Shown here in pieces: positions 1 through 41,521 of a stretch of 41,521 nucleotides of DNA. Position 1 is the stretch's first letter. Each line of letters starts with the position of its first letter. Made by a program: the position numbers and the translations under genes. This DNA comes from a virus. The notes under the pieces were generated by a model, which was given only the letters and a program-made list of their open reading frames with translations, was not told the origin of the DNA and ran no database searches. Location: IMG/VR virus record IMGVR_UViG_3300024429_000006, positions 1 to 41,521 of that record, one strand, 5' to 3'.

Positions 1-127
1 AGTGGCTCTGATAGCCTCTATTTCTTCTTCATCGTCAGCGTCCTGAGCCTCTTCGAGCCTATCAAACAATTCAGCATTATCAACTCTTAACTGGTAGTAT
101 TCCAGTGGGTTGTCAGGGATTGACAGG
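1..127. repeat. Terminal direct repeat (left copy), contig overlap
   Basis: These 127 bases are identical to the last 127 bases of the window. The giant reading frame runs in phase through both copies. The contig therefore represents a circle (or circularly permuted molecule) of 41,394 bp. The length equals a common assembler k-mer, which favours an assembly overlap over a true terminal repeat. Confidence 0.95.
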
Positions 128-3100
128 GGTTCCCCTGCATCAGCCCGCCAGCCAATATACGACTCAACTCCTGCCTCTTCAGCATCCAGATAGTCTTTGA
201 GTAGCAGGAGTTTCGCCTCAACGCTACCGTGAGTTCCCTCAGTGACCATCTCTTCATAGGCGATATGGGTATCCCACGATGTTTCGGGTGGCACTGTAAG
301 TTTGGGCAAGGCGTTGTCCGGTATATCCAGTTGTTTAACTAGGCTGTTGAACTCACTGAACGCTTCTCTGGTAAGTATCTTGGTCTGTCCCCAAATAGCC
401 AGTTCTGCGTTCTCTTTCGGGTGAGTTCTGAGATACTCTTGTCGCGGGTTAATTCCTATTTCAGCCTGATGCTTTTTAAGAAACTCCGCCTGCTCCCTGC
501 GGTCACTAATCGCCCAATACTGGTTCAGCAGGGCAAACTGCCTTTGGGAGAAATTGCCCCTTTCAGCGTTTCTAGTTCTCTCATCTCGGTCAAAGGCGTC
601 TACTGCTTCCTCACCCTTATATGTAATCTTTTTGTATTTGCCGTCTGGCTGTAGTTCTCTTATCGTCCACTCAGCCTTGTCACCAGCAGCAACCAGTTTC
701 TCCCTGTCACGCCACATCTGGTAATACTGAGCAAAGGTCGTTCCTACAGCCGGGTCAGCGTTCATTGAAGATAGCTTCTCACTCGGCAAGGTCAAGAGAT
801 ACTCGTTGATAATCCTCGCTTCAGCAATCGCCGTGATGTAATTTGGATAGCCCTTTACCTCTGTTAGAGTAGCTGGGTCTACATCGGCAAATTGAGAGGA
901 AGTATCACTCCAGAAGTCTGCCGTATCGTAAAATGGTTCGGTTAATCCGTAAGCGAGATTCTCAGAATACTTTGGCAATCCCAGTTTAGGCCAGTTCTCA
1001 ACCCAGTCACCAGTGTATGTCTGAACGCCCATACCAACGATGGCTGGTATGGCCACTCGCCAAGCCATATCAGGGTCTTCGATGTAGGCTTCGTATATGT
1101 CCATAATGGCAAATGGAGCGATTCTTTCAATCCACTGTTTCTTATTGGCTACATCAACCTCTTCGCCGATGAAGGTTCTCCCAGTCCAGAAGTCGGCTAT
1201 AATAGCAGCCAAGGGCGATGCCTTGCCCCTTATGAAGTGCGTTGTTGCACCCAGAGGGTCAACATCATATTCGGCACCAGTTACACTGGATAGCCCTGTC
1301 CCAGTAATAACGCGGGTCAGGAACACTAGATACTGTCTGTAACCGCCCCAAGGGTCTATCCTGATATTGCCGATACGGATACTCATAAACTCGGCACTAC
1401 GAGGGTCTCTCTCTACCTCCCAGAAGCGGAGCATAGCACCCATCAAGACTATCCCACCAAACCCTCCAACGAATGTAACAAGGTTTCTCCATGCCTCTGC
1501 TCTCACATAACGGTTAGCTGATACGAGGTGTCTCGGTGTTAGTAGTCTCCCCAGTGCCAATCTTGGTGCAAAGAAGAATGAACTCAAGGCAGGAGCTAAT
1601 GGCGCAGCCTTGCCCATCTCTGCCCTCCCAGTGAAGTCGGCAAGCATAGTGGCAAAGTCATCCATCTGTTTCTGAATATCAAACGCTTCGCCAACCTTCA
1701 GTGTTATCTCACCAGAGGCAATCCTTTCACTCACCCTAACCATAGCCTTATAGTGGTTTTTGTATATCCGCCAGTTATGCTCATTCGCACCAGTAATAAA
1801 TGCTCTGGCAGATATTTTGACATACGGTATCTTCTCTGTCAGGCGAGGGATAAGCCTTTCACCAGTCAGATAACCAAACTCCTCAACGCCTCTCCACTGA
1901 GCAGTTCCCTTTGCCAAAGTGAGTGGTCTCAGAAAGTCATGCTTGCCCTGTTCATAATACTGATACAGTGGATCCCGACTAATTCTCTCCCAGGATGCCT
2001 CCGCAGCCTTCTGGCTCCACATAGCACTCCACGCTTTCACATTGGCCTGAACAAAGGAGACAGGATGATTAAGAATAAGCGGTGCCTGCTGTCTCCAGAA
2101 TGAGAAGTCGAAGGATGCCTTGTTAGCTCGTAGAAAGTTACCGATGTCAACGGGGCTCCAACCTATCTCCTTCAGGATTTTAATAAGCATATCTCTGGCC
2201 GGTGTCGGCCAGAGTGGTATCTCCTTTATAGCACTTTCAATCGGTGGCTCGTAAGGCGGTTTCGGGGGCAACGGGTATGCCTTATCCCTAGCCTGCATCC
2301 GTTTAAGCTGAAACTCATCAAAGGTAATCTTACCTTCGGCCAACTGCGTTGCGAGTTGAAGCTCTGCTTTGGCAAATTCCAAATCAGCAGGAGTCCGTAA
2401 ATCAGTCACTTGGAGGCTGCTGACTTTCTGTTCACGGCTTGGCTTGACACCTGGCTCTAAAGTCTTAGGTCGCATCAGGTTGGCCACAGCATCCGGTCTA
2501 TCAGTTAAGTTCCTCAGATAATCAGCCATCTCCTGGTCTATCGGTATGGGGTCTTTGCCTGTGACCTCGTAGGAAGCCTCAATGATATTCCATGCCGACT
2601 TCCGTTCAGAGGTCATCTTGTCGATTGCCTTCATAACTCTCGGTTGCTTACCGAACACATAGTTCAATCTATCCCAGGCAGAACCGCCTTCAGGGAATAA
2701 GAGAGTTCCTTTACCCCTTAGTCTCGGTATTGCCTTACCAGTCAAGGCGTTTGTTAGAGCGGTAACAGTAGAAGCCATCTCCAGAGGATACTTCTGCATC
2801 CCTTTATTGTGATATATCATAGTGAAGAGAGCCGACCGCAGTTCGTTACTCATATCCTGCAAGTATTCCGTTTTGGCGACAGGCAATTCACCAGCTAAGG
2901 TTTCACTTATCGCTTGCCTCATCCCCGCTTCTGGCTCAAGACCCTGAGTAACGATTAACTCCTGTGCTCTCGCCTTCAGGTTCTCAGCCTTGACAGTCAT
3001 CGATTCTCGCCTGAGTTCTCTGGTCATCTCCCAGGCTGTCAGGGAAGTCCCACTGATAACATATTCCCCGAAGAAACCAGCAAGAGCCCTAGCTTGTTTC

Positions 3101-6100
3101 AGTGTCATTTTGGGCTGACCGACAATACTCCAGTTCTCAGTAACCTCTTCGGTGCTTAGTTCAGTTCTTCGAGTAAGAGGCTTTTCGGTAAAGGTTCTGC
3201 CAATCTGGGTCTCCGCTTCTTTAATCCTTGCCCTCTCGCGCCGTATTGCCATTACTCTATCGGCAATCTCATCGGGGGTCATATTGAACTCTTTAGTAAG
3301 CTGGTCAAGGACAACATCTCTGGGGACTTTGTTATACTGGCGAGTGCCCGGTTGTGTATATGTCTCAAAGGCTTTTTCAGGATTAAGCATCTGAGCTTGC
3401 TTTACAGTGAAGTATTCGGGGAAGGCTTGCTCACGGATAGAGATTAAACTCTCAAGCCCAACCTTCCGTGTTGTCTGAATCAGCTTATATGTGCCATCGG
3501 GTTGCTTGACCTTTCTAGTTACTGTCTGCTCAAACCTGTATTGAGCAACACGGTCAGCCTCCAGAGTTACCCTCAACCCCTCTATCTCCGCCTCTAACTC
3601 AAAAGCCTGTATCGCTTCGGCTGTGAGTGGTGGCATCTCTGCTTCGGCTCGCCTGGCCTGCTCTAACTTTAGTTGTTCATCCATAGAAATCTGGACTATC
3701 TCCGCTCTGGGTGGCGGTCTGACTTCTATCGTAGGCTCGCCAAACATTGAAGGCTGTAATCCAGGTTCGGGCATAGCAGGTTCGGGTAGCGGGATTTTAG
3801 TGAGAGCCTCCAGTTGCTTCTCAAGATTAGCTATCTCGATATTTAGAGATTCAATTTGCTTATTACCAACAGCCCTTTCTATCGTTCCTTCCTCAATTTC
3901 CCTTGCCACACGAGCTTTATCTTCCCTCACAATTTCCAGTCTTTCCCTCTCAGCCCTACCTACCTCTTCAGGCTCCCCGGGCAATCGGACAAATCCCTCT
4001 TCGCCCTTGAGGACTTCAAACCACTTACCGCTTTGCAGGTCTTTGAGCCAACCCTTCGCTGTCATCTGGGCATCAGTCAATCCCGCAGTCTGTGATGGTC
4101 TAACCATTCTCACGGACACGCCAGCGCCAAACAGCGAAGGTCCAAGAGTAGCCACAGCAGTCTTAACGGCTATGTCTGGGACATTCTCTATAATACTCCT
4201 GTTCTCATCGTAGAAACTGACAGCCACATTACTGACTATTTCCTGGGCAACCTCCGTTACCACCTCAGAAAATTGGCTAATCGTAAAATCCCTGCCGAAT
4301 CTCTTGATAGTTTCAAGCAGGGACTTCTTGGCCAATTCAGAAATAGCTCTGCGTTTGAACTGCCCGAACAGCAACGGACTAATCTGCTTGAGAAGCGGTA
4401 TTCTGCCAGCACTTTCCAGCAGGCCCATAATCCCACCAGCAATAAGAGCCAGTTGCGCTGCTTTATCTCTAGGGGCACCAGCGTTTATCAAGTCCTCATA
4501 TACGGCCTGGCCTTCGATCGGAGTCATTATGGATGCTGTTGCAAATATGGCAGGCCAACCGACACCGCCAGTTGCTAGAGTTCCAACAGCAGCAGCAAGT
4601 ATGAACGGAAGAATGTTTGCCAGTTCATAGACATAATACATAGGGTCTTGCAGCAGTTCAGGGTGCTGAAAGGCTCCTTCCTGATATTCGATAGGAGCCA
4701 CCATCTCAGGGTGTTTCCTCACCCATTCTTCCTGCTCCCTCTTATTCTCAGCGAAAAGCCACCTGAAGTTTTCCCTCATCTGGCGATTGGTTTCATTCAG
4801 AAAATCGCCCAAACCGCCCAGATACCCTTCTGGCATCTCGGGATAGATTATCTCCGGCAATACTGACAGCATAAAGTTCTCACCAAGTTCCCAGTAGGTT
4901 CTTGACTGGAATGAAAACCAGTCCCAGAAATCCTTTAGTCTACTCTGCTCTGGCTCCTTGGTGAACTCCTGTGTGACAGGATTATATGTCCCGAGGTAAT
5001 TCCCGCCCTTATCGTAGGCAGCTTGATTAGGAATATCGATGATAGCCAATCTACTGACACCATCGATATCGACAAGAACCCTTGCCCTGCTGAACATCTG
5101 GTTAATGTCTTCCGGGCTATATCCCATAAGTTCGAGCAATCGCCGTTTCTTGGTGCTACCGCCACCAGTCTCTATTGTCTCAATAAACAGGTCCCAACGG
5201 TCTTCCAGCAACCGGGTAAAGTCCTCAATGTTATCGAAGTCTGGGAAGACCTCACTGATGATAGTATTTATCCGAGCTTCTTGCTCCTCATGGCCAAGTG
5301 CCAGCAGAATATACTCCTCAGTAACGCCCAGAAGTCGGAGAACATTCTCACCCTCTTCTACACCAACTCGTTCAAACAGGTTCTCAACGAAGCCACCGTA
5401 GTCCTCAGTCGCCCAATCACGAAGGCGATTGAAAACCATAACCGGTATTTCGTCCAGCGTAAATCCGTAGCTGCCAGTCGGGTCAAACATTTCGGGATAG
5501 ACCACAGCGAGAGTATCCTCATATTCCGAGGAAGGTCTAAGCGGGGTTCCCGCAAGAATCCAAGCGTTTACATCAAGCGTCCCGCCTGTTCTCTGATATT
5601 CGGCATAAAGTAATTTCTGGTCATCGCTAAGGGGCGAAACCTGTATTTCTGCTGGTTGGGCAATCAAGAAGAAGGCTGGTTCGCCTTCAGCCATAGGTGT
5701 CACCAGAACCAGAGAACCTTCAGGAACATCGAACCCAAGCCATCTGGCCTGTTCCCAGCTTAGATACTGCTCAAAGGGTATATTCCAGCCCTCGATTCTT
5801 TCCTCTGGGGGCAAAGCGAGTTGAGATAACTGCTCCTGTCTAATGAATCTCTCAGCGGACACATCATACTGACCAGCTATCTCTTCCAATTCAAATACAG
5901 GAACCTCTGGGAAGAGGGGTTCTTCAATCTCCAACAGAGGAGCTTCCTCAATCTCTGGGACAACAGGTTCCTCTTCTTCAGGGATGACACCTTCCTCTTC
6001 CTTTGGCAGTCTCGGCTTCTTTGGCGGATAGTGGCCTTCAATCCATGTCCTTTCGCCTGTCACTGGGTCTCGTCGCCAATATCCTGTTGTTATTCCGACA

Positions 6101-6111
6101 TCAATCGTCAC
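1..6111 (-). CDS. Giant virion-module protein, N-terminal 2037 codons (continues at the right end)
   Basis: One uninterrupted frame; I read every codon from 6111 to 1 and found no stop. It continues across the circular junction to 40192, giving about 2437 residues. The chosen start is GTG at 6111, preceded by AAGGTGAT and lying just after the stop of the 61-codon gene; no ATG lies between the upstream in-frame stop (about 6196) and this point. Visible parts: a Pro/Glu-rich linker (about 28-77), a hydrophobic Gly/Ala segment (about 498-530), a charged coiled coil (about 718-771), and a conserved-looking block (about 1438-1603) with FTGRAEMG, SFFFAPRLALGRLL and IRIDPWGGYRQY. From memory, that block resembles the C-terminal region of giant phage polyvalent proteins (LPD38-type). 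It sits between portal and scaffold, where minor head or ejected proteins lie. Inference: an internal virion protein delivered with the DNA. No catalytic motif was recognised. Confidence 0.85.
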   Translation of the reverse strand, partial: MTIDVGITTGYWRRDPVTGERTWIEGHYPPKKPRLPKEEEGVIPEEEEPVVPEIEEAPLLEIEEPLFPEVPVFELEEIAGQYDVSAERFIRQEQLSQLALPPEERIEGWNIPFEQYLSWEQARWLGFDVPEGSLVLVTPMAEGEPAFFLIAQPAEIQVSPLSDDQKLLYAEYQRTGGTLDVNAWILAGTPLRPSSEYEDTLAVVYPEMFDPTGSYGFTLDEIPVMVFNRLRDWATEDYGGFVENLFERVGVEEGENVLRLLGVTEEYILLALGHEEQEARINTIISEVFPDFDNIEDFTRLLEDRWDLFIETIETGGGSTKKRRLLELMGYSPEDINQMFSRARVLVDIDGVSRLAIIDIPNQAAYDKGGNYLGTYNPVTQEFTKEPEQSRLKDFWDWFSFQSRTYWELGENFMLSVLPEIIYPEMPEGYLGGLGDFLNETNRQMRENFRWLFAENKREQEEWVRKHPEMVAPIEYQEGAFQHPELLQDPMYYVYELANILPFILAAAVGTLATGGVGWPAIFATASIMTPIEGQAVYEDLINAGAPRDKAAQLALIAGGIMGLLESAGRIPLLKQISPLLFGQFKRRAISELAKKSLLETIKRFGRDFTISQFSEVVTEVAQEIVSNVAVSFYDENRSIIENVPDIAVKTAVATLGPSLFGAGVSVRMVRPSQTAGLTDAQMTAKGWLKDLQSGKWFEVLKGEEGFVRLPGEPEEVGRAERERLEIVREDKARVAREIEEGTIERAVGNKQIESLNIEIANLEKQLEALTKIPLPEPAMPEPGLQPSMFGEPTIEVRPPPRAEIVQISMDEQLKLEQARRAEAEMPPLTAEAIQAFELEAEIEGLRVTLEADRVAQYRFEQTVTRKVKQPDGTYKLIQTTRKVGLESLISIREQAFPEYFTVKQAQMLNPEKAFETYTQPGTRQYNKVPRDVVLDQLTKEFNMTPDEIADRVMAIRRERARIKEAETQIGRTFTEKPLTRRTELSTEEVTENWSIVGQPKMTLKQARALAGFFGEYVISGTSLTAWEMTRELRRESMTVKAENLKARAQELIVTQGLEPEAGMRQAISETLAGELPVAKTEYLQDMSNELRSALFTMIYHNKGMQKYPLEMASTVTALTNALTGKAIPRLRGKGTLLFPEGGSAWDRLNYVFGKQPRVMKAIDKMTSERKSAWNIIEASYEVTGKDPIPIDQEMADYLRNLTDRPDAVANLMRPKTLEPGVKPSREQKVSSLQVTDLRTPADLEFAKAELQLATQLAEGKITFDEFQLKRMQARDKAYPLPPKPPYEPPIESAIKEIPLWPTPARDMLIKILKEIGWSPVDIGNFLRANKASFDFSFWRQQAPLILNHPVSFVQANVKAWSAMWSQKAAEASWERISRDPLYQYYEQGKHDFLRPLTLAKGTAQWRGVEEFGYLTGERLIPRLTEKIPYVKISARAFITGANEHNWRIYKNHYKAMVRVSERIASGEITLKVGEAFDIQKQMDDFATMLADFTGRAEMGKAAPLAPALSSFFFAPRLALGRLLTPRHLVSANRYVRAEAWRNLVTFVGGFGGIVLMGAMLRFWEVERDPRSAEFMSIRIGNIRIDPWGGYRQYLVFLTRVITGTGLSSVTGAEYDVDPLGATTHFIRGKASPLAAIIADFWTGRTFIGEEVDVANKKQWIERIAPFAIMDIYEAYIEDPDMAWRVAIPAIVGMGVQTYTGDWVENWPKLGLPKYSENLAYGLTEPFYDTADFWSDTSSQFADVDPATLTEVKGYPNYITAIAEARIINEYLLTLPSEKLSSMNADPAVGTTFAQYYQMWRDREKLVAAGDKAEWTIRELQPDGKYKKITYKGEEAVDAFDRDERTRNAERGNFSQRQFALLNQYWAISDRREQAEFLKKHQAEIGINPRQEYLRTHPKENAELAIWGQTKILTREAFSEFNSLVKQLDIPDNALPKLTVPPETSWDTHIAYEEMVTEGTHGSVEAKLLLLKDYLDAEEAGVESYIGWRADAGEPLSIPDNPLEYYQLRVDNAELFDRLEEAQDADDEEEIEAIRAT

Positions 6112-6115
6112 TCTA

Positions 6116-6301
6116 TCACCTTGCCTGAATAGGTTTGGGTCTCCTGGCCATAGGTAATTGCGGTCTTCTAGAGGCAGGTCTTCTGGCAGTCTGCCTCATT
6201 CTCTCAACACTTGGGGAAAACCTCTGTCTTCCTTGAGCCGTTCCACCTTTCATAGCTTCTGTTACCCTACGGTCAAACTCCTCATGGGTAAGTTTAGGCA
6301 T
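6116..6301 (-). CDS. Small basic protein between portal and giant gene
   Basis: 61 codons. The start ATG overlaps the portal stop by one base (TAATG), and the stop lies four bases before the GTG of the giant gene. These tight junctions argue for a real, translationally coupled gene. The N-terminus is acidic and helical (PKLTHEEFDRRVTEAM); the C-terminal half is very rich in Arg and Pro. No family recognised. By position it may be a head-completion or nucleic-acid-binding virion peptide. Confidence 0.6.
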   Translation of the reverse strand: MPKLTHEEFDRRVTEAMKGGTAQGRQRFSPSVERMRQTARRPASRRPQLPMARRPKPIQAR

Positions 6302-8073
6302 TAGCTTTCCTCCGCTCTGCTTCGTGTTACAGTTTCTTCACGCCGTTCAGTTCTTCGCTCTGCTTCTTCTGGCTCCATCGTTTCTTCTTCAGGAGGTGGT
6401 CTGCCAGCACCGCCACCTTCCTGATCCATCAACGGAACCATCGGCTTAACCATTTGCCCTGCAGCGATGCCCCCCTTTGCTGGTTCCAATCCCATCGTGC
6501 CACCCATAGCCCTGGCTCGCAGCACCATCTCAAGCTGCTGAAGAGTCATCCTGGCAAGGAAATCCTTACCATCATCAATCTGCTGATGCCCAACAAGGTA
6601 AAGCGTCTGGGCAATATCGCCCTGTTCAGCCTTTTCAGCTCGGGCTTTCATTATTTCCCCAGTAGGGTCTTTCACCTTTAGGACATCGGTAAACACAGTA
6701 TGCCTCGACATACCGATTGCTATGGCCTGCTGGCCAATGGCGTAGTTGGCTATGTCCTGTTCAGGAGAAGTGGAGTGGAACTCATATTTGGTAGCAAACT
6801 TCTTATCGATATCCGAAACGGAGTATTCCCTTTCGTATCCCTCTTCGCCAATCTCGACCTGATAACCGCCCTGGACATACTGATTCTTAATCATCTGGGA
6901 CGCCGCCCGGTAGAAGAGGCTCATAGCATGGAGTCTCGGGATAAATATGGCATCCTTAGAAGCGGTCAGCTTGGAGATAGCCACAGCACTCAATGGAAAG
7001 GAAAGGGTGCCGTAGTCGATAGTCGGCAAACCGCCGCGCTGGAGAGCCCCCGCTATCATATTTAGAATTAACCTAGCAGAGTTCTTGGCATCGCTGATGG
7101 GAACGGCTGCGTATGTTTCGGTTACACCAAGCTCAGTAACTTTTCTACGGCCATAAGGGCTTTCGGGTTTGTCGCCTGTATCCGGTTCTTCCCTATGGAG
7201 AGTCAGAGCGCCCTCGAAGCTCATATCGGTAAGGGTCATCATAATAGAAGCCGCCCGGTTGAGTTCTGGAATGAGTCCCCTGTTGGGAGCGAAAATACTC
7301 TCGCCCTGATACTTTAGTATCCCGGCATCCATAAAACTCTGGAGTCCCGTGCCTGATTTCTGGAATATGAAAGGCGGATAACCTAAGCCGTGTTCTGTTG
7401 GTCTCTCAATATACTTCCCAGCATTGTTAGTTTGAGACCCGCCCTTATACAGCTGCTGGTCTATGTAGATTTCGTTGACGGTATCATCCCAGAAGTCGGT
7501 AACTACGGCAGTCTTACCCCCTCTAATGACAATTCCGTAGTCCCGTTCTATCTGGGCTTTAGTCCTGGTGATTTGAGGGGCTGCCCATATCAGCCCGGTG
7601 GAATCAGTTTCATACATAAAGTATCTGGTATCAATAGGGAATATCTCGGGGATAAATCTATCACCCTGTTCCCTGATTAGTATTCTGGCTCCTATCGCGC
7701 CCCTATGGAGTATCTGTTCGATAAGGAATCCGTATAGGCTGATGAAGATGGCGTTGGCCAGCATGAGGTCATTGGCGTAATAGATATCGTAGTAGAACCC
7801 TTCGATGGTGGTGGTATCATTATCTGAAAGACCTTTGCCGAAGACAATCCTCTGCATATTAGCGCCGTTCATTATGGCACCACAGCGGTCAGCGAAGACC
7901 TTTGCCTCATTCATTGTGACATTGATAACATCGGGAGTCTTCTGGCCTTGCTGGTTTGTCATTTCAAACGGGTCAAGGATAGCGAGCTTCTTGTCCTCAT
8001 CCATCCGCTTGAACAGGTCGCCCATATCCGCTTTTTTGTCAATGACTAATTGCAGGTTAGATTCTACTGCCAT
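6301..8073 (-). CDS. Portal protein
   Basis: 590 residues, lying directly after the large terminase and before the scaffold and capsid genes, as expected for the portal. The protein is mixed alpha/beta with a long helical C-terminal half. Residues about 340-400 contain the LPTIDYG...LPLSAVAISKL...IFIPRL pattern typical of portal stems. The C-terminal 60 residues are low-complexity, Glu/Arg-rich. It would form the dodecameric ring at the packaging vertex through which DNA enters and leaves. The call rests on size, gene order and general pattern; the exact portal subfamily was not determined. Confidence 0.85.
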   Translation of the reverse strand: MAVESNLQLVIDKKADMGDLFKRMDEDKKLAILDPFEMTNQQGQKTPDVINVTMNEAKVFADRCGAIMNGANMQRIVFGKGLSDNDTTTIEGFYYDIYYANDLMLANAIFISLYGFLIEQILHRGAIGARILIREQGDRFIPEIFPIDTRYFMYETDSTGLIWAAPQITRTKAQIERDYGIVIRGGKTAVVTDFWDDTVNEIYIDQQLYKGGSQTNNAGKYIERPTEHGLGYPPFIFQKSGTGLQSFMDAGILKYQGESIFAPNRGLIPELNRAASIMMTLTDMSFEGALTLHREEPDTGDKPESPYGRRKVTELGVTETYAAVPISDAKNSARLILNMIAGALQRGGLPTIDYGTLSFPLSAVAISKLTASKDAIFIPRLHAMSLFYRAASQMIKNQYVQGGYQVEIGEEGYEREYSVSDIDKKFATKYEFHSTSPEQDIANYAIGQQAIAIGMSRHTVFTDVLKVKDPTGEIMKARAEKAEQGDIAQTLYLVGHQQIDDGKDFLARMTLQQLEMVLRARAMGGTMGLEPAKGGIAAGQMVKPMVPLMDQEGGGAGRPPPEEETMEPEEAERRTERREETVTRSRAEES

Positions 8074-8086
8074 GCTTTACTCCTCG

Positions 8087-9529
8087 TTAGTATGTGTGAA
8101 CTCTCGGGGCACCTCGGCCTTGCATACGATTAAAAGTCATCATAATGGCATCACCGACATCGGGGGATTTACTGCCCCGCGCTTTAGCGTCTTCCTTGCT
8201 TTCTATCTGGAATTGACTCTTGGTATTGTAGGTATATCTGATATCGGATAACTGAGCCTTTGTCTTATCGCTTGAGGGCAAATCCAGTTCGCCGTCTGCG
8301 AGTTTCCTACTGAACTCCCACCATCCTTCGGCTCTGCGGTTAAGGTATCGCTCTTTGTCTAGGGCTTCTTTACCCGAGTCGAACTCTACAATCCTGAACT
8401 CTCCGCCGATTTCCTTTTTTAGAATATCGTAGACCCCGGCACCCAGACCAACCACATCGACATAAGTTCTAACCGGCCTATATTCCTTGATGAGCCGTCC
8501 CGTTCTGCCTGCGGTATAAGTCGATTCTTGGTGTCCCCAGGTAACAGTATCGAGGACTTTTTTACCCTGTCTGACAGCGAAGCAGCACTCATCGTCCCCG
8601 TATCGGGCGACATCGAGGGCAGCAATCCTCATGTGCTTCTCGTAGTCCTTCTTATCAAGCTCCCGCGACATAGCGGACTCGATATCGGAAAGCCGGCACA
8701 GGTTATTTACGCCGGCATCCGGGAAGTCGCCGAGGATAAACACCACATAGAGGTAAGAACCCTTGCCCCAGTTCTTATATCGCTCCGATACTTTAGCGGG
8801 GCTCATTAACTGGGGATACGGTAGTGGCTGGCCGTTCCACCTCTTTTCCCATTCCCCTGACTCAATATCGTGCTGCGTAATGCCGAAGGATGCTAGGTTA
8901 GGGGTATCGAAGGCAGAGATATGGTATTTCTTATAGAGGTCGGAGTTAAAGGTATCCCTGAACGCTCCTACGGACTGCGTAGGGTTGGACAACAATAGTT
9001 CATGGGTATTCCCGGTAGAGAGTGGATTCTCGATTGCGCCGAAGATATCGTTTGAGAGGCCAGCGGCATCATCACCGACCACCAGCACATTGACATTATG
9101 GTATCCGAGCATCCGTTCTGGCTCATCGGTAGCGAAGCCAACAGCGAACCAGTCGTCCGATATTTCCAGGGACTTCCGTGTTAAGTTCCCCTCAAGTGCC
9201 ATTTTTGACCCGGCATGGGCAGTTCTAATCTCACGCCAGAGGACATCCTCGACCTGCCGATTAGTAGGCGCTGTAGTAATGACGGTAGCAGGCGGAAAGT
9301 TATAGAGGAAGGCGAGGACTATTCTGGCAGCATCATAGGTCTTCCCTGACGCCTCACAGCTTCTGACAGTTGTTCTGGGGTAATAGAAAGTGGACTGAGC
9401 GATAGCCTTCTGCATGAGCCAGAGACTACCGCCGAGGACAGTTTCAATCCACCAGTCGGGATAGATTAACGCCTTCTCCCGGATCTTGCGATCCATTTCA
9501 GGCGTTCTTACCAATTCACTTGTTGCCAT
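8087..9529 (-). CDS. terL: Terminase large subunit
   Basis: 480 residues. The ATPase half has a Walker A-like EASGKT (about residues 59-64), followed by a hydrophobic strand ending in VGDDAAG as Walker B (DD in place of the usual DE). The nuclease half has the expected acidic motifs: ALDVARYGDDE, YVDVVGLGAGVYDIL and a C-terminal SPDVGDAIMM. It would translocate DNA into the prohead and cut it. It follows the FmdB-like gene by seven bases and precedes the portal by 13 bases. The start ATG at 9529 is the first in the frame. Confidence 0.93.
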   Translation of the reverse strand: MATSELVRTPEMDRKIREKALIYPDWWIETVLGGSLWLMQKAIAQSTFYYPRTTVRSCEASGKTYDAARIVLAFLYNFPPATVITTAPTNRQVEDVLWREIRTAHAGSKMALEGNLTRKSLEISDDWFAVGFATDEPERMLGYHNVNVLVVGDDAAGLSNDIFGAIENPLSTGNTHELLLSNPTQSVGAFRDTFNSDLYKKYHISAFDTPNLASFGITQHDIESGEWEKRWNGQPLPYPQLMSPAKVSERYKNWGKGSYLYVVFILGDFPDAGVNNLCRLSDIESAMSRELDKKDYEKHMRIAALDVARYGDDECCFAVRQGKKVLDTVTWGHQESTYTAGRTGRLIKEYRPVRTYVDVVGLGAGVYDILKKEIGGEFRIVEFDSGKEALDKERYLNRRAEGWWEFSRKLADGELDLPSSDKTKAQLSDIRYTYNTKSQFQIESKEDAKARGSKSPDVGDAIMMTFNRMQGRGAPRVHTY

Positions 9530-9535
9530 AATAAT

Positions 9536-9775
9536 TCACTGCGGGGCGTAAGCCTCATCCCACTCGGGGTAATAACCAGAGTCGGTAGGGGCTGGCGGGG
9601 ATTTCTCCGACTTCGACTTAAGGAACTCGTATCCCATAAACCAGTGAGTGAGTGACATTATCCTTTGTGCCAAGTGTCCACAAACACGACAGACACTGAC
9701 CAGTGAGGATTCGGACATAGGTCTGAGGCGTTCATGCTTGTGGCCTTGGGGACACTGGTATTCGTAAATGGGCAT
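9536..9775 (-). CDS. FmdB-like zinc-ribbon protein
   Basis: 79 residues opening with MPIYEYQCPQGH and followed by a CRVCG knuckle. This is the N-terminal pattern of the FmdB/CxxC regulatory zinc-ribbon family. The first knuckle is degenerate: a Cys followed by His residues rather than CxxC. The C-terminus is short and Pro/acidic-rich. It lies immediately upstream of the large terminase on the same strand. The function of phage copies is unknown; a role in packaging or late gene regulation is only a positional guess. Confidence 0.7.
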   Translation of the reverse strand: MPIYEYQCPQGHKHERLRPMSESSLVSVCRVCGHLAQRIMSLTHWFMGYEFLKSKSEKSPPAPTDSGYYPEWDEAYAPQ

Positions 9776-9785
9776 TAAGCCTCCT

Positions 9786-9866
9786 TTATCTGTTCCTCAG
9801 CAGGGCGTATCCACAGAGCAGAATCGCTATTATCGCCAGAAACGCCGCTAACCATTCTCCCATCAT
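9786..9866 (-). CDS. 26-residue single-span membrane peptide
   Basis: Short ORF beginning MMGEWLAAFLAIIAILLCG. It has one hydrophobic helix of about 17 residues and a basic tail (LLRNR). The start is preceded by an excellent site (GGAGGAAAAG then ATG) and overlaps the DUF1353 stop in an ATGA junction. It could be a small holin, a holin regulator or an unrelated membrane peptide; sequence alone does not decide. Confidence 0.6.
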   Translation of the reverse strand: MMGEWLAAFLAIIAILLCGYALLRNR

Positions 9867-10234
9867 CTTTTCCTCCAGGCCATCCAGCCAAAACCTCTGA
9901 CGGCCCAATACATTACATAACGCTTCCACTTCGCCACACCTAAATCTGTCATCGCGTCAAGGAAGATTATATCAGCATCAGACCGCATAAGCTGAATCAC
10001 ACTGCTCTGGTAAATGTAATCGTGAATGACCGCTGCCTTATTCCATCTGCCCAGCTTAGGGATAATAATTCTAAAAAATCTGGGGATGGAAGCAAAGTCC
10101 GTCTCGAAACCAGCGGGAAGACGGAACGGAATGGTATCTGGCTTCCAAAGATAAGTAAACGCAAAGTGTAACCGAAACCTCTTCCCAGTCGGTAAGACCT
10201 CTACAATTAATGGCGTCAGAAAACTGTTCTTCAT
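9863..10234 (-). CDS. DUF1353 family protein
   Basis: 123 residues with the family's hallmark pattern: PAGFETDFASIPRFF, then AAVIHDYIYQS, then a D-A-D/FLDAM helix and a C-terminal YWAVRGFGW. DUF1353 proteins are common in tailed phages and prophages, often near lysis or head genes, and have no firmly assigned activity; the conserved His-Asp-Tyr could bind metal. It is coupled on both sides: TGATG with the upstream 23-codon ORF and ATGA with the downstream membrane peptide. Confidence 0.85.
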   Translation of the reverse strand: MKNSFLTPLIVEVLPTGKRFRLHFAFTYLWKPDTIPFRLPAGFETDFASIPRFFRIIIPKLGRWNKAAVIHDYIYQSSVIQLMRSDADIIFLDAMTDLGVAKWKRYVMYWAVRGFGWMAWRKR

Positions 10235-10305
10235 CAGTTAAACCTCATATCTAAAAGCAACGCCTGCGGTAAATACCATTTGGCGAAGGCTATGAGCTTA
10301 AGCAC
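10234..10305 (-). CDS. Possible 23-residue leader ORF before DUF1353
   Basis: GTG-initiated ORF preceded by AAAGGAGAC with good spacing. It ends in a TGATG junction with the DUF1353 start. The product is hydrophobic and ends LLLDMRFN. It may be a translated leader or a micro-protein; support is only the ribosome-binding site and the coupled stop. Confidence 0.35.
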   Translation of the reverse strand: MLKLIAFAKWYLPQALLLDMRFN

Positions 10306-10485
10306 TAAATGTCTCCTTTCTGAGACTACCTAAATTAACAAATTGTTTTCGTGAGGCTATCATATGTCAGGGTCTCGTGATAATAAGCACTCCCCCCTCT
10401 ATCAAGAAGCTATAGAGGCAGGGACGGTATGGGTGCCGGTGCCAGGGGTTAGTCAGTGACCTATCTCCCCGGTGTTTTCTTTTCT

Positions 10486-10676
10486 GTTAACGGAAACATT
10501 AACTGCTGCTGTTATAGTATCCTCTTATCTTATATAGTATAGTATAGTATAGTATGTCGTTGTTGCTTACATACCGTTAACAGTAACTCCACTAGCTTGA
10601 GGTATTACTGTTGTCATTATGTTAGCAGAAACCTCGTTGCTTGTAGGGTTATTGATGACAGTATGTCAACGATAAC
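10486..10676 (+). repeat. Four degenerate 12-bp direct repeats
   Basis: Copies: GTTAACGGAAAC (10486), GTTAACAGTAAC (10577), GTTAGCAGAAAC (10621) and GTCAACGATAAC (10665). All keep GTyArC and end in AAC. Spacing is 91, 44 and 44 bases; the last two intervals are equal and close to four helical turns, so the sites would face the same side of the DNA. They lie upstream of the gene at 10733 and flank the TATAG array. Confidence 0.6.
10533..10552 (+). repeat. TATAG pentanucleotide tandem repeat (4 units)
   Basis: Four perfect TATAG units followed by TATG, inside an AT-rich stretch between the first and second 12-bp repeats. It could be a DNA-unwinding element, or a run of overlapping -10-like hexamers (TATAGT on plus, ATACTA/TATACT on minus). 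Confidence 0.7.
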
Positions 10677-10732
10677 CTCAAGACCTTTCAAAACAAAGTA
10701 AGGTATGATAGACTGATGTAGGAGGTTTCAAT

Positions 10733-10942
10733 ATGCCAGAACTACAGCAGGAGATTGAGGACTTTGACCGGAGAGAACTTGAGAAACTAAAGGCTAAGGC
10801 CATTGACCTCAAGAAGAGGAAGGCCGAGAGAATGATGAGCCATTACCACTTGGCTAGGTCACTAGGGTTCACTCCATCTGAAGCGTCAGTCTTGATGGGC
10901 AGGAGCAAGGACTACATAGAACGCCTGGCACGACAGCGGTAG
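10733..10942 (+). CDS. Small HTH-like DNA-binding protein
   Basis: 69 residues with a strong site (AGGAGG, seven bases before ATG). The N-terminal half is a charged helix rich in Glu and Lys (DFDRRELEKLKAKAIDLKKRK). The C-terminal half, YHLARSLGFTPSEASVLMGRSKDYIERL, has the length and hydrophobic spacing of a helix-turn-helix. It is the only plus-strand gene inside the packaging region and meets the small-terminase-like gene tail to tail, with no bases between the stops. The spaced repeats upstream could be its own operators. Function inferred only. Confidence 0.6.
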   Translation: MPELQQEIEDFDRRELEKLKAKAIDLKKRKAERMMSHYHLARSLGFTPSEASVLMGRSKDYIERLARQR

Positions 10943-11290
10943 CTACGGCTCTGAGTCCTCTTCCTTTGTAGCGTCGTTCTCTATCGGCTCCGGTGTGTGC
11001 TTGTTAGCTATCTCTTCCGCGTCTGCGAGGATAGGACGTGGCTTTGTCTCAAGACTCTCGGCGCTCTTGGCCAGCTCACCATAGGTCATGATACCACCGG
11101 AGAGCTGTATCTTCTGGCGTGCCTTCCCGATAGCATGGTCTATGACATACTCACAGGCACGTTGACGAGTAATGGATAGCTTTTGTCTCTGACCTTTAGC
11201 ATGGTCACTGAGTATCTTAGCACAGTGAGCCGCACTATCATCGAGTATCAACTGAGTATGAGCGTTAGTTACTTCTGCTTTTTTTGACAC
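10943..11290 (-). CDS. Probable terminase small subunit
   Basis: 115 residues starting at GTG 11290, with GAGG upstream. The N-terminal part is helical and Arg/Lys-rich; the middle, DHAIGKARQKIQLSGG, resembles the 'GKP.Q..ELSG' linker seen before the C-terminal part of many phage small terminases. The tail is acidic and ends EEDSEP. It is the first gene after the late promoter and leader. The packaging genes resume after the control region at 10306-10732, which supports but does not prove the assignment. An HTH is not obvious. Confidence 0.45.
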   Translation of the reverse strand: MSKKAEVTNAHTQLILDDSAAHCAKILSDHAKGQRQKLSITRQRACEYVIDHAIGKARQKIQLSGGIMTYGELAKSAESLETKPRPILADAEEIANKHTPEPIENDATKEEDSEP

Positions 11291-11676
11291 GATTTAAGCC
11301 TCACAGGTAAATAGCCTTCAGGCGTGCTTTTAGAAGGGTTAAGTTGGTAGCCTTAACACGCCCAGATAATCCACAAAAGTCAGCAAGTGAAAAGCCCGGC
11401 CAGTAGCCAAGTGAGCCTATCAAAAGTCGTTAGCACACTCTTCCTTGCCCTTTCGGGTAGCTGGGCTGAGGGATTAAAAAAGTCTGCTGGCTCGGAGCTT
11501 CTTCCCTCTGCGGCCTAAGACTCGCCCGATAGTTTATAGAGACACCAGCAGTAGAATTAACGAGCCCCGGGCGCCGTAAACCCGGGGCATATAGAAAGGA
11601 GGTCTGACTTAATAAGTCAGCGACATTAGCCATGCTGTAGACCTGTCTTTGGTGACAGTGGCACGGCTAAGAGGGA
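11291..11676 (-). ncRNA. Long hairpin-rich untranslated leader of the late transcript (candidate)
   Basis: No credible gene. Read on the minus strand, from the promoter at 11677-11706 to the GTG at 11290, it holds several inverted repeats: CTGTC/GACAG (11642-11657), CTGACTT/AAGTCAG (11604-11620), an 8-bp GC stem CCCGGGGC/GCCCCGGG (11564-11588), CTGCTGG/CCAGCAG (11484-11551) with a run of six T directly after the CCAGCAG arm (11476-11481), and GGCGTG/CACGCC enclosing GTTAAG/CTTAAC (11331-11362). The T run after a stem suggests an attenuator; the rest could be an antitermination site or a structured RNA. No known RNA family recognised. Confidence 0.45.
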
Positions 11677-11706
11677 AGGATAGCAGAGTTCAGTGGGTTT
11701 TGTCAA
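11677..11706 (-). promoter_or_regulatory. Sigma70-type promoter facing the late genes
   Basis: Minus strand TTGACA (11706-11701), 18-base spacer, TATCCT (11682-11677). It is preceded by GAC, giving GACTTGACAAA, the same left part as the two early promoters. Transcription would run through the leader to the small-terminase-like gene at 11290. Confidence 0.6.
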
Positions 11707-11841
11707 GTCATTTTATACCCTGGGTAATAGGCGTAGGGGCAGGGGTATTCTTGGAGCTGGGTAATTGGCGGTGATAGCACTAAGGTTATTGAGGCTAGAA
11801 AGTATTTGAGTGGCAGTCTTAAAATGAGTGCAGTCAGGGAC

Positions 11842-11870
11842 TTGACAAATGCAAGGGGATAGGTTATAGT
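11842..11870 (+). promoter_or_regulatory. Strong sigma70-type promoter for the plus-strand early operon
   Basis: TTGACA (11842-11847), 17-base spacer, TATAGT (11865-11870): nearly consensus. Start of transcription would be about 11877, 20-odd bases before the first ATG at 11900. Bases 11839-11855 (GACTTGACAAATGCAAG) are identical to the promoter at 26285-26314. Confidence 0.8.
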
Positions 11871-11899
11871 ATGGTTATTAAGGTCAAAGGAGAGTAGAT

Positions 11900-12034
11900 A
11901 TGAGGAGTCAGAAGTGCTATTGCCCAGAGTGCCAAAAGGAAATCATCTTCCTGATACCACTAGGCGAGGACAGTGGGCGACCTTGCCCAGACTGCCACAC
12001 CCCAACAACCCACATTGAGTATATCGACAGCTAA
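11900..12034 (+). CDS. 44-residue zinc-ribbon protein
   Basis: First gene after the plus-strand promoter, with AAAGGAGAG six bases before ATG. Two CxxC knuckles (CPEC at residues 8-11, CPDC about 29-32) around a short beta segment make a minimal zinc ribbon. Its place at the head of the early operon fits a small regulator or host-interaction protein; the exact role is unknown. Confidence 0.7.
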   Translation: MRSQKCYCPECQKEIIFLIPLGEDSGRPCPDCHTPTTHIEYIDS

Positions 12035-12045
12035 CCTATCAACGA

Positions 12046-12088
12046 GAGTCGGGGGCAGCTCCCCGATTCTGGCCGGCAGGTTAGCCGG
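12046..12088 (+). other. Two small stem-loops between early genes
   Basis: GAGTCGGGG (12046-12054) pairs with CCCCGATTC (12061-12069), nine pairs with one G-U. CCGGC (12073-12077) pairs with GCCGG (12084-12088). No T run follows, so they are more likely RNA-stability or translation elements than terminators. Confidence 0.5.
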
Positions 12089-12114
12089 GAAATAACAAGA
12101 AGGGAGGGTAGTTT

Positions 12115-12288
12115 ATGGCATACCGAAAGAAAACTCTAAGGTCAATGTCCCCGACTACTCGCAAAGTGGCCAGGCTAATCGGGGAACTGGACAGCGTAAG
12201 TCGCCGCCTCAACAACATAATACCGGAACTGCAACGGCTTGAGCTGGACAGTAAAGCATTGCACAACGCCCAGTTCCCGAAGGAATAA
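12115..12288 (+). CDS. 57-residue coiled-coil protein
   Basis: ATG six bases after GGGAGGG. The N-terminus is very basic (AYRKKTLRSMSPTTRK); the rest is a heptad-like helix (IGELDSVSRRLNNIIPELQRLELDSKAL). No family recognised. It could bind nucleic acid and dimerise. It ends 24 bases before the next gene. Confidence 0.6.
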   Translation: MAYRKKTLRSMSPTTRKVARLIGELDSVSRRLNNIIPELQRLELDSKALHNAQFPKE

Positions 12289-12312
12289 ATAATAAAGAAA
12301 GGAGGGAAGCCG

Positions 12313-12600
12313 ATGACTACCGCTATTAGGAAGTGGAACTACGGACATTACAAGTCAGACAACTATGGCGGTCACTCCATGGCTGTCAGTATAGGCACGC
12401 TGACCCTGTATTTCAGTTATGATACTGTCATAGCCTTTGCTGAACTAGGCCACAGCCTAAGATGTTGTGAGAATGTCTGGACTGTTACCACTGGTAAGCA
12501 TCTTAACTGGATTTCCAGTAAAGATATGCGCCTACCCCATGAGCGCTTCGAGTCTGAACTTGAGAATGTATTAGCCGAACATCACTTATCGGTCAGCTAA
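12313..12600 (+). CDS. Conserved phage protein (DUF8033-like)
   Basis: 95 residues with an AAAGGAGGG site. The order 'W.YG.Y.S.NYG.H', 'LYFSYDTVIAF', 'CENVWTVTTGKHLNWI' and a final helix matches, from memory, a family of small proteins in phages and mobile elements. The pattern suggests a small alpha/beta fold with a conserved TTGKHL loop. Activity unknown. It is the third gene of the early plus operon. Confidence 0.7.
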   Translation: MTTAIRKWNYGHYKSDNYGGHSMAVSIGTLTLYFSYDTVIAFAELGHSLRCCENVWTVTTGKHLNWISSKDMRLPHERFESELENVLAEHHLSVS

Positions 12601-12612
12601 TCTCTTGACCAA

Positions 12613-12640
12613 CCGGGCTGGAGTTGAGGTTCCAGCCCGG
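12613..12640 (+). other. Perfect 10-bp hairpin in early operon
   Basis: CCGGGCTGGA (12613-12622), eight-base loop, TCCAGCCCGG (12631-12640). It lies 13 bases after one stop and about 20 before the next ATG, with no T run. Likely an mRNA-stability or translation-control stem, or a weak attenuator. Confidence 0.65.
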
Positions 12641-12659
12641 GAGTGAGGGGATCAGAAAC

Positions 12660-12860
12660 ATGGGATACTATCAACAGAAAGCAAAGCGTAATACACAGGC
12701 AGGGCGCAGTGACCCGAAGTTTATTGAGGTCTTCGACCAGATGCGAGACTTGGAATATACAGTTGCACAAGCTAGAATCATAGCCTGGGAAGCCTGCTAC
12801 TTTATGAACCTGCATCCCGACTGGACAAAGGAAGAGGCTATCAGCAAGGCATTGGAATAA
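12660..12860 (+). CDS. 66-residue hypothetical protein
   Basis: Start chosen at ATG 12660, preceded by GAGGGG; a longer frame from 12624 would begin inside the hairpin. The N-terminus is basic (GYYQQKAKRNTQAGR), followed by two or three helices with conserved-looking aromatics (EACYFMNLHPDWTKEEAI). No family recognised. It sits 21 bases before the next gene, in the same operon. Confidence 0.6.
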   Translation: MGYYQQKAKRNTQAGRSDPKFIEVFDQMRDLEYTVAQARIIAWEACYFMNLHPDWTKEEAISKALE

Positions 12861-12881
12861 AACGAAAGGAGAGGGAATACT

Positions 12882-13130
12882 ATGGAACCAGAGGAACTAC
12901 AGGAAAGGTTGACTAAACTCCTGGACCAGAATAGCCCTGAGAATTGTATGCTCACTATGCCTGAGAATTTAAGGGAGGCGTTCGACAAATTCATTGTGGG
13001 TTATGGTAAGGCAAAAGCCCCTCTAGCGGACCACTGCTCAGTAGTAGCTATCATGGGGGGCTCTTTTGCTGAAGGGTTCTGGCTAGGGCTTGACTACGCT
13101 TTGGAGTATGGCGAGCTTAGAGGAGATTAG
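12882..13130 (+). CDS. 82-residue hypothetical protein
   Basis: AAAGGAGAGG site. An acidic N-terminal helix (EPEELQERLTKLLDQ) is followed by a Gly-rich helix pair (IMGGSFAEGFWLGLDYALEYGEL). It is like several small soluble phage proteins of unknown function. No catalytic motif seen. Confidence 0.6.
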   Translation: MEPEELQERLTKLLDQNSPENCMLTMPENLREAFDKFIVGYGKAKAPLADHCSVVAIMGGSFAEGFWLGLDYALEYGELRGD

Positions 13131-13150
13131 CAGACAGGAGGAACTGAATC

Positions 13151-13285
13151 ATGTCCATAACCACAGGGAAGAAAGCCCGGCAGACTGGCGGGACTAGATT
13201 CGACATTAAGCGTTCTACCATGAGGTCACGGAACGCCAGGGCTAGGGATAAGGGCAAAACATACGTAACCACGAAACAGGACTAA
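13151..13285 (+). CDS. 44-residue strongly basic protein
   Basis: ATG after ACAGGAGG. The product is rich in Lys, Arg and Thr and has almost no acidic residues, so it probably binds nucleic acid. It sits in the early operon between two better supported small genes. No family recognised. Confidence 0.6.
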   Translation: MSITTGKKARQTGGTRFDIKRSTMRSRNARARDKGKTYVTTKQD

Positions 13286-13300
13286 CGAAAGGGGGTAACT

Positions 13301-13480
13301 ATGAATCAACCTCTATGTGGCTGGGACTGGTTTAGGCAGCACCGCAACGACTACACCCAAGCTTATGTTGACAGCCTCAGTATCGAGCTGAGAGTCTGCG
13401 GCAAGCTACAAGCACAAGTCCAGGCGGGGGAAAAGAAAGACCGGGGAATAGTCAGGGAAATCGTGAGGATCAATCGATGA
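13301..13480 (+). CDS. 59-residue hypothetical protein
   Basis: AAAGGGGG site. Starts NQPLCGWDWFRQHRNDYTQAYVDSL and continues as a basic helix. Its stop overlaps the next start in an ATGA junction, which supports translation of both genes. Confidence 0.6.
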   Translation: MNQPLCGWDWFRQHRNDYTQAYVDSLSIELRVCGKLQAQVQAGEKKDRGIVREIVRINR

Positions 13481-13836
13481 ACAAACCAACGGAAGAACAG
13501 ATTAAAGAGTTCTGGGAGTGGTGTGGGTGGCATATTAGGCGAGAGGCTAGTTATAGTTCATTCTTTGGTAGCAATCTAATCACGACATATTATGTGTCTC
13601 CTGATGGTGTAAGTGAAGAGTCATTCCCGCCCATAGACCTGAATAACCTCTTCAAGTATGCCTGGGAAGTAGCGGTAACATACCTTATGGGGCATCTAAC
13701 CCATGATAGAATATCCGCCATCAGATACCTGTTTGACAAATGGCTTGAGCAGTATATCAAGGATGGACTTCGGGATTTTGAATCGGCTCTATTCTGGGCT
13801 TTGTGGGAACTGAGGGCTCAGGAGACCAACCCATGA
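13477..13836 (+). CDS. 119-residue conserved phage protein
   Basis: Starts with helix EEQIKEFWEWCGW, then a short beta part with PDG, then FPPIDLNNLFKYAWE and a C-terminal FESALFWALWEL. The 'WCGW ... PDG ... P.IDLNNLFKYA ... ALFWAL' order recurs, from memory, in small phage proteins, possibly related to the phage ABA-sandwich group. Function unknown. ATGA overlaps with both neighbours. Confidence 0.6.
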   Translation: MNKPTEEQIKEFWEWCGWHIRREASYSSFFGSNLITTYYVSPDGVSEESFPPIDLNNLFKYAWEVAVTYLMGHLTHDRISAIRYLFDKWLEQYIKDGLRDFESALFWALWELRAQETNP

Positions 13837-13955
13837 AAGGATTTGTAATCACTGGCAAGGCAGGAGCAGTGTTCAACTATCTGGCTCTGCTGGCGAAACG
13901 CCGGGGAAATATCAAGATAAAGGAACTGTTGAATGGAAGCACATCTCTGCCCTAA
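13833..13955 (+). CDS. 40-residue hypothetical protein
   Basis: ATGA overlap with the previous gene, and a stop that lies inside the next gene's 5' end. Basic, with one amphipathic helix (AVFNYLALLAKRRGN). Support is the coupled start only. Confidence 0.45.
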   Translation: MKGFVITGKAGAVFNYLALLAKRRGNIKIKELLNGSTSLP

Positions 13956-14052
13956 CAAGAGAAACCATGTGTCAGCGTTCCCGGCATTTGACAGGGCGCT
14001 GTGCCCCTATTGCAACCGGGTATACATCACGAAACAAAAGAAAGAGAGGTGA
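13933..14052 (+). CDS. 39-residue zinc-knuckle protein
   Basis: ATG after AAGGAACTG, overlapping the end of the previous ORF in another frame. Contains CPNKRNH and CPYC, enough ligands for one zinc site, and a basic tail. It ends three bases before the next ATG. One of many Cys-rich small proteins in this phage. Confidence 0.55.
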   Translation: MEAHLCPNKRNHVSAFPAFDRALCPYCNRVYITKQKKER

Positions 14053-14055
14053 ATC

Positions 14056-14553
14056 ATGGACATAAACAAAATGACTCGAGAGCAATTAGAAGCACTACCC
14101 GGGAGGAAGTGGGACGAGGATATCGGCGAGTTCGACAGCTTGATTATGATGCCAGCGAATGTATCTCAGGCTTCGCTATTCATGTTTCATTTGAGGACTT
14201 GGCTATCAAGGCGCTTCTCATGGTTAAAACCACCTGAGGTTTGGGAAGTAGATGGTCTGCACGATAGCGGTTACAGACAAATGGACTTCGTAGCTGTCCG
14301 TGATGGTGAAGGTGTTTGCCGGCTAGCTGGAGGCAGTGATGTGCTTCACTTTGATGGTATAGGTGGCTACGGCTATAGATGGAGTGCAAAGAATGAGGGC
14401 ATCCCCGAGACGCTGCCACCGCGGGATTGGTCTATTGACTGTCTACCCAAGAGCGGATTGCTGAGACTCTTCTCTCACAAATATAACTTCCTAGCTGACC
14501 CTTCGCTGTCTTCGTTCTGTATCTATTGTATTGAAAAGAAAGGAGGTAGCTAG
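14056..14553 (+). CDS. 165-residue conserved phage protein
   Basis: Begins DINKMTREQLEALP and contains a central Gly-rich strand region and 'LPPRDWSIDCLPKSGLLRLF', a pattern seen from memory in uncharacterised phage proteins. The 3' end carries the AAAGGAGGT site of the KTSC gene. Ends in TAG, one of several normal TAG stops in this genome. Start at 14056 has GAGAGG upstream. Confidence 0.6.
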   Translation: MDINKMTREQLEALPGRKWDEDIGEFDSLIMMPANVSQASLFMFHLRTWLSRRFSWLKPPEVWEVDGLHDSGYRQMDFVAVRDGEGVCRLAGGSDVLHFDGIGGYGYRWSAKNEGIPETLPPRDWSIDCLPKSGLLRLFSHKYNFLADPSLSSFCIYCIEKKGGS

Positions 14554-14554
14554 A

Positions 14555-14770
14555 ATGGCGATAGAATGGACAGAGGTAGAGTCCTCGAACATAGCCGCGA
14601 TAGCCTACATCAAAGAAGCCAGTCAGTTGATGGTTCAATTCAACAGTGGCAGCGTCTATGCTTACTCAAACGTCCCGGAAGAGGTCTATCAGGACTTCTT
14701 GGATGCTGGGTCAAAAGGTAAATACTTCAACGCCCATATCAAGGGAGTCTATCAATACGAGAAAGTCTAA
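14555..14770 (+). CDS. KTSC domain protein
   Basis: 71 residues. Start chosen at ATG 14555, which has AAAGGAGGT at ideal distance. The sequence shows the KTSC pattern: 'ESSNIAAIAYIKEASQLMVQFNSGSVYAYSNVPEEVYQDFLDAGSKG' in segments, then a final YFNAHIKGVYQYEKV. The family is small, found in phages and bacteria beside nucleic-acid enzymes, and of unknown biochemical role. Last gene of the plus-strand operon. Confidence 0.85.
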   Translation: MAIEWTEVESSNIAAIAYIKEASQLMVQFNSGSVYAYSNVPEEVYQDFLDAGSKGKYFNAHIKGVYQYEKV

Positions 14771-14804
14771 ATCTGACGCACTGAGAGCCAAATCTGACAG
14801 CGGT

Positions 14805-14852
14805 AGAGGCTAGGTCAATGGTAAACTACCTTGTAAGCCATGCCTAGCCTCT
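14805..14852. terminator. Inverted repeat between convergent operons
   Basis: AGAGGCTAGG (14805-14814) pairs with CCTAGCCTCT (14843-14852), ten perfect pairs across a 28-base loop. The right arm overlaps the stop codon of the minus-strand gene at 14844. Location between convergent operons suggests a bidirectional terminator or a barrier, but no T run follows on either strand. Confidence 0.4.
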
Positions 14853-15368
14853 CTCTATGTCAACAATCGCCTCTAATAACTTATTGCCATATCTCATAGC
14901 TGTATTACTAGCGGCAGAACCCATACGAAGTATCTCATCTATCAATGGCTTGGGTCTCTCCATACGCTTGGCTGGCTTGACACTATAGATATTCGATGGC
15001 TCGCCATAATAACCGTATATGTTCTTTATATTGTCTCTACACACAAGCAATCCAGCATACGGAAAAAGTTCGCTAATGACCTCCAACGCCTTGCGCTTTA
15101 ACCTTTCTGGCACTACAAAGTAAAAGTAATTTACATTTGGTCTACGGTTAAAACCTTCCCCGAACATAAGCTGATGTTTATATCTTTTGGCTTTATATTC
15201 ACGCCTCATATCGGCTATGCTAACCTTTACTTCTGACTCAGCAATTAGTAAGCTCTTGCTGATAGTCTTAACATCAGCACCACCACACTCTATTGCACCT
15301 GTAATGTGTTGCCTATCGTATCTCCAATACGCTAATGTAACTAACTTTATTATATCCGCTTCATTCAT
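14844..15368 (-). CDS. PD-(D/E)xK nuclease-like protein, paralog A
   Basis: 174 residues. D32 (GGADV), then E46-V-K48 (SEVKVSIADMRRE), give the D...ExK arrangement of PD-(D/E)xK nucleases. It is followed by VNYFYFVVP and LFPYAGLLVC, as in MmcB-like or restriction-type small nucleases. A homolog lies at 17069-17590 and aligns over its whole length. ATGA overlap with the upstream gene. Activity is inferred; no DNA-binding domain is separable. Last gene of the early minus operon. Confidence 0.6.
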   Translation of the reverse strand: MNEADIIKLVTLAYWRYDRQHITGAIECGGADVKTISKSLLIAESEVKVSIADMRREYKAKRYKHQLMFGEGFNRRPNVNYFYFVVPERLKRKALEVISELFPYAGLLVCRDNIKNIYGYYGEPSNIYSVKPAKRMERPKPLIDEILRMGSAASNTAMRYGNKLLEAIVDIERG

Positions 15369-15808
15369 TTAATCTTCAGATACCGGGGATTGTCTTTGAT
15401 GTATTGCGCATAGCTGGTTTTCTTCCGGTCCCGACCAGAAACAAAGTAAAGTGCGTTTCGGACCCGCTGTGTGACTTCTTTTCTCTCCAAGTTCAAACAC
15501 TGTGCTATGTGCTCTATCACAAACAGCTCATCATCTGGTTCAAAGCCGTAAAGGAACTCGAGCATGAGCCCATCTACGCCGGCCCTCTGTATGCGGACAT
15601 CAACCTCAGCAGCAATTCCCGCTGCCATTTCCCACTTGGCACCAGCCTTGAACTGCCTGGACTTGATACCTCTATCCGTGTAGCCAGAGTCTTTAGGATT
15701 GGGCGGATAGGCACCACCGCGCAGAAGGGGCAGTAGTGGCAGGAGCCACTTGACCTGGACTCTGCTGAACCGTGTTACTGCGTGGGGCGAATACCAGTCT
15801 TTTGTCAT
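15365..15808 (-). CDS. 147-residue hypothetical, possible late regulator
   Basis: Contains 'KWLLPLLPLLRGGAYPPNPKDSGYTD', in two parts a pattern I recall from phage proteins, then a helical C-terminal region (FVIEHIAQCLNLERKEVTQRVRNALYFVSG) that could hold an HTH resembling RinA/ArpU-type activators. Its place between methyltransferase and nuclease, one base after the methyltransferase stop's neighbour, shows it is co-translated. The regulator idea is inference only. Confidence 0.5.
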   Translation of the reverse strand: MTKDWYSPHAVTRFSRVQVKWLLPLLPLLRGGAYPPNPKDSGYTDRGIKSRQFKAGAKWEMAAGIAAEVDVRIQRAGVDGLMLEFLYGFEPDDELFVIEHIAQCLNLERKEVTQRVRNALYFVSGRDRKKTSYAQYIKDNPRYLKIK

Positions 15809-15809
15809 G

Positions 15810-16868
15810 CTACTTCCTGAAAACTAGCACATCCTCATGCTCTATTTTCTCAACATCGGGATACTTTTGGTGATAAATGGTTCTCCAAAATGATTGAGCT
15901 GGTAGTTTGCGGTAGTGCCTCTCAAGATAGCTGAACCCTGCTTGTTCGCATAGCTTGATGGTATCCTCATCCAGCCAAACTATCTGCTTTTTGCGTATGA
16001 AGTTCTTGGTCACCAGTATCATCAGACCTTGAGGCTTCAGGACGTTGTGGCACTGCTGATAGACTTGGAGCATAGCTTCTAGGTAGGAGACTGATTTCAG
16101 GTTCCCGATATTATCAGCCCTAGCTTGGTATCCCTTACCTATAATGATACTTCCGCCGGCATGGACTCTCTCTCTATCCTCTATGTAGGAAGTCTCCTGT
16201 GACCTGTCCCGAGCCTCTGTGCCTTCGTAAGGCGGGCTAGTAACTATCTTATCTATCTCCCCATAAGGAAGGTTGCCGATGTTTGACGGGTCTCGAGAGT
16301 AATTACCCTCAAAGAATCCCTTAGCTGCTTTATTGCCCTCGCTGGTAAAAACATCAGGACGTTTCATTTTAGCCTTACCATCTTCTACTCTCTTGATCTG
16401 CTTTTTGATGTTCATATTCTCGGCACTATAGGCTCTCTGTGCTAATTCTGGATCCTGAAAGTGTCCATATCTAGCTATTCCACCGCCAGACATCGCTTCC
16501 CCAAAAGGCGGACTGAATATCGCGCTATCAAACAAGCCCTCGAGGCCTCGAGCATCAGCCTGTATTATTCGGCAGTCACCCATAGTAGAGCCTAGTTGCG
16601 GTCGCATCTTCACCTTCACCCAGTTATCGTGCATCATCTTGCAGAACTTATCCTCAAGTTCTACTAGGACTACATTACGGCCGAGAGTGCAGGCTAGCAT
16701 CATAGTCCCGCTTCCTGCCATTGGGTCTAGGATAACTTCCCCAGCCTCTGTGTATCGCTCCACAATCCAGATAAGAAGCTGTGCATCTAACTTCGCAGGG
16801 TGAGCAAAGCTATCAGGCACGAAGAACTGCTTCCTAAAACTGGTATCTCTCTTGAACTTTATCTCCAT
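15810..16868 (-). CDS. DNA methyltransferase (N6-adenine or N4-cytosine type)
   Basis: 352 residues from ATG 16868 (AGGTGA upstream; GTG 16871 is an alternative). Motif I, the AdoMet site, is DPMAGSGT (48-55), followed by an acidic strand end VELE. Catalytic motif IV occurs twice, SPPF (119-122) and SPPY (211-214), each after a hydrophobic strand. The order I then IV suggests an alpha- or gamma-like arrangement. The C-terminus has a Rossmann-like LMILVTKNF strand. It would methylate phage DNA, for protection or regulation; recognition sequence unknown. Flanked by paralogous nuclease-like genes. Confidence 0.85.
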   Translation of the reverse strand: MEIKFKRDTSFRKQFFVPDSFAHPAKLDAQLLIWIVERYTEAGEVILDPMAGSGTMMLACTLGRNVVLVELEDKFCKMMHDNWVKVKMRPQLGSTMGDCRIIQADARGLEGLFDSAIFSPPFGEAMSGGGIARYGHFQDPELAQRAYSAENMNIKKQIKRVEDGKAKMKRPDVFTSEGNKAAKGFFEGNYSRDPSNIGNLPYGEIDKIVTSPPYEGTEARDRSQETSYIEDRERVHAGGSIIIGKGYQARADNIGNLKSVSYLEAMLQVYQQCHNVLKPQGLMILVTKNFIRKKQIVWLDEDTIKLCEQAGFSYLERHYRKLPAQSFWRTIYHQKYPDVEKIEHEDVLVFRK

Positions 16869-16872
16869 CACT

Positions 16873-17064
16873 TCACCTACTGCGTGCCTGTCTCATAAAC
16901 TTATCATAGTCCACATCATCAAGTATAGTCTGGACCCGTTGGCTCTCTTCTGGAAGCCAGTCAACCCACTGTGGAGGCGGTATAGTCAAAGCATCATCCA
17001 TCCGTGCCAGCTTCTCCTTTGTTATTTCTGGTAGGCAATACCAAATAGGCAAGGCTCGCCTCAT
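16873..17064 (-). CDS. 63-residue hypothetical protein upstream of methyltransferase
   Basis: Ends four bases before the methyltransferase ATG, and its last codons contain that gene's AGGTGA site. Product RRALPIWYCLPEITKEKL..., Trp/Pro-rich and then helical. No family recognised. Start ATG 17064 lies five bases after the upstream nuclease-like gene. Confidence 0.5.
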   Translation of the reverse strand: MRRALPIWYCLPEITKEKLARMDDALTIPPPQWVDWLPEESQRVQTILDDVDYDKFMRQARSR

Positions 17065-17068
17065 TGGT

Positions 17069-17590
17069 TTATATCCTCTTCATTCTAACTAATTCATAGG
17101 CCTTTGAGCAAAGACTATTACAGGCACCTACCGCTATGTCTCTATACATTTGCTCTACACTCGTGAAATGCAAGCTAATCTGGAACTTCTGCATTGGTTT
17201 TCTTGCCACTCTAACAGGCTGAATGTTCCCATAAGGCCGTGAGTGATTAAACAGATAGGCCTCGATGTCATCTACTACAATAAGACCAGCGTAAGGGAAA
17301 GATTCCCTGCATAGGTCAAGAGCCTTTTCCTCAATAGTAAAAGGGACAGCAAAAGAGAAAAAGTTTACCCTTGCATCATTGTGCCTGAACAGACTGTGCT
17401 TATGCTTAGTTCTCTCTCTTTTCATATCGGCAAGCGAAACTTTAACCTCGATGTCCCATATATAGCAACGAGCCTTATCAATGCCGATGATATCAGATGC
17501 ACCATAGTTATACTCAGTAGCTACGACTGAGAAACCACGCTTAAATCGCAAGTAGCAAAGCACAAATGCTTTAACCTCATCTGCTGTCAT
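17069..17590 (-). CDS. PD-(D/E)xK nuclease-like protein, paralog B
   Basis: 173 residues from ATG 17590. This start aligns with the N-terminus of paralog A and directly follows the previous stop (TGATATG); a frame from 17620 is longer but less likely. D33 (GASDIIGI), then E48-V-K50 (DIEVKVSLADMKRE), followed by VNFFSFAVP and SFPYAGLIVV. Same order and spacing as paralog A. Probably a small nuclease related to MmcB or restriction-type folds; alternative is an inactive DNA-binding relative. Confidence 0.6.
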   Translation of the reverse strand: MTADEVKAFVLCYLRFKRGFSVVATEYNYGASDIIGIDKARCYIWDIEVKVSLADMKRERTKHKHSLFRHNDARVNFFSFAVPFTIEEKALDLCRESFPYAGLIVVDDIEAYLFNHSRPYGNIQPVRVARKPMQKFQISLHFTSVEQMYRDIAVGACNSLCSKAYELVRMKRI

Positions 17591-17591
17591 A

Positions 17592-17822
17592 TCAATATCC
17601 TGCCGGTAAGATAAGCCCACTTGGACTCACTCGCTCCCCAGTCCGAGCACCCTTGATCTGTTGTCTCCTTTGCGCCTGTGTCATTTCCTTCTGTGCTTGT
17701 TTCAGATAGTAGCTTATCCCTTCAAACAGGTCAGTATGGACAGCACAGACTTTATATGGCGATGTTAGTGCCAGATTGCGTTGGCACCCGGGCACCGGAC
17801 AAGGGTTCTGCCTAGCTGCCAT
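17592..17822 (-). CDS. 76-residue Cys/His protein
   Basis: N-terminus AARQNPCPVPGCQRNL with CAVH further on gives a possible C-x4-C...C-x2-H zinc site. A helix rich in Gln and Lys follows. Overlaps the upstream gene by 11 bases and is coupled to paralog B. No family recognised. Confidence 0.55.
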   Translation of the reverse strand: MAARQNPCPVPGCQRNLALTSPYKVCAVHTDLFEGISYYLKQAQKEMTQAQRRQQIKGARTGERVSPSGLILPAGY

Positions 17823-18201
17823 TTTCTTGCTCTTCCTTCAGGGCTTTCACGTCTCCAGGTTTAATCGCATAATAGATAAGCTCGTTGGTTTCAGGGTCTC
17901 TTATTTCATCGCAGTCATCCACTATCAAACTGCTTATCCTCTCCCTTTCCTGCTTCCTAGCTGTCCTCTTGGCTTCCTGTATCATAGCATCAATCTGTTC
18001 AGTATAGAGGGCTAGGGATTTGTCTGCCCATACTCGGTCTTGGTCTTTCTGTTCCTCGGTTAATTGCGAGTAGGGTATCATCAACTGCTCCCAGCGTTGA
18101 ATCCTATCGGGGCTGAGGTTTTCTCGTTCCATCAGATTCTTTGCCCACTTCATCCACTGTTCGTGTTCAAGTTCTGCTAAAGCTTCTCTTAACTCATTCA
18201 T
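17812..18201 (-). CDS. RyR-like domain protein
   Basis: 129 residues. 'LAELEHEQWMKWAKNL' followed by 'MIPYSQLTEEQKDQDRVWADK' matches the small helical RyR-type domain found in phage and bacterial proteins. A long charged helix and an acidic tail follow (DDCDEIRDPETNELIYY). Bacterial members are of uncertain function. It lies ten bases downstream of the MazG-like gene. Confidence 0.65.
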   Translation of the reverse strand: MNELREALAELEHEQWMKWAKNLMERENLSPDRIQRWEQLMIPYSQLTEEQKDQDRVWADKSLALYTEQIDAMIQEAKRTARKQERERISSLIVDDCDEIRDPETNELIYYAIKPGDVKALKEEQENGS

Positions 18202-18210
18202 TGACTTCTC

Positions 18211-18450
18211 CTAACTCCCCTTTCTGTCCCATATCATCATTGCGAAGTTAGCAATATCTACTAATTCTTCAGGCTCGTAGGCTTGGTTTGCCTTATCGCC
18301 AAAGTATTCCCCAATCTCCTCTATCAACCTTGACTCAAGATACTCAATGCTACAATTGTCTTTGCCCCATCCACCTTTGTGGTCATTCTTTTGCAGCACT
18401 CGTTCCATTTCATCGGCAAATAGCTTAACAGTTTCCCTCAACTCACTCAT
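18211..18450 (-). CDS. MazG-like nucleotide pyrophosphohydrolase
   Basis: 79 residues. 'KNDHKGGWG' then the metal-binding helices E45-x2-E48 (EEIGE) and E62-x2-D65 (EELVDIANFAMM) are those of all-alpha NTP pyrophosphatases. Phage MazG-type enzymes hydrolyse (d)NTPs, cleaning modified nucleotides or altering host alarmone and nucleotide pools. The protein is short but has both metal motifs. The start lies inside the end of the previous gene (ATGAGTGA junction). Confidence 0.75.
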   Translation of the reverse strand: MSELRETVKLFADEMERVLQKNDHKGGWGKDNCSIEYLESRLIEEIGEYFGDKANQAYEPEELVDIANFAMMIWDRKGS

Positions 18451-18751
18451 CGTTTACCTCCTCAAATAGGGCTAGGAGTTGGTCCCTAGCTTCTAGCACG
18501 GCGTCATAGTGGAAGTCAGCGTCTTCAAGCTCGACCCGCTGCCTCAAGTCAGTAAGTATGTCATATATCTTCTCTTTATCGGGTCTACTCTTCTGTTGGG
18601 CTTTGGCTACGGCTGCTTTGGCTATTGCCTTGGCGTATTCTATGGGGTCAAAGAATTGGAAATCAGGCTTATCAAAATCGGGATGCTCTAGCCTGGTCTT
18701 TTCTAGTTCGTCCCAGACATTCTGTATTTCCTCTGTGGTCAATTCACTCAT
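18443..18751 (-). CDS. 102-residue hypothetical, repeated-end family
   Basis: Begins MSELTTEEIQ and ends LLALFEEVNDE. The C-terminal codons double as the ribosome-binding site of the next gene. N- and C-terminal coding sequence is shared with the neighbour at 18748-19125, while the middle is different (helical, acidic, DKEKIYDILTDLRQRVE). No family recognised. Confidence 0.6.
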   Translation of the reverse strand: MSELTTEEIQNVWDELEKTRLEHPDFDKPDFQFFDPIEYAKAIAKAAVAKAQQKSRPDKEKIYDILTDLRQRVELEDADFHYDAVLEARDQLLALFEEVNDE

Positions 18752-18777
18752 TGTCCTACCTCCTCAAATAGGGCTAG
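18455..18777 (-). repeat. Gene-boundary direct repeat, 21 bp, two copies
   Basis: Exact 21-base copies at 18455-18475 and 18757-18777. Each encodes the ALFEEV C-terminus and the AGGAGGTA site of the following gene. Confidence 0.85.
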
Positions 18778-19138
18778 AATATCCTTTCGTGCCTTTTCGA
18801 CTTCCCAAGAGGGGCAAGCGAAGCAACAGTTGTAGTTTGACTTGACAACTTCCTCAAACCGTTTCAGCCTATCCCTCAACTCACGTCTACTCTTCTGCTG
18901 GACTTTGAACATCTCGTTGGAGGAGTACATCATAAAGGTCGCAGAACAACTGAGGCAATAAGGTTCTTGCTCATCATCATAATCAGCGTAGTATTCATCG
19001 CCCTCTTCTATCCACTTTGGGCAGTCCCAATAGCTACACCTGAATCTGTCTGCAGCCTTGCCTCTATGCCACTCTCGTATTATCCTGTGATTAACTATTA
19101 TCTCCTCTGGTGTCAATTCACTCATTGTCCTACCTCCT
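18738..19138 (-). repeat. Gene-start direct repeat, 27 bp, two copies
   Basis: Exact 27-base copies at 18738-18764 and 19112-19138. They span the ribosome-binding site, ATG and first codons (MSELT) of two consecutive genes. Confidence 0.85.
18748..19125 (-). CDS. 125-residue Cys-rich hypothetical, repeated-end family
   Basis: Begins MSELTPEEI and ends ILALFEEVGQ. The middle has CSYWDCPKWIEEGDEYY...CLSC, likely a zinc site of the PARP/HNH-like ribbon kind, then a helix and CCFAC. Excellent start (AAGGAGGTAGGACA). The stop overlaps the next ATG. Function unknown. Confidence 0.65.
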   Translation of the reverse strand: MSELTPEEIIVNHRIIREWHRGKAADRFRCSYWDCPKWIEEGDEYYADYDDEQEPYCLSCSATFMMYSSNEMFKVQQKSRRELRDRLKRFEEVVKSNYNCCFACPSWEVEKARKDILALFEEVGQ

Positions 19139-19147
19139 TACAGGGGA

Positions 19148-19336
19148 CTATGTTATCGCCCACTTTCTGCGGAACCTTGTTGCTCCATCGCTATCAGTGA
19201 TACGACTAAAATATCTGGGGTAGCGCAATCTACGAAACGTATAATAATAATCGACCACCCAGCTTATCTCATAACAACCAACATCTAACTGTCGGCATTT
19301 GTGTCCATAACTTTGCCCTTTACTATACCTGCCCAT
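19148..19336 (-). CDS. 62-residue conserved phage protein
   Basis: Strong AAAGGAGGGGG site. 'YEISWVVDYYYTFRRLRYPRYFSRITDSDGATRFRRKW', in pieces, matches from memory a common small phage protein with a basic beta-rich core. Probably nucleic-acid binding given about 12 Arg/Lys residues. Ends KWAIT with TAG, inside one of the ACTATGTTAT repeats. Confidence 0.65.
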   Translation of the reverse strand: MGRYSKGQSYGHKCRQLDVGCYEISWVVDYYYTFRRLRYPRYFSRITDSDGATRFRRKWAIT

Positions 19337-19362
19337 CTTCCCCCTCCTTTTATCTTACTGGG

Positions 19363-19542
19363 TTATTCGGTCTCACCTTCCAATAGCTTCGGGTAGTAAT
19401 GAGTCCCCTCAAAGCGCAGATTATCAACGAGTTCTAGGGCTTCTATCCCTAGTTTGAGGGCACCTATTATGTCCCCTTGGTCAGAAGGCTAATAGTGGCG
19501 AGGTAGTTCTTCGAGGACTTCGATTGCTTTATCTATTCTCAT
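19363..19542 (-). pseudogene. Small phage gene with an in-frame amber codon
   Basis: ATG 19542 after GGAGGGATTGAG. The first 17 codons read MRIDKAIEVLEELPRHY, then TAG (19489-19491), and the same frame continues with PSDQGDIIGALKLGIEAL and ends LLEGETE, TAA at 19363. The two halves look like one protein: small phage proteins with 'AIK.L......D...ALKLGIEAL...LPGETE' are familiar. So this is either a nonsense-inactivated gene, a readthrough gene or a sequencing error. A separate downstream start is not obvious. Confidence 0.6.
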
Positions 19543-19561
19543 CTCAATCCCTCCATAGGCA

Positions 19562-19885
19562 CTATGTTATTCTGCTTTTGCCATACCATTTCTGACGCTT
19601 AATCTTGAAGTAGTAATGTCCACCCCTAGTCGATTTCACCCAAAACATTGACCAGAACATGAAATTGTGGTGTAGGGAATCAATAACATCTTCATTGCCT
19701 GACCAGCCACCAGTATGATACTCAAAATAGAGAACCCTCTTGCCCCGAATATCTATTTGGCGGTCTGCCCAGTTAGTGTTTTCAGTTATCAAATCCAAAA
19801 GCCCGTCTATTCCCTGCTCTATAATATCCCAATCTTTAATAGCTGCCAGCGATGCCTCATCTGGGTATCCGTCTTGGTCTAGCAT
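19562..19885 (-). CDS. 107-residue conserved phage protein
   Basis: AGGAGGATTGTTGAG site. 'MLDQDGYPDEASLAAIKDWDI' at the N-terminus, 'TGGWSGNEDVIDSLHHN' in the middle and 'FWVKSTRGGHYYFKI' near the end form a pattern familiar from many phage proteins of unknown function. Trp/Gly-rich core. Ends SRIT with TAG inside an ACTATGTTAT repeat. Confidence 0.7.
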   Translation of the reverse strand: MLDQDGYPDEASLAAIKDWDIIEQGIDGLLDLITENTNWADRQIDIRGKRVLYFEYHTGGWSGNEDVIDSLHHNFMFWSMFWVKSTRGGHYYFKIKRQKWYGKSRIT

Positions 19886-19924
19886 CTCAACAATCCTCCT
19901 CTTTTGTGGGGCATACTATGTTAT

Positions 19925-20098
19925 TTATTTAAAACCAACGGGGACCGACACATTAACAGTTCGGCTATCCAGTAGTTTCTGCCACTCCTTATCACTGAGA
20001 ACATCCTTCCCCAGTTGGCTCTTGACTTCCTTGCTTAATCCCTTCTTCCGCTTCATTCTATCTTCTCCTTTTGCTATCTTTAACTGCTCTTGTGTCAT
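19925..20098 (-). CDS. 57-residue basic hypothetical protein
   Basis: The ATG at 20098 overlaps the previous stop (ATGA). An internal ATG at 20056 (43 residues, MKRKKGLSKE) has a better site, AAAAGGAG, and may be the true start. Product Lys-rich, then LSDKEWQKLLDSRTVNVSVPV. No family recognised. Confidence 0.5.
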   Translation of the reverse strand: MTQEQLKIAKGEDRMKRKKGLSKEVKSQLGKDVLSDKEWQKLLDSRTVNVSVPVGFK

Positions 20099-20418
20099 AT
20101 CATTCTCGCTTGTGCAACTGGCTTGACCTCATCAAACAGATGGAGAGGAACCAGTATCTGGTCTGGTATCCCAGTGCCTATGTGAACACTGAACCCAGAG
20201 AGTTCTATCCGGTCATAGGCAATCTGGATGACTCTCTTCGTATCCTCGAACTCAAGGCGCCAGACCCGGCAGTTGCCCTTCAATGAGTCGTATAAGCGCT
20301 TGTCTATGCCCTTGGCATTGTAGCGCCGATAGATATGCCTGGGCTGTATCCTCTGAAAGAACACGCCGTTATCAAGCTGGCCTACTACTTTCCCATCTAC
20401 AAACTGTGGCTCACTCAC
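20095..20418 (-). CDS. 107-residue conserved phage protein
   Basis: GTG start at 20418 overlapping the end of the upstream micro-ORF. 'VVGQLDNGVFFQRIQPRHIYRRYNAKGIDK' then 'VWRLEFEDTKRVIQIAYDRIE' and a final 'GIPDQILVPLHLF'. A beta-rich small protein of a kind seen from memory beside replication genes in metagenomic phages. Function unknown. Confidence 0.6.
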   Translation of the reverse strand: MSEPQFVDGKVVGQLDNGVFFQRIQPRHIYRRYNAKGIDKRLYDSLKGNCRVWRLEFEDTKRVIQIAYDRIELSGFSVHIGTGIPDQILVPLHLFDEVKPVAQARMI

Positions 20419-20512
20419 CTATCAACTCCCTCAGAATTTTAAGCCACTCGTCAAACAGAAGTTTCTTGAAGTCTCTGTCATCAGCCAGTGCCTTTAGTTT
20501 CTTTAATGTCAC
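20411..20512 (-). CDS. 33-residue hypothetical micro-protein
   Basis: GTG start after GGAGG with eight-base spacing. Product VTLKKLKALADDRDFKKLLFDEWLKILRELIGE is one amphipathic helix. Stop overlaps the next GTG by eight bases. Support is the site and coupling only. Confidence 0.4.
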   Translation of the reverse strand: MTLKKLKALADDRDFKKLLFDEWLKILRELIGE

Positions 20513-20573
20513 CAGAAAGCCCTCCAGTCATACGGACCGAGAATACACCAAATGAAGATGAACCATAGTTTTC

Positions 20574-20966
20574 TCATTCTCTTTCAAGCACCTCTATCAA
20601 TTCATCCACACTCCTCACCAGACAAAATCGGCAGTTGAACTCGGTAATCATTTCCTTGAACTCTTCTTGCTCTTGCCTGAGTCTCCCTTTTGTTGACTTG
20701 CACTCTATGAAGGTCACTAGGGCAACGGGATAACACCTTTGAACTTTCTTCTGGAGACCGTAAGACATCTCGACTTGACCACCCTGGATAACGAGCAGGT
20801 CTGCCGTGCCGGGCTTAACACCTTTGAATAAGCGGTGAGAGCCATCCTTGTTCGGAATATAGATGTCCCCCGCATTTAATCGGCAATACCAGAGCTTCCC
20901 CTGATTCATAGCAATCTGCAGATATTCCTCGACTCCCTGCTTAACCTGTGCTTCCGTTAGTTCCAC
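20574..20966 (-). CDS. VRR-NUC domain nuclease
   Basis: 130 residues, GTG start. Catalytic layout: KPGTAD56 (D), VTFIE88CK90S (ExK) and RQEQ around 98, followed by a helix and a RSVDEL..VL end, as in phage VRR-NUC proteins. These are Holliday-junction or flap nucleases of the PD-(D/E)xK superfamily; here it likely resolves replication or recombination intermediates produced with RecT. Overlaps the upstream gene by ten bases. Confidence 0.85.
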   Translation of the reverse strand: MELTEAQVKQGVEEYLQIAMNQGKLWYCRLNAGDIYIPNKDGSHRLFKGVKPGTADLLVIQGGQVEMSYGLQKKVQRCYPVALVTFIECKSTKGRLRQEQEEFKEMITEFNCRFCLVRSVDELIEVLERE

Positions 20967-21379
20967 TTCTCACCAGTCCATAGCTTGTTATACTTTTCCT
21001 TCATCACGAAGGCAAGCCAGAGTTGCTCCATCGAGGTGAATTGTATCCAATAGTTAAAATCATCATCACACCATTGATGTATTCTATGACCAACATTGAT
21101 GAAAATAGCACAAGATGAATGACTAGGACAATCAATGGTATCTGTTACCATCTCCTGCAACTGGTCTTGCCGAGGGAGCCAGACTAACTTGGGTGAATTT
21201 TTGCCATTAGTAGCACGAGTAGCTCTTTCTGAGCCAAGTTTTGCTAGCTTGGCATTTGTTACAAAATCCCCATCCTCATTAAACATCCAGAGTTTACCAT
21301 TCCAGTCACTAATCCTTTTCCTTTGAGATTGTATCTCGTCACAATCGCACATCTTGATATAGGTTTCACTCGTGTCCAT
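20957..21379 (-). CDS. 140-residue conserved phage protein
   Basis: Start chosen at ATG 21379 (TAATG junction, GGGGTGA upstream). Starts DTSETYIKMCDCDEIQ, contains VWLPRQDQLQEMV and ends TSMEQLWLAFVMKEKYNK-LWTGEKW. The same order is familiar from phage proteins next to VRR-NUC genes; no activity known. Trp/Cys content suggests a compact fold. Confidence 0.6.
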   Translation of the reverse strand: MDTSETYIKMCDCDEIQSQRKRISDWNGKLWMFNEDGDFVTNAKLAKLGSERATRATNGKNSPKLVWLPRQDQLQEMVTDTIDCPSHSSCAIFINVGHRIHQWCDDDFNYWIQFTSMEQLWLAFVMKEKYNKLWTGEKWN

Positions 21380-21579
21380 TATTTCACCCCTATCCTTGCT
21401 TTGATATAAACGCACTCATCAAGAGGGCAATCCAGACATATATTCTTGATGCCATTCAGCCTATCAAGGCTCTGAGGCTGAGCACCACTATGACGCAGTA
21501 GGGCTGATGCACTGTAAGCACTTTGATTGGAACCTATCTTATTTTCCGTCATATATGGACACTTATCGAGATGACTCAT
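21379..21579 (-). CDS. 66-residue Cys-cluster protein
   Basis: Start at ATG 21579, preceded by GAGGAACAAG. The C-terminal NICLDCPLDECVY gives a C-x2-C-x4-C cluster, with another Cys near the N-terminus (KCPYM), so it probably binds zinc. Similar 'CL.CPL..C' tails occur in phage DNA-binding proteins. Function unknown. Confidence 0.55.
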   Translation of the reverse strand: MSHLDKCPYMTENKIGSNQSAYSASALLRHSGAQPQSLDRLNGIKNICLDCPLDECVYIKARIGVK

Positions 21580-21805
21580 CTTGTTCCTCATCTGGGATAA
21601 AGACTAGGCGACCGTTGTCCGTAGGAAGAACGCTTACAATAAACTCAAAGGGAAGTTTGCTGGAGTGCCTCCCCTCAGCCCTGAGTGCCTCCAACATAGC
21701 ATCAGCACCACCTTCAAAGGCGTCACTTATAGCAGCGAGGTAGTCATTTGTAGTCTTTTTACCATACTCAGGGTTTATGTTATTCCAGTTGTCTGGTCTC
21801 CACAT
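21563..21805 (-). CDS. 80-residue conserved phage protein
   Basis: Start at ATG 21805, directly after the DnaC-like stop, with GAAGGAGATAGAT ahead. 'MWRPDNWNNINPE' and 'DAFEGGADAMLEALRAEG' are recurrent motifs in small phage proteins. Acidic tail. Function unknown; co-translated with the helicase-loader gene. Confidence 0.6.
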   Translation of the reverse strand: MWRPDNWNNINPEYGKKTTNDYLAAISDAFEGGADAMLEALRAEGRHSSKLPFEFIVSVLPTDNGRLVFIPDEEQDESSR

Positions 21806-21807
21806 AT

Positions 21808-22380
21808 CTATCTCCTTCGGTAGTCCTCTCCTTGATTCACAACGCACACTGAAACCGCCTTATCAAGAAATCTGCTGACTATTCTCTCTGGCAACTGGTC
21901 TAAATCCTTATTGCTAGTAAAGACAGTTATCAGCCTACGCCTGTATCTACCATCAATTATCATCTCTAGTTTGCTATATTCCCAGGCGGTGCCATACTCA
22001 AGACCTAAATCATCCAGTATAATAGCTCCCGCCTTGCTTCCACTAGCTCCAGACCAGTTCTCCACAATTTGGCCAGGGTCAGGCCAGCCCTTATCATTTA
22101 TGCCTCGTTTGAGCAAGTCCATCAGTTCTGATACTGTGTAATACCGGCAGATGATACCTCTATCATTCAACGCCATAACCAGAGCCTCACACAGATGAGT
22201 CTTACCATTCCCCACGCCACCGTAGCACAGTAAGAGAGGCTTGGCGTCTTCATCCTCAGCCAGATGCTTGAAGGCATTATAGGCATCCTCAGTCCCCTTC
22301 AGAACCTTGAAAGCCTTAAAGGTGTGAGTGGGATTGACACGCATAGATTGAAAGCGGTCAACCTCTTTTTCTGTGCTCAT
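21808..22380 (-). CDS. DnaC-like helicase loader (AAA+ ATPase)
   Basis: 190 residues from ATG 22380. Walker A GGVGNGKT (54-61), Walker B ILDDLG (about 121-126), sensor-1 FTSNKDL and arginine-finger region RIVSRF, in the order of DnaC/DnaI/IstB-type ATPases. It would load the host replicative helicase at the phage origin together with the DnaD-like protein encoded just upstream. A frame from 22467 is longer but overlaps that gene more deeply. Confidence 0.87.
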   Translation of the reverse strand: MSTEKEVDRFQSMRVNPTHTFKAFKVLKGTEDAYNAFKHLAEDEDAKPLLLCYGGVGNGKTHLCEALVMALNDRGIICRYYTVSELMDLLKRGINDKGWPDPGQIVENWSGASGSKAGAIILDDLGLEYGTAWEYSKLEMIIDGRYRRRLITVFTSNKDLDQLPERIVSRFLDKAVSVCVVNQGEDYRRR

Positions 22381-23116
22381 CGGGGGTCTTGTAATCCTTT
22401 CGGTCTTTAAGTTCCCGAGCACTTCCTTTATGTGCCCTAGCCCCTGGTCGCTTGTCACTCGGCCCACCTTCCTTGTGCCACGATTCCAGTATCTTCTGAA
22501 TGTAACTGATAGGTGCTTTAGCGCTGTTCTTTACAGCCTCATCAACGGCCTTCTCAAACCAACCATCCTGGTAAGTATCAGCGAAATCCTTTAGCCTGTC
22601 AAGGTTACTAGGAGTAAGAGTCCTGCCCAGTTTCTCCTCGTAGTATTTTATCATGCCGGCCACCTTCAGGTCATCAGTCGGCTCTGGGTTTTCTTGGCCA
22701 GTGTCCTCACCAGATGCAGCATCTACTGTTGGTTTCTGCTCACTGCCCGGTCTCATAGGTAAGTGCATTTCCCTACGCCTATAGACAAGGGCAAGGTTAT
22801 CAACGAAGTGCTGGCACCAGATAATCTTCTTCTGAGCTAGGTCTCTATCAATAGCATCAAGTTCAGCGAGTGTTGAAAGGATATCGTTAGCGGTATCTTC
22901 GCTGACGTGAGTTTTCGCTAACAGAAACTGCCAGTTTGCAGGCTTATTGAAGTCATAATAATGGTCTGGGGACTTGCCTAATAACTGGAGTAGCTTGAAC
23001 CAGAAGGCATAGCCATCATTCCCATACTTGGACTGGAGAATAGTTAGCGTCTTGCCTTCGCTGGCATCGCAGTCGTGGGGGAAGTAGTCCACTGTAGCCT
23101 TATGTGGTCTAGCCAT
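22358..23116 (-). CDS. DnaD-like replication initiator
   Basis: 252 residues from ATG 23116 (TGATG with the ASCH gene). The N-terminal part (KATVDYFPHDCD...GNDGYAFWFKLLQLLG) resembles the Lin1244/DUF4373 winged-helix domain. The C-terminal part (YYEEKLGRTLTPSNLDRLKDFAD...APISYIQKILESW) is a DnaD/DnaB_2 domain. An acidic linker separates them and a basic tail ends the protein. It would bind the origin and recruit the loader next door. Confidence 0.85.
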   Translation of the reverse strand: MARPHKATVDYFPHDCDASEGKTLTILQSKYGNDGYAFWFKLLQLLGKSPDHYYDFNKPANWQFLLAKTHVSEDTANDILSTLAELDAIDRDLAQKKIIWCQHFVDNLALVYRRREMHLPMRPGSEQKPTVDAASGEDTGQENPEPTDDLKVAGMIKYYEEKLGRTLTPSNLDRLKDFADTYQDGWFEKAVDEAVKNSAKAPISYIQKILESWHKEGGPSDKRPGARAHKGSARELKDRKDYKTPDEHRKRG

Positions 23117-23715
23117 CAAGCCTCCATCAATGTTATTCCTATAGCCGCAAAGCTAATAGCCCAATTCCAAGGGTCTGCATCTTCGGGCAATCTATTCAGT
23201 TTTAGATACATTATGATGAATTCCTTTACAGTGTAAGCACCCTCAGCTATGGCATCAGCGACTGATATGCTTCTTAATCTCTCGGCTCTAACCTCAGTAA
23301 TCTCAAGGGTTATCCGTGAAGCCCAGCGTGGCATGAAGATTGAGGGTCGCCATTTGCCTCTGATTAAGCTAACGCTTGCCATTTCCCAAAGTGAGCTGGC
23401 TTTCCACCAAATAGGCACATCACCAGCCTCTCCTATCTGGGAAGGTGATAAGTGGTCAAGCCTACGCTCCGTAGCCCAAGTCTCCCTGACCCACAGCCTA
23501 TCGCCTACTTGACCATAGGGGCAAGTCCAGCCAGTCTGTGCTCTGTTTCCGTCTAATGTGAAGGCATATATACCATTATCTTCACGGAGAAATTGCCATT
23601 TATCAGGGTCTTCATTAACATAGGTCAGCCCCGCAGTCCGCCTAGTCATAGTCTTAATCCCCTGAAGGATTAGCTTCGGGTGACTGCCTGACATTATTAT
23701 AGGTGTCTCTTTCAT
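23116..23715 (-). CDS. ASCH-domain protein
   Basis: 199 residues. 'ETPIIMSGSHPKLILQGIKTMTRR' and 'SIFMPRWASRITLEITEVRAERL' are the conserved ends of the phage ASCH group; between them is VGDRLWVRETWA. ASCH folds are related to PUA domains and bind RNA or modified nucleosides; phage roles are unproven. Directly upstream of, and overlapping, the DnaD-like gene. Confidence 0.85.
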   Translation of the reverse strand: MKETPIIMSGSHPKLILQGIKTMTRRTAGLTYVNEDPDKWQFLREDNGIYAFTLDGNRAQTGWTCPYGQVGDRLWVRETWATERRLDHLSPSQIGEAGDVPIWWKASSLWEMASVSLIRGKWRPSIFMPRWASRITLEITEVRAERLRSISVADAIAEGAYTVKEFIIMYLKLNRLPEDADPWNWAISFAAIGITLMEA

Positions 23716-23784
23716 TCCGCTTATCCTCTCATCTCCGAGCAGGAGAGCCGATGATAAACTCCTGCCCGGTCATCAGGGGGTAAA

Positions 23785-24894
23785 CTATGCCTTGCCCTTT
23801 TTGAACGCCTGCACCAGTTCAAGATACTGCCAGTTCACGAGGTCGCCCAGCTTTCGGATATCCCACTTCTTATCAGCGTTCATATACTTCCCAATGGCGG
23901 CCAAGTCCATATCATTGTCCTTCATAAGCTCACCAATATGGGATAGCTGTTCAGGAGTAACAGGTGCGCCATCTTTCTCAGTCGGCTCAGCCTCCTGTGG
24001 TATCTCCTGGTCTGCCTCTGCTGCTTCAGCAGTTTCACCCTTTACCTCAGTTACTTCGCCTTCGACTATCTCCCCGGTCTTAGGGTCTACCTTGCCAATC
24101 TGAGGCACTTCGGCGTAGGCTTCATCGATAATCTCCACATCTGGCGGTAAAGCATCGGGGGATAGGCGACCAAAGGCATTGCGTTCACTCCTGATAAAAG
24201 CCATGTTAGCCTTTGTGTTGCCCTTGTCCATGCCATAAGGATTCTGGTCCTTCGGCCATCTGCCGTAGCCCGGTGCTTCAAGACCATCCTTTGTTCGTAG
24301 CTTGGTGATAGCGACTATATTCTTGGCATCGACCTCACCGAATATCCGCTCCTGTTCCTCTGGAGTCATTAGGCGCGGCGTATCATCAATGTAAGAATAA
24401 GTCCCCCTCTGTGCCATCAGCTTCCGAGTGGCATTGATCCCGAGAACTGTAGCCCAGGTTTTCTTTTCACCTGTGCCAAAGGGTATGAGGAAAACCTCCT
24501 TCATAAGAGGATGCAATCCAAAATCACGGCAGAGGATAGCACACCTCACAATCTCATCCTCCGGACAGCCAGGGTAGACGAGACTCAAGATACGCTGTGC
24601 ATCGACCTGAGTGAGTTGTCCCTGCTTAGGTATTCTGGCGAGTGCTCTGCTTGTTTCGGCTCCATGTTGTCTTTCCAATTCTACTTCCCTCCTTATATTT
24701 GATTGATAGTCTGTAGCCTGTGGTTGATATTCCCTTGCTATTCCTTCGTGTCCGGGAGTCGGGCAGGCTACATATTTCCGTTTCGTTTTCATATCAAGGT
24801 AGATATAAAGCCGCCGACCACACTGGGCACAGTAGTTGTTCCGCCTGATGTTCTCAAGGTTCTTATCGCTCTGGTCTTCAGGGTAGTGTGGCAC
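23785..24894 (-). CDS. recT: RecT single-strand annealing protein with N-terminal zinc ribbon
   Basis: 369 residues, GTG start overlapping the previous gene. Cys22-x2-Cys25 and Cys44-x4-His49 form a zinc ribbon. The RecT core follows (about 95-265) with CRDFGLHPLMKEVFLIPFG and TWATVLGINATRKLMAQ. A Glu-rich linker and a small C-terminal helical part follow (EQLSHIGELMKDND...WQYLELVQAF). It anneals complementary single strands in phage recombination. No obvious exonuclease partner is adjacent; the VRR-NUC is 3 kb downstream. Confidence 0.85.
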   Translation of the reverse strand: MPHYPEDQSDKNLENIRRNNYCAQCGRRLYIYLDMKTKRKYVACPTPGHEGIAREYQPQATDYQSNIRREVELERQHGAETSRALARIPKQGQLTQVDAQRILSLVYPGCPEDEIVRCAILCRDFGLHPLMKEVFLIPFGTGEKKTWATVLGINATRKLMAQRGTYSYIDDTPRLMTPEEQERIFGEVDAKNIVAITKLRTKDGLEAPGYGRWPKDQNPYGMDKGNTKANMAFIRSERNAFGRLSPDALPPDVEIIDEAYAEVPQIGKVDPKTGEIVEGEVTEVKGETAEAAEADQEIPQEAEPTEKDGAPVTPEQLSHIGELMKDNDMDLAAIGKYMNADKKWDIRKLGDLVNWQYLELVQAFKKGKA

Positions 24895-25267
24895 TCTGAA
24901 TCCCCCATTCTTTTAGTTTGGCTTGCCTCATTGCCTTCAGCCCTATCTTTAATGCCGTTTCTGGCCCGAATCTAATTATGGTTGAATTTCGACCATCTTT
25001 TTCTCGGATAACTAATCCATTCCCTCTAGTAAATTCAGATAGACGACTATCCCTCCATTCAATTAAGACATCTTCAATAGCCTTGCGACCAATTTCTAGT
25101 AGTTCATCACTTGGCTCCACCACTTCCCTTATCCCTGCCTTGAAGGATATTTCTGCTTGAGCTAATAAAAGAGGATTTATTAAACCACCATGAACTAATG
25201 TGGGTTGATGTATATTCCAACGCTTCCCTATTTCTTTTGGAGTCATCACTGTATCGCTAGCTTTCAT
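24878..25267 (-). CDS. 129-residue hypothetical protein
   Basis: Start chosen at ATG 25267, preceded by AGGTGA at the end of the upstream gene; a frame to 25309 exists. Begins KASDTVMTPKEIGKRWNIHQPTLV, possibly an HTH, then EPSDELLEIGRKAIEDVLIEWRDSRL and a basic tail. No family recognised. Its place before RecT suggests a recombination accessory protein. Confidence 0.5.
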   Translation of the reverse strand: MKASDTVMTPKEIGKRWNIHQPTLVHGGLINPLLLAQAEISFKAGIREVVEPSDELLEIGRKAIEDVLIEWRDSRLSEFTRGNGLVIREKDGRNSTIIRFGPETALKIGLKAMRQAKLKEWGIQSATLP

Positions 25268-25271
25268 ATCT

Positions 25272-25733
25272 TCACCTAACATAAAAGGCAAAGCTCTCTG
25301 AATACTCAAGAACCTTTGCCTTCTCCAGTTCTGCTTCAGTAATCAGCTTGCCCTTAATCTGGCCTTCAAGAGCCCGGACATCAATGGTTTCCTGGACACA
25401 GAGTTCAACGAACTTAAGAAACTTCTTCTTGAAGGGGATAAGGTTGTAGACCTTGGACCGGCGGGCATACTTGACGGCATATCTCTCATTCTCAGTGTCC
25501 TGGTAACTGCCGTGTTCCTCTACCGCTTCTCTGATTGCCGTCTGCAAGTCAGCTACTCTTTTGGATTGCAAGGATGCTTTCTCAATAAGCTCAGAAGGCA
25601 CAATGGCTTCCATTTCCTTTGTCACAACCTCAAGTTCAGCCTGTTCAGCAGATAGCTGCTGAAGGAGTTGCTTGACCTCGGGCGGGTTCACTAATTTAAC
25701 GGCAGATTCAGTAAAGTCTTTTGGCTTCGGCAT
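25272..25733 (-). CDS. 153-residue coiled-coil hypothetical (RecT neighbour)
   Basis: Helical N-terminal half (EVKQLLQQLSAEQAELEVVTKEMEAIV), then 'HGSYQDTENERYAVKYARRSKVYNLIPF' and 'ALEGQIKGKLITEAELEKAKV'. Reminiscent of coiled-coil proteins encoded beside phage recombinases (Gp157 or Gam-like), but the match is only general. AAAGGAGGAGAACG site. Confidence 0.5.
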   Translation of the reverse strand: MPKPKDFTESAVKLVNPPEVKQLLQQLSAEQAELEVVTKEMEAIVPSELIEKASLQSKRVADLQTAIREAVEEHGSYQDTENERYAVKYARRSKVYNLIPFKKKFLKFVELCVQETIDVRALEGQIKGKLITEAELEKAKVLEYSESFAFYVR

Positions 25734-25843
25734 CGTTCTCCTCCTTTCTATTAAGTCTCACCAGTCAGTAGTCTCATGCTCACAAGAGCCACCTACTTCA
25801 CGACACCCTGAGCGTCACCACCCGGAGTGACTGGCAAGCCTAT

Positions 25844-26014
25844 TCACTTTTTAGCAGTAGGGAATGGTTCAGGACGAGTAAAAATTGTATGATTCAAGCA
25901 AATAGGGCATTGAATCTCATATTGATAAGCCCAAGCCCCCTCAGAAACTTCACGAGATGTTATCTTAGGTTTCTTGTTAATCATCCCACAATGTTTACAG
26001 CAAAAACTCGGCAT
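25844..26014 (-). CDS. 56-residue zinc-ribbon protein
   Basis: TGAGGAGGTAGACAGG then ATG. Begins MPSFCCKHCGM and later CPICLNH: two knuckles of a small zinc ribbon. It lies between the HTH gene and the recombination genes. The 110 bases downstream, to 25733, hold only the next gene's site and short inverted repeats. Confidence 0.65.
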   Translation of the reverse strand: MPSFCCKHCGMINKKPKITSREVSEGAWAYQYEIQCPICLNHTIFTRPEPFPTAKK

Positions 26015-26038
26015 CCTGTCTACCTCCTCAAATCAAAA

Positions 26039-26275
26039 TCACACGGACTTCTTTACTTTCAGGACTATCTTATCAAGGATGGCCTTAACACGCCCCCTAG
26101 TGGCACCCTGTCGCTTCTCAGCCCCATTCAGGACATACTTCCTTCTTATGGGATACGGTGCTAATATCTGGTCAACCCTCTGTCGGGATATGCCAAAGTG
26201 CTTGGCTATCTTGGCAGGGCTCTTGCCATCCAACCGCATCCTTATCATCTCTTGTGTTCTGTCATCCATTACCAT
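26039..26275 (-). CDS. HTH transcriptional regulator, probably leaderless
   Basis: About 78 residues from ATG 26275 (26269 is an alternative). DRTQEMIRMRLDGKSPAKIAKHFGISRQRVDQIL is a clear helix-turn-helix of the sigma-region-4 or resolvase kind, followed by a basic tail. The promoter's -10 ends at 26285, so transcription would start within a few bases of the ATG, and there is no ribosome-binding site. A perfect palindrome covers the start. First gene of the replication operon; likely autoregulated. Confidence 0.7.
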   Translation of the reverse strand: MVMDDRTQEMIRMRLDGKSPAKIAKHFGISRQRVDQILAPYPIRRKYVLNGAEKRQGATRGRVKAILDKIVLKVKKSV

Positions 26276-26282
26276 AGTAATG
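26267..26282 (-). promoter_or_regulatory. Palindromic operator candidate at the HTH gene start
   Basis: CATTAC-CATA-GTAATG: six-bp perfect arms around four bases, overlapping the predicted transcription start and ATG. The core TATGGTAAT (minus strand) resembles TATGGTTAT just after the -10 of the plus-strand promoter (11870-11880). Confidence 0.5.
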
Positions 26283-26284
26283 CC

Positions 26285-26314
26285 AGTATAAAACACTTTG
26301 CTTGCATTTGTCAA
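26285..26314 (-). promoter_or_regulatory. Sigma70-type promoter for the replication operon
   Basis: Minus strand TTGACA (26314-26309), 18-base spacer, TATACT (26290-26285). Shares GACTTGACAAATGCAAG with the plus-strand early promoter, which is far more than hexamer identity. Confidence 0.8.
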
Positions 26315-26360
26315 GTCTTTGCCGAAACAAAGTTTGCAGTATGCTACTTATCCCATAAAC

Positions 26361-26389
26361 AAAGAAAACCCCCCGAATTAACGGGGGGT
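26361..26389 (-). terminator. Intrinsic terminator of the late operon
   Basis: Minus strand stem ACCCCCCG / CGGGGGGT with AATTAA-type loop (26368-26389), followed by TTTTCTTTG. It lies after the last late gene and just upstream of the replication promoter, insulating the two operons. Confidence 0.85.
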
Positions 26390-26457
26390 TAATACAATTC
26401 TACTGATATAAGAATGAAGGCGCTGTCTCGTTGACCTGGTGGCTTCTCACAGCCTTT

Positions 26458-26739
26458 CTAGGGGGTATTAGTAAAAGCCTTCCACAAAGCTACGGCTATC
26501 GCTATCGCACCTCCGATGTAGCCACCTAGTGCCTTCTTGCTCGGCTTGTTTCTTTCTTTCTGTAATGTCTCGGTAACAGTTAGCCTTTTAGAGTGGTCGT
26601 CAAGATGCTGGCTGTTTTGCTTGACTACTTCTTTAAGCTCCTTGAAGTCACCTACCAATCCTTTGTCCTCAGTTCCTTTTACCCCTAGCAAGGCTTGGTG
26701 GGTCTCTTTTATCAGGTCGTCCCTTTCAGATGGCTTCAT
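26458..26739 (-). CDS. Coiled-coil plus C-terminal membrane segment, holin-like
   Basis: 93 residues. A long charged helix (about 1-65) is followed by a basic hinge (KERNKPSKK) and one hydrophobic segment (about 70-89, ALGGYIGGAIAIAVALWKAF). This is the layout of XhlA/haemolysin-like phage proteins, which sit at the end of late operons and take part in lysis. No endolysin lies next to it. Last gene before the terminator. Confidence 0.6.
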   Translation of the reverse strand: MKPSERDDLIKETHQALLGVKGTEDKGLVGDFKELKEVVKQNSQHLDDHSKRLTVTETLQKERNKPSKKALGGYIGGAIAIAVALWKAFTNTP

Positions 26740-26751
26740 CGCTATGCTCCT

Positions 26752-27603
26752 TCAATCTTCATATACTACTGTTAATTTGGGTCTGTCAGCCTCAGCCGAT
26801 GCTTCTTTGCTATCATAGCGAACTGTAGGATAGGCTGTTACGGGAGACTCGCCCATCACAACTGTATTTACATTGATGGAATTGTCTATAGCATCTTGGA
26901 CTATGGCCGTAATATCCCACTCAATCCAAGGATGTGTCACAAGGTCAGGAACAACCTCAGAAGCACCAGCAGGGCTAGATGTTTCAAAATCCGATGAACT
27001 GAAATCTCCGCTTGTCCAAGTCGTGCCGCTCTTCTTTTCATCAAAGGATATCTCAGTTTCTACCCAATCATTATGGAGAAGTTTGTAGACCCAGTGAGTC
27101 CTGCCTTCAGCACTACTAGCAAAGAAAGCTAACCGAAGAGTTGCCGAGCTAATGGTTTTGCCAGCCAAAGCAGTAACATCAAAAGCCAGAACTGCCATAG
27201 CACCAAACGAGTGCGTAAGATAGCACCGCACCCACATATCGATGTCGGTTCCAAAGTTTTGACTCTCAGACTGGTCTGAAATCCAGCTATCTTTCAGTGT
27301 CCCCAGTTCTAGTGTTACAATAGCCCGCAGATATCTCTCATCACCATCATCATCCCCATAATAAAGGTCTTCGCCATGAACTGTGATGCTCCCTGCTGTT
27401 CTGGTTTCGCCTGTGAGAGTCCCTTGCCTTCTCCTCTCATCACCAGCATTGTCAATCCAGTAAACATAAGTGTCCTTGACCTTCAATCTGCCGGCCGTTC
27501 CAGTTTCCCCGGTAACGGCGCCAGTAATCAGTTGTTCAGCCGAATCAGCATGAGCCAGAAAACTTACCTGTTCACCCTTGACCTTAATAGCCCTCGTTGT
27601 CAT
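26752..27603 (-). CDS. DNRLRE/CBM-like virion adhesin
   Basis: 283 residues. The N-terminal 95 hold two copies of a GETxTAGxxxVxxxxxYxxDxxGDER unit. The C-terminal 180 residues match the DNRLRE-type beta-sandwich: LKDSWISDQSESQNFG, then LAFDVTALAGKTISSATLRL, NDWVETEISF, WDITAIVQDAI and PKLTVVYED. Such modules bind carbohydrates on surface proteins. Start overlaps the previous stop (TGATG). Likely a receptor-binding or fibre-tip protein. Confidence 0.7.
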   Translation of the reverse strand: MTTRAIKVKGEQVSFLAHADSAEQLITGAVTGETGTAGRLKVKDTYVYWIDNAGDERRRQGTLTGETRTAGSITVHGEDLYYGDDDGDERYLRAIVTLELGTLKDSWISDQSESQNFGTDIDMWVRCYLTHSFGAMAVLAFDVTALAGKTISSATLRLAFFASSAEGRTHWVYKLLHNDWVETEISFDEKKSGTTWTSGDFSSSDFETSSPAGASEVVPDLVTHPWIEWDITAIVQDAIDNSINVNTVVMGESPVTAYPTVRYDSKEASAEADRPKLTVVYED

Positions 27604-29510
27604 CAGGCTGCCTCTGAGGGAATCTGAGCAGTAGTAACTATCTCGGCATCATCAATAACCGCTTTAAGTGCGGTGAGTTTCCGAAAGTAAGCGTCCTCAT
27701 ACAAGTCGAGAAGGATGTCATTCACCGCAGCAATGTCCGCCTTATCCTCTAGTGCTAGCAGAATATCATATATCCAGCTTTGCAGTTCTAACAGGGCTGG
27801 CACCAAATCCTGTGCAGTAAGACGCCTCTCAGCAGTAACGCCTGGTTCCCCTGTGTCAACGCCTAACGCCTCAGCAACTACCCTCTGTAACGGTGCTACT
27901 CCAACAGGAAGCCTGCCGAAGCCTAACTGCATATTGAACTGGCCGGGCTTGTAGAATCTGGCAAGGAATCCGACATTCCCAGCTCTGCTATCGCCAGCTC
28001 TGGCATCCACTATATTCACATAGTCGTATATCTCCTGGCCAAAGTGGACGAACGGAAGAACTACTGAGCCCTTTTCGGCATCCATCTGCTTTTTAGAAAG
28101 GAAAGCCTCAGCCAGTGAAGTGCATTGTGCGTTACTGGTAGCGCGGACATAGTGAGTCTCAATTTCCCTCATATTGGTAAGATCGGCACTGTCATCTTTC
28201 GCATAGCCACTATAGCTGTCATCGTGTGAAGGATGATTCTTAAAGGCTACATAGTTCGGGGAGACTATCCTTGTTCGGAAGCGCTTGTTGAAGAAGTTAT
28301 CGTTATCCCGCCCTTCGACTAATGTGTATTGGTTATCATAAGTGGTCCCTGAAGTCGTTGGGTCAAAGATATGTATTTTCTCATCAAAAAACCCATAGGG
28401 ACCTAGGCCAACCCTAGCAACGCAATTCGTGTATCTCAGGAGTTCCTTCACCTTCTGCAGTCTGGTGTCATTGAGGTTTATCCTGAAGCTGTCAGCGACT
28501 ACGAAGGAATCTATCAGGGAATCTTCGCTGTCAAAGACAAGGCCATAAGCAGGATACCGGTCATAGACAGTTACCGGAGTGGCACTGTAGGTGTAGCGGT
28601 AAACAATATCCTGGTCATCCATGTCTACCCAAGTAGCGACCTGCCTATGGCAAAGCACTTCAGATGCCTTTACGCTACTGGAATTATACTGCATGTCTAC
28701 ATAATTAGACCCGTCACCATCAAGATATTCACAGATAATTCGGACCTCTTCATCTATTAAAACCGGTGCGTCAAAGGTGACTTCTTCCCAGCCGTAGCTT
28801 GTCCCTAGATTAAAAGCATCGCCCAAAACTTTTGACGCCAGTAATACTGTGCCTATATAACTGTAGATTTTGAAGGTTACATTACCGCTGGGACTGCCAA
28901 CCTTCTTTAGTTTGAAGGCCAGCTTGGTAAGTCTCCTAGCCGATATTGTCAGCCTTTGACCTATAGAATAGCTTATGTTATGTATATCACTATCTGATGT
29001 AGTCTGCTCTTCTGTGCTTGAGGAGGCAGAATCACTCAACATAATGATTTCATACAGCCAGTCTTTTACTGTCCTCGTATCGCCACTGTCAGGTGTGTAA
29101 GTCGCCTCCGCTTTGTGTCTGCCCATCCGGTCGAAGATTCCCTCAAGGGATAAGCTGCACTCTAACTTGTCGCGGTAAGAATCTCTCTGCTGTCCCACTA
29201 CCCAGAGAGGAGCTGTTGATACCCATTCTTCGCCGGCCCGGGTTATCAGTCCATAACTGAGAACAGCCTTGTAGCCTTCCAAGTCTAATCCGTGCAACAC
29301 CTTGTCTGTATCCTCAAGCAAGAGTTCGGCTTTGTGGCTAAATGCCTGCTCCGTGTGCGATAACTGCTTTATCTTTGTCTTGGTGTATGAGTATTCTATC
29401 AGACCAGTAGAGACACTCGTATAACTCAAATCACACTTGATAAGCAGATTCTTGCCGAGTATAGTTCTAGCTCTCTGGCCTCGTAAAAGTGATTCTGAAA
29501 TATCTCGCAT
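27603..29510 (-). CDS. Hub- or baseplate-like virion protein
   Basis: 635 residues. The N-terminal 150 residues (LRGQRARTILGKNLLIK..., WVVGQQRDSYRDKLECSLSLEGIFDRM) look like the first domain of tail-hub proteins. Residues about 180-300 form an inserted beta-sandwich (ISYSIGQRLTISARRLTKLAF...WEEVTFD), and the central part again resembles a hub fold (ARVGLGPYGFFDEKIHIFD). C-terminal helices end the protein. Placement after the fibre and before the adhesin supports a tail-tip role; the family is inferred. Confidence 0.55.
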   Translation of the reverse strand: MRDISESLLRGQRARTILGKNLLIKCDLSYTSVSTGLIEYSYTKTKIKQLSHTEQAFSHKAELLLEDTDKVLHGLDLEGYKAVLSYGLITRAGEEWVSTAPLWVVGQQRDSYRDKLECSLSLEGIFDRMGRHKAEATYTPDSGDTRTVKDWLYEIIMLSDSASSSTEEQTTSDSDIHNISYSIGQRLTISARRLTKLAFKLKKVGSPSGNVTFKIYSYIGTVLLASKVLGDAFNLGTSYGWEEVTFDAPVLIDEEVRIICEYLDGDGSNYVDMQYNSSSVKASEVLCHRQVATWVDMDDQDIVYRYTYSATPVTVYDRYPAYGLVFDSEDSLIDSFVVADSFRINLNDTRLQKVKELLRYTNCVARVGLGPYGFFDEKIHIFDPTTSGTTYDNQYTLVEGRDNDNFFNKRFRTRIVSPNYVAFKNHPSHDDSYSGYAKDDSADLTNMREIETHYVRATSNAQCTSLAEAFLSKKQMDAEKGSVVLPFVHFGQEIYDYVNIVDARAGDSRAGNVGFLARFYKPGQFNMQLGFGRLPVGVAPLQRVVAEALGVDTGEPGVTAERRLTAQDLVPALLELQSWIYDILLALEDKADIAAVNDILLDLYEDAYFRKLTALKAVIDDAEIVTTAQIPSEAA

Positions 29511-29516
29511 AATTAG

Positions 29517-29846
29517 CTACTCATTGATGCCGGCTTTCATACTGAAATGGCCATGAACAAAAGTATGATAAGAGCCATCGAGAACATCGCACTCTATCTG
29601 GTAATTGCCTATGTCTACTGAAGTTAAAGTCGTGTAGTAATACTCGTAGATGCCTGGAGTGGATGTCGTCATCGCTACCTCATCAACCGAAACTGCACTT
29701 GCATTAACCGCAATGTCGCCATCGGGGTCAATGATACTTATTGACACACTGGTAGCTGCCACAAGGTCTTCGTCATCATCATAGACGTAGCAAATCACAC
29801 GAATTGTGCCCTTACGAATGAACTCTGTCTGCACTCTGATGGCCAT
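29517..29846 (-). CDS. Ig-like virion protein
   Basis: 109 residues, almost entirely beta: FIRKGTIRVICYVYDDDEDLVAATSVSISIIDPDG and TPGIYEYYYTTLTSVDIGNYQIECDVLDG, in order, give a bacterial-Ig/ macroglobulin-like sandwich. Such domains decorate tails and capsids. Between a 68-residue gene and the hub-like gene. Confidence 0.55.
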   Translation of the reverse strand: MAIRVQTEFIRKGTIRVICYVYDDDEDLVAATSVSISIIDPDGDIAVNASAVSVDEVAMTTSTPGIYEYYYTTLTSVDIGNYQIECDVLDGSYHTFVHGHFSMKAGINE

Positions 29847-29848
29847 GA

Positions 29849-30055
29849 TTAAACTCCTGTGATGATATTACCCCGGCGTTTCTGAGTGGTTACTGCGTTG
29901 GCCTGGCGTTTCTGCCCAGTAATGAGGTCGCCCATACGATATGCTGTGGTTACGGCGTAGGCTCTCAGATTGCGACCCTTCTCAACTAGAGCCTTCCAGC
30001 TATCCCACACGCTCCACTTCTGGTCGAAATACATCTGGTCAAATAATGGAGACAT
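29849..30055 (-). CDS. 68-residue hypothetical virion-region protein
   Basis: Helical start (SPLFDQMYFDQKWSVWDSWKALVEKGRN), then a repeated short unit: AYAVTTAYRMGDLITGQKR and ANAVTTQKRRGNIITGV. Basic C-terminus. No family recognised. Two bases from the next gene. Confidence 0.55.
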   Translation of the reverse strand: MSPLFDQMYFDQKWSVWDSWKALVEKGRNLRAYAVTTAYRMGDLITGQKRQANAVTTQKRRGNIITGV

Positions 30056-30060
30056 CGTTA

Positions 30061-30510
30061 TTAATCCTCTTCAGTTTCCTGCTCTCCGCTCTCTTCTGTC
30101 GCCGGAGCATCCTTTTCTTTCGCGCCCTTTTCCTTGCGCTTGGGCTGGTGTGGCTTCTCATATCCGTTTTTGATGAACTCATTGACAATCTCCCCATTCA
30201 CCCGGAAGAGTCTGGGGCAAACCTGATACCCTTCCCTATCGACAGCTTCCAGCTTTTTCCTTAGCCAGTCGTAAACGCCCTCGCCAATCTCGATTTCATC
30301 CTTGCCTTCGGCCTCATCTATAGCGGTTGCCAGCCTATTACCTTGCACAGAGTCGTCGATTGTCTTCAGCTCCGAAGAATTAAGGACAGCTAAAAAGATA
30401 TGCCGGGTCTCGGTGGACATCTCTCCTGCCTGGGTAATGGGAATCTTGATTAAATCCTTTCCGTTGTAACCTCGAACTCCTTTGTTGCTGTAGCGATAAA
30501 CCTTTGCCAT
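30061..30510 (-). CDS. 149-residue hypothetical virion-region protein
   Basis: N-terminus AKVYRYSNKGVRGYNGKDLIKIPIT, a helical middle with a KTIDDSVQGNRLATAIDEA helix, then a conserved-looking YQVCPRLFRVNGEIVNEFI, ending in a Lys/Glu-rich tail. No family recognised; location points to a tail or tail-completion protein. Confidence 0.55.
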   Translation of the reverse strand: MAKVYRYSNKGVRGYNGKDLIKIPITQAGEMSTETRHIFLAVLNSSELKTIDDSVQGNRLATAIDEAEGKDEIEIGEGVYDWLRKKLEAVDREGYQVCPRLFRVNGEIVNEFIKNGYEKPHQPKRKEKGAKEKDAPATEESGEQETEED

Positions 30511-30537
30511 TACACTCTCCTTCGTTTTATTTTATTG

Positions 30538-30834
30538 CTATGGTGAAGCACCATTAGTATAGTTATCTGGGGCACCATTATAGTTCAGCCTAGAATCTTC
30601 CTCTGGTATCTCCTCATGGGTGTCTACCTGTTGCATAGCTTCCTCAATGAAGTCCTTGACAATCTTCAGAACCTCTGGGTTTCGCTCAATGAGCATACCC
30701 TTTTCCACCTCCAACCCGTGTTCACAGGACATGCTATAATGGACACTCACATCGTCAATGTGGTAGAGATGGTCTCCCTCCTCAAAGTGAAGAATTGCCC
30801 TGACCTCTATCGGGTTCTTGATGTTCTTACCCAT
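30538..30834 (-). CDS. 98-residue hypothetical virion-region protein
   Basis: Small protein with IEVRAILHFEEGDHLYHIDDVSVHYSMSCEHGLEVEKGM and an acidic, Asn-rich tail. No family recognised. Adjacent to the large fibre; possibly a fibre chaperone or adaptor by position only. Confidence 0.5.
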   Translation of the reverse strand: MGKNIKNPIEVRAILHFEEGDHLYHIDDVSVHYSMSCEHGLEVEKGMLIERNPEVLKIVKDFIEEAMQQVDTHEEIPEEDSRLNYNGAPDNYTNGASP

Positions 30835-30835
30835 C

Positions 30836-33800
30836 TTATCCTCCTATGGCAAGTAATCTCTCTTCCAGTTTTGCTATGTCATTTTTGATGGCCAATATCT
30901 CCTCTGCTTCTGCTAGTGCCCGATTAAATGGGTAAAGCAAACCATGAGGGGAGCCATCTGGCTTTATCTTGTCTATCTTCACGAGCCCTATATCCCCAAG
31001 TTCCCACCTGTGGTCAAACATTACTCGCTCTTCAGGTAAGAAGCTCATGCCCCCTGCAACTGCTACTACCTTTACATCTGTGCCGTTAAAATACTCAATG
31101 GTCTTGTCGGTCTCACTGAACCACATAGCCCCTTCAACAGCAGAGTCGGTGTCGGTATTATAGAGAACATGATAACCAGAGAGGATTATGTCTGCCTCAT
31201 CCATAACCATTATAGTAGTCAAGCTCTGGAGTGTAGTGCCTGAGCCTCCGATTCTTGGTGTCTGGAAGATTATCTGCCCTACATCACCAGTTCCAGTTCC
31301 CTTTCCAGCAGCTATTGTCAGGTCTGCCCCAAGACCATTAGTAGTAGTTCCAGCTACCATGTGAGGTGCCCTGACTGTTCCGCCTGTGATGGCGGTTGCG
31401 CTGCCTTCTACTCCACCAAGACATAGTTCAGCGATGCTGGAGAGTGTTGCGACTGTAGTCATAACAGCAGACACTGCATTTCTGAAAACTATTTTGCCAG
31501 CCTCACTGCCACTTGCTGGGTTCTCAATCGAGAGCTGGATTTGATTATACATCTGGTCGCCGCCTCCACTATCTTTCCCATAAGAGACTAACTGAAAAAC
31601 TGCGTCACCAGCAGCAGGTGAAGCTGTATTGTGCCAGCCAGTAATAAGTGCACCTGTAATCCCATTCTGTGATGACCTGATTGTGATACCAGAATATGGA
31701 GAGGTATAGCCAGTAGTATCAACTCGAAGGTCGAGACTCCCAGCGTTAAACACTTGGTCGGCTACATTTATAGTGCCACTAAGAGTAAAACTGGGCATAG
31801 TCAATGTCGTAGCAGCCGTTACAGTTCCGCTTATGTCAGGAGCAACTACCTTGAGCTTTGACCCAGCCAGCGTCAGGTTAGTCCCATCATCAACCAGCGT
31901 GGCACCCTCTTGGAAGGTTATGTCATAGGTGAAGGCAGCCGTGCCACCACCCATGTTCAGCCCGACAATCTTCAACCCTGAGTCCATTGTCCTGCCGTTA
32001 CCGCCTACCGCTTGGTTCCTTATCAGCAGTCCAATGTCGTCAGTGGCTATACTCTCATTACCCCTTGTCTGGATATTAAGCAGTATGCCATAAAGGTTAG
32101 CAGCAGTAAGTCCAGTCCCTTGACTGATATGGACTGTAAGCCCTCTCACATCACCTGAGATAGTCCCAGCCCCAATAAGAGAATAGTCGGCGTGGATTAA
32201 GGCACCCTCAAGCATGGCAGCATACTTGCCAGCTCCCACCTTAGCCTCAAGGTAAGCACCTCGGACATTAGCCCCATTGCTGGTAGCATTACCTGTCACC
32301 CTTGACCTGATACCAGTTAAGTCACCACTGGTAACAGTAGAGCCTAGCGTGAGCCAGACAGCATTGGTAGCAGTAGTCTCACTGGGGAAGTTAACATATA
32401 TAGCTTGCTCATTAGTATTCAGCTTGGCTGTTCCACTTATCAGAAGATGGGAGTCCGCAGCAGCGATAGGAGATATGGTAACAAGTGCATCGAAGAAACT
32501 GACACCACTAACCTCAAACTCACCACTCACCATCAGGTCATCTTCGGCATCGAGGGAATGTTGGGTAAACTTAACATCACCTATCCGGAGATAACTGCCT
32601 GCAGCAAATATGGTTGGGACACCAGTATCAGTCTTAAACTTGAAGTAGTCGTCAGTATCGCCAGAAACCTCCAGCCTGAATGTTTGGTTCGTGTGCAAAT
32701 GTGGAGTATCATCAGCGTGAAAACCGAAAGCAAAGTAGCTATCGGCATCAGCATCAACTATGACTATGTTAGGTTCGTCAAGGGAAGCAAGGTCTATGAT
32801 AGTGCCCAAGTCAAAGTTGAGAACGGACTGGTCTCCAATCATAAGAGTTGGGCTGTCAACACCACTACCATCTGGCAAAGCTAAGACGAGCAAATTAACA
32901 TCGGCATCGGCAGTTTCCCAGCCTAGAGAAGCTACTCCACCAAACACTATAAACTTGTCATCACCGATATTAAGTGCAGTCCCAATGGCAAGAGTGTTGA
33001 TAGTGATGGCATTTATTGTTCCACCCTCTACCTTATCACCGCTAATCTGGTCGGCAGCCAGGGTCAGAGTGCTACCAGATACATCAACATCGCCGACTAA
33101 CTTTGCACCAGCTAGAGTAAGGCTAGTGCCATCATCCAGCAGGGTAGTCCCACCCTGAAATCTAATATCAGCAGTAGCAAAAGTGGCAGCCATTCCACCA
33201 CTACCTGTCCCACTGAAATCTATGCCTACAGTCCAAGCCTTCTCGAATAGGATACCAGACCTGGCTGTTCCTGTATGACTCACTAACCTTATTCCAGTGT
33301 GTCTGGTGCCTAGATTAGTGCTACCAATCTGTATATCTATCCCAGCTATACCGCCAAGAGTCCCACTACCCATATCCTCAAGGTAGATTTGCATACCAGC
33401 CAAGAAGCTAATGTTGGGGTTACTGGTCTTGGAAACATAGACAGCAATCGGATAAGCGTAGACAACATTAGCTCCAATGTCCATATCTACGCTGATTGAC
33501 TCAACCTGGGCAGAGCTAGACTTAGCTCCGGTGATATTATGGTCTATCAGTAAAGCTTGAATGTAGCCTGCTGACTGAACTACGCTATCAGTAACGGTCA
33601 TCTTAAAGCCCTGCTCACCAGCAGTAGCCTCTGTAGTAGTCCAACTATGAGTCATTTTAGCTAGGGTAAGAGCTAGAGTATCAGCACTGGCATCCCACAG
33701 CATTGAGACGCCAGAGGTCGCACCCCTGAAGGCAACATCTACTCCATAATCATTATCGCCGAATGTCCATCGGCCATTGGTATCGCCGTTAGCGTCCCAC

Positions 33801-34498
33801 ATCACCCGGTAATTGGCCACAGCACCATACAAGATAAAGTCCACGCCCCCACCAGCAGGACGGCCTACGGTTAGCTTATCCCGGAAGACAACCTCTCCAT
33901 CTATATTCTTGCCTGTGCCGATGAACCTCAATGCTTGCGTTAGGTCAAGGTCAAGGAATGTTCCCTTTATGGTTGATATCGGGTCCCCGACCTCAAAGTA
34001 GTGAGTCGTTTTACTGCCTTCGTGAACAACCATCCTTAGAAGGTCATGGGTGGTGTTATCTATCATGGCTCCTTGACTGAGCCTAATATCAGCACCGCCA
34101 GCGTTGACAGTGCCTTCAGAAAGGTCAATAGGATAGTCAGCGGGGCCGATAACTTTGAGGTAAGTGAAGCCGACCTCCATAGCCTGCTCGATTGTATGGA
34201 CAGCAGCGTTGAGGTCAGTAATGTGCTTTTTTGTAATGTTCAGGGCAACGTGGGACTTATTAGGATGAGCAGCAGCAGTCGTTCCTTGCTGAGCCCTAAC
34301 TATAGTCATAGTATCCACTACACGATTAGTAACAGAGACTATCTCATCTTCAATAGTAAGGTGAAACGGATAGGTGTCAGGGAAGTCTCCGCCATCACCA
34401 GAAGTCACAGTAAGCGAAGTCGCACCAGATGTCAGGGCAGCAGCGAGCTTACTGTATGCACGATTTTCTATCTTTAAGAATGTGCTTTGCATACTCAT
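30836..34498 (-). CDS. Large tail-fibre-like protein
   Basis: 1220 residues. The N-terminal 80 residues contain a small beta domain (SGATSLTVTSGDGGDFP, then IEDEIVSVT and VRAQQGTTAAAHP) also present in the adaptor at 34612-35445. The long middle is beta-rich, with repeats of 'DDGTSLTLAGAKL', 'DDGTNLTLAGSKL' and Gly/Thr-rich strands typical of fibre shafts. The C-terminus ends in a helix (EAEEILAIKNDIAKLEERLLAI) able to trimerise. Likely the receptor-binding fibre or spike. No intramolecular-chaperone motif seen. Confidence 0.75.
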   Translation of the reverse strand: MSMQSTFLKIENRAYSKLAAALTSGATSLTVTSGDGGDFPDTYPFHLTIEDEIVSVTNRVVDTMTIVRAQQGTTAAAHPNKSHVALNITKKHITDLNAAVHTIEQAMEVGFTYLKVIGPADYPIDLSEGTVNAGGADIRLSQGAMIDNTTHDLLRMVVHEGSKTTHYFEVGDPISTIKGTFLDLDLTQALRFIGTGKNIDGEVVFRDKLTVGRPAGGGVDFILYGAVANYRVMWDANGDTNGRWTFGDNDYGVDVAFRGATSGVSMLWDASADTLALTLAKMTHSWTTTEATAGEQGFKMTVTDSVVQSAGYIQALLIDHNITGAKSSSAQVESISVDMDIGANVVYAYPIAVYVSKTSNPNISFLAGMQIYLEDMGSGTLGGIAGIDIQIGSTNLGTRHTGIRLVSHTGTARSGILFEKAWTVGIDFSGTGSGGMAATFATADIRFQGGTTLLDDGTSLTLAGAKLVGDVDVSGSTLTLAADQISGDKVEGGTINAITINTLAIGTALNIGDDKFIVFGGVASLGWETADADVNLLVLALPDGSGVDSPTLMIGDQSVLNFDLGTIIDLASLDEPNIVIVDADADSYFAFGFHADDTPHLHTNQTFRLEVSGDTDDYFKFKTDTGVPTIFAAGSYLRIGDVKFTQHSLDAEDDLMVSGEFEVSGVSFFDALVTISPIAAADSHLLISGTAKLNTNEQAIYVNFPSETTATNAVWLTLGSTVTSGDLTGIRSRVTGNATSNGANVRGAYLEAKVGAGKYAAMLEGALIHADYSLIGAGTISGDVRGLTVHISQGTGLTAANLYGILLNIQTRGNESIATDDIGLLIRNQAVGGNGRTMDSGLKIVGLNMGGGTAAFTYDITFQEGATLVDDGTNLTLAGSKLKVVAPDISGTVTAATTLTMPSFTLSGTINVADQVFNAGSLDLRVDTTGYTSPYSGITIRSSQNGITGALITGWHNTASPAAGDAVFQLVSYGKDSGGGDQMYNQIQLSIENPASGSEAGKIVFRNAVSAVMTTVATLSSIAELCLGGVEGSATAITGGTVRAPHMVAGTTTNGLGADLTIAAGKGTGTGDVGQIIFQTPRIGGSGTTLQSLTTIMVMDEADIILSGYHVLYNTDTDSAVEGAMWFSETDKTIEYFNGTDVKVVAVAGGMSFLPEERVMFDHRWELGDIGLVKIDKIKPDGSPHGLLYPFNRALAEAEEILAIKNDIAKLEERLLAIGG

Positions 34499-34512
34499 AG
34501 TAAAACCCTCAC

Positions 34513-34599
34513 TCAGCCAAAGAGCATATCATTGAAGCCAGGTGGCTTTGGTTTCTTTCTCTTGAATAGATTGAGGAATAGGGATATCATTCTTTTCAT
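34513..34599 (-). CDS. 28-residue basic micro-protein
   Basis: ATG after GAGGGGCTACCT. Product KRMISLFLNLFKRKKPKPPGFNDMLFG: a short amphipathic helix and a Lys/Pro stretch. Lies between the adaptor and the fibre. Support is the site, position and composition. Confidence 0.45.
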   Translation of the reverse strand: MKRMISLFLNLFKRKKPKPPGFNDMLFG

Positions 34600-34611
34600 A
34601 GGTAGCCCCTC

Positions 34612-35445
34612 TTAATCTTTTGGCAATGCCTCATAGGGATTCTTGAAGGCATGAGCCTTGAGAGCCAAGCGGTAAAGCCCGAGCTGTTCCCTACCCCATG
34701 CAACCATTCTGGGACCGACATTCACACCGCCTACATTCAGGGCATTGAGCTGTTCTCTGCCCTTATTCATGGCAGCCCTAGCAGCGACACCCTGGATTAA
34801 AACTGTCTCATGCTCTGACCTCAGTGTTGAAGTGGCATCGGTAAGCGTATGCTTCTTGTGGCAGTAGAGATGCACAGTCTCATCAGCAGAAGGCACGATA
34901 TTGATAACCATAGTCAGGACATCGGCAAACCGAGTGGAGTTCCTGAACTGCTTTGGGTTCTTGCCAGTCCGGTATTCTACCGCGAAGACACGGATGAGGT
35001 CAGCTATATTGGTGATGTCTATTTCCTTTGAGTCAGACGTTGTAAGGATAGAAAGACCAATACGTTTACCGATAGCATGGGTAGCAGCGGTAGTTCCCAG
35101 TTGACCCCGGGTAACGGTATAGTTGTCTGGTGCGCCTGGTAGTGCAGTTATAGACAGAACCTCATCCTCAATCGTGATATAGAATGGGTAAGAAGTCGGG
35201 AAGTCATCATCGGAAGCTACTACCAAGGTTGTCGCCGTAGTTGTCAACGCTACATACACTGTGCTGAGAGCATCATAAGCAAGAACCTTGACCTCGTAGG
35301 GCATCTTCTGTTCCATCTCGTCAAGGGTTATGCGAATAAGGCGGTCAAGTTCGTCTGACTGCCACTCCAAGTCAACGCCTTCAACGAATTCATCTCGCAG
35401 CACATCACGGACCGAAGCCCTAATGTCGCTTTGGTATCTTGCCAT
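34612..35445 (-). CDS. Head-tail adaptor-like protein
   Basis: 277 residues. N-terminal helices SDIRASVRDVLRDEF...WQSDELDRLIRITLDEME are the usual start of phage connector/adaptor proteins. Residues about 68-130 hold an inserted beta domain (TLVVASDDDFP, ITIEDEVLSI, TVTRGQLGTTAATHA), shared with the fibre's N-terminus. A helical C-terminus follows (REQLNALNVGG). It probably joins the portal to the tail. Confidence 0.6.
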   Translation of the reverse strand: MARYQSDIRASVRDVLRDEFVEGVDLEWQSDELDRLIRITLDEMEQKMPYEVKVLAYDALSTVYVALTTTATTLVVASDDDFPTSYPFYITIEDEVLSITALPGAPDNYTVTRGQLGTTAATHAIGKRIGLSILTTSDSKEIDITNIADLIRVFAVEYRTGKNPKQFRNSTRFADVLTMVINIVPSADETVHLYCHKKHTLTDATSTLRSEHETVLIQGVAARAAMNKGREQLNALNVGGVNVGPRMVAWGREQLGLYRLALKAHAFKNPYEALPKD

Positions 35446-35472
35446 ATTTCACCTCAAAGAGTCTTCGATGCC

Positions 35473-35637
35473 CTAAGTTGCTATTTCTGCAGCTATGTCG
35501 TCCTCAGCCCTAGCAACAATAGCTGCGTTCCTTGCAACAATTTCATCGTGCCTTGTAGGGTCTTGCTGCATATCAGGTGGGGGAACTGAAGCCTTCTCTA
35601 TTAGGTCTAACAGTGCTACTACTTTTACTGGATCCAT
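35473..35637 (-). CDS. 54-residue hypothetical protein
   Basis: ATG after AAGGAGTTTGAA. Begins DPVKVVALLDLIEKASVPPPDMQQDPTRHDEIVARN and continues as an acidic Ala-rich helix. Stop TAG. In the virion gene row between the 196-residue protein and the adaptor. No family recognised. Confidence 0.55.
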   Translation of the reverse strand: MDPVKVVALLDLIEKASVPPPDMQQDPTRHDEIVARNAAIVARAEDDIAAEIAT

Positions 35638-35658
35638 TTCAAACTCCTTATTACTTTA

Positions 35659-36249
35659 TTAGGGTGCAAATGCTGGGTCTAGGCTGTAGCAGAAATATAT
35701 ACCGCTGCACCCATTATCCACAGGTATACGAAGCCCTATATGGAATGGGATTGGCTTGGGGAAAGTGATAGGCCACATTCCTGTGCTCGACCTTGGTTCA
35801 AAGATTTTACCTAGTGAAAGGAACCCACTGTCATAGGCCCAGTCTTCTTGATACTCATACTTCTTGTAAGAGGTCTTATCGGAACTATACATGTCATGTA
35901 TCTGAATGTTGGAACTTCCCCAACTGACATAGATAATTCCATACAGCAGACCTGGGCGAGCTCCTGGGAACTCTAGTTGGAAGGCGGTCTTGTTAGCATC
36001 ACTCCACTCCCCAGCCGCCTTAGCTGCGACAGAGGCATCCCAACCTGCACCAGCTATCCAACTTGACCTCGGGTCAGTCGGAGTTACCTGTCTGTTACTT
36101 TGATAGCTGCCATGAGGCCCAGACCAAACAGCTGTAACTGGTGCTCCTTCAAGAACTTTTAACTCTCCACCCATAACCTGCACAGGCAATGGCGAAATCT
36201 GAGCCGCTGGTGCTGGTTGTCCACCAGTCAAAAAAATCTCACTACCCAT
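35659..36249 (-). CDS. 196-residue probable virion protein
   Basis: The N-terminal 35 residues are Pro/Ala-rich; the rest is a beta-type fold with many Trp and Tyr (WSGPHGSYQS, AFQLEFPGARPGLLYGIIYV, FHIGLRIPVDNGCSGIYFCYSL). Paralog-free in this window. Composition suggests a beta-sandwich decoration or tail protein; no family recognised. Confidence 0.55.
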   Translation of the reverse strand: MGSEIFLTGGQPAPAAQISPLPVQVMGGELKVLEGAPVTAVWSGPHGSYQSNRQVTPTDPRSSWIAGAGWDASVAAKAAGEWSDANKTAFQLEFPGARPGLLYGIIYVSWGSSNIQIHDMYSSDKTSYKKYEYQEDWAYDSGFLSLGKIFEPRSSTGMWPITFPKPIPFHIGLRIPVDNGCSGIYFCYSLDPAFAP

Positions 36250-36263
36250 TATCTTGTCCTCCC

Positions 36264-36575
36264 TTATGTTCCGTAGTATTTACAGGATAGTTTTGCACTT
36301 CCACCTTTATCTATGCACTTGAAGTTCTGTATGGCTTGCCAGCCCCAAATCTCCACAACGCCGAAATCCGCTATATAAATACCGGTTTCAGTGGTAGCTG
36401 CGTCACCATTCGTTTCATACATGATAGGTCCGCCTTGTGGCTGAATCAGGACATATATTAGCGTCTCCATCTTAACAGCCGTGATGTATTCTGCTGTGAA
36501 GCCAACAGAGCTAGACACGGAGTCAATTACTTCAGTGTCTTGTAGATTGAAGGCAGTTTGTTCATCTGTTCCCAT
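36264..36575 (-). CDS. 103-residue probable virion protein
   Basis: Small beta-rich protein (DSVSSSVGFTAEYITAVKMETLIYVLIQPQGG, IADFGVVEIWGWQAIQNFKCI) ahead of the 196-residue gene by 14 bases. It may be a head decoration or tail protein; no family recognised. Confidence 0.5.
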   Translation of the reverse strand: MGTDEQTAFNLQDTEVIDSVSSSVGFTAEYITAVKMETLIYVLIQPQGGPIMYETNGDAATTETGIYIADFGVVEIWGWQAIQNFKCIDKGGSAKLSCKYYGT

Positions 36576-36602
36576 ATTAAACCTCCGTCCTTCTTAGAAG
36601 GA

Positions 36603-36782
36603 TTAGTTTCCTGCCGGGATTTTCCGCCCCCAAGCTTTCGCAGCCATACCATACGCTTGCCCGGCAGCTTCGTCTGCCGTCTTGCCTTCGTTGTGAATAA
36701 GGTAGTCTATAGTTCGGCTTATCTTAGCCCGGACGGATTCCAGTGATTCACCTTTTTTGATTGTCTCGACCGCAAGTGGCAT
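36603..36782 (-). CDS. 59-residue protein, phage head-region type
   Basis: ATG one base after the previous stop, with GGGAGG ahead. 'AVETIKKGESLESVRAKISRTIDYLIHNEGKTADEAAGQAYGMA' has the 'NI..L..EGK...QAvAIA..A' layout of a common small head-region phage protein. Helical and basic. Function unknown. Confidence 0.6.
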   Translation of the reverse strand: MPLAVETIKKGESLESVRAKISRTIDYLIHNEGKTADEAAGQAYGMAAKAWGRKIPAGN

Positions 36783-36783
36783 C

Positions 36784-37275
36784 TTACGCCTCCCTGTTTT
36801 TAGTGTGCCTCTTCCCTATAGCACTGGTTTCGTTGTGGTTACTGGCACATCTCGTGCAGAAGTATTGCCCCTTCCTTGGCGCTTTGACTCCCCCGGGTTC
36901 TGGTGTCTCTTCAGGTTGAGTCGCTACCTCTTGGTCGAGTAAGCCTTCAGGGTCGGGGTTCTCTTCCGTCCTAGCTAATGCTGCTCCCCTTTTATCAGGT
37001 GGTATGCCCGAAGGTTCGGATTCAGTCTTAGCTTCTGCCTTTAAGTCCTCGACATAGGATAGAACTGGAGCAGCTTCCATTTCGGCTAAGACTTCTGCTG
37101 TTGGTGTGGGTAATTCCCTTCCGCCAACATTGTAGCCTCTTCCACATTCAGGGCAGAAGCAAGTCCAGGTAAGCGTGCCACTGGCATCGTTGGACTTCTC
37201 ACTTGCCCTTACCTCAGCTTCTCTGAGATTGTGACCACAATCGCATTTGTCTACAGGCCATTTAAGTGTTTCCAT
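36784..37275 (-). CDS. Protein with two zinc ribbons
   Basis: 163 residues. Near the N-terminus CDCGH and CFCPECG make one ribbon; near the C-terminus YFCTRCASNHNETSAIGKRH makes a second C2-H2-like finger. An acidic Pro/Glu linker lies between. Late gene in the capsid row; may bind DNA or assist head assembly. No family recognised. Confidence 0.6.
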   Translation of the reverse strand: METLKWPVDKCDCGHNLREAEVRASEKSNDASGTLTWTCFCPECGRGYNVGGRELPTPTAEVLAEMEAAPVLSYVEDLKAEAKTESEPSGIPPDKRGAALARTEENPDPEGLLDQEVATQPEETPEPGGVKAPRKGQYFCTRCASNHNETSAIGKRHTKNREA

Positions 37276-37292
37276 AAAGCCTCCTTGTTGCT

Positions 37293-37324
37293 AGAGGGCG
37301 GGGGATGCTAAACCCCCGCCCTCT
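37293..37324 (-). other. Perfect 12-bp GC-rich hairpin
   Basis: AGAGGGCGGGGG (37293-37304) and CCCCCGCCCTCT (37313-37324) around an eight-base loop. It lies between a 25-codon ORF and the two-ribbon gene, inside the late transcript. No T run follows in the direction of transcription, so an mRNA-processing or stability stem is more likely than a full terminator. Confidence 0.75.
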
Positions 37325-37337
37325 GAGTTCTTACCGG

Positions 37338-37415
37338 CTATTTCTTCGGCTCCGCCTTCTTCTCCGCCTTTACAGGTCGAGCCTTTTGTGGAATATGCTT
37401 ACCTTTAGGTATCAT
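37338..37415 (-). CDS. 25-residue Lys-rich peptide
   Basis: AAGGAGGTAATAAAT then ATG, an excellent site. Product IPKGKHIPQKARPVKAEKKAEPKK: Lys/Pro-rich, no hydrophobic core. TAG stop. It lies between two long hairpins. Likely either a genuine micro-protein binding DNA or an RNA element that is only incidentally translated. Confidence 0.5.
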   Translation of the reverse strand: MIPKGKHIPQKARPVKAEKKAEPKK

Positions 37416-37440
37416 ATTTATTACCTCCTTGTTTTCGAGT

Positions 37441-37472
37441 AGAGAGAGGGGAGATTAAACTCCCCTCTCTCT
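37441..37472 (-). other. Perfect 13-bp hairpin after the 269-residue gene
   Basis: AGAGAGAGGGGAG (37441-37453) and CTCCCCTCTCTCT (37460-37472), loop ATTAAA. It lies 21 bases after the stop of the probable decoration protein in the late transcript. No T run. With the stem at 37293-37324 it brackets the 25-codon ORF. Confidence 0.75.
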
Positions 37473-37493
37473 AAGTTTCGTAACGGGTCAGGT

Positions 37494-38303
37494 CTAGCCC
37501 ATCTGCAACATGATGTAGGTGTCGCCACCAGCGGCGCCAGCAGTTGAGCCGAGTCCATAACCCACTCGCTGAGACAGTCCCGACTGATCATCAGACCTAA
37601 CCGTGCCATCCTGATGAGCCCACACATCCCGGTATTTGGCAGCATACCCGGGCAGATACGAGTTCCCGAACTGTGCTATCCAGCACGGCCCGGCTATCTG
37701 CAACCAGAAGTAGCGACCAGAGGTTACAGCAATAAGGGATAACCCCACGAAAGCCTCAAAGTGGTCGGAGTCAGGCAGGGTTACATTAGAGTAGGGACTC
37801 ATGTAGGCATTGCACCAGTCACCATCCACTATCGACCAGGGTAGACCATCGTCCAGATAAAGTCGGACATAAGTTGTATTACCCAGGTCACTGTGAGCAA
37901 TTCTGATTGATGTAGTCCTTATCCCATCAGCGTTAAAGACAGTGAACAAACCTCCCTCGTAGTAGTCCACAGGTTCGGCGACAGTATGCTCAATGTCTAC
38001 GATTTTTACACCAGCAGCGACATCAGCATAGATTGCACCTTCAAAGCCCTCATGGTCTTCATGGCTACTCGTGCCCGGAAGGTCGTTCTCGTCAACCAGC
38101 AGCCTCGCTATGCCGGTGATGGTATCGCCAGCCTTACTGTAGGCAAACTTCCTCTGGGCTAGGAATCCAATAGTGCCGATAGGGAAGAGCTTAGGAACAG
38201 AGTCCGAATACATATCGGGTTCGGAAATATGCTTGAGGTCCGTATTCGGCGGGAGATAGATGATAGCACCATTTTCGGAAATGATTGCTTGTTGGAATTT
38301 CAC
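37494..38303 (-). CDS. Probable head decoration or virion protein
   Basis: 269 residues directly after the major capsid gene. Beta-rich with a short N-terminal beta start (FQQAIISENGAIIYLPPNTDLK), an acidic His/Glu loop (SSHEDHEGFEG) and a Trp/Gly-rich end (GPCWIAQFGNSYLPGYAAKYRD). The position fits a decoration, capsid-fibre or second major head protein; family not recognised. Confidence 0.55.
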   Translation of the reverse strand: MKFQQAIISENGAIIYLPPNTDLKHISEPDMYSDSVPKLFPIGTIGFLAQRKFAYSKAGDTITGIARLLVDENDLPGTSSHEDHEGFEGAIYADVAAGVKIVDIEHTVAEPVDYYEGGLFTVFNADGIRTTSIRIAHSDLGNTTYVRLYLDDGLPWSIVDGDWCNAYMSPYSNVTLPDSDHFEAFVGLSLIAVTSGRYFWLQIAGPCWIAQFGNSYLPGYAAKYRDVWAHQDGTVRSDDQSGLSQRVGYGLGSTAGAAGGDTYIMLQMG

Positions 38304-38318
38304 TTTACTTTACCTCCC

Positions 38319-39383
38319 TTATACCGATGCCGATGGAGCAGTGTTGGTAATATCGGTGATTCGACCTATGGCATACTTGCTGCCAACGATTAGATTCGTA
38401 TATGCAGCAAGACGCATCGCCTTACCGATGTAGCCGGTCATCTTCTCAATGTATTCCAGATTGAAGAACTGGCCGTCTCCCTCGGTCTTACCAAACGCTA
38501 CTTTAACGCCGGGGTCAATGCTACCAAGAGTGGTAGTCCCCAGTTTGATTCCGAAGATGGTATACTGCCGGGTTCCAGAACTGTAAACTGCCCTCGCACT
38601 GGCGCTGGTAGTTCCCTGGCCTGAATTAGCTGCTTCAGCCACCATGAAGTCGGAACGGACTATCGGTTTGTTGTCGAAGGTTAGTGTCCGTCCACCAGCC
38701 TCATTCACTGAGTAGCCAATCAGACCCATAACGCCACGCTGAGTAGACTTCAGTTCAGGGATACCAAGTTCCCTGTATACCCGGTCTATCTGACGAGCAA
38801 GGCAGAAAGGCATCAGCCAAAAGTCAAGTCCATACTTCATCTCATCAGAGAGAATCCGCATATTCTCTAGCGCCAATGCAGCTTCGCCCTCGTCTCTATC
38901 CCAATCTTCGCCCCAGTTAGTTGCAGCCCAGGCATGAAGACCATCCATTGACAACCCGGTGCCATCGTAGGTATAGTCATCGTAGATAAGCTTCTTGCCG
39001 AGCTTCTTGGTTGTATCCCTCATCATGCCCTCGAGCGCCATTCTCTCATAGTCATTGACAGTCGCCCAGATAGCATTGTCGTAACTATCTATCTTGGTCA
39101 TCAAATAACATATTCGGAGAACGGCAGTCTGGGCACTAAAGGTAGCGCCCTCGCTGAATATCGTCTGCCCGCCCGGTCCAATATCGGCAACACTATCCTC
39201 AAGGTTCGCATTTTCACGAAGCCATCGGATGTATTCGCCGGTATGGTTGGCCTGAACAAACGGCAAAATATCAACGGGGTTTCCCCTCTTGTAGTTCTCG
39301 TCCACCACGCCGGGAATCAGCGTGGGGGTCGTAGCCTTTAGCACTTCTGCTAGGCTATCCCAAAAACCACCTGATAAAGCCAT
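38319..39383 (-). CDS. Major capsid protein
   Basis: 354 residues immediately downstream of the scaffold gene. Pattern SEGATFSAQTAVLRICYLMTKIDSYDNAIW (a spine-helix lead), YERMALEGMMRDTTKKLGKKLIYDD and a C-terminal 'AMRLAAYTNLIVGSKYAIGRI' end as in HK97-fold coat proteins of N4-gp56/P22-like kind. Precise subfamily not determined. It would form the icosahedral shell with the scaffold as template. Confidence 0.75.
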   Translation of the reverse strand: MALSGGFWDSLAEVLKATTPTLIPGVVDENYKRGNPVDILPFVQANHTGEYIRWLRENANLEDSVADIGPGGQTIFSEGATFSAQTAVLRICYLMTKIDSYDNAIWATVNDYERMALEGMMRDTTKKLGKKLIYDDYTYDGTGLSMDGLHAWAATNWGEDWDRDEGEAALALENMRILSDEMKYGLDFWLMPFCLARQIDRVYRELGIPELKSTQRGVMGLIGYSVNEAGGRTLTFDNKPIVRSDFMVAEAANSGQGTTSASARAVYSSGTRQYTIFGIKLGTTTLGSIDPGVKVAFGKTEGDGQFFNLEYIEKMTGYIGKAMRLAAYTNLIVGSKYAIGRITDITNTAPSASV

Positions 39384-39401
39384 ATTGCTTTACCTCCCAC
39401 T

Positions 39402-40136
39402 TTATTTTTTCTTAGCATCCGCAAGCATCTTTTCGGAGACGCTCTTGGCATCCCCACCAGCAGATATAGTGGAAGCAGGCGTATTGGTTAAGGCAGCGGG
39501 CTTTGGTTTACCAGTTTCAGGGTCAATCTCCACCGTGCCACTCTGTTTGAGGAGTGTGGCTGCGGTAGCCAGTCGCCCCGCATCGCCGTCAGGGACAATC
39601 TCAGCCAGCTTTTTCTCATCAACACCAGCAGCCATAGCTGCCAGCTTGATGGTCACAGAAGTTTCCTTCTGAGTGAGGGCGGTTTCCCTCTCATTCTGCT
39701 TTGCATCCCTTGCTTGCTGTTCACCCTGGACACCTTTCTGCCTAATTTCCTCACGAGCTTGAGTTTGCTTGACTCTCAGTGAAGTTAGGGCTTCCGGGTT
39801 ATCCTTGACCGCATCAGCCTCAGCTTCTTCCCGGGTTCTCAGGAGTTCGTTTACCTGCCCGGAGACAGTGTTAAGGCGTGTAGTCACTGTGCCGAGTTCG
39901 GCTGTAAGCGTTTTGACTTGACCCTCAGCGGTATCAGCCCTCGTTTTCTGCTCACGGCCATTAGCCGAAAGCGCATCCTCAACCATCTTCTTTGCCTCTG
40001 CTCCAGTATACTGCTTGTCCACCTCAATCTTTGAAGTCGACCGTTCAGCAGTAGAAGTTTGCTCAGAGCCAGACTGAAGAGTCTCCTGTTCAGTCTGAGT
40101 CCCAGCTTCGTCCCCTACCTTAGTAGTCTTGTCCAT
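39402..40136 (-). CDS. Scaffolding protein
   Basis: 244 residues, almost all helical and charged, with a long heptad stretch (ADTAEGQVKTLTAELGTVTTRLNTVSGQVNELL), further coiled coil to about 170, then PDGDAGRLATAATLLKQ and a Lys-rich end (SVSEKMLADAKKK). Size, charge, basic C-terminus and place just before the capsid gene are those of phage scaffolds. It follows the giant gene by 56 bases. Confidence 0.75.
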   Translation of the reverse strand: MDKTTKVGDEAGTQTEQETLQSGSEQTSTAERSTSKIEVDKQYTGAEAKKMVEDALSANGREQKTRADTAEGQVKTLTAELGTVTTRLNTVSGQVNELLRTREEAEADAVKDNPEALTSLRVKQTQAREEIRQKGVQGEQQARDAKQNERETALTQKETSVTIKLAAMAAGVDEKKLAEIVPDGDAGRLATAATLLKQSGTVEIDPETGKPKPAALTNTPASTISAGGDAKSVSEKMLADAKKK

Positions 40137-40191
40137 GTTGAGTTTCCTCCCTTGTTGGAGTTTATATTGACCTCTCCTTTGAAGGAGAGGC

Positions 40192-41521
40192 TTACTCCCT
40201 TAATTGAGCGAGCATTTCCTCGATGTCTCTTCCCTTCTCTTCCCACTCCTCAAGGAATCGCTCATAAGGTGTTAGTTCTTCTCGAATCTTCTTATCAGCT
40301 ATCGGGGTGTAATCGAATTTAATCACGAGCCACATATCCAAATCCCTATGCTCCAACCTGAAATCGTCCTTGGACTTGAGGTGAGGAAGCGTCAGGTATG
40401 TCAGATAGAGAGTAAATACTTCCCTACTTGGAACCTTAGTAAAGTCTTTTCGTTCATTGCCCAGTAACCCTACATAGACTGTCCGGTAGAAGTCGATATT
40501 CTCCATCAGGAACCAGTCATCATCATACCACAGGTCAGTGCCCATCTCAAACTTCCAGTTCGGCGGTTTGCCTTCACCTATGATTTTGTAGTAGCCGACA
40601 TAGTTTTCAATATACTGTTCTGGAATAAAAGCACCATAGCCGTTTCTGCGGAGTTCAGCAAGCCCGAACTCAGTATAGATACCCTTGCCATTAAACCGCA
40701 GTGCATCTCTGGCCAAACCTCGCTGTTCCGGATCTTCAATATAATGTTCCGACCTATGATCCGACAGTCCCTCCAGCCTCTCAAAGTTCTCCAAGTAAAG
40801 GTCATAGATGTCATCGTATTGAACCGCCGGCATGTCTTCTGGTTTGGGTATATCGATTCCCTTGACTTCGTGCATCGCCTTGGCAAAGTCAGGATGGTCA
40901 ATTAGGAATCGTTCCTGTCGCTTGCCCTTGGTCTCTATTTCATAGTAGACAACAAAGTTCTCAATCTGGTCAGCAGGGAATCTCTCACCGTCTGGTCCCA
41001 ACAACTCGTAGGCTTCACGCCTCCGCCTATCCCTTCGGTAGTCTTCGTTCTCCAAGAGGTAGTCCTGTCGCTCTGAGGTTGTCTCAAGCGCATCGTATTC
41101 AGCATCCTGTTCCTTATATTCCACGTCTATTCGCCAAATCGGGATGCGGTATTCGTCAATAGCTTCCGAAGCACTCTCTCCCCAGTAATCCTCACTCATT
41201 AAGAAGTCGTTAAGGTCAGGGTTATCGAACCTGTTAAGTTTCGCCTCGGCACTATTACCGCTTGTCTCATCAACTATTCTCATGTGTTTAACATAGGCGT
41301 CCACCAGTTCTTGAGGAATCGGCCCTTCCCTTGTCCCCTTGCCAATAGCCAGAATCCTGCGCTCTATGTCGTGGAAGGTTTCGGCATCTACTTTAGTGGC
41401 TCTGATAGCCTCTATTTCTTCTTCATCGTCAGCGTCCTGAGCCTCTTCGAGCCTATCAAACAATTCAGCATTATCAACTCTTAACTGGTAGTATTCCAGT
41501 GGGTTGTCAGGGATTGACAGG
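40192..41521 (-). CDS. Giant virion-module protein, C-terminal part (continues from left end)
   Basis: C-terminal 400 residues of the giant protein, plus the 127-base overlap also present at the left end. Frame and sequence agree with the left-end part. The region is highly charged and rich in Glu, Asp and Tyr. It carries loosely repeated helical units of the form 'ENF..YYEI..KGK...F..DHPDF', 'ENYVGYYKI.GEGK' and similar, suggesting a helical repeat tail. An internal ATG at 41463 should not be taken as the start, because the frame is open far upstream. The gene ends 56 bases before the scaffold gene. Confidence 0.85.
   Translation of the reverse strand, partial: LSIPDNPLEYYQLRVDNAELFDRLEEAQDADDEEEIEAIRATKVDAETFHDIERRILAIGKGTREGPIPQELVDAYVKHMRIVDETSGNSAEAKLNRFDNPDLNDFLMSEDYWGESASEAIDEYRIPIWRIDVEYKEQDAEYDALETTSERQDYLLENEDYRRDRRRREAYELLGPDGERFPADQIENFVVYYEIETKGKRQERFLIDHPDFAKAMHEVKGIDIPKPEDMPAVQYDDIYDLYLENFERLEGLSDHRSEHYIEDPEQRGLARDALRFNGKGIYTEFGLAELRRNGYGAFIPEQYIENYVGYYKIIGEGKPPNWKFEMGTDLWYDDDWFLMENIDFYRTVYVGLLGNERKDFTKVPSREVFTLYLTYLTLPHLKSKDDFRLEHRDLDMWLVIKFDYTPIADKKIREELTPYERFLEEWEEKGRDIEEMLAQLRE
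41395..41521. repeat. Terminal direct repeat (right copy), contig overlap
   Basis: Exact second copy of the left end. Removing one copy gives the unique circular sequence and joins the two halves of the giant minus-strand gene without a frame change. Confidence 0.95.

Follow-up and report, generated by a model that had tools for sequence, protein, structure and literature searches.

The window analysed here, the whole 41,521-nt stretch of viral DNA, carries an exact 127-nt repeat at its two ends, so that its map is a circle of 41,394 bp (Table 1). Because 127 nt is a usual last assembly k-mer, the repeat looks like an assembly overlap rather than a biological terminal repeat. The original prediction of a giant gene of 2437 codons running over the contig join was borne out: on the minus strand, positions 6111 to 1 followed by 41394 to 40192 give 2437 residues and one stop, and the computed share of the circle (7314/41394, or 17.7%) agrees with the approximately 18% first claimed. 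The 3' part of the frame can also be read to position 41520 in the second copy of the overlap.

The gene lies between portal and scaffold genes, as had been proposed from the sequence. The window portal protein is 35% identical to the portal of a related locus, L021, which matches the phrog_64 portal family (1.4e-5), and the scaffold gene is assigned from position and coiled-coil composition only. The capsid gene is likewise identified through its L021 homologue, which matches the phrog_212 major head protein (7.7e-35). The homologue of the small gene upstream of the terminase gene adjoins the giant gene in another locus, L040 (14590-14820, 35% identity, E 1e-5). No tape-measure-like gene was recognised in the window, and the next-largest ORF matches tail fibres.

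Table 1. Features of the window and modules of the giant protein, with positions in the window, strand and the evidence for each.
Feature	Position	Strand	Evidence or remark
Giant gene, 5' part, residues 1-2037	1..6111	-	GTG start at 6111; single ORF in relatives
Giant gene, 3' part, residues 2038-2437 and stop	40192..41394	-	In-frame homology across join
Variable N-terminal region, residues 1-449	4765..6111	-	Mean pairwise identity 22%; length varies
Helical hydrophobic module, residues 450-671	4099..4764	-	Mean identity 23%; hydrophobic stretch 494-518; swapped between close relatives
Variable slot, residues 672-782	3766..4098	-	~110 aa of charged coiled-coil-like sequence in window
Conserved linker/domain, residues 783-1000	3112..3765	-	33% identity for 791-1000; ~840-970 modelled at high confidence
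Conserved core, residues 1001-1950 (~950 aa)	262..3111	-	51% identity; mostly helical
Portal gene, 590 aa, upstream neighbour of giant gene	6301..8073	-	Homologous to portals of 24 loci
Large terminase subunit-like gene	8087..9529	-	PF17289 E 0.0046, under cut-off; phrog_7579 terminase large subunit E 0.006
Small gene upstream of terminase gene	10943..11290	-	TerS-like by position only; homologue in L040
Major capsid gene	38319..39383	-	27.5% identity, 2e-22, to L021 gene
Probable scaffold gene, directly downstream of giant gene	39402..40136	-	Position and composition; homologous series in relatives
End overlap, copy 1	1..127	.	Identical to 41395-41521
End overlap, copy 2	41395..41521	.	Identical to 1-127

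The giant frame is real. The probability of a stop-free run over 2437 random codons is about 10^-52, dN/dS between related copies is 0.14-0.33, and similarity continues in frame through the join in relatives that are uncut there (window ..EEIEAIRATKVDAETFHDIERR.., L002 ..EEDVEEIRARKVDGETFLDVERR..). The GTG start is backed by L011 and L012, which share the opening motif TGYWR.NP.TGER.WI. An assembly artefact or chimera at the join is ruled out, since uncut relatives read through it.

Approximately 40 relatives from IMG/VR and Dehalococcoidia MAGs carry the giant gene; a search of viral contigs returned 8 and then 36 loci, and a genome search returned chromosomal or MAG copies. In nearly all loci with enough flanking sequence a single ORF of 1926-3012 aa (1690 aa in L018) encodes the giant, and the usual order is a portal gene (~550-600 aa), the giant gene, a scaffold-like gene and a capsid gene. 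The portals are identified through phrog_64 and the capsids through phrog_212 or, at other loci, phrog_283. Neither the giant (by tblastn) nor the portal or tail gene had a match among 50,697 phage records, and tblastn with the giant gene found none in phage and plasmid records. A chromosomal copy in a Dehalococcoidia MAG (L040) and, from a second genome of the same order, a contig with terminase, portal and giant genes point to uncultured bacteria, probably of the class Dehalococcoidia, as the hosts.

Divergent relatives extend the family. L046 and L047 are homologous to the giant by hhalign (99.9% and 76%, respectively); as neither has a Pfam family, both were dropped as a bridge to a named domain. 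MW202497, reached via L046, encodes a 1582-aa protein homologous to the conserved core (hhalign 98.3%, 1.3e-14), and a short distance ahead of it lies a gene with the annotation 'phage stabilization protein' (P22 gp10-type). In L038, a distant relative, the core has its own 607-aa gene (hhalign 98.1%, 8e-14), which directly follows a 1893-aa gene with ART-PolyVal (8e-18) and PBECR5 (1.5e-27) domains. The capsid gene of L050 and the gene before it are dissimilar to those of the window, so that the giant core is all that is known to be common to L050 and the window phage.

The module boundaries in Table 1 come from 28 members and the window, with identities given as pairwise means; the C-terminal part (residues 1951-2437), which follows the core, is 35% identical. 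The core contains a hydrophobic segment (1543-1561) and the motifs DPRSAEFMSIRIGNIRIDPWGG and GVQTYTGDW. Hydrophobic stretches near 494-518 and 1543-1561, with hydropathy peaks of 1.6-2.1, recur in many, not all, members. Across members the slot ranges from 64 to 602 aa, with a standard deviation of 132 aa versus 1-4 aa in most core blocks, and its downstream border is the motif GMPEAGLQPSM[LI], kept in most members. The structural models of the core and the N-terminal region are mostly helical, and at their modest confidence (pLDDT 72.5 and 73.1, respectively; pTM ~0.4) domain packing is unreliable. Foldseek matches to the core model are unnamed or uncharacterised viral proteins (7e-13 to 4e-6), those to the N-terminal model include several LPD-named proteins, none significant, and no solved structure in the PDB matched the giant by profile or by fold.

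The slot, which the original prediction did not mention (nor did it mention that the core moves between capsid types, or the satellite-like element described below), differs in content among members. Pfam and PHROG profile comparison found no recognisable enzyme in the slot of the window. The L024 slot has the sequence HEIGHSLG and an ART-PolyVal match (PF18760, 3e-6), and the L032 slot has a match to the same family (5.5e-4), both below the Pfam cut-off; the L024 ART region aligns with the strong ART-PolyVal domain of L038 (BLASTP 5e-6). HEALH occurs in the slots of L025 and L026 and HELGH in that of L028, putative zincin calls that rest on motif and position only, as no Pfam match there is significant. 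All four HExxH motifs of the giant family are located in the slot, and the slot contents of ten further members gave nothing significant by Pfam. The C-terminus of L007 bears a fused methyltransferase (PF08241, 4.5e-24).

Residues ~1438-1603 had been likened to LPD38. This region is within the most conserved part of the protein, yet no LPD38 was found there: searched at E<=10, the LPD38 HMM (PF18857, curated cut-off 27 bits) gave no hit in the window, and the relatives tested gave none either. The HMM-HMM comparison suggested for detecting LPD kinship also returned no similarity, with an hhalign probability of 0.1% between the core and L049, the sole LPD38 sequence compared; L049 is a genuine LPD38 protein (64 bits to PF18857) and the only one found in 400 genomes of the phylum. 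A protein named LPD38 stands at Foldseek rank 6 (E 0.024). LPD38 identity is supported by neither Pfam, the family search of the record nor hhalign with L049, and the Foldseek match is too weak to support it. LPD38 occurs in phage-type polyvalent proteins (PMC5512222); members of the giant family lack an HMM hit to it and show no hhalign similarity to L049.

According to Iyer et al. (2017, PMC5512222), phage polyvalent proteins are encoded in the late-gene region, and virions are predicted to package and inject them. The giant shares with them its size, multi-domain build, predicted packaging and injection, and late-gene setting, with portal and capsid genes adjoining it, and relatives of the window protein share ART-PolyVal, PBECR5, zincin-like and methyltransferase domains. 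It differs in that the window protein has no recognised effector domain, the core belongs to no Pfam family, and the effectors of the giant family are placed in one defined variable slot. Several effector domains are present in relatives (L024, L032 and L007, and in split form L038) and none in the window chain. On its sequence features, the protein reads as a modular polyvalent or ejection-type protein, with effector content in the relatives and not in the window itself. It is predicted to work like an ejected polyvalent protein, and the tests run do not support LPD38 membership.

Core and portal have different histories. Mean identity is 50.6% for the core versus 26.7% for the portal, the core being the more similar of the two in 223 of 231 pairs, with a correlation of 0.21. 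L027 and L028 have 82% identity in the core and only 27% in the hydrophobic module, and L023 and L028 have 76% in the module and 64% in the core. The giants of L021 and L033 are 89% identical and their portals 32%, and the giant DNA of this pair is 95.6% identical over 6.1 kb, starting within the gene; in L014 and L029 the portals are 82% identical and the giants far less similar. Core and portal data sets each reject the topology of the other, in tests whose AU p-values are rough because they derive from 1000 RELL replicates; noise as the source of the discordance is ruled out by this mutual rejection and the L021/L033 contrast. L024 has a core 64-72% identical to those of L025 and L028, and its capsid protein is from a different PHROG family. 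By these comparisons of sequence, phages that differ in portal and in capsid family have traded the core with one another. A review reports ejection proteins to be more variable than other virion proteins (PMC8954989); the giant core runs opposite to this, being more conserved than the portal.

We put at roughly 70% the probability that the gene encodes a single giant modular ejection protein (roughly 275 kDa) of a short-tailed phage infecting Dehalococcoidia-type bacteria. That the product is an internal virion protein entering the host, as first proposed, is probable in light of the hydrophobic modules, the effector-like domains of relatives, the stabilization gene shortly before the MW202497 homologue, and the synteny of portal, giant, scaffold and capsid genes with intact ORFs. 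Against ejection stands the absence of a muralytic domain in the 27 members scanned. T7 gp16 has such a domain, and Dehalococcoides is not known to make peptidoglycan, which could explain the missing domain. Also to be set against ejection, the effector evidence comes from relatives and not from the window, the core is conserved where known ejection proteins are reported to vary, no solved structure matches, and no cultured phage with the protein turned up in the 50,697 phage records. The T7 gp14/15/16 and P22 gp7/16/20 ejection proteins (PMC8954989) resemble the giant in their short-tailed context, predicted hydrophobic segments and helical body, and the likeness to P22 includes the distant homologue placed after a P22-type stabilization gene. 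Unlike these sets of three proteins, the giant is one chain, is encoded between portal and scaffold, and has no muralytic domain that we found.

A structural tape-measure or inner head (core- or scaffold-like) protein remaining in the particle, with the enzyme-like domains as incidental cargo or maturation proteases, would also suit a largely helical protein with a very conserved core, encoded between portal and scaffold. We regard this as unlikely: the giant is not in tape-measure position, long-tail genes were not recognised, and ART-like and methyltransferase domains would be unexpected in a tape measure. The slot and hydrophobic module swap freely and the core does not, and a core kept across two capsid-gene families is not favoured for a capsid-fitted protein. 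A virion enzyme of the N4 type, such as a virion RNA polymerase or a comparable protein, whose catalytic core in residues 1001-1950 would so far have escaped recognition, is suggested by the size class, the strong conservation of one core and a weak match of one A2 member to the phrog_2206 virion RNA polymerase (E 0.006). It is nevertheless very improbable, as the window and other members lack a polymerase family hit, the core model is almost wholly helical with hydrophobic segments, and no polymerase match was obtained in the PDB.

As an ejection protein, the giant would be made late, kept within the head near the portal, and released through the portal, partly unfolded, ahead of the DNA or together with it. 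The hydrophobic segments and the helical core may then make or line a passage across the cell membrane, and the slot between hydrophobic module and core would be a cargo bay, whose ART-like or zincin-like domains in relatives would work inside the host immediately upon entry, a role already proposed for polyvalent proteins. Since its slot holds only a coiled-coil-like stretch, the window protein may serve DNA delivery alone.

The chromosomal copy, L040, is part of an integrated element of 16,702 bp (16.7 kb) in Dehalococcoidia MAG contig DUEE01000026. The element is edged by a perfect 37-bp repeat (4371-4407 and 21073-21109), the right copy of which is the 5' half of a tRNA-Thr gene; the adjoining host genes read as serA, tyrS and ribF. 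Its genes include those for a tyrosine integrase (phrog_1, 1.6e-77) and a primase-helicase (phrog_6088, 3.7e-31), the latter belonging to a type seen in 28 of the 156 genomes examined from the order; an intact giant gene (2207 aa) and homologues of two small window genes are also present. The primase was found in none of the viral contigs. By tblastn with 717 ORFs from phages and related loci, the element has no homologue of terminase, portal or capsid, and a portal search in G001 gave only a weak partial match, elsewhere than the element. Next to the integrase, a gene of 215 aa encodes a motif of ~25-35 aa, EIAIWSIATEYGADPMELKKL, shared with the scaffold-like proteins of the giant-gene phages (hhalign 95.4%, 1.8e-8; 37.0 bits, where 1991 shuffles reached at most 29.6 and ORFs that are clearly not scaffolds at most 26.9), and the motif sits on a non-scaffold backbone.

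We read the element as a probable phage satellite; the chief alternative is a decayed prophage. Prophage decay is common, L040 comes from a MAG, and L076, a Dehalococcoidia bacterial contig, combines a short capsid-like gene with a few tail-like ones; that L040 is a prophage remnant keeping the giant by chance, which would make the core uninformative on satellite use, is a substantial possibility, if well short of even odds. The exact repeats and the intact integrase, primase-helicase and giant ORF argue against decay, as do the lack of any trace of terminase, portal and capsid and the presence of a phage scaffold motif on a non-scaffold backbone. Furthermore, an element of ~10 kb in another genome of the order has an integrase and a primase of the L040 type and a related gene, without the giant. 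In satellites with capsid-redirecting proteins, such as SaPI CpmB and P4 Sid, CpmB shares a coat-binding motif with the helper scaffold. L040 resembles these satellites in its integrase, replication gene, small packaging-like gene, helper-type scaffold-motif protein and absence of structural genes, and differs in carrying its own giant ejection-type gene. We know of no described satellite with such a gene, and none was found in the literature searched.

We tentatively suggest, at a little less than an even chance, that a Dehalococcoidia satellite with its own giant ejection protein and scaffold mimic rides helper particles fitted with the delivery protein of the satellite; in this scheme the host envelope would fix the core, which would pass among phages and satellites whose capsids are unrelated, and the adjacent slot would take up one anti-host enzyme or another. 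With about double the conservation of the portal, and with its spread across portal and capsid families, the core suggests that its evolution is set by the host side of DNA entry and not by particle architecture. The defined slot offers a place to find candidate virion-delivered effectors by position alone, and L040 is a lead to a satellite type in the class Dehalococcoidia, where we found almost no described phages.

The giant protein varies in size and domain content among its relatives. In the relative L007 it reaches 3012 aa and carries a class I methyltransferase fused at its C-terminus, while two relatives from Dehalococcoidia-class genomes (L046 and L047), also located among head genes, are far shorter, a size that is perhaps ancestral. 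Two distinct portal-giant modules (L019 and L033) occupy the two ends of a single contig, IMGVR_UViG_3300036760_000421 (44,578 bp), their giants being 83% identical and their portals 32%; the contig represents either two adjacent phages or prophages, or an assembly join.

Elsewhere in the window, a run of genes on the plus strand (~10700-14600) shows reversed GC skew in an otherwise minus-strand genome, and one gene looks, by its motifs, like a DNA adenine/cytosine-N4 methyltransferase. A 59-nt repeat (18725-18783 and 19099-19157, copies 81% identical) falls at the start regions of two adjacent small genes, as if a regulatory or start segment had been duplicated.

Locations of giant-gene relatives and other features
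Feature	Location	Description
Window gene	15810-16871	DPMAGSGT and SPPY motifs, seen by eye
L007 class I methyltransferase	L007:18095-19033	PF08241, 4.5e-24
L046 relative	L046:1806-4931	1041 aa
L047 relative	L047:5474-9856	at least 1460 aa
L056	G808:C13:20000-36236	giant-gene locus
L057	G808:C81	giant-gene locus
L075	G837:C5, 1986-11119	~10-kb integrated element, flanked by host genes

The integrated element L075 encodes an integrase and primase of the type found in L040, the probable satellite at a tRNA-Thr gene, together with a gene homologous to the N-terminal portion of the L040 215-aa gene. Neither a giant nor structural genes were found within its ~10 kb, and it is possibly the bare backbone of the satellite.

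A second genome of the order, G808, contains two giant genes, one of which shares its contig with a portal and small and large terminase-like genes. This contig is a true phage or prophage, and phage and satellite-like copies of the giant gene therefore occur within one bacterial order.
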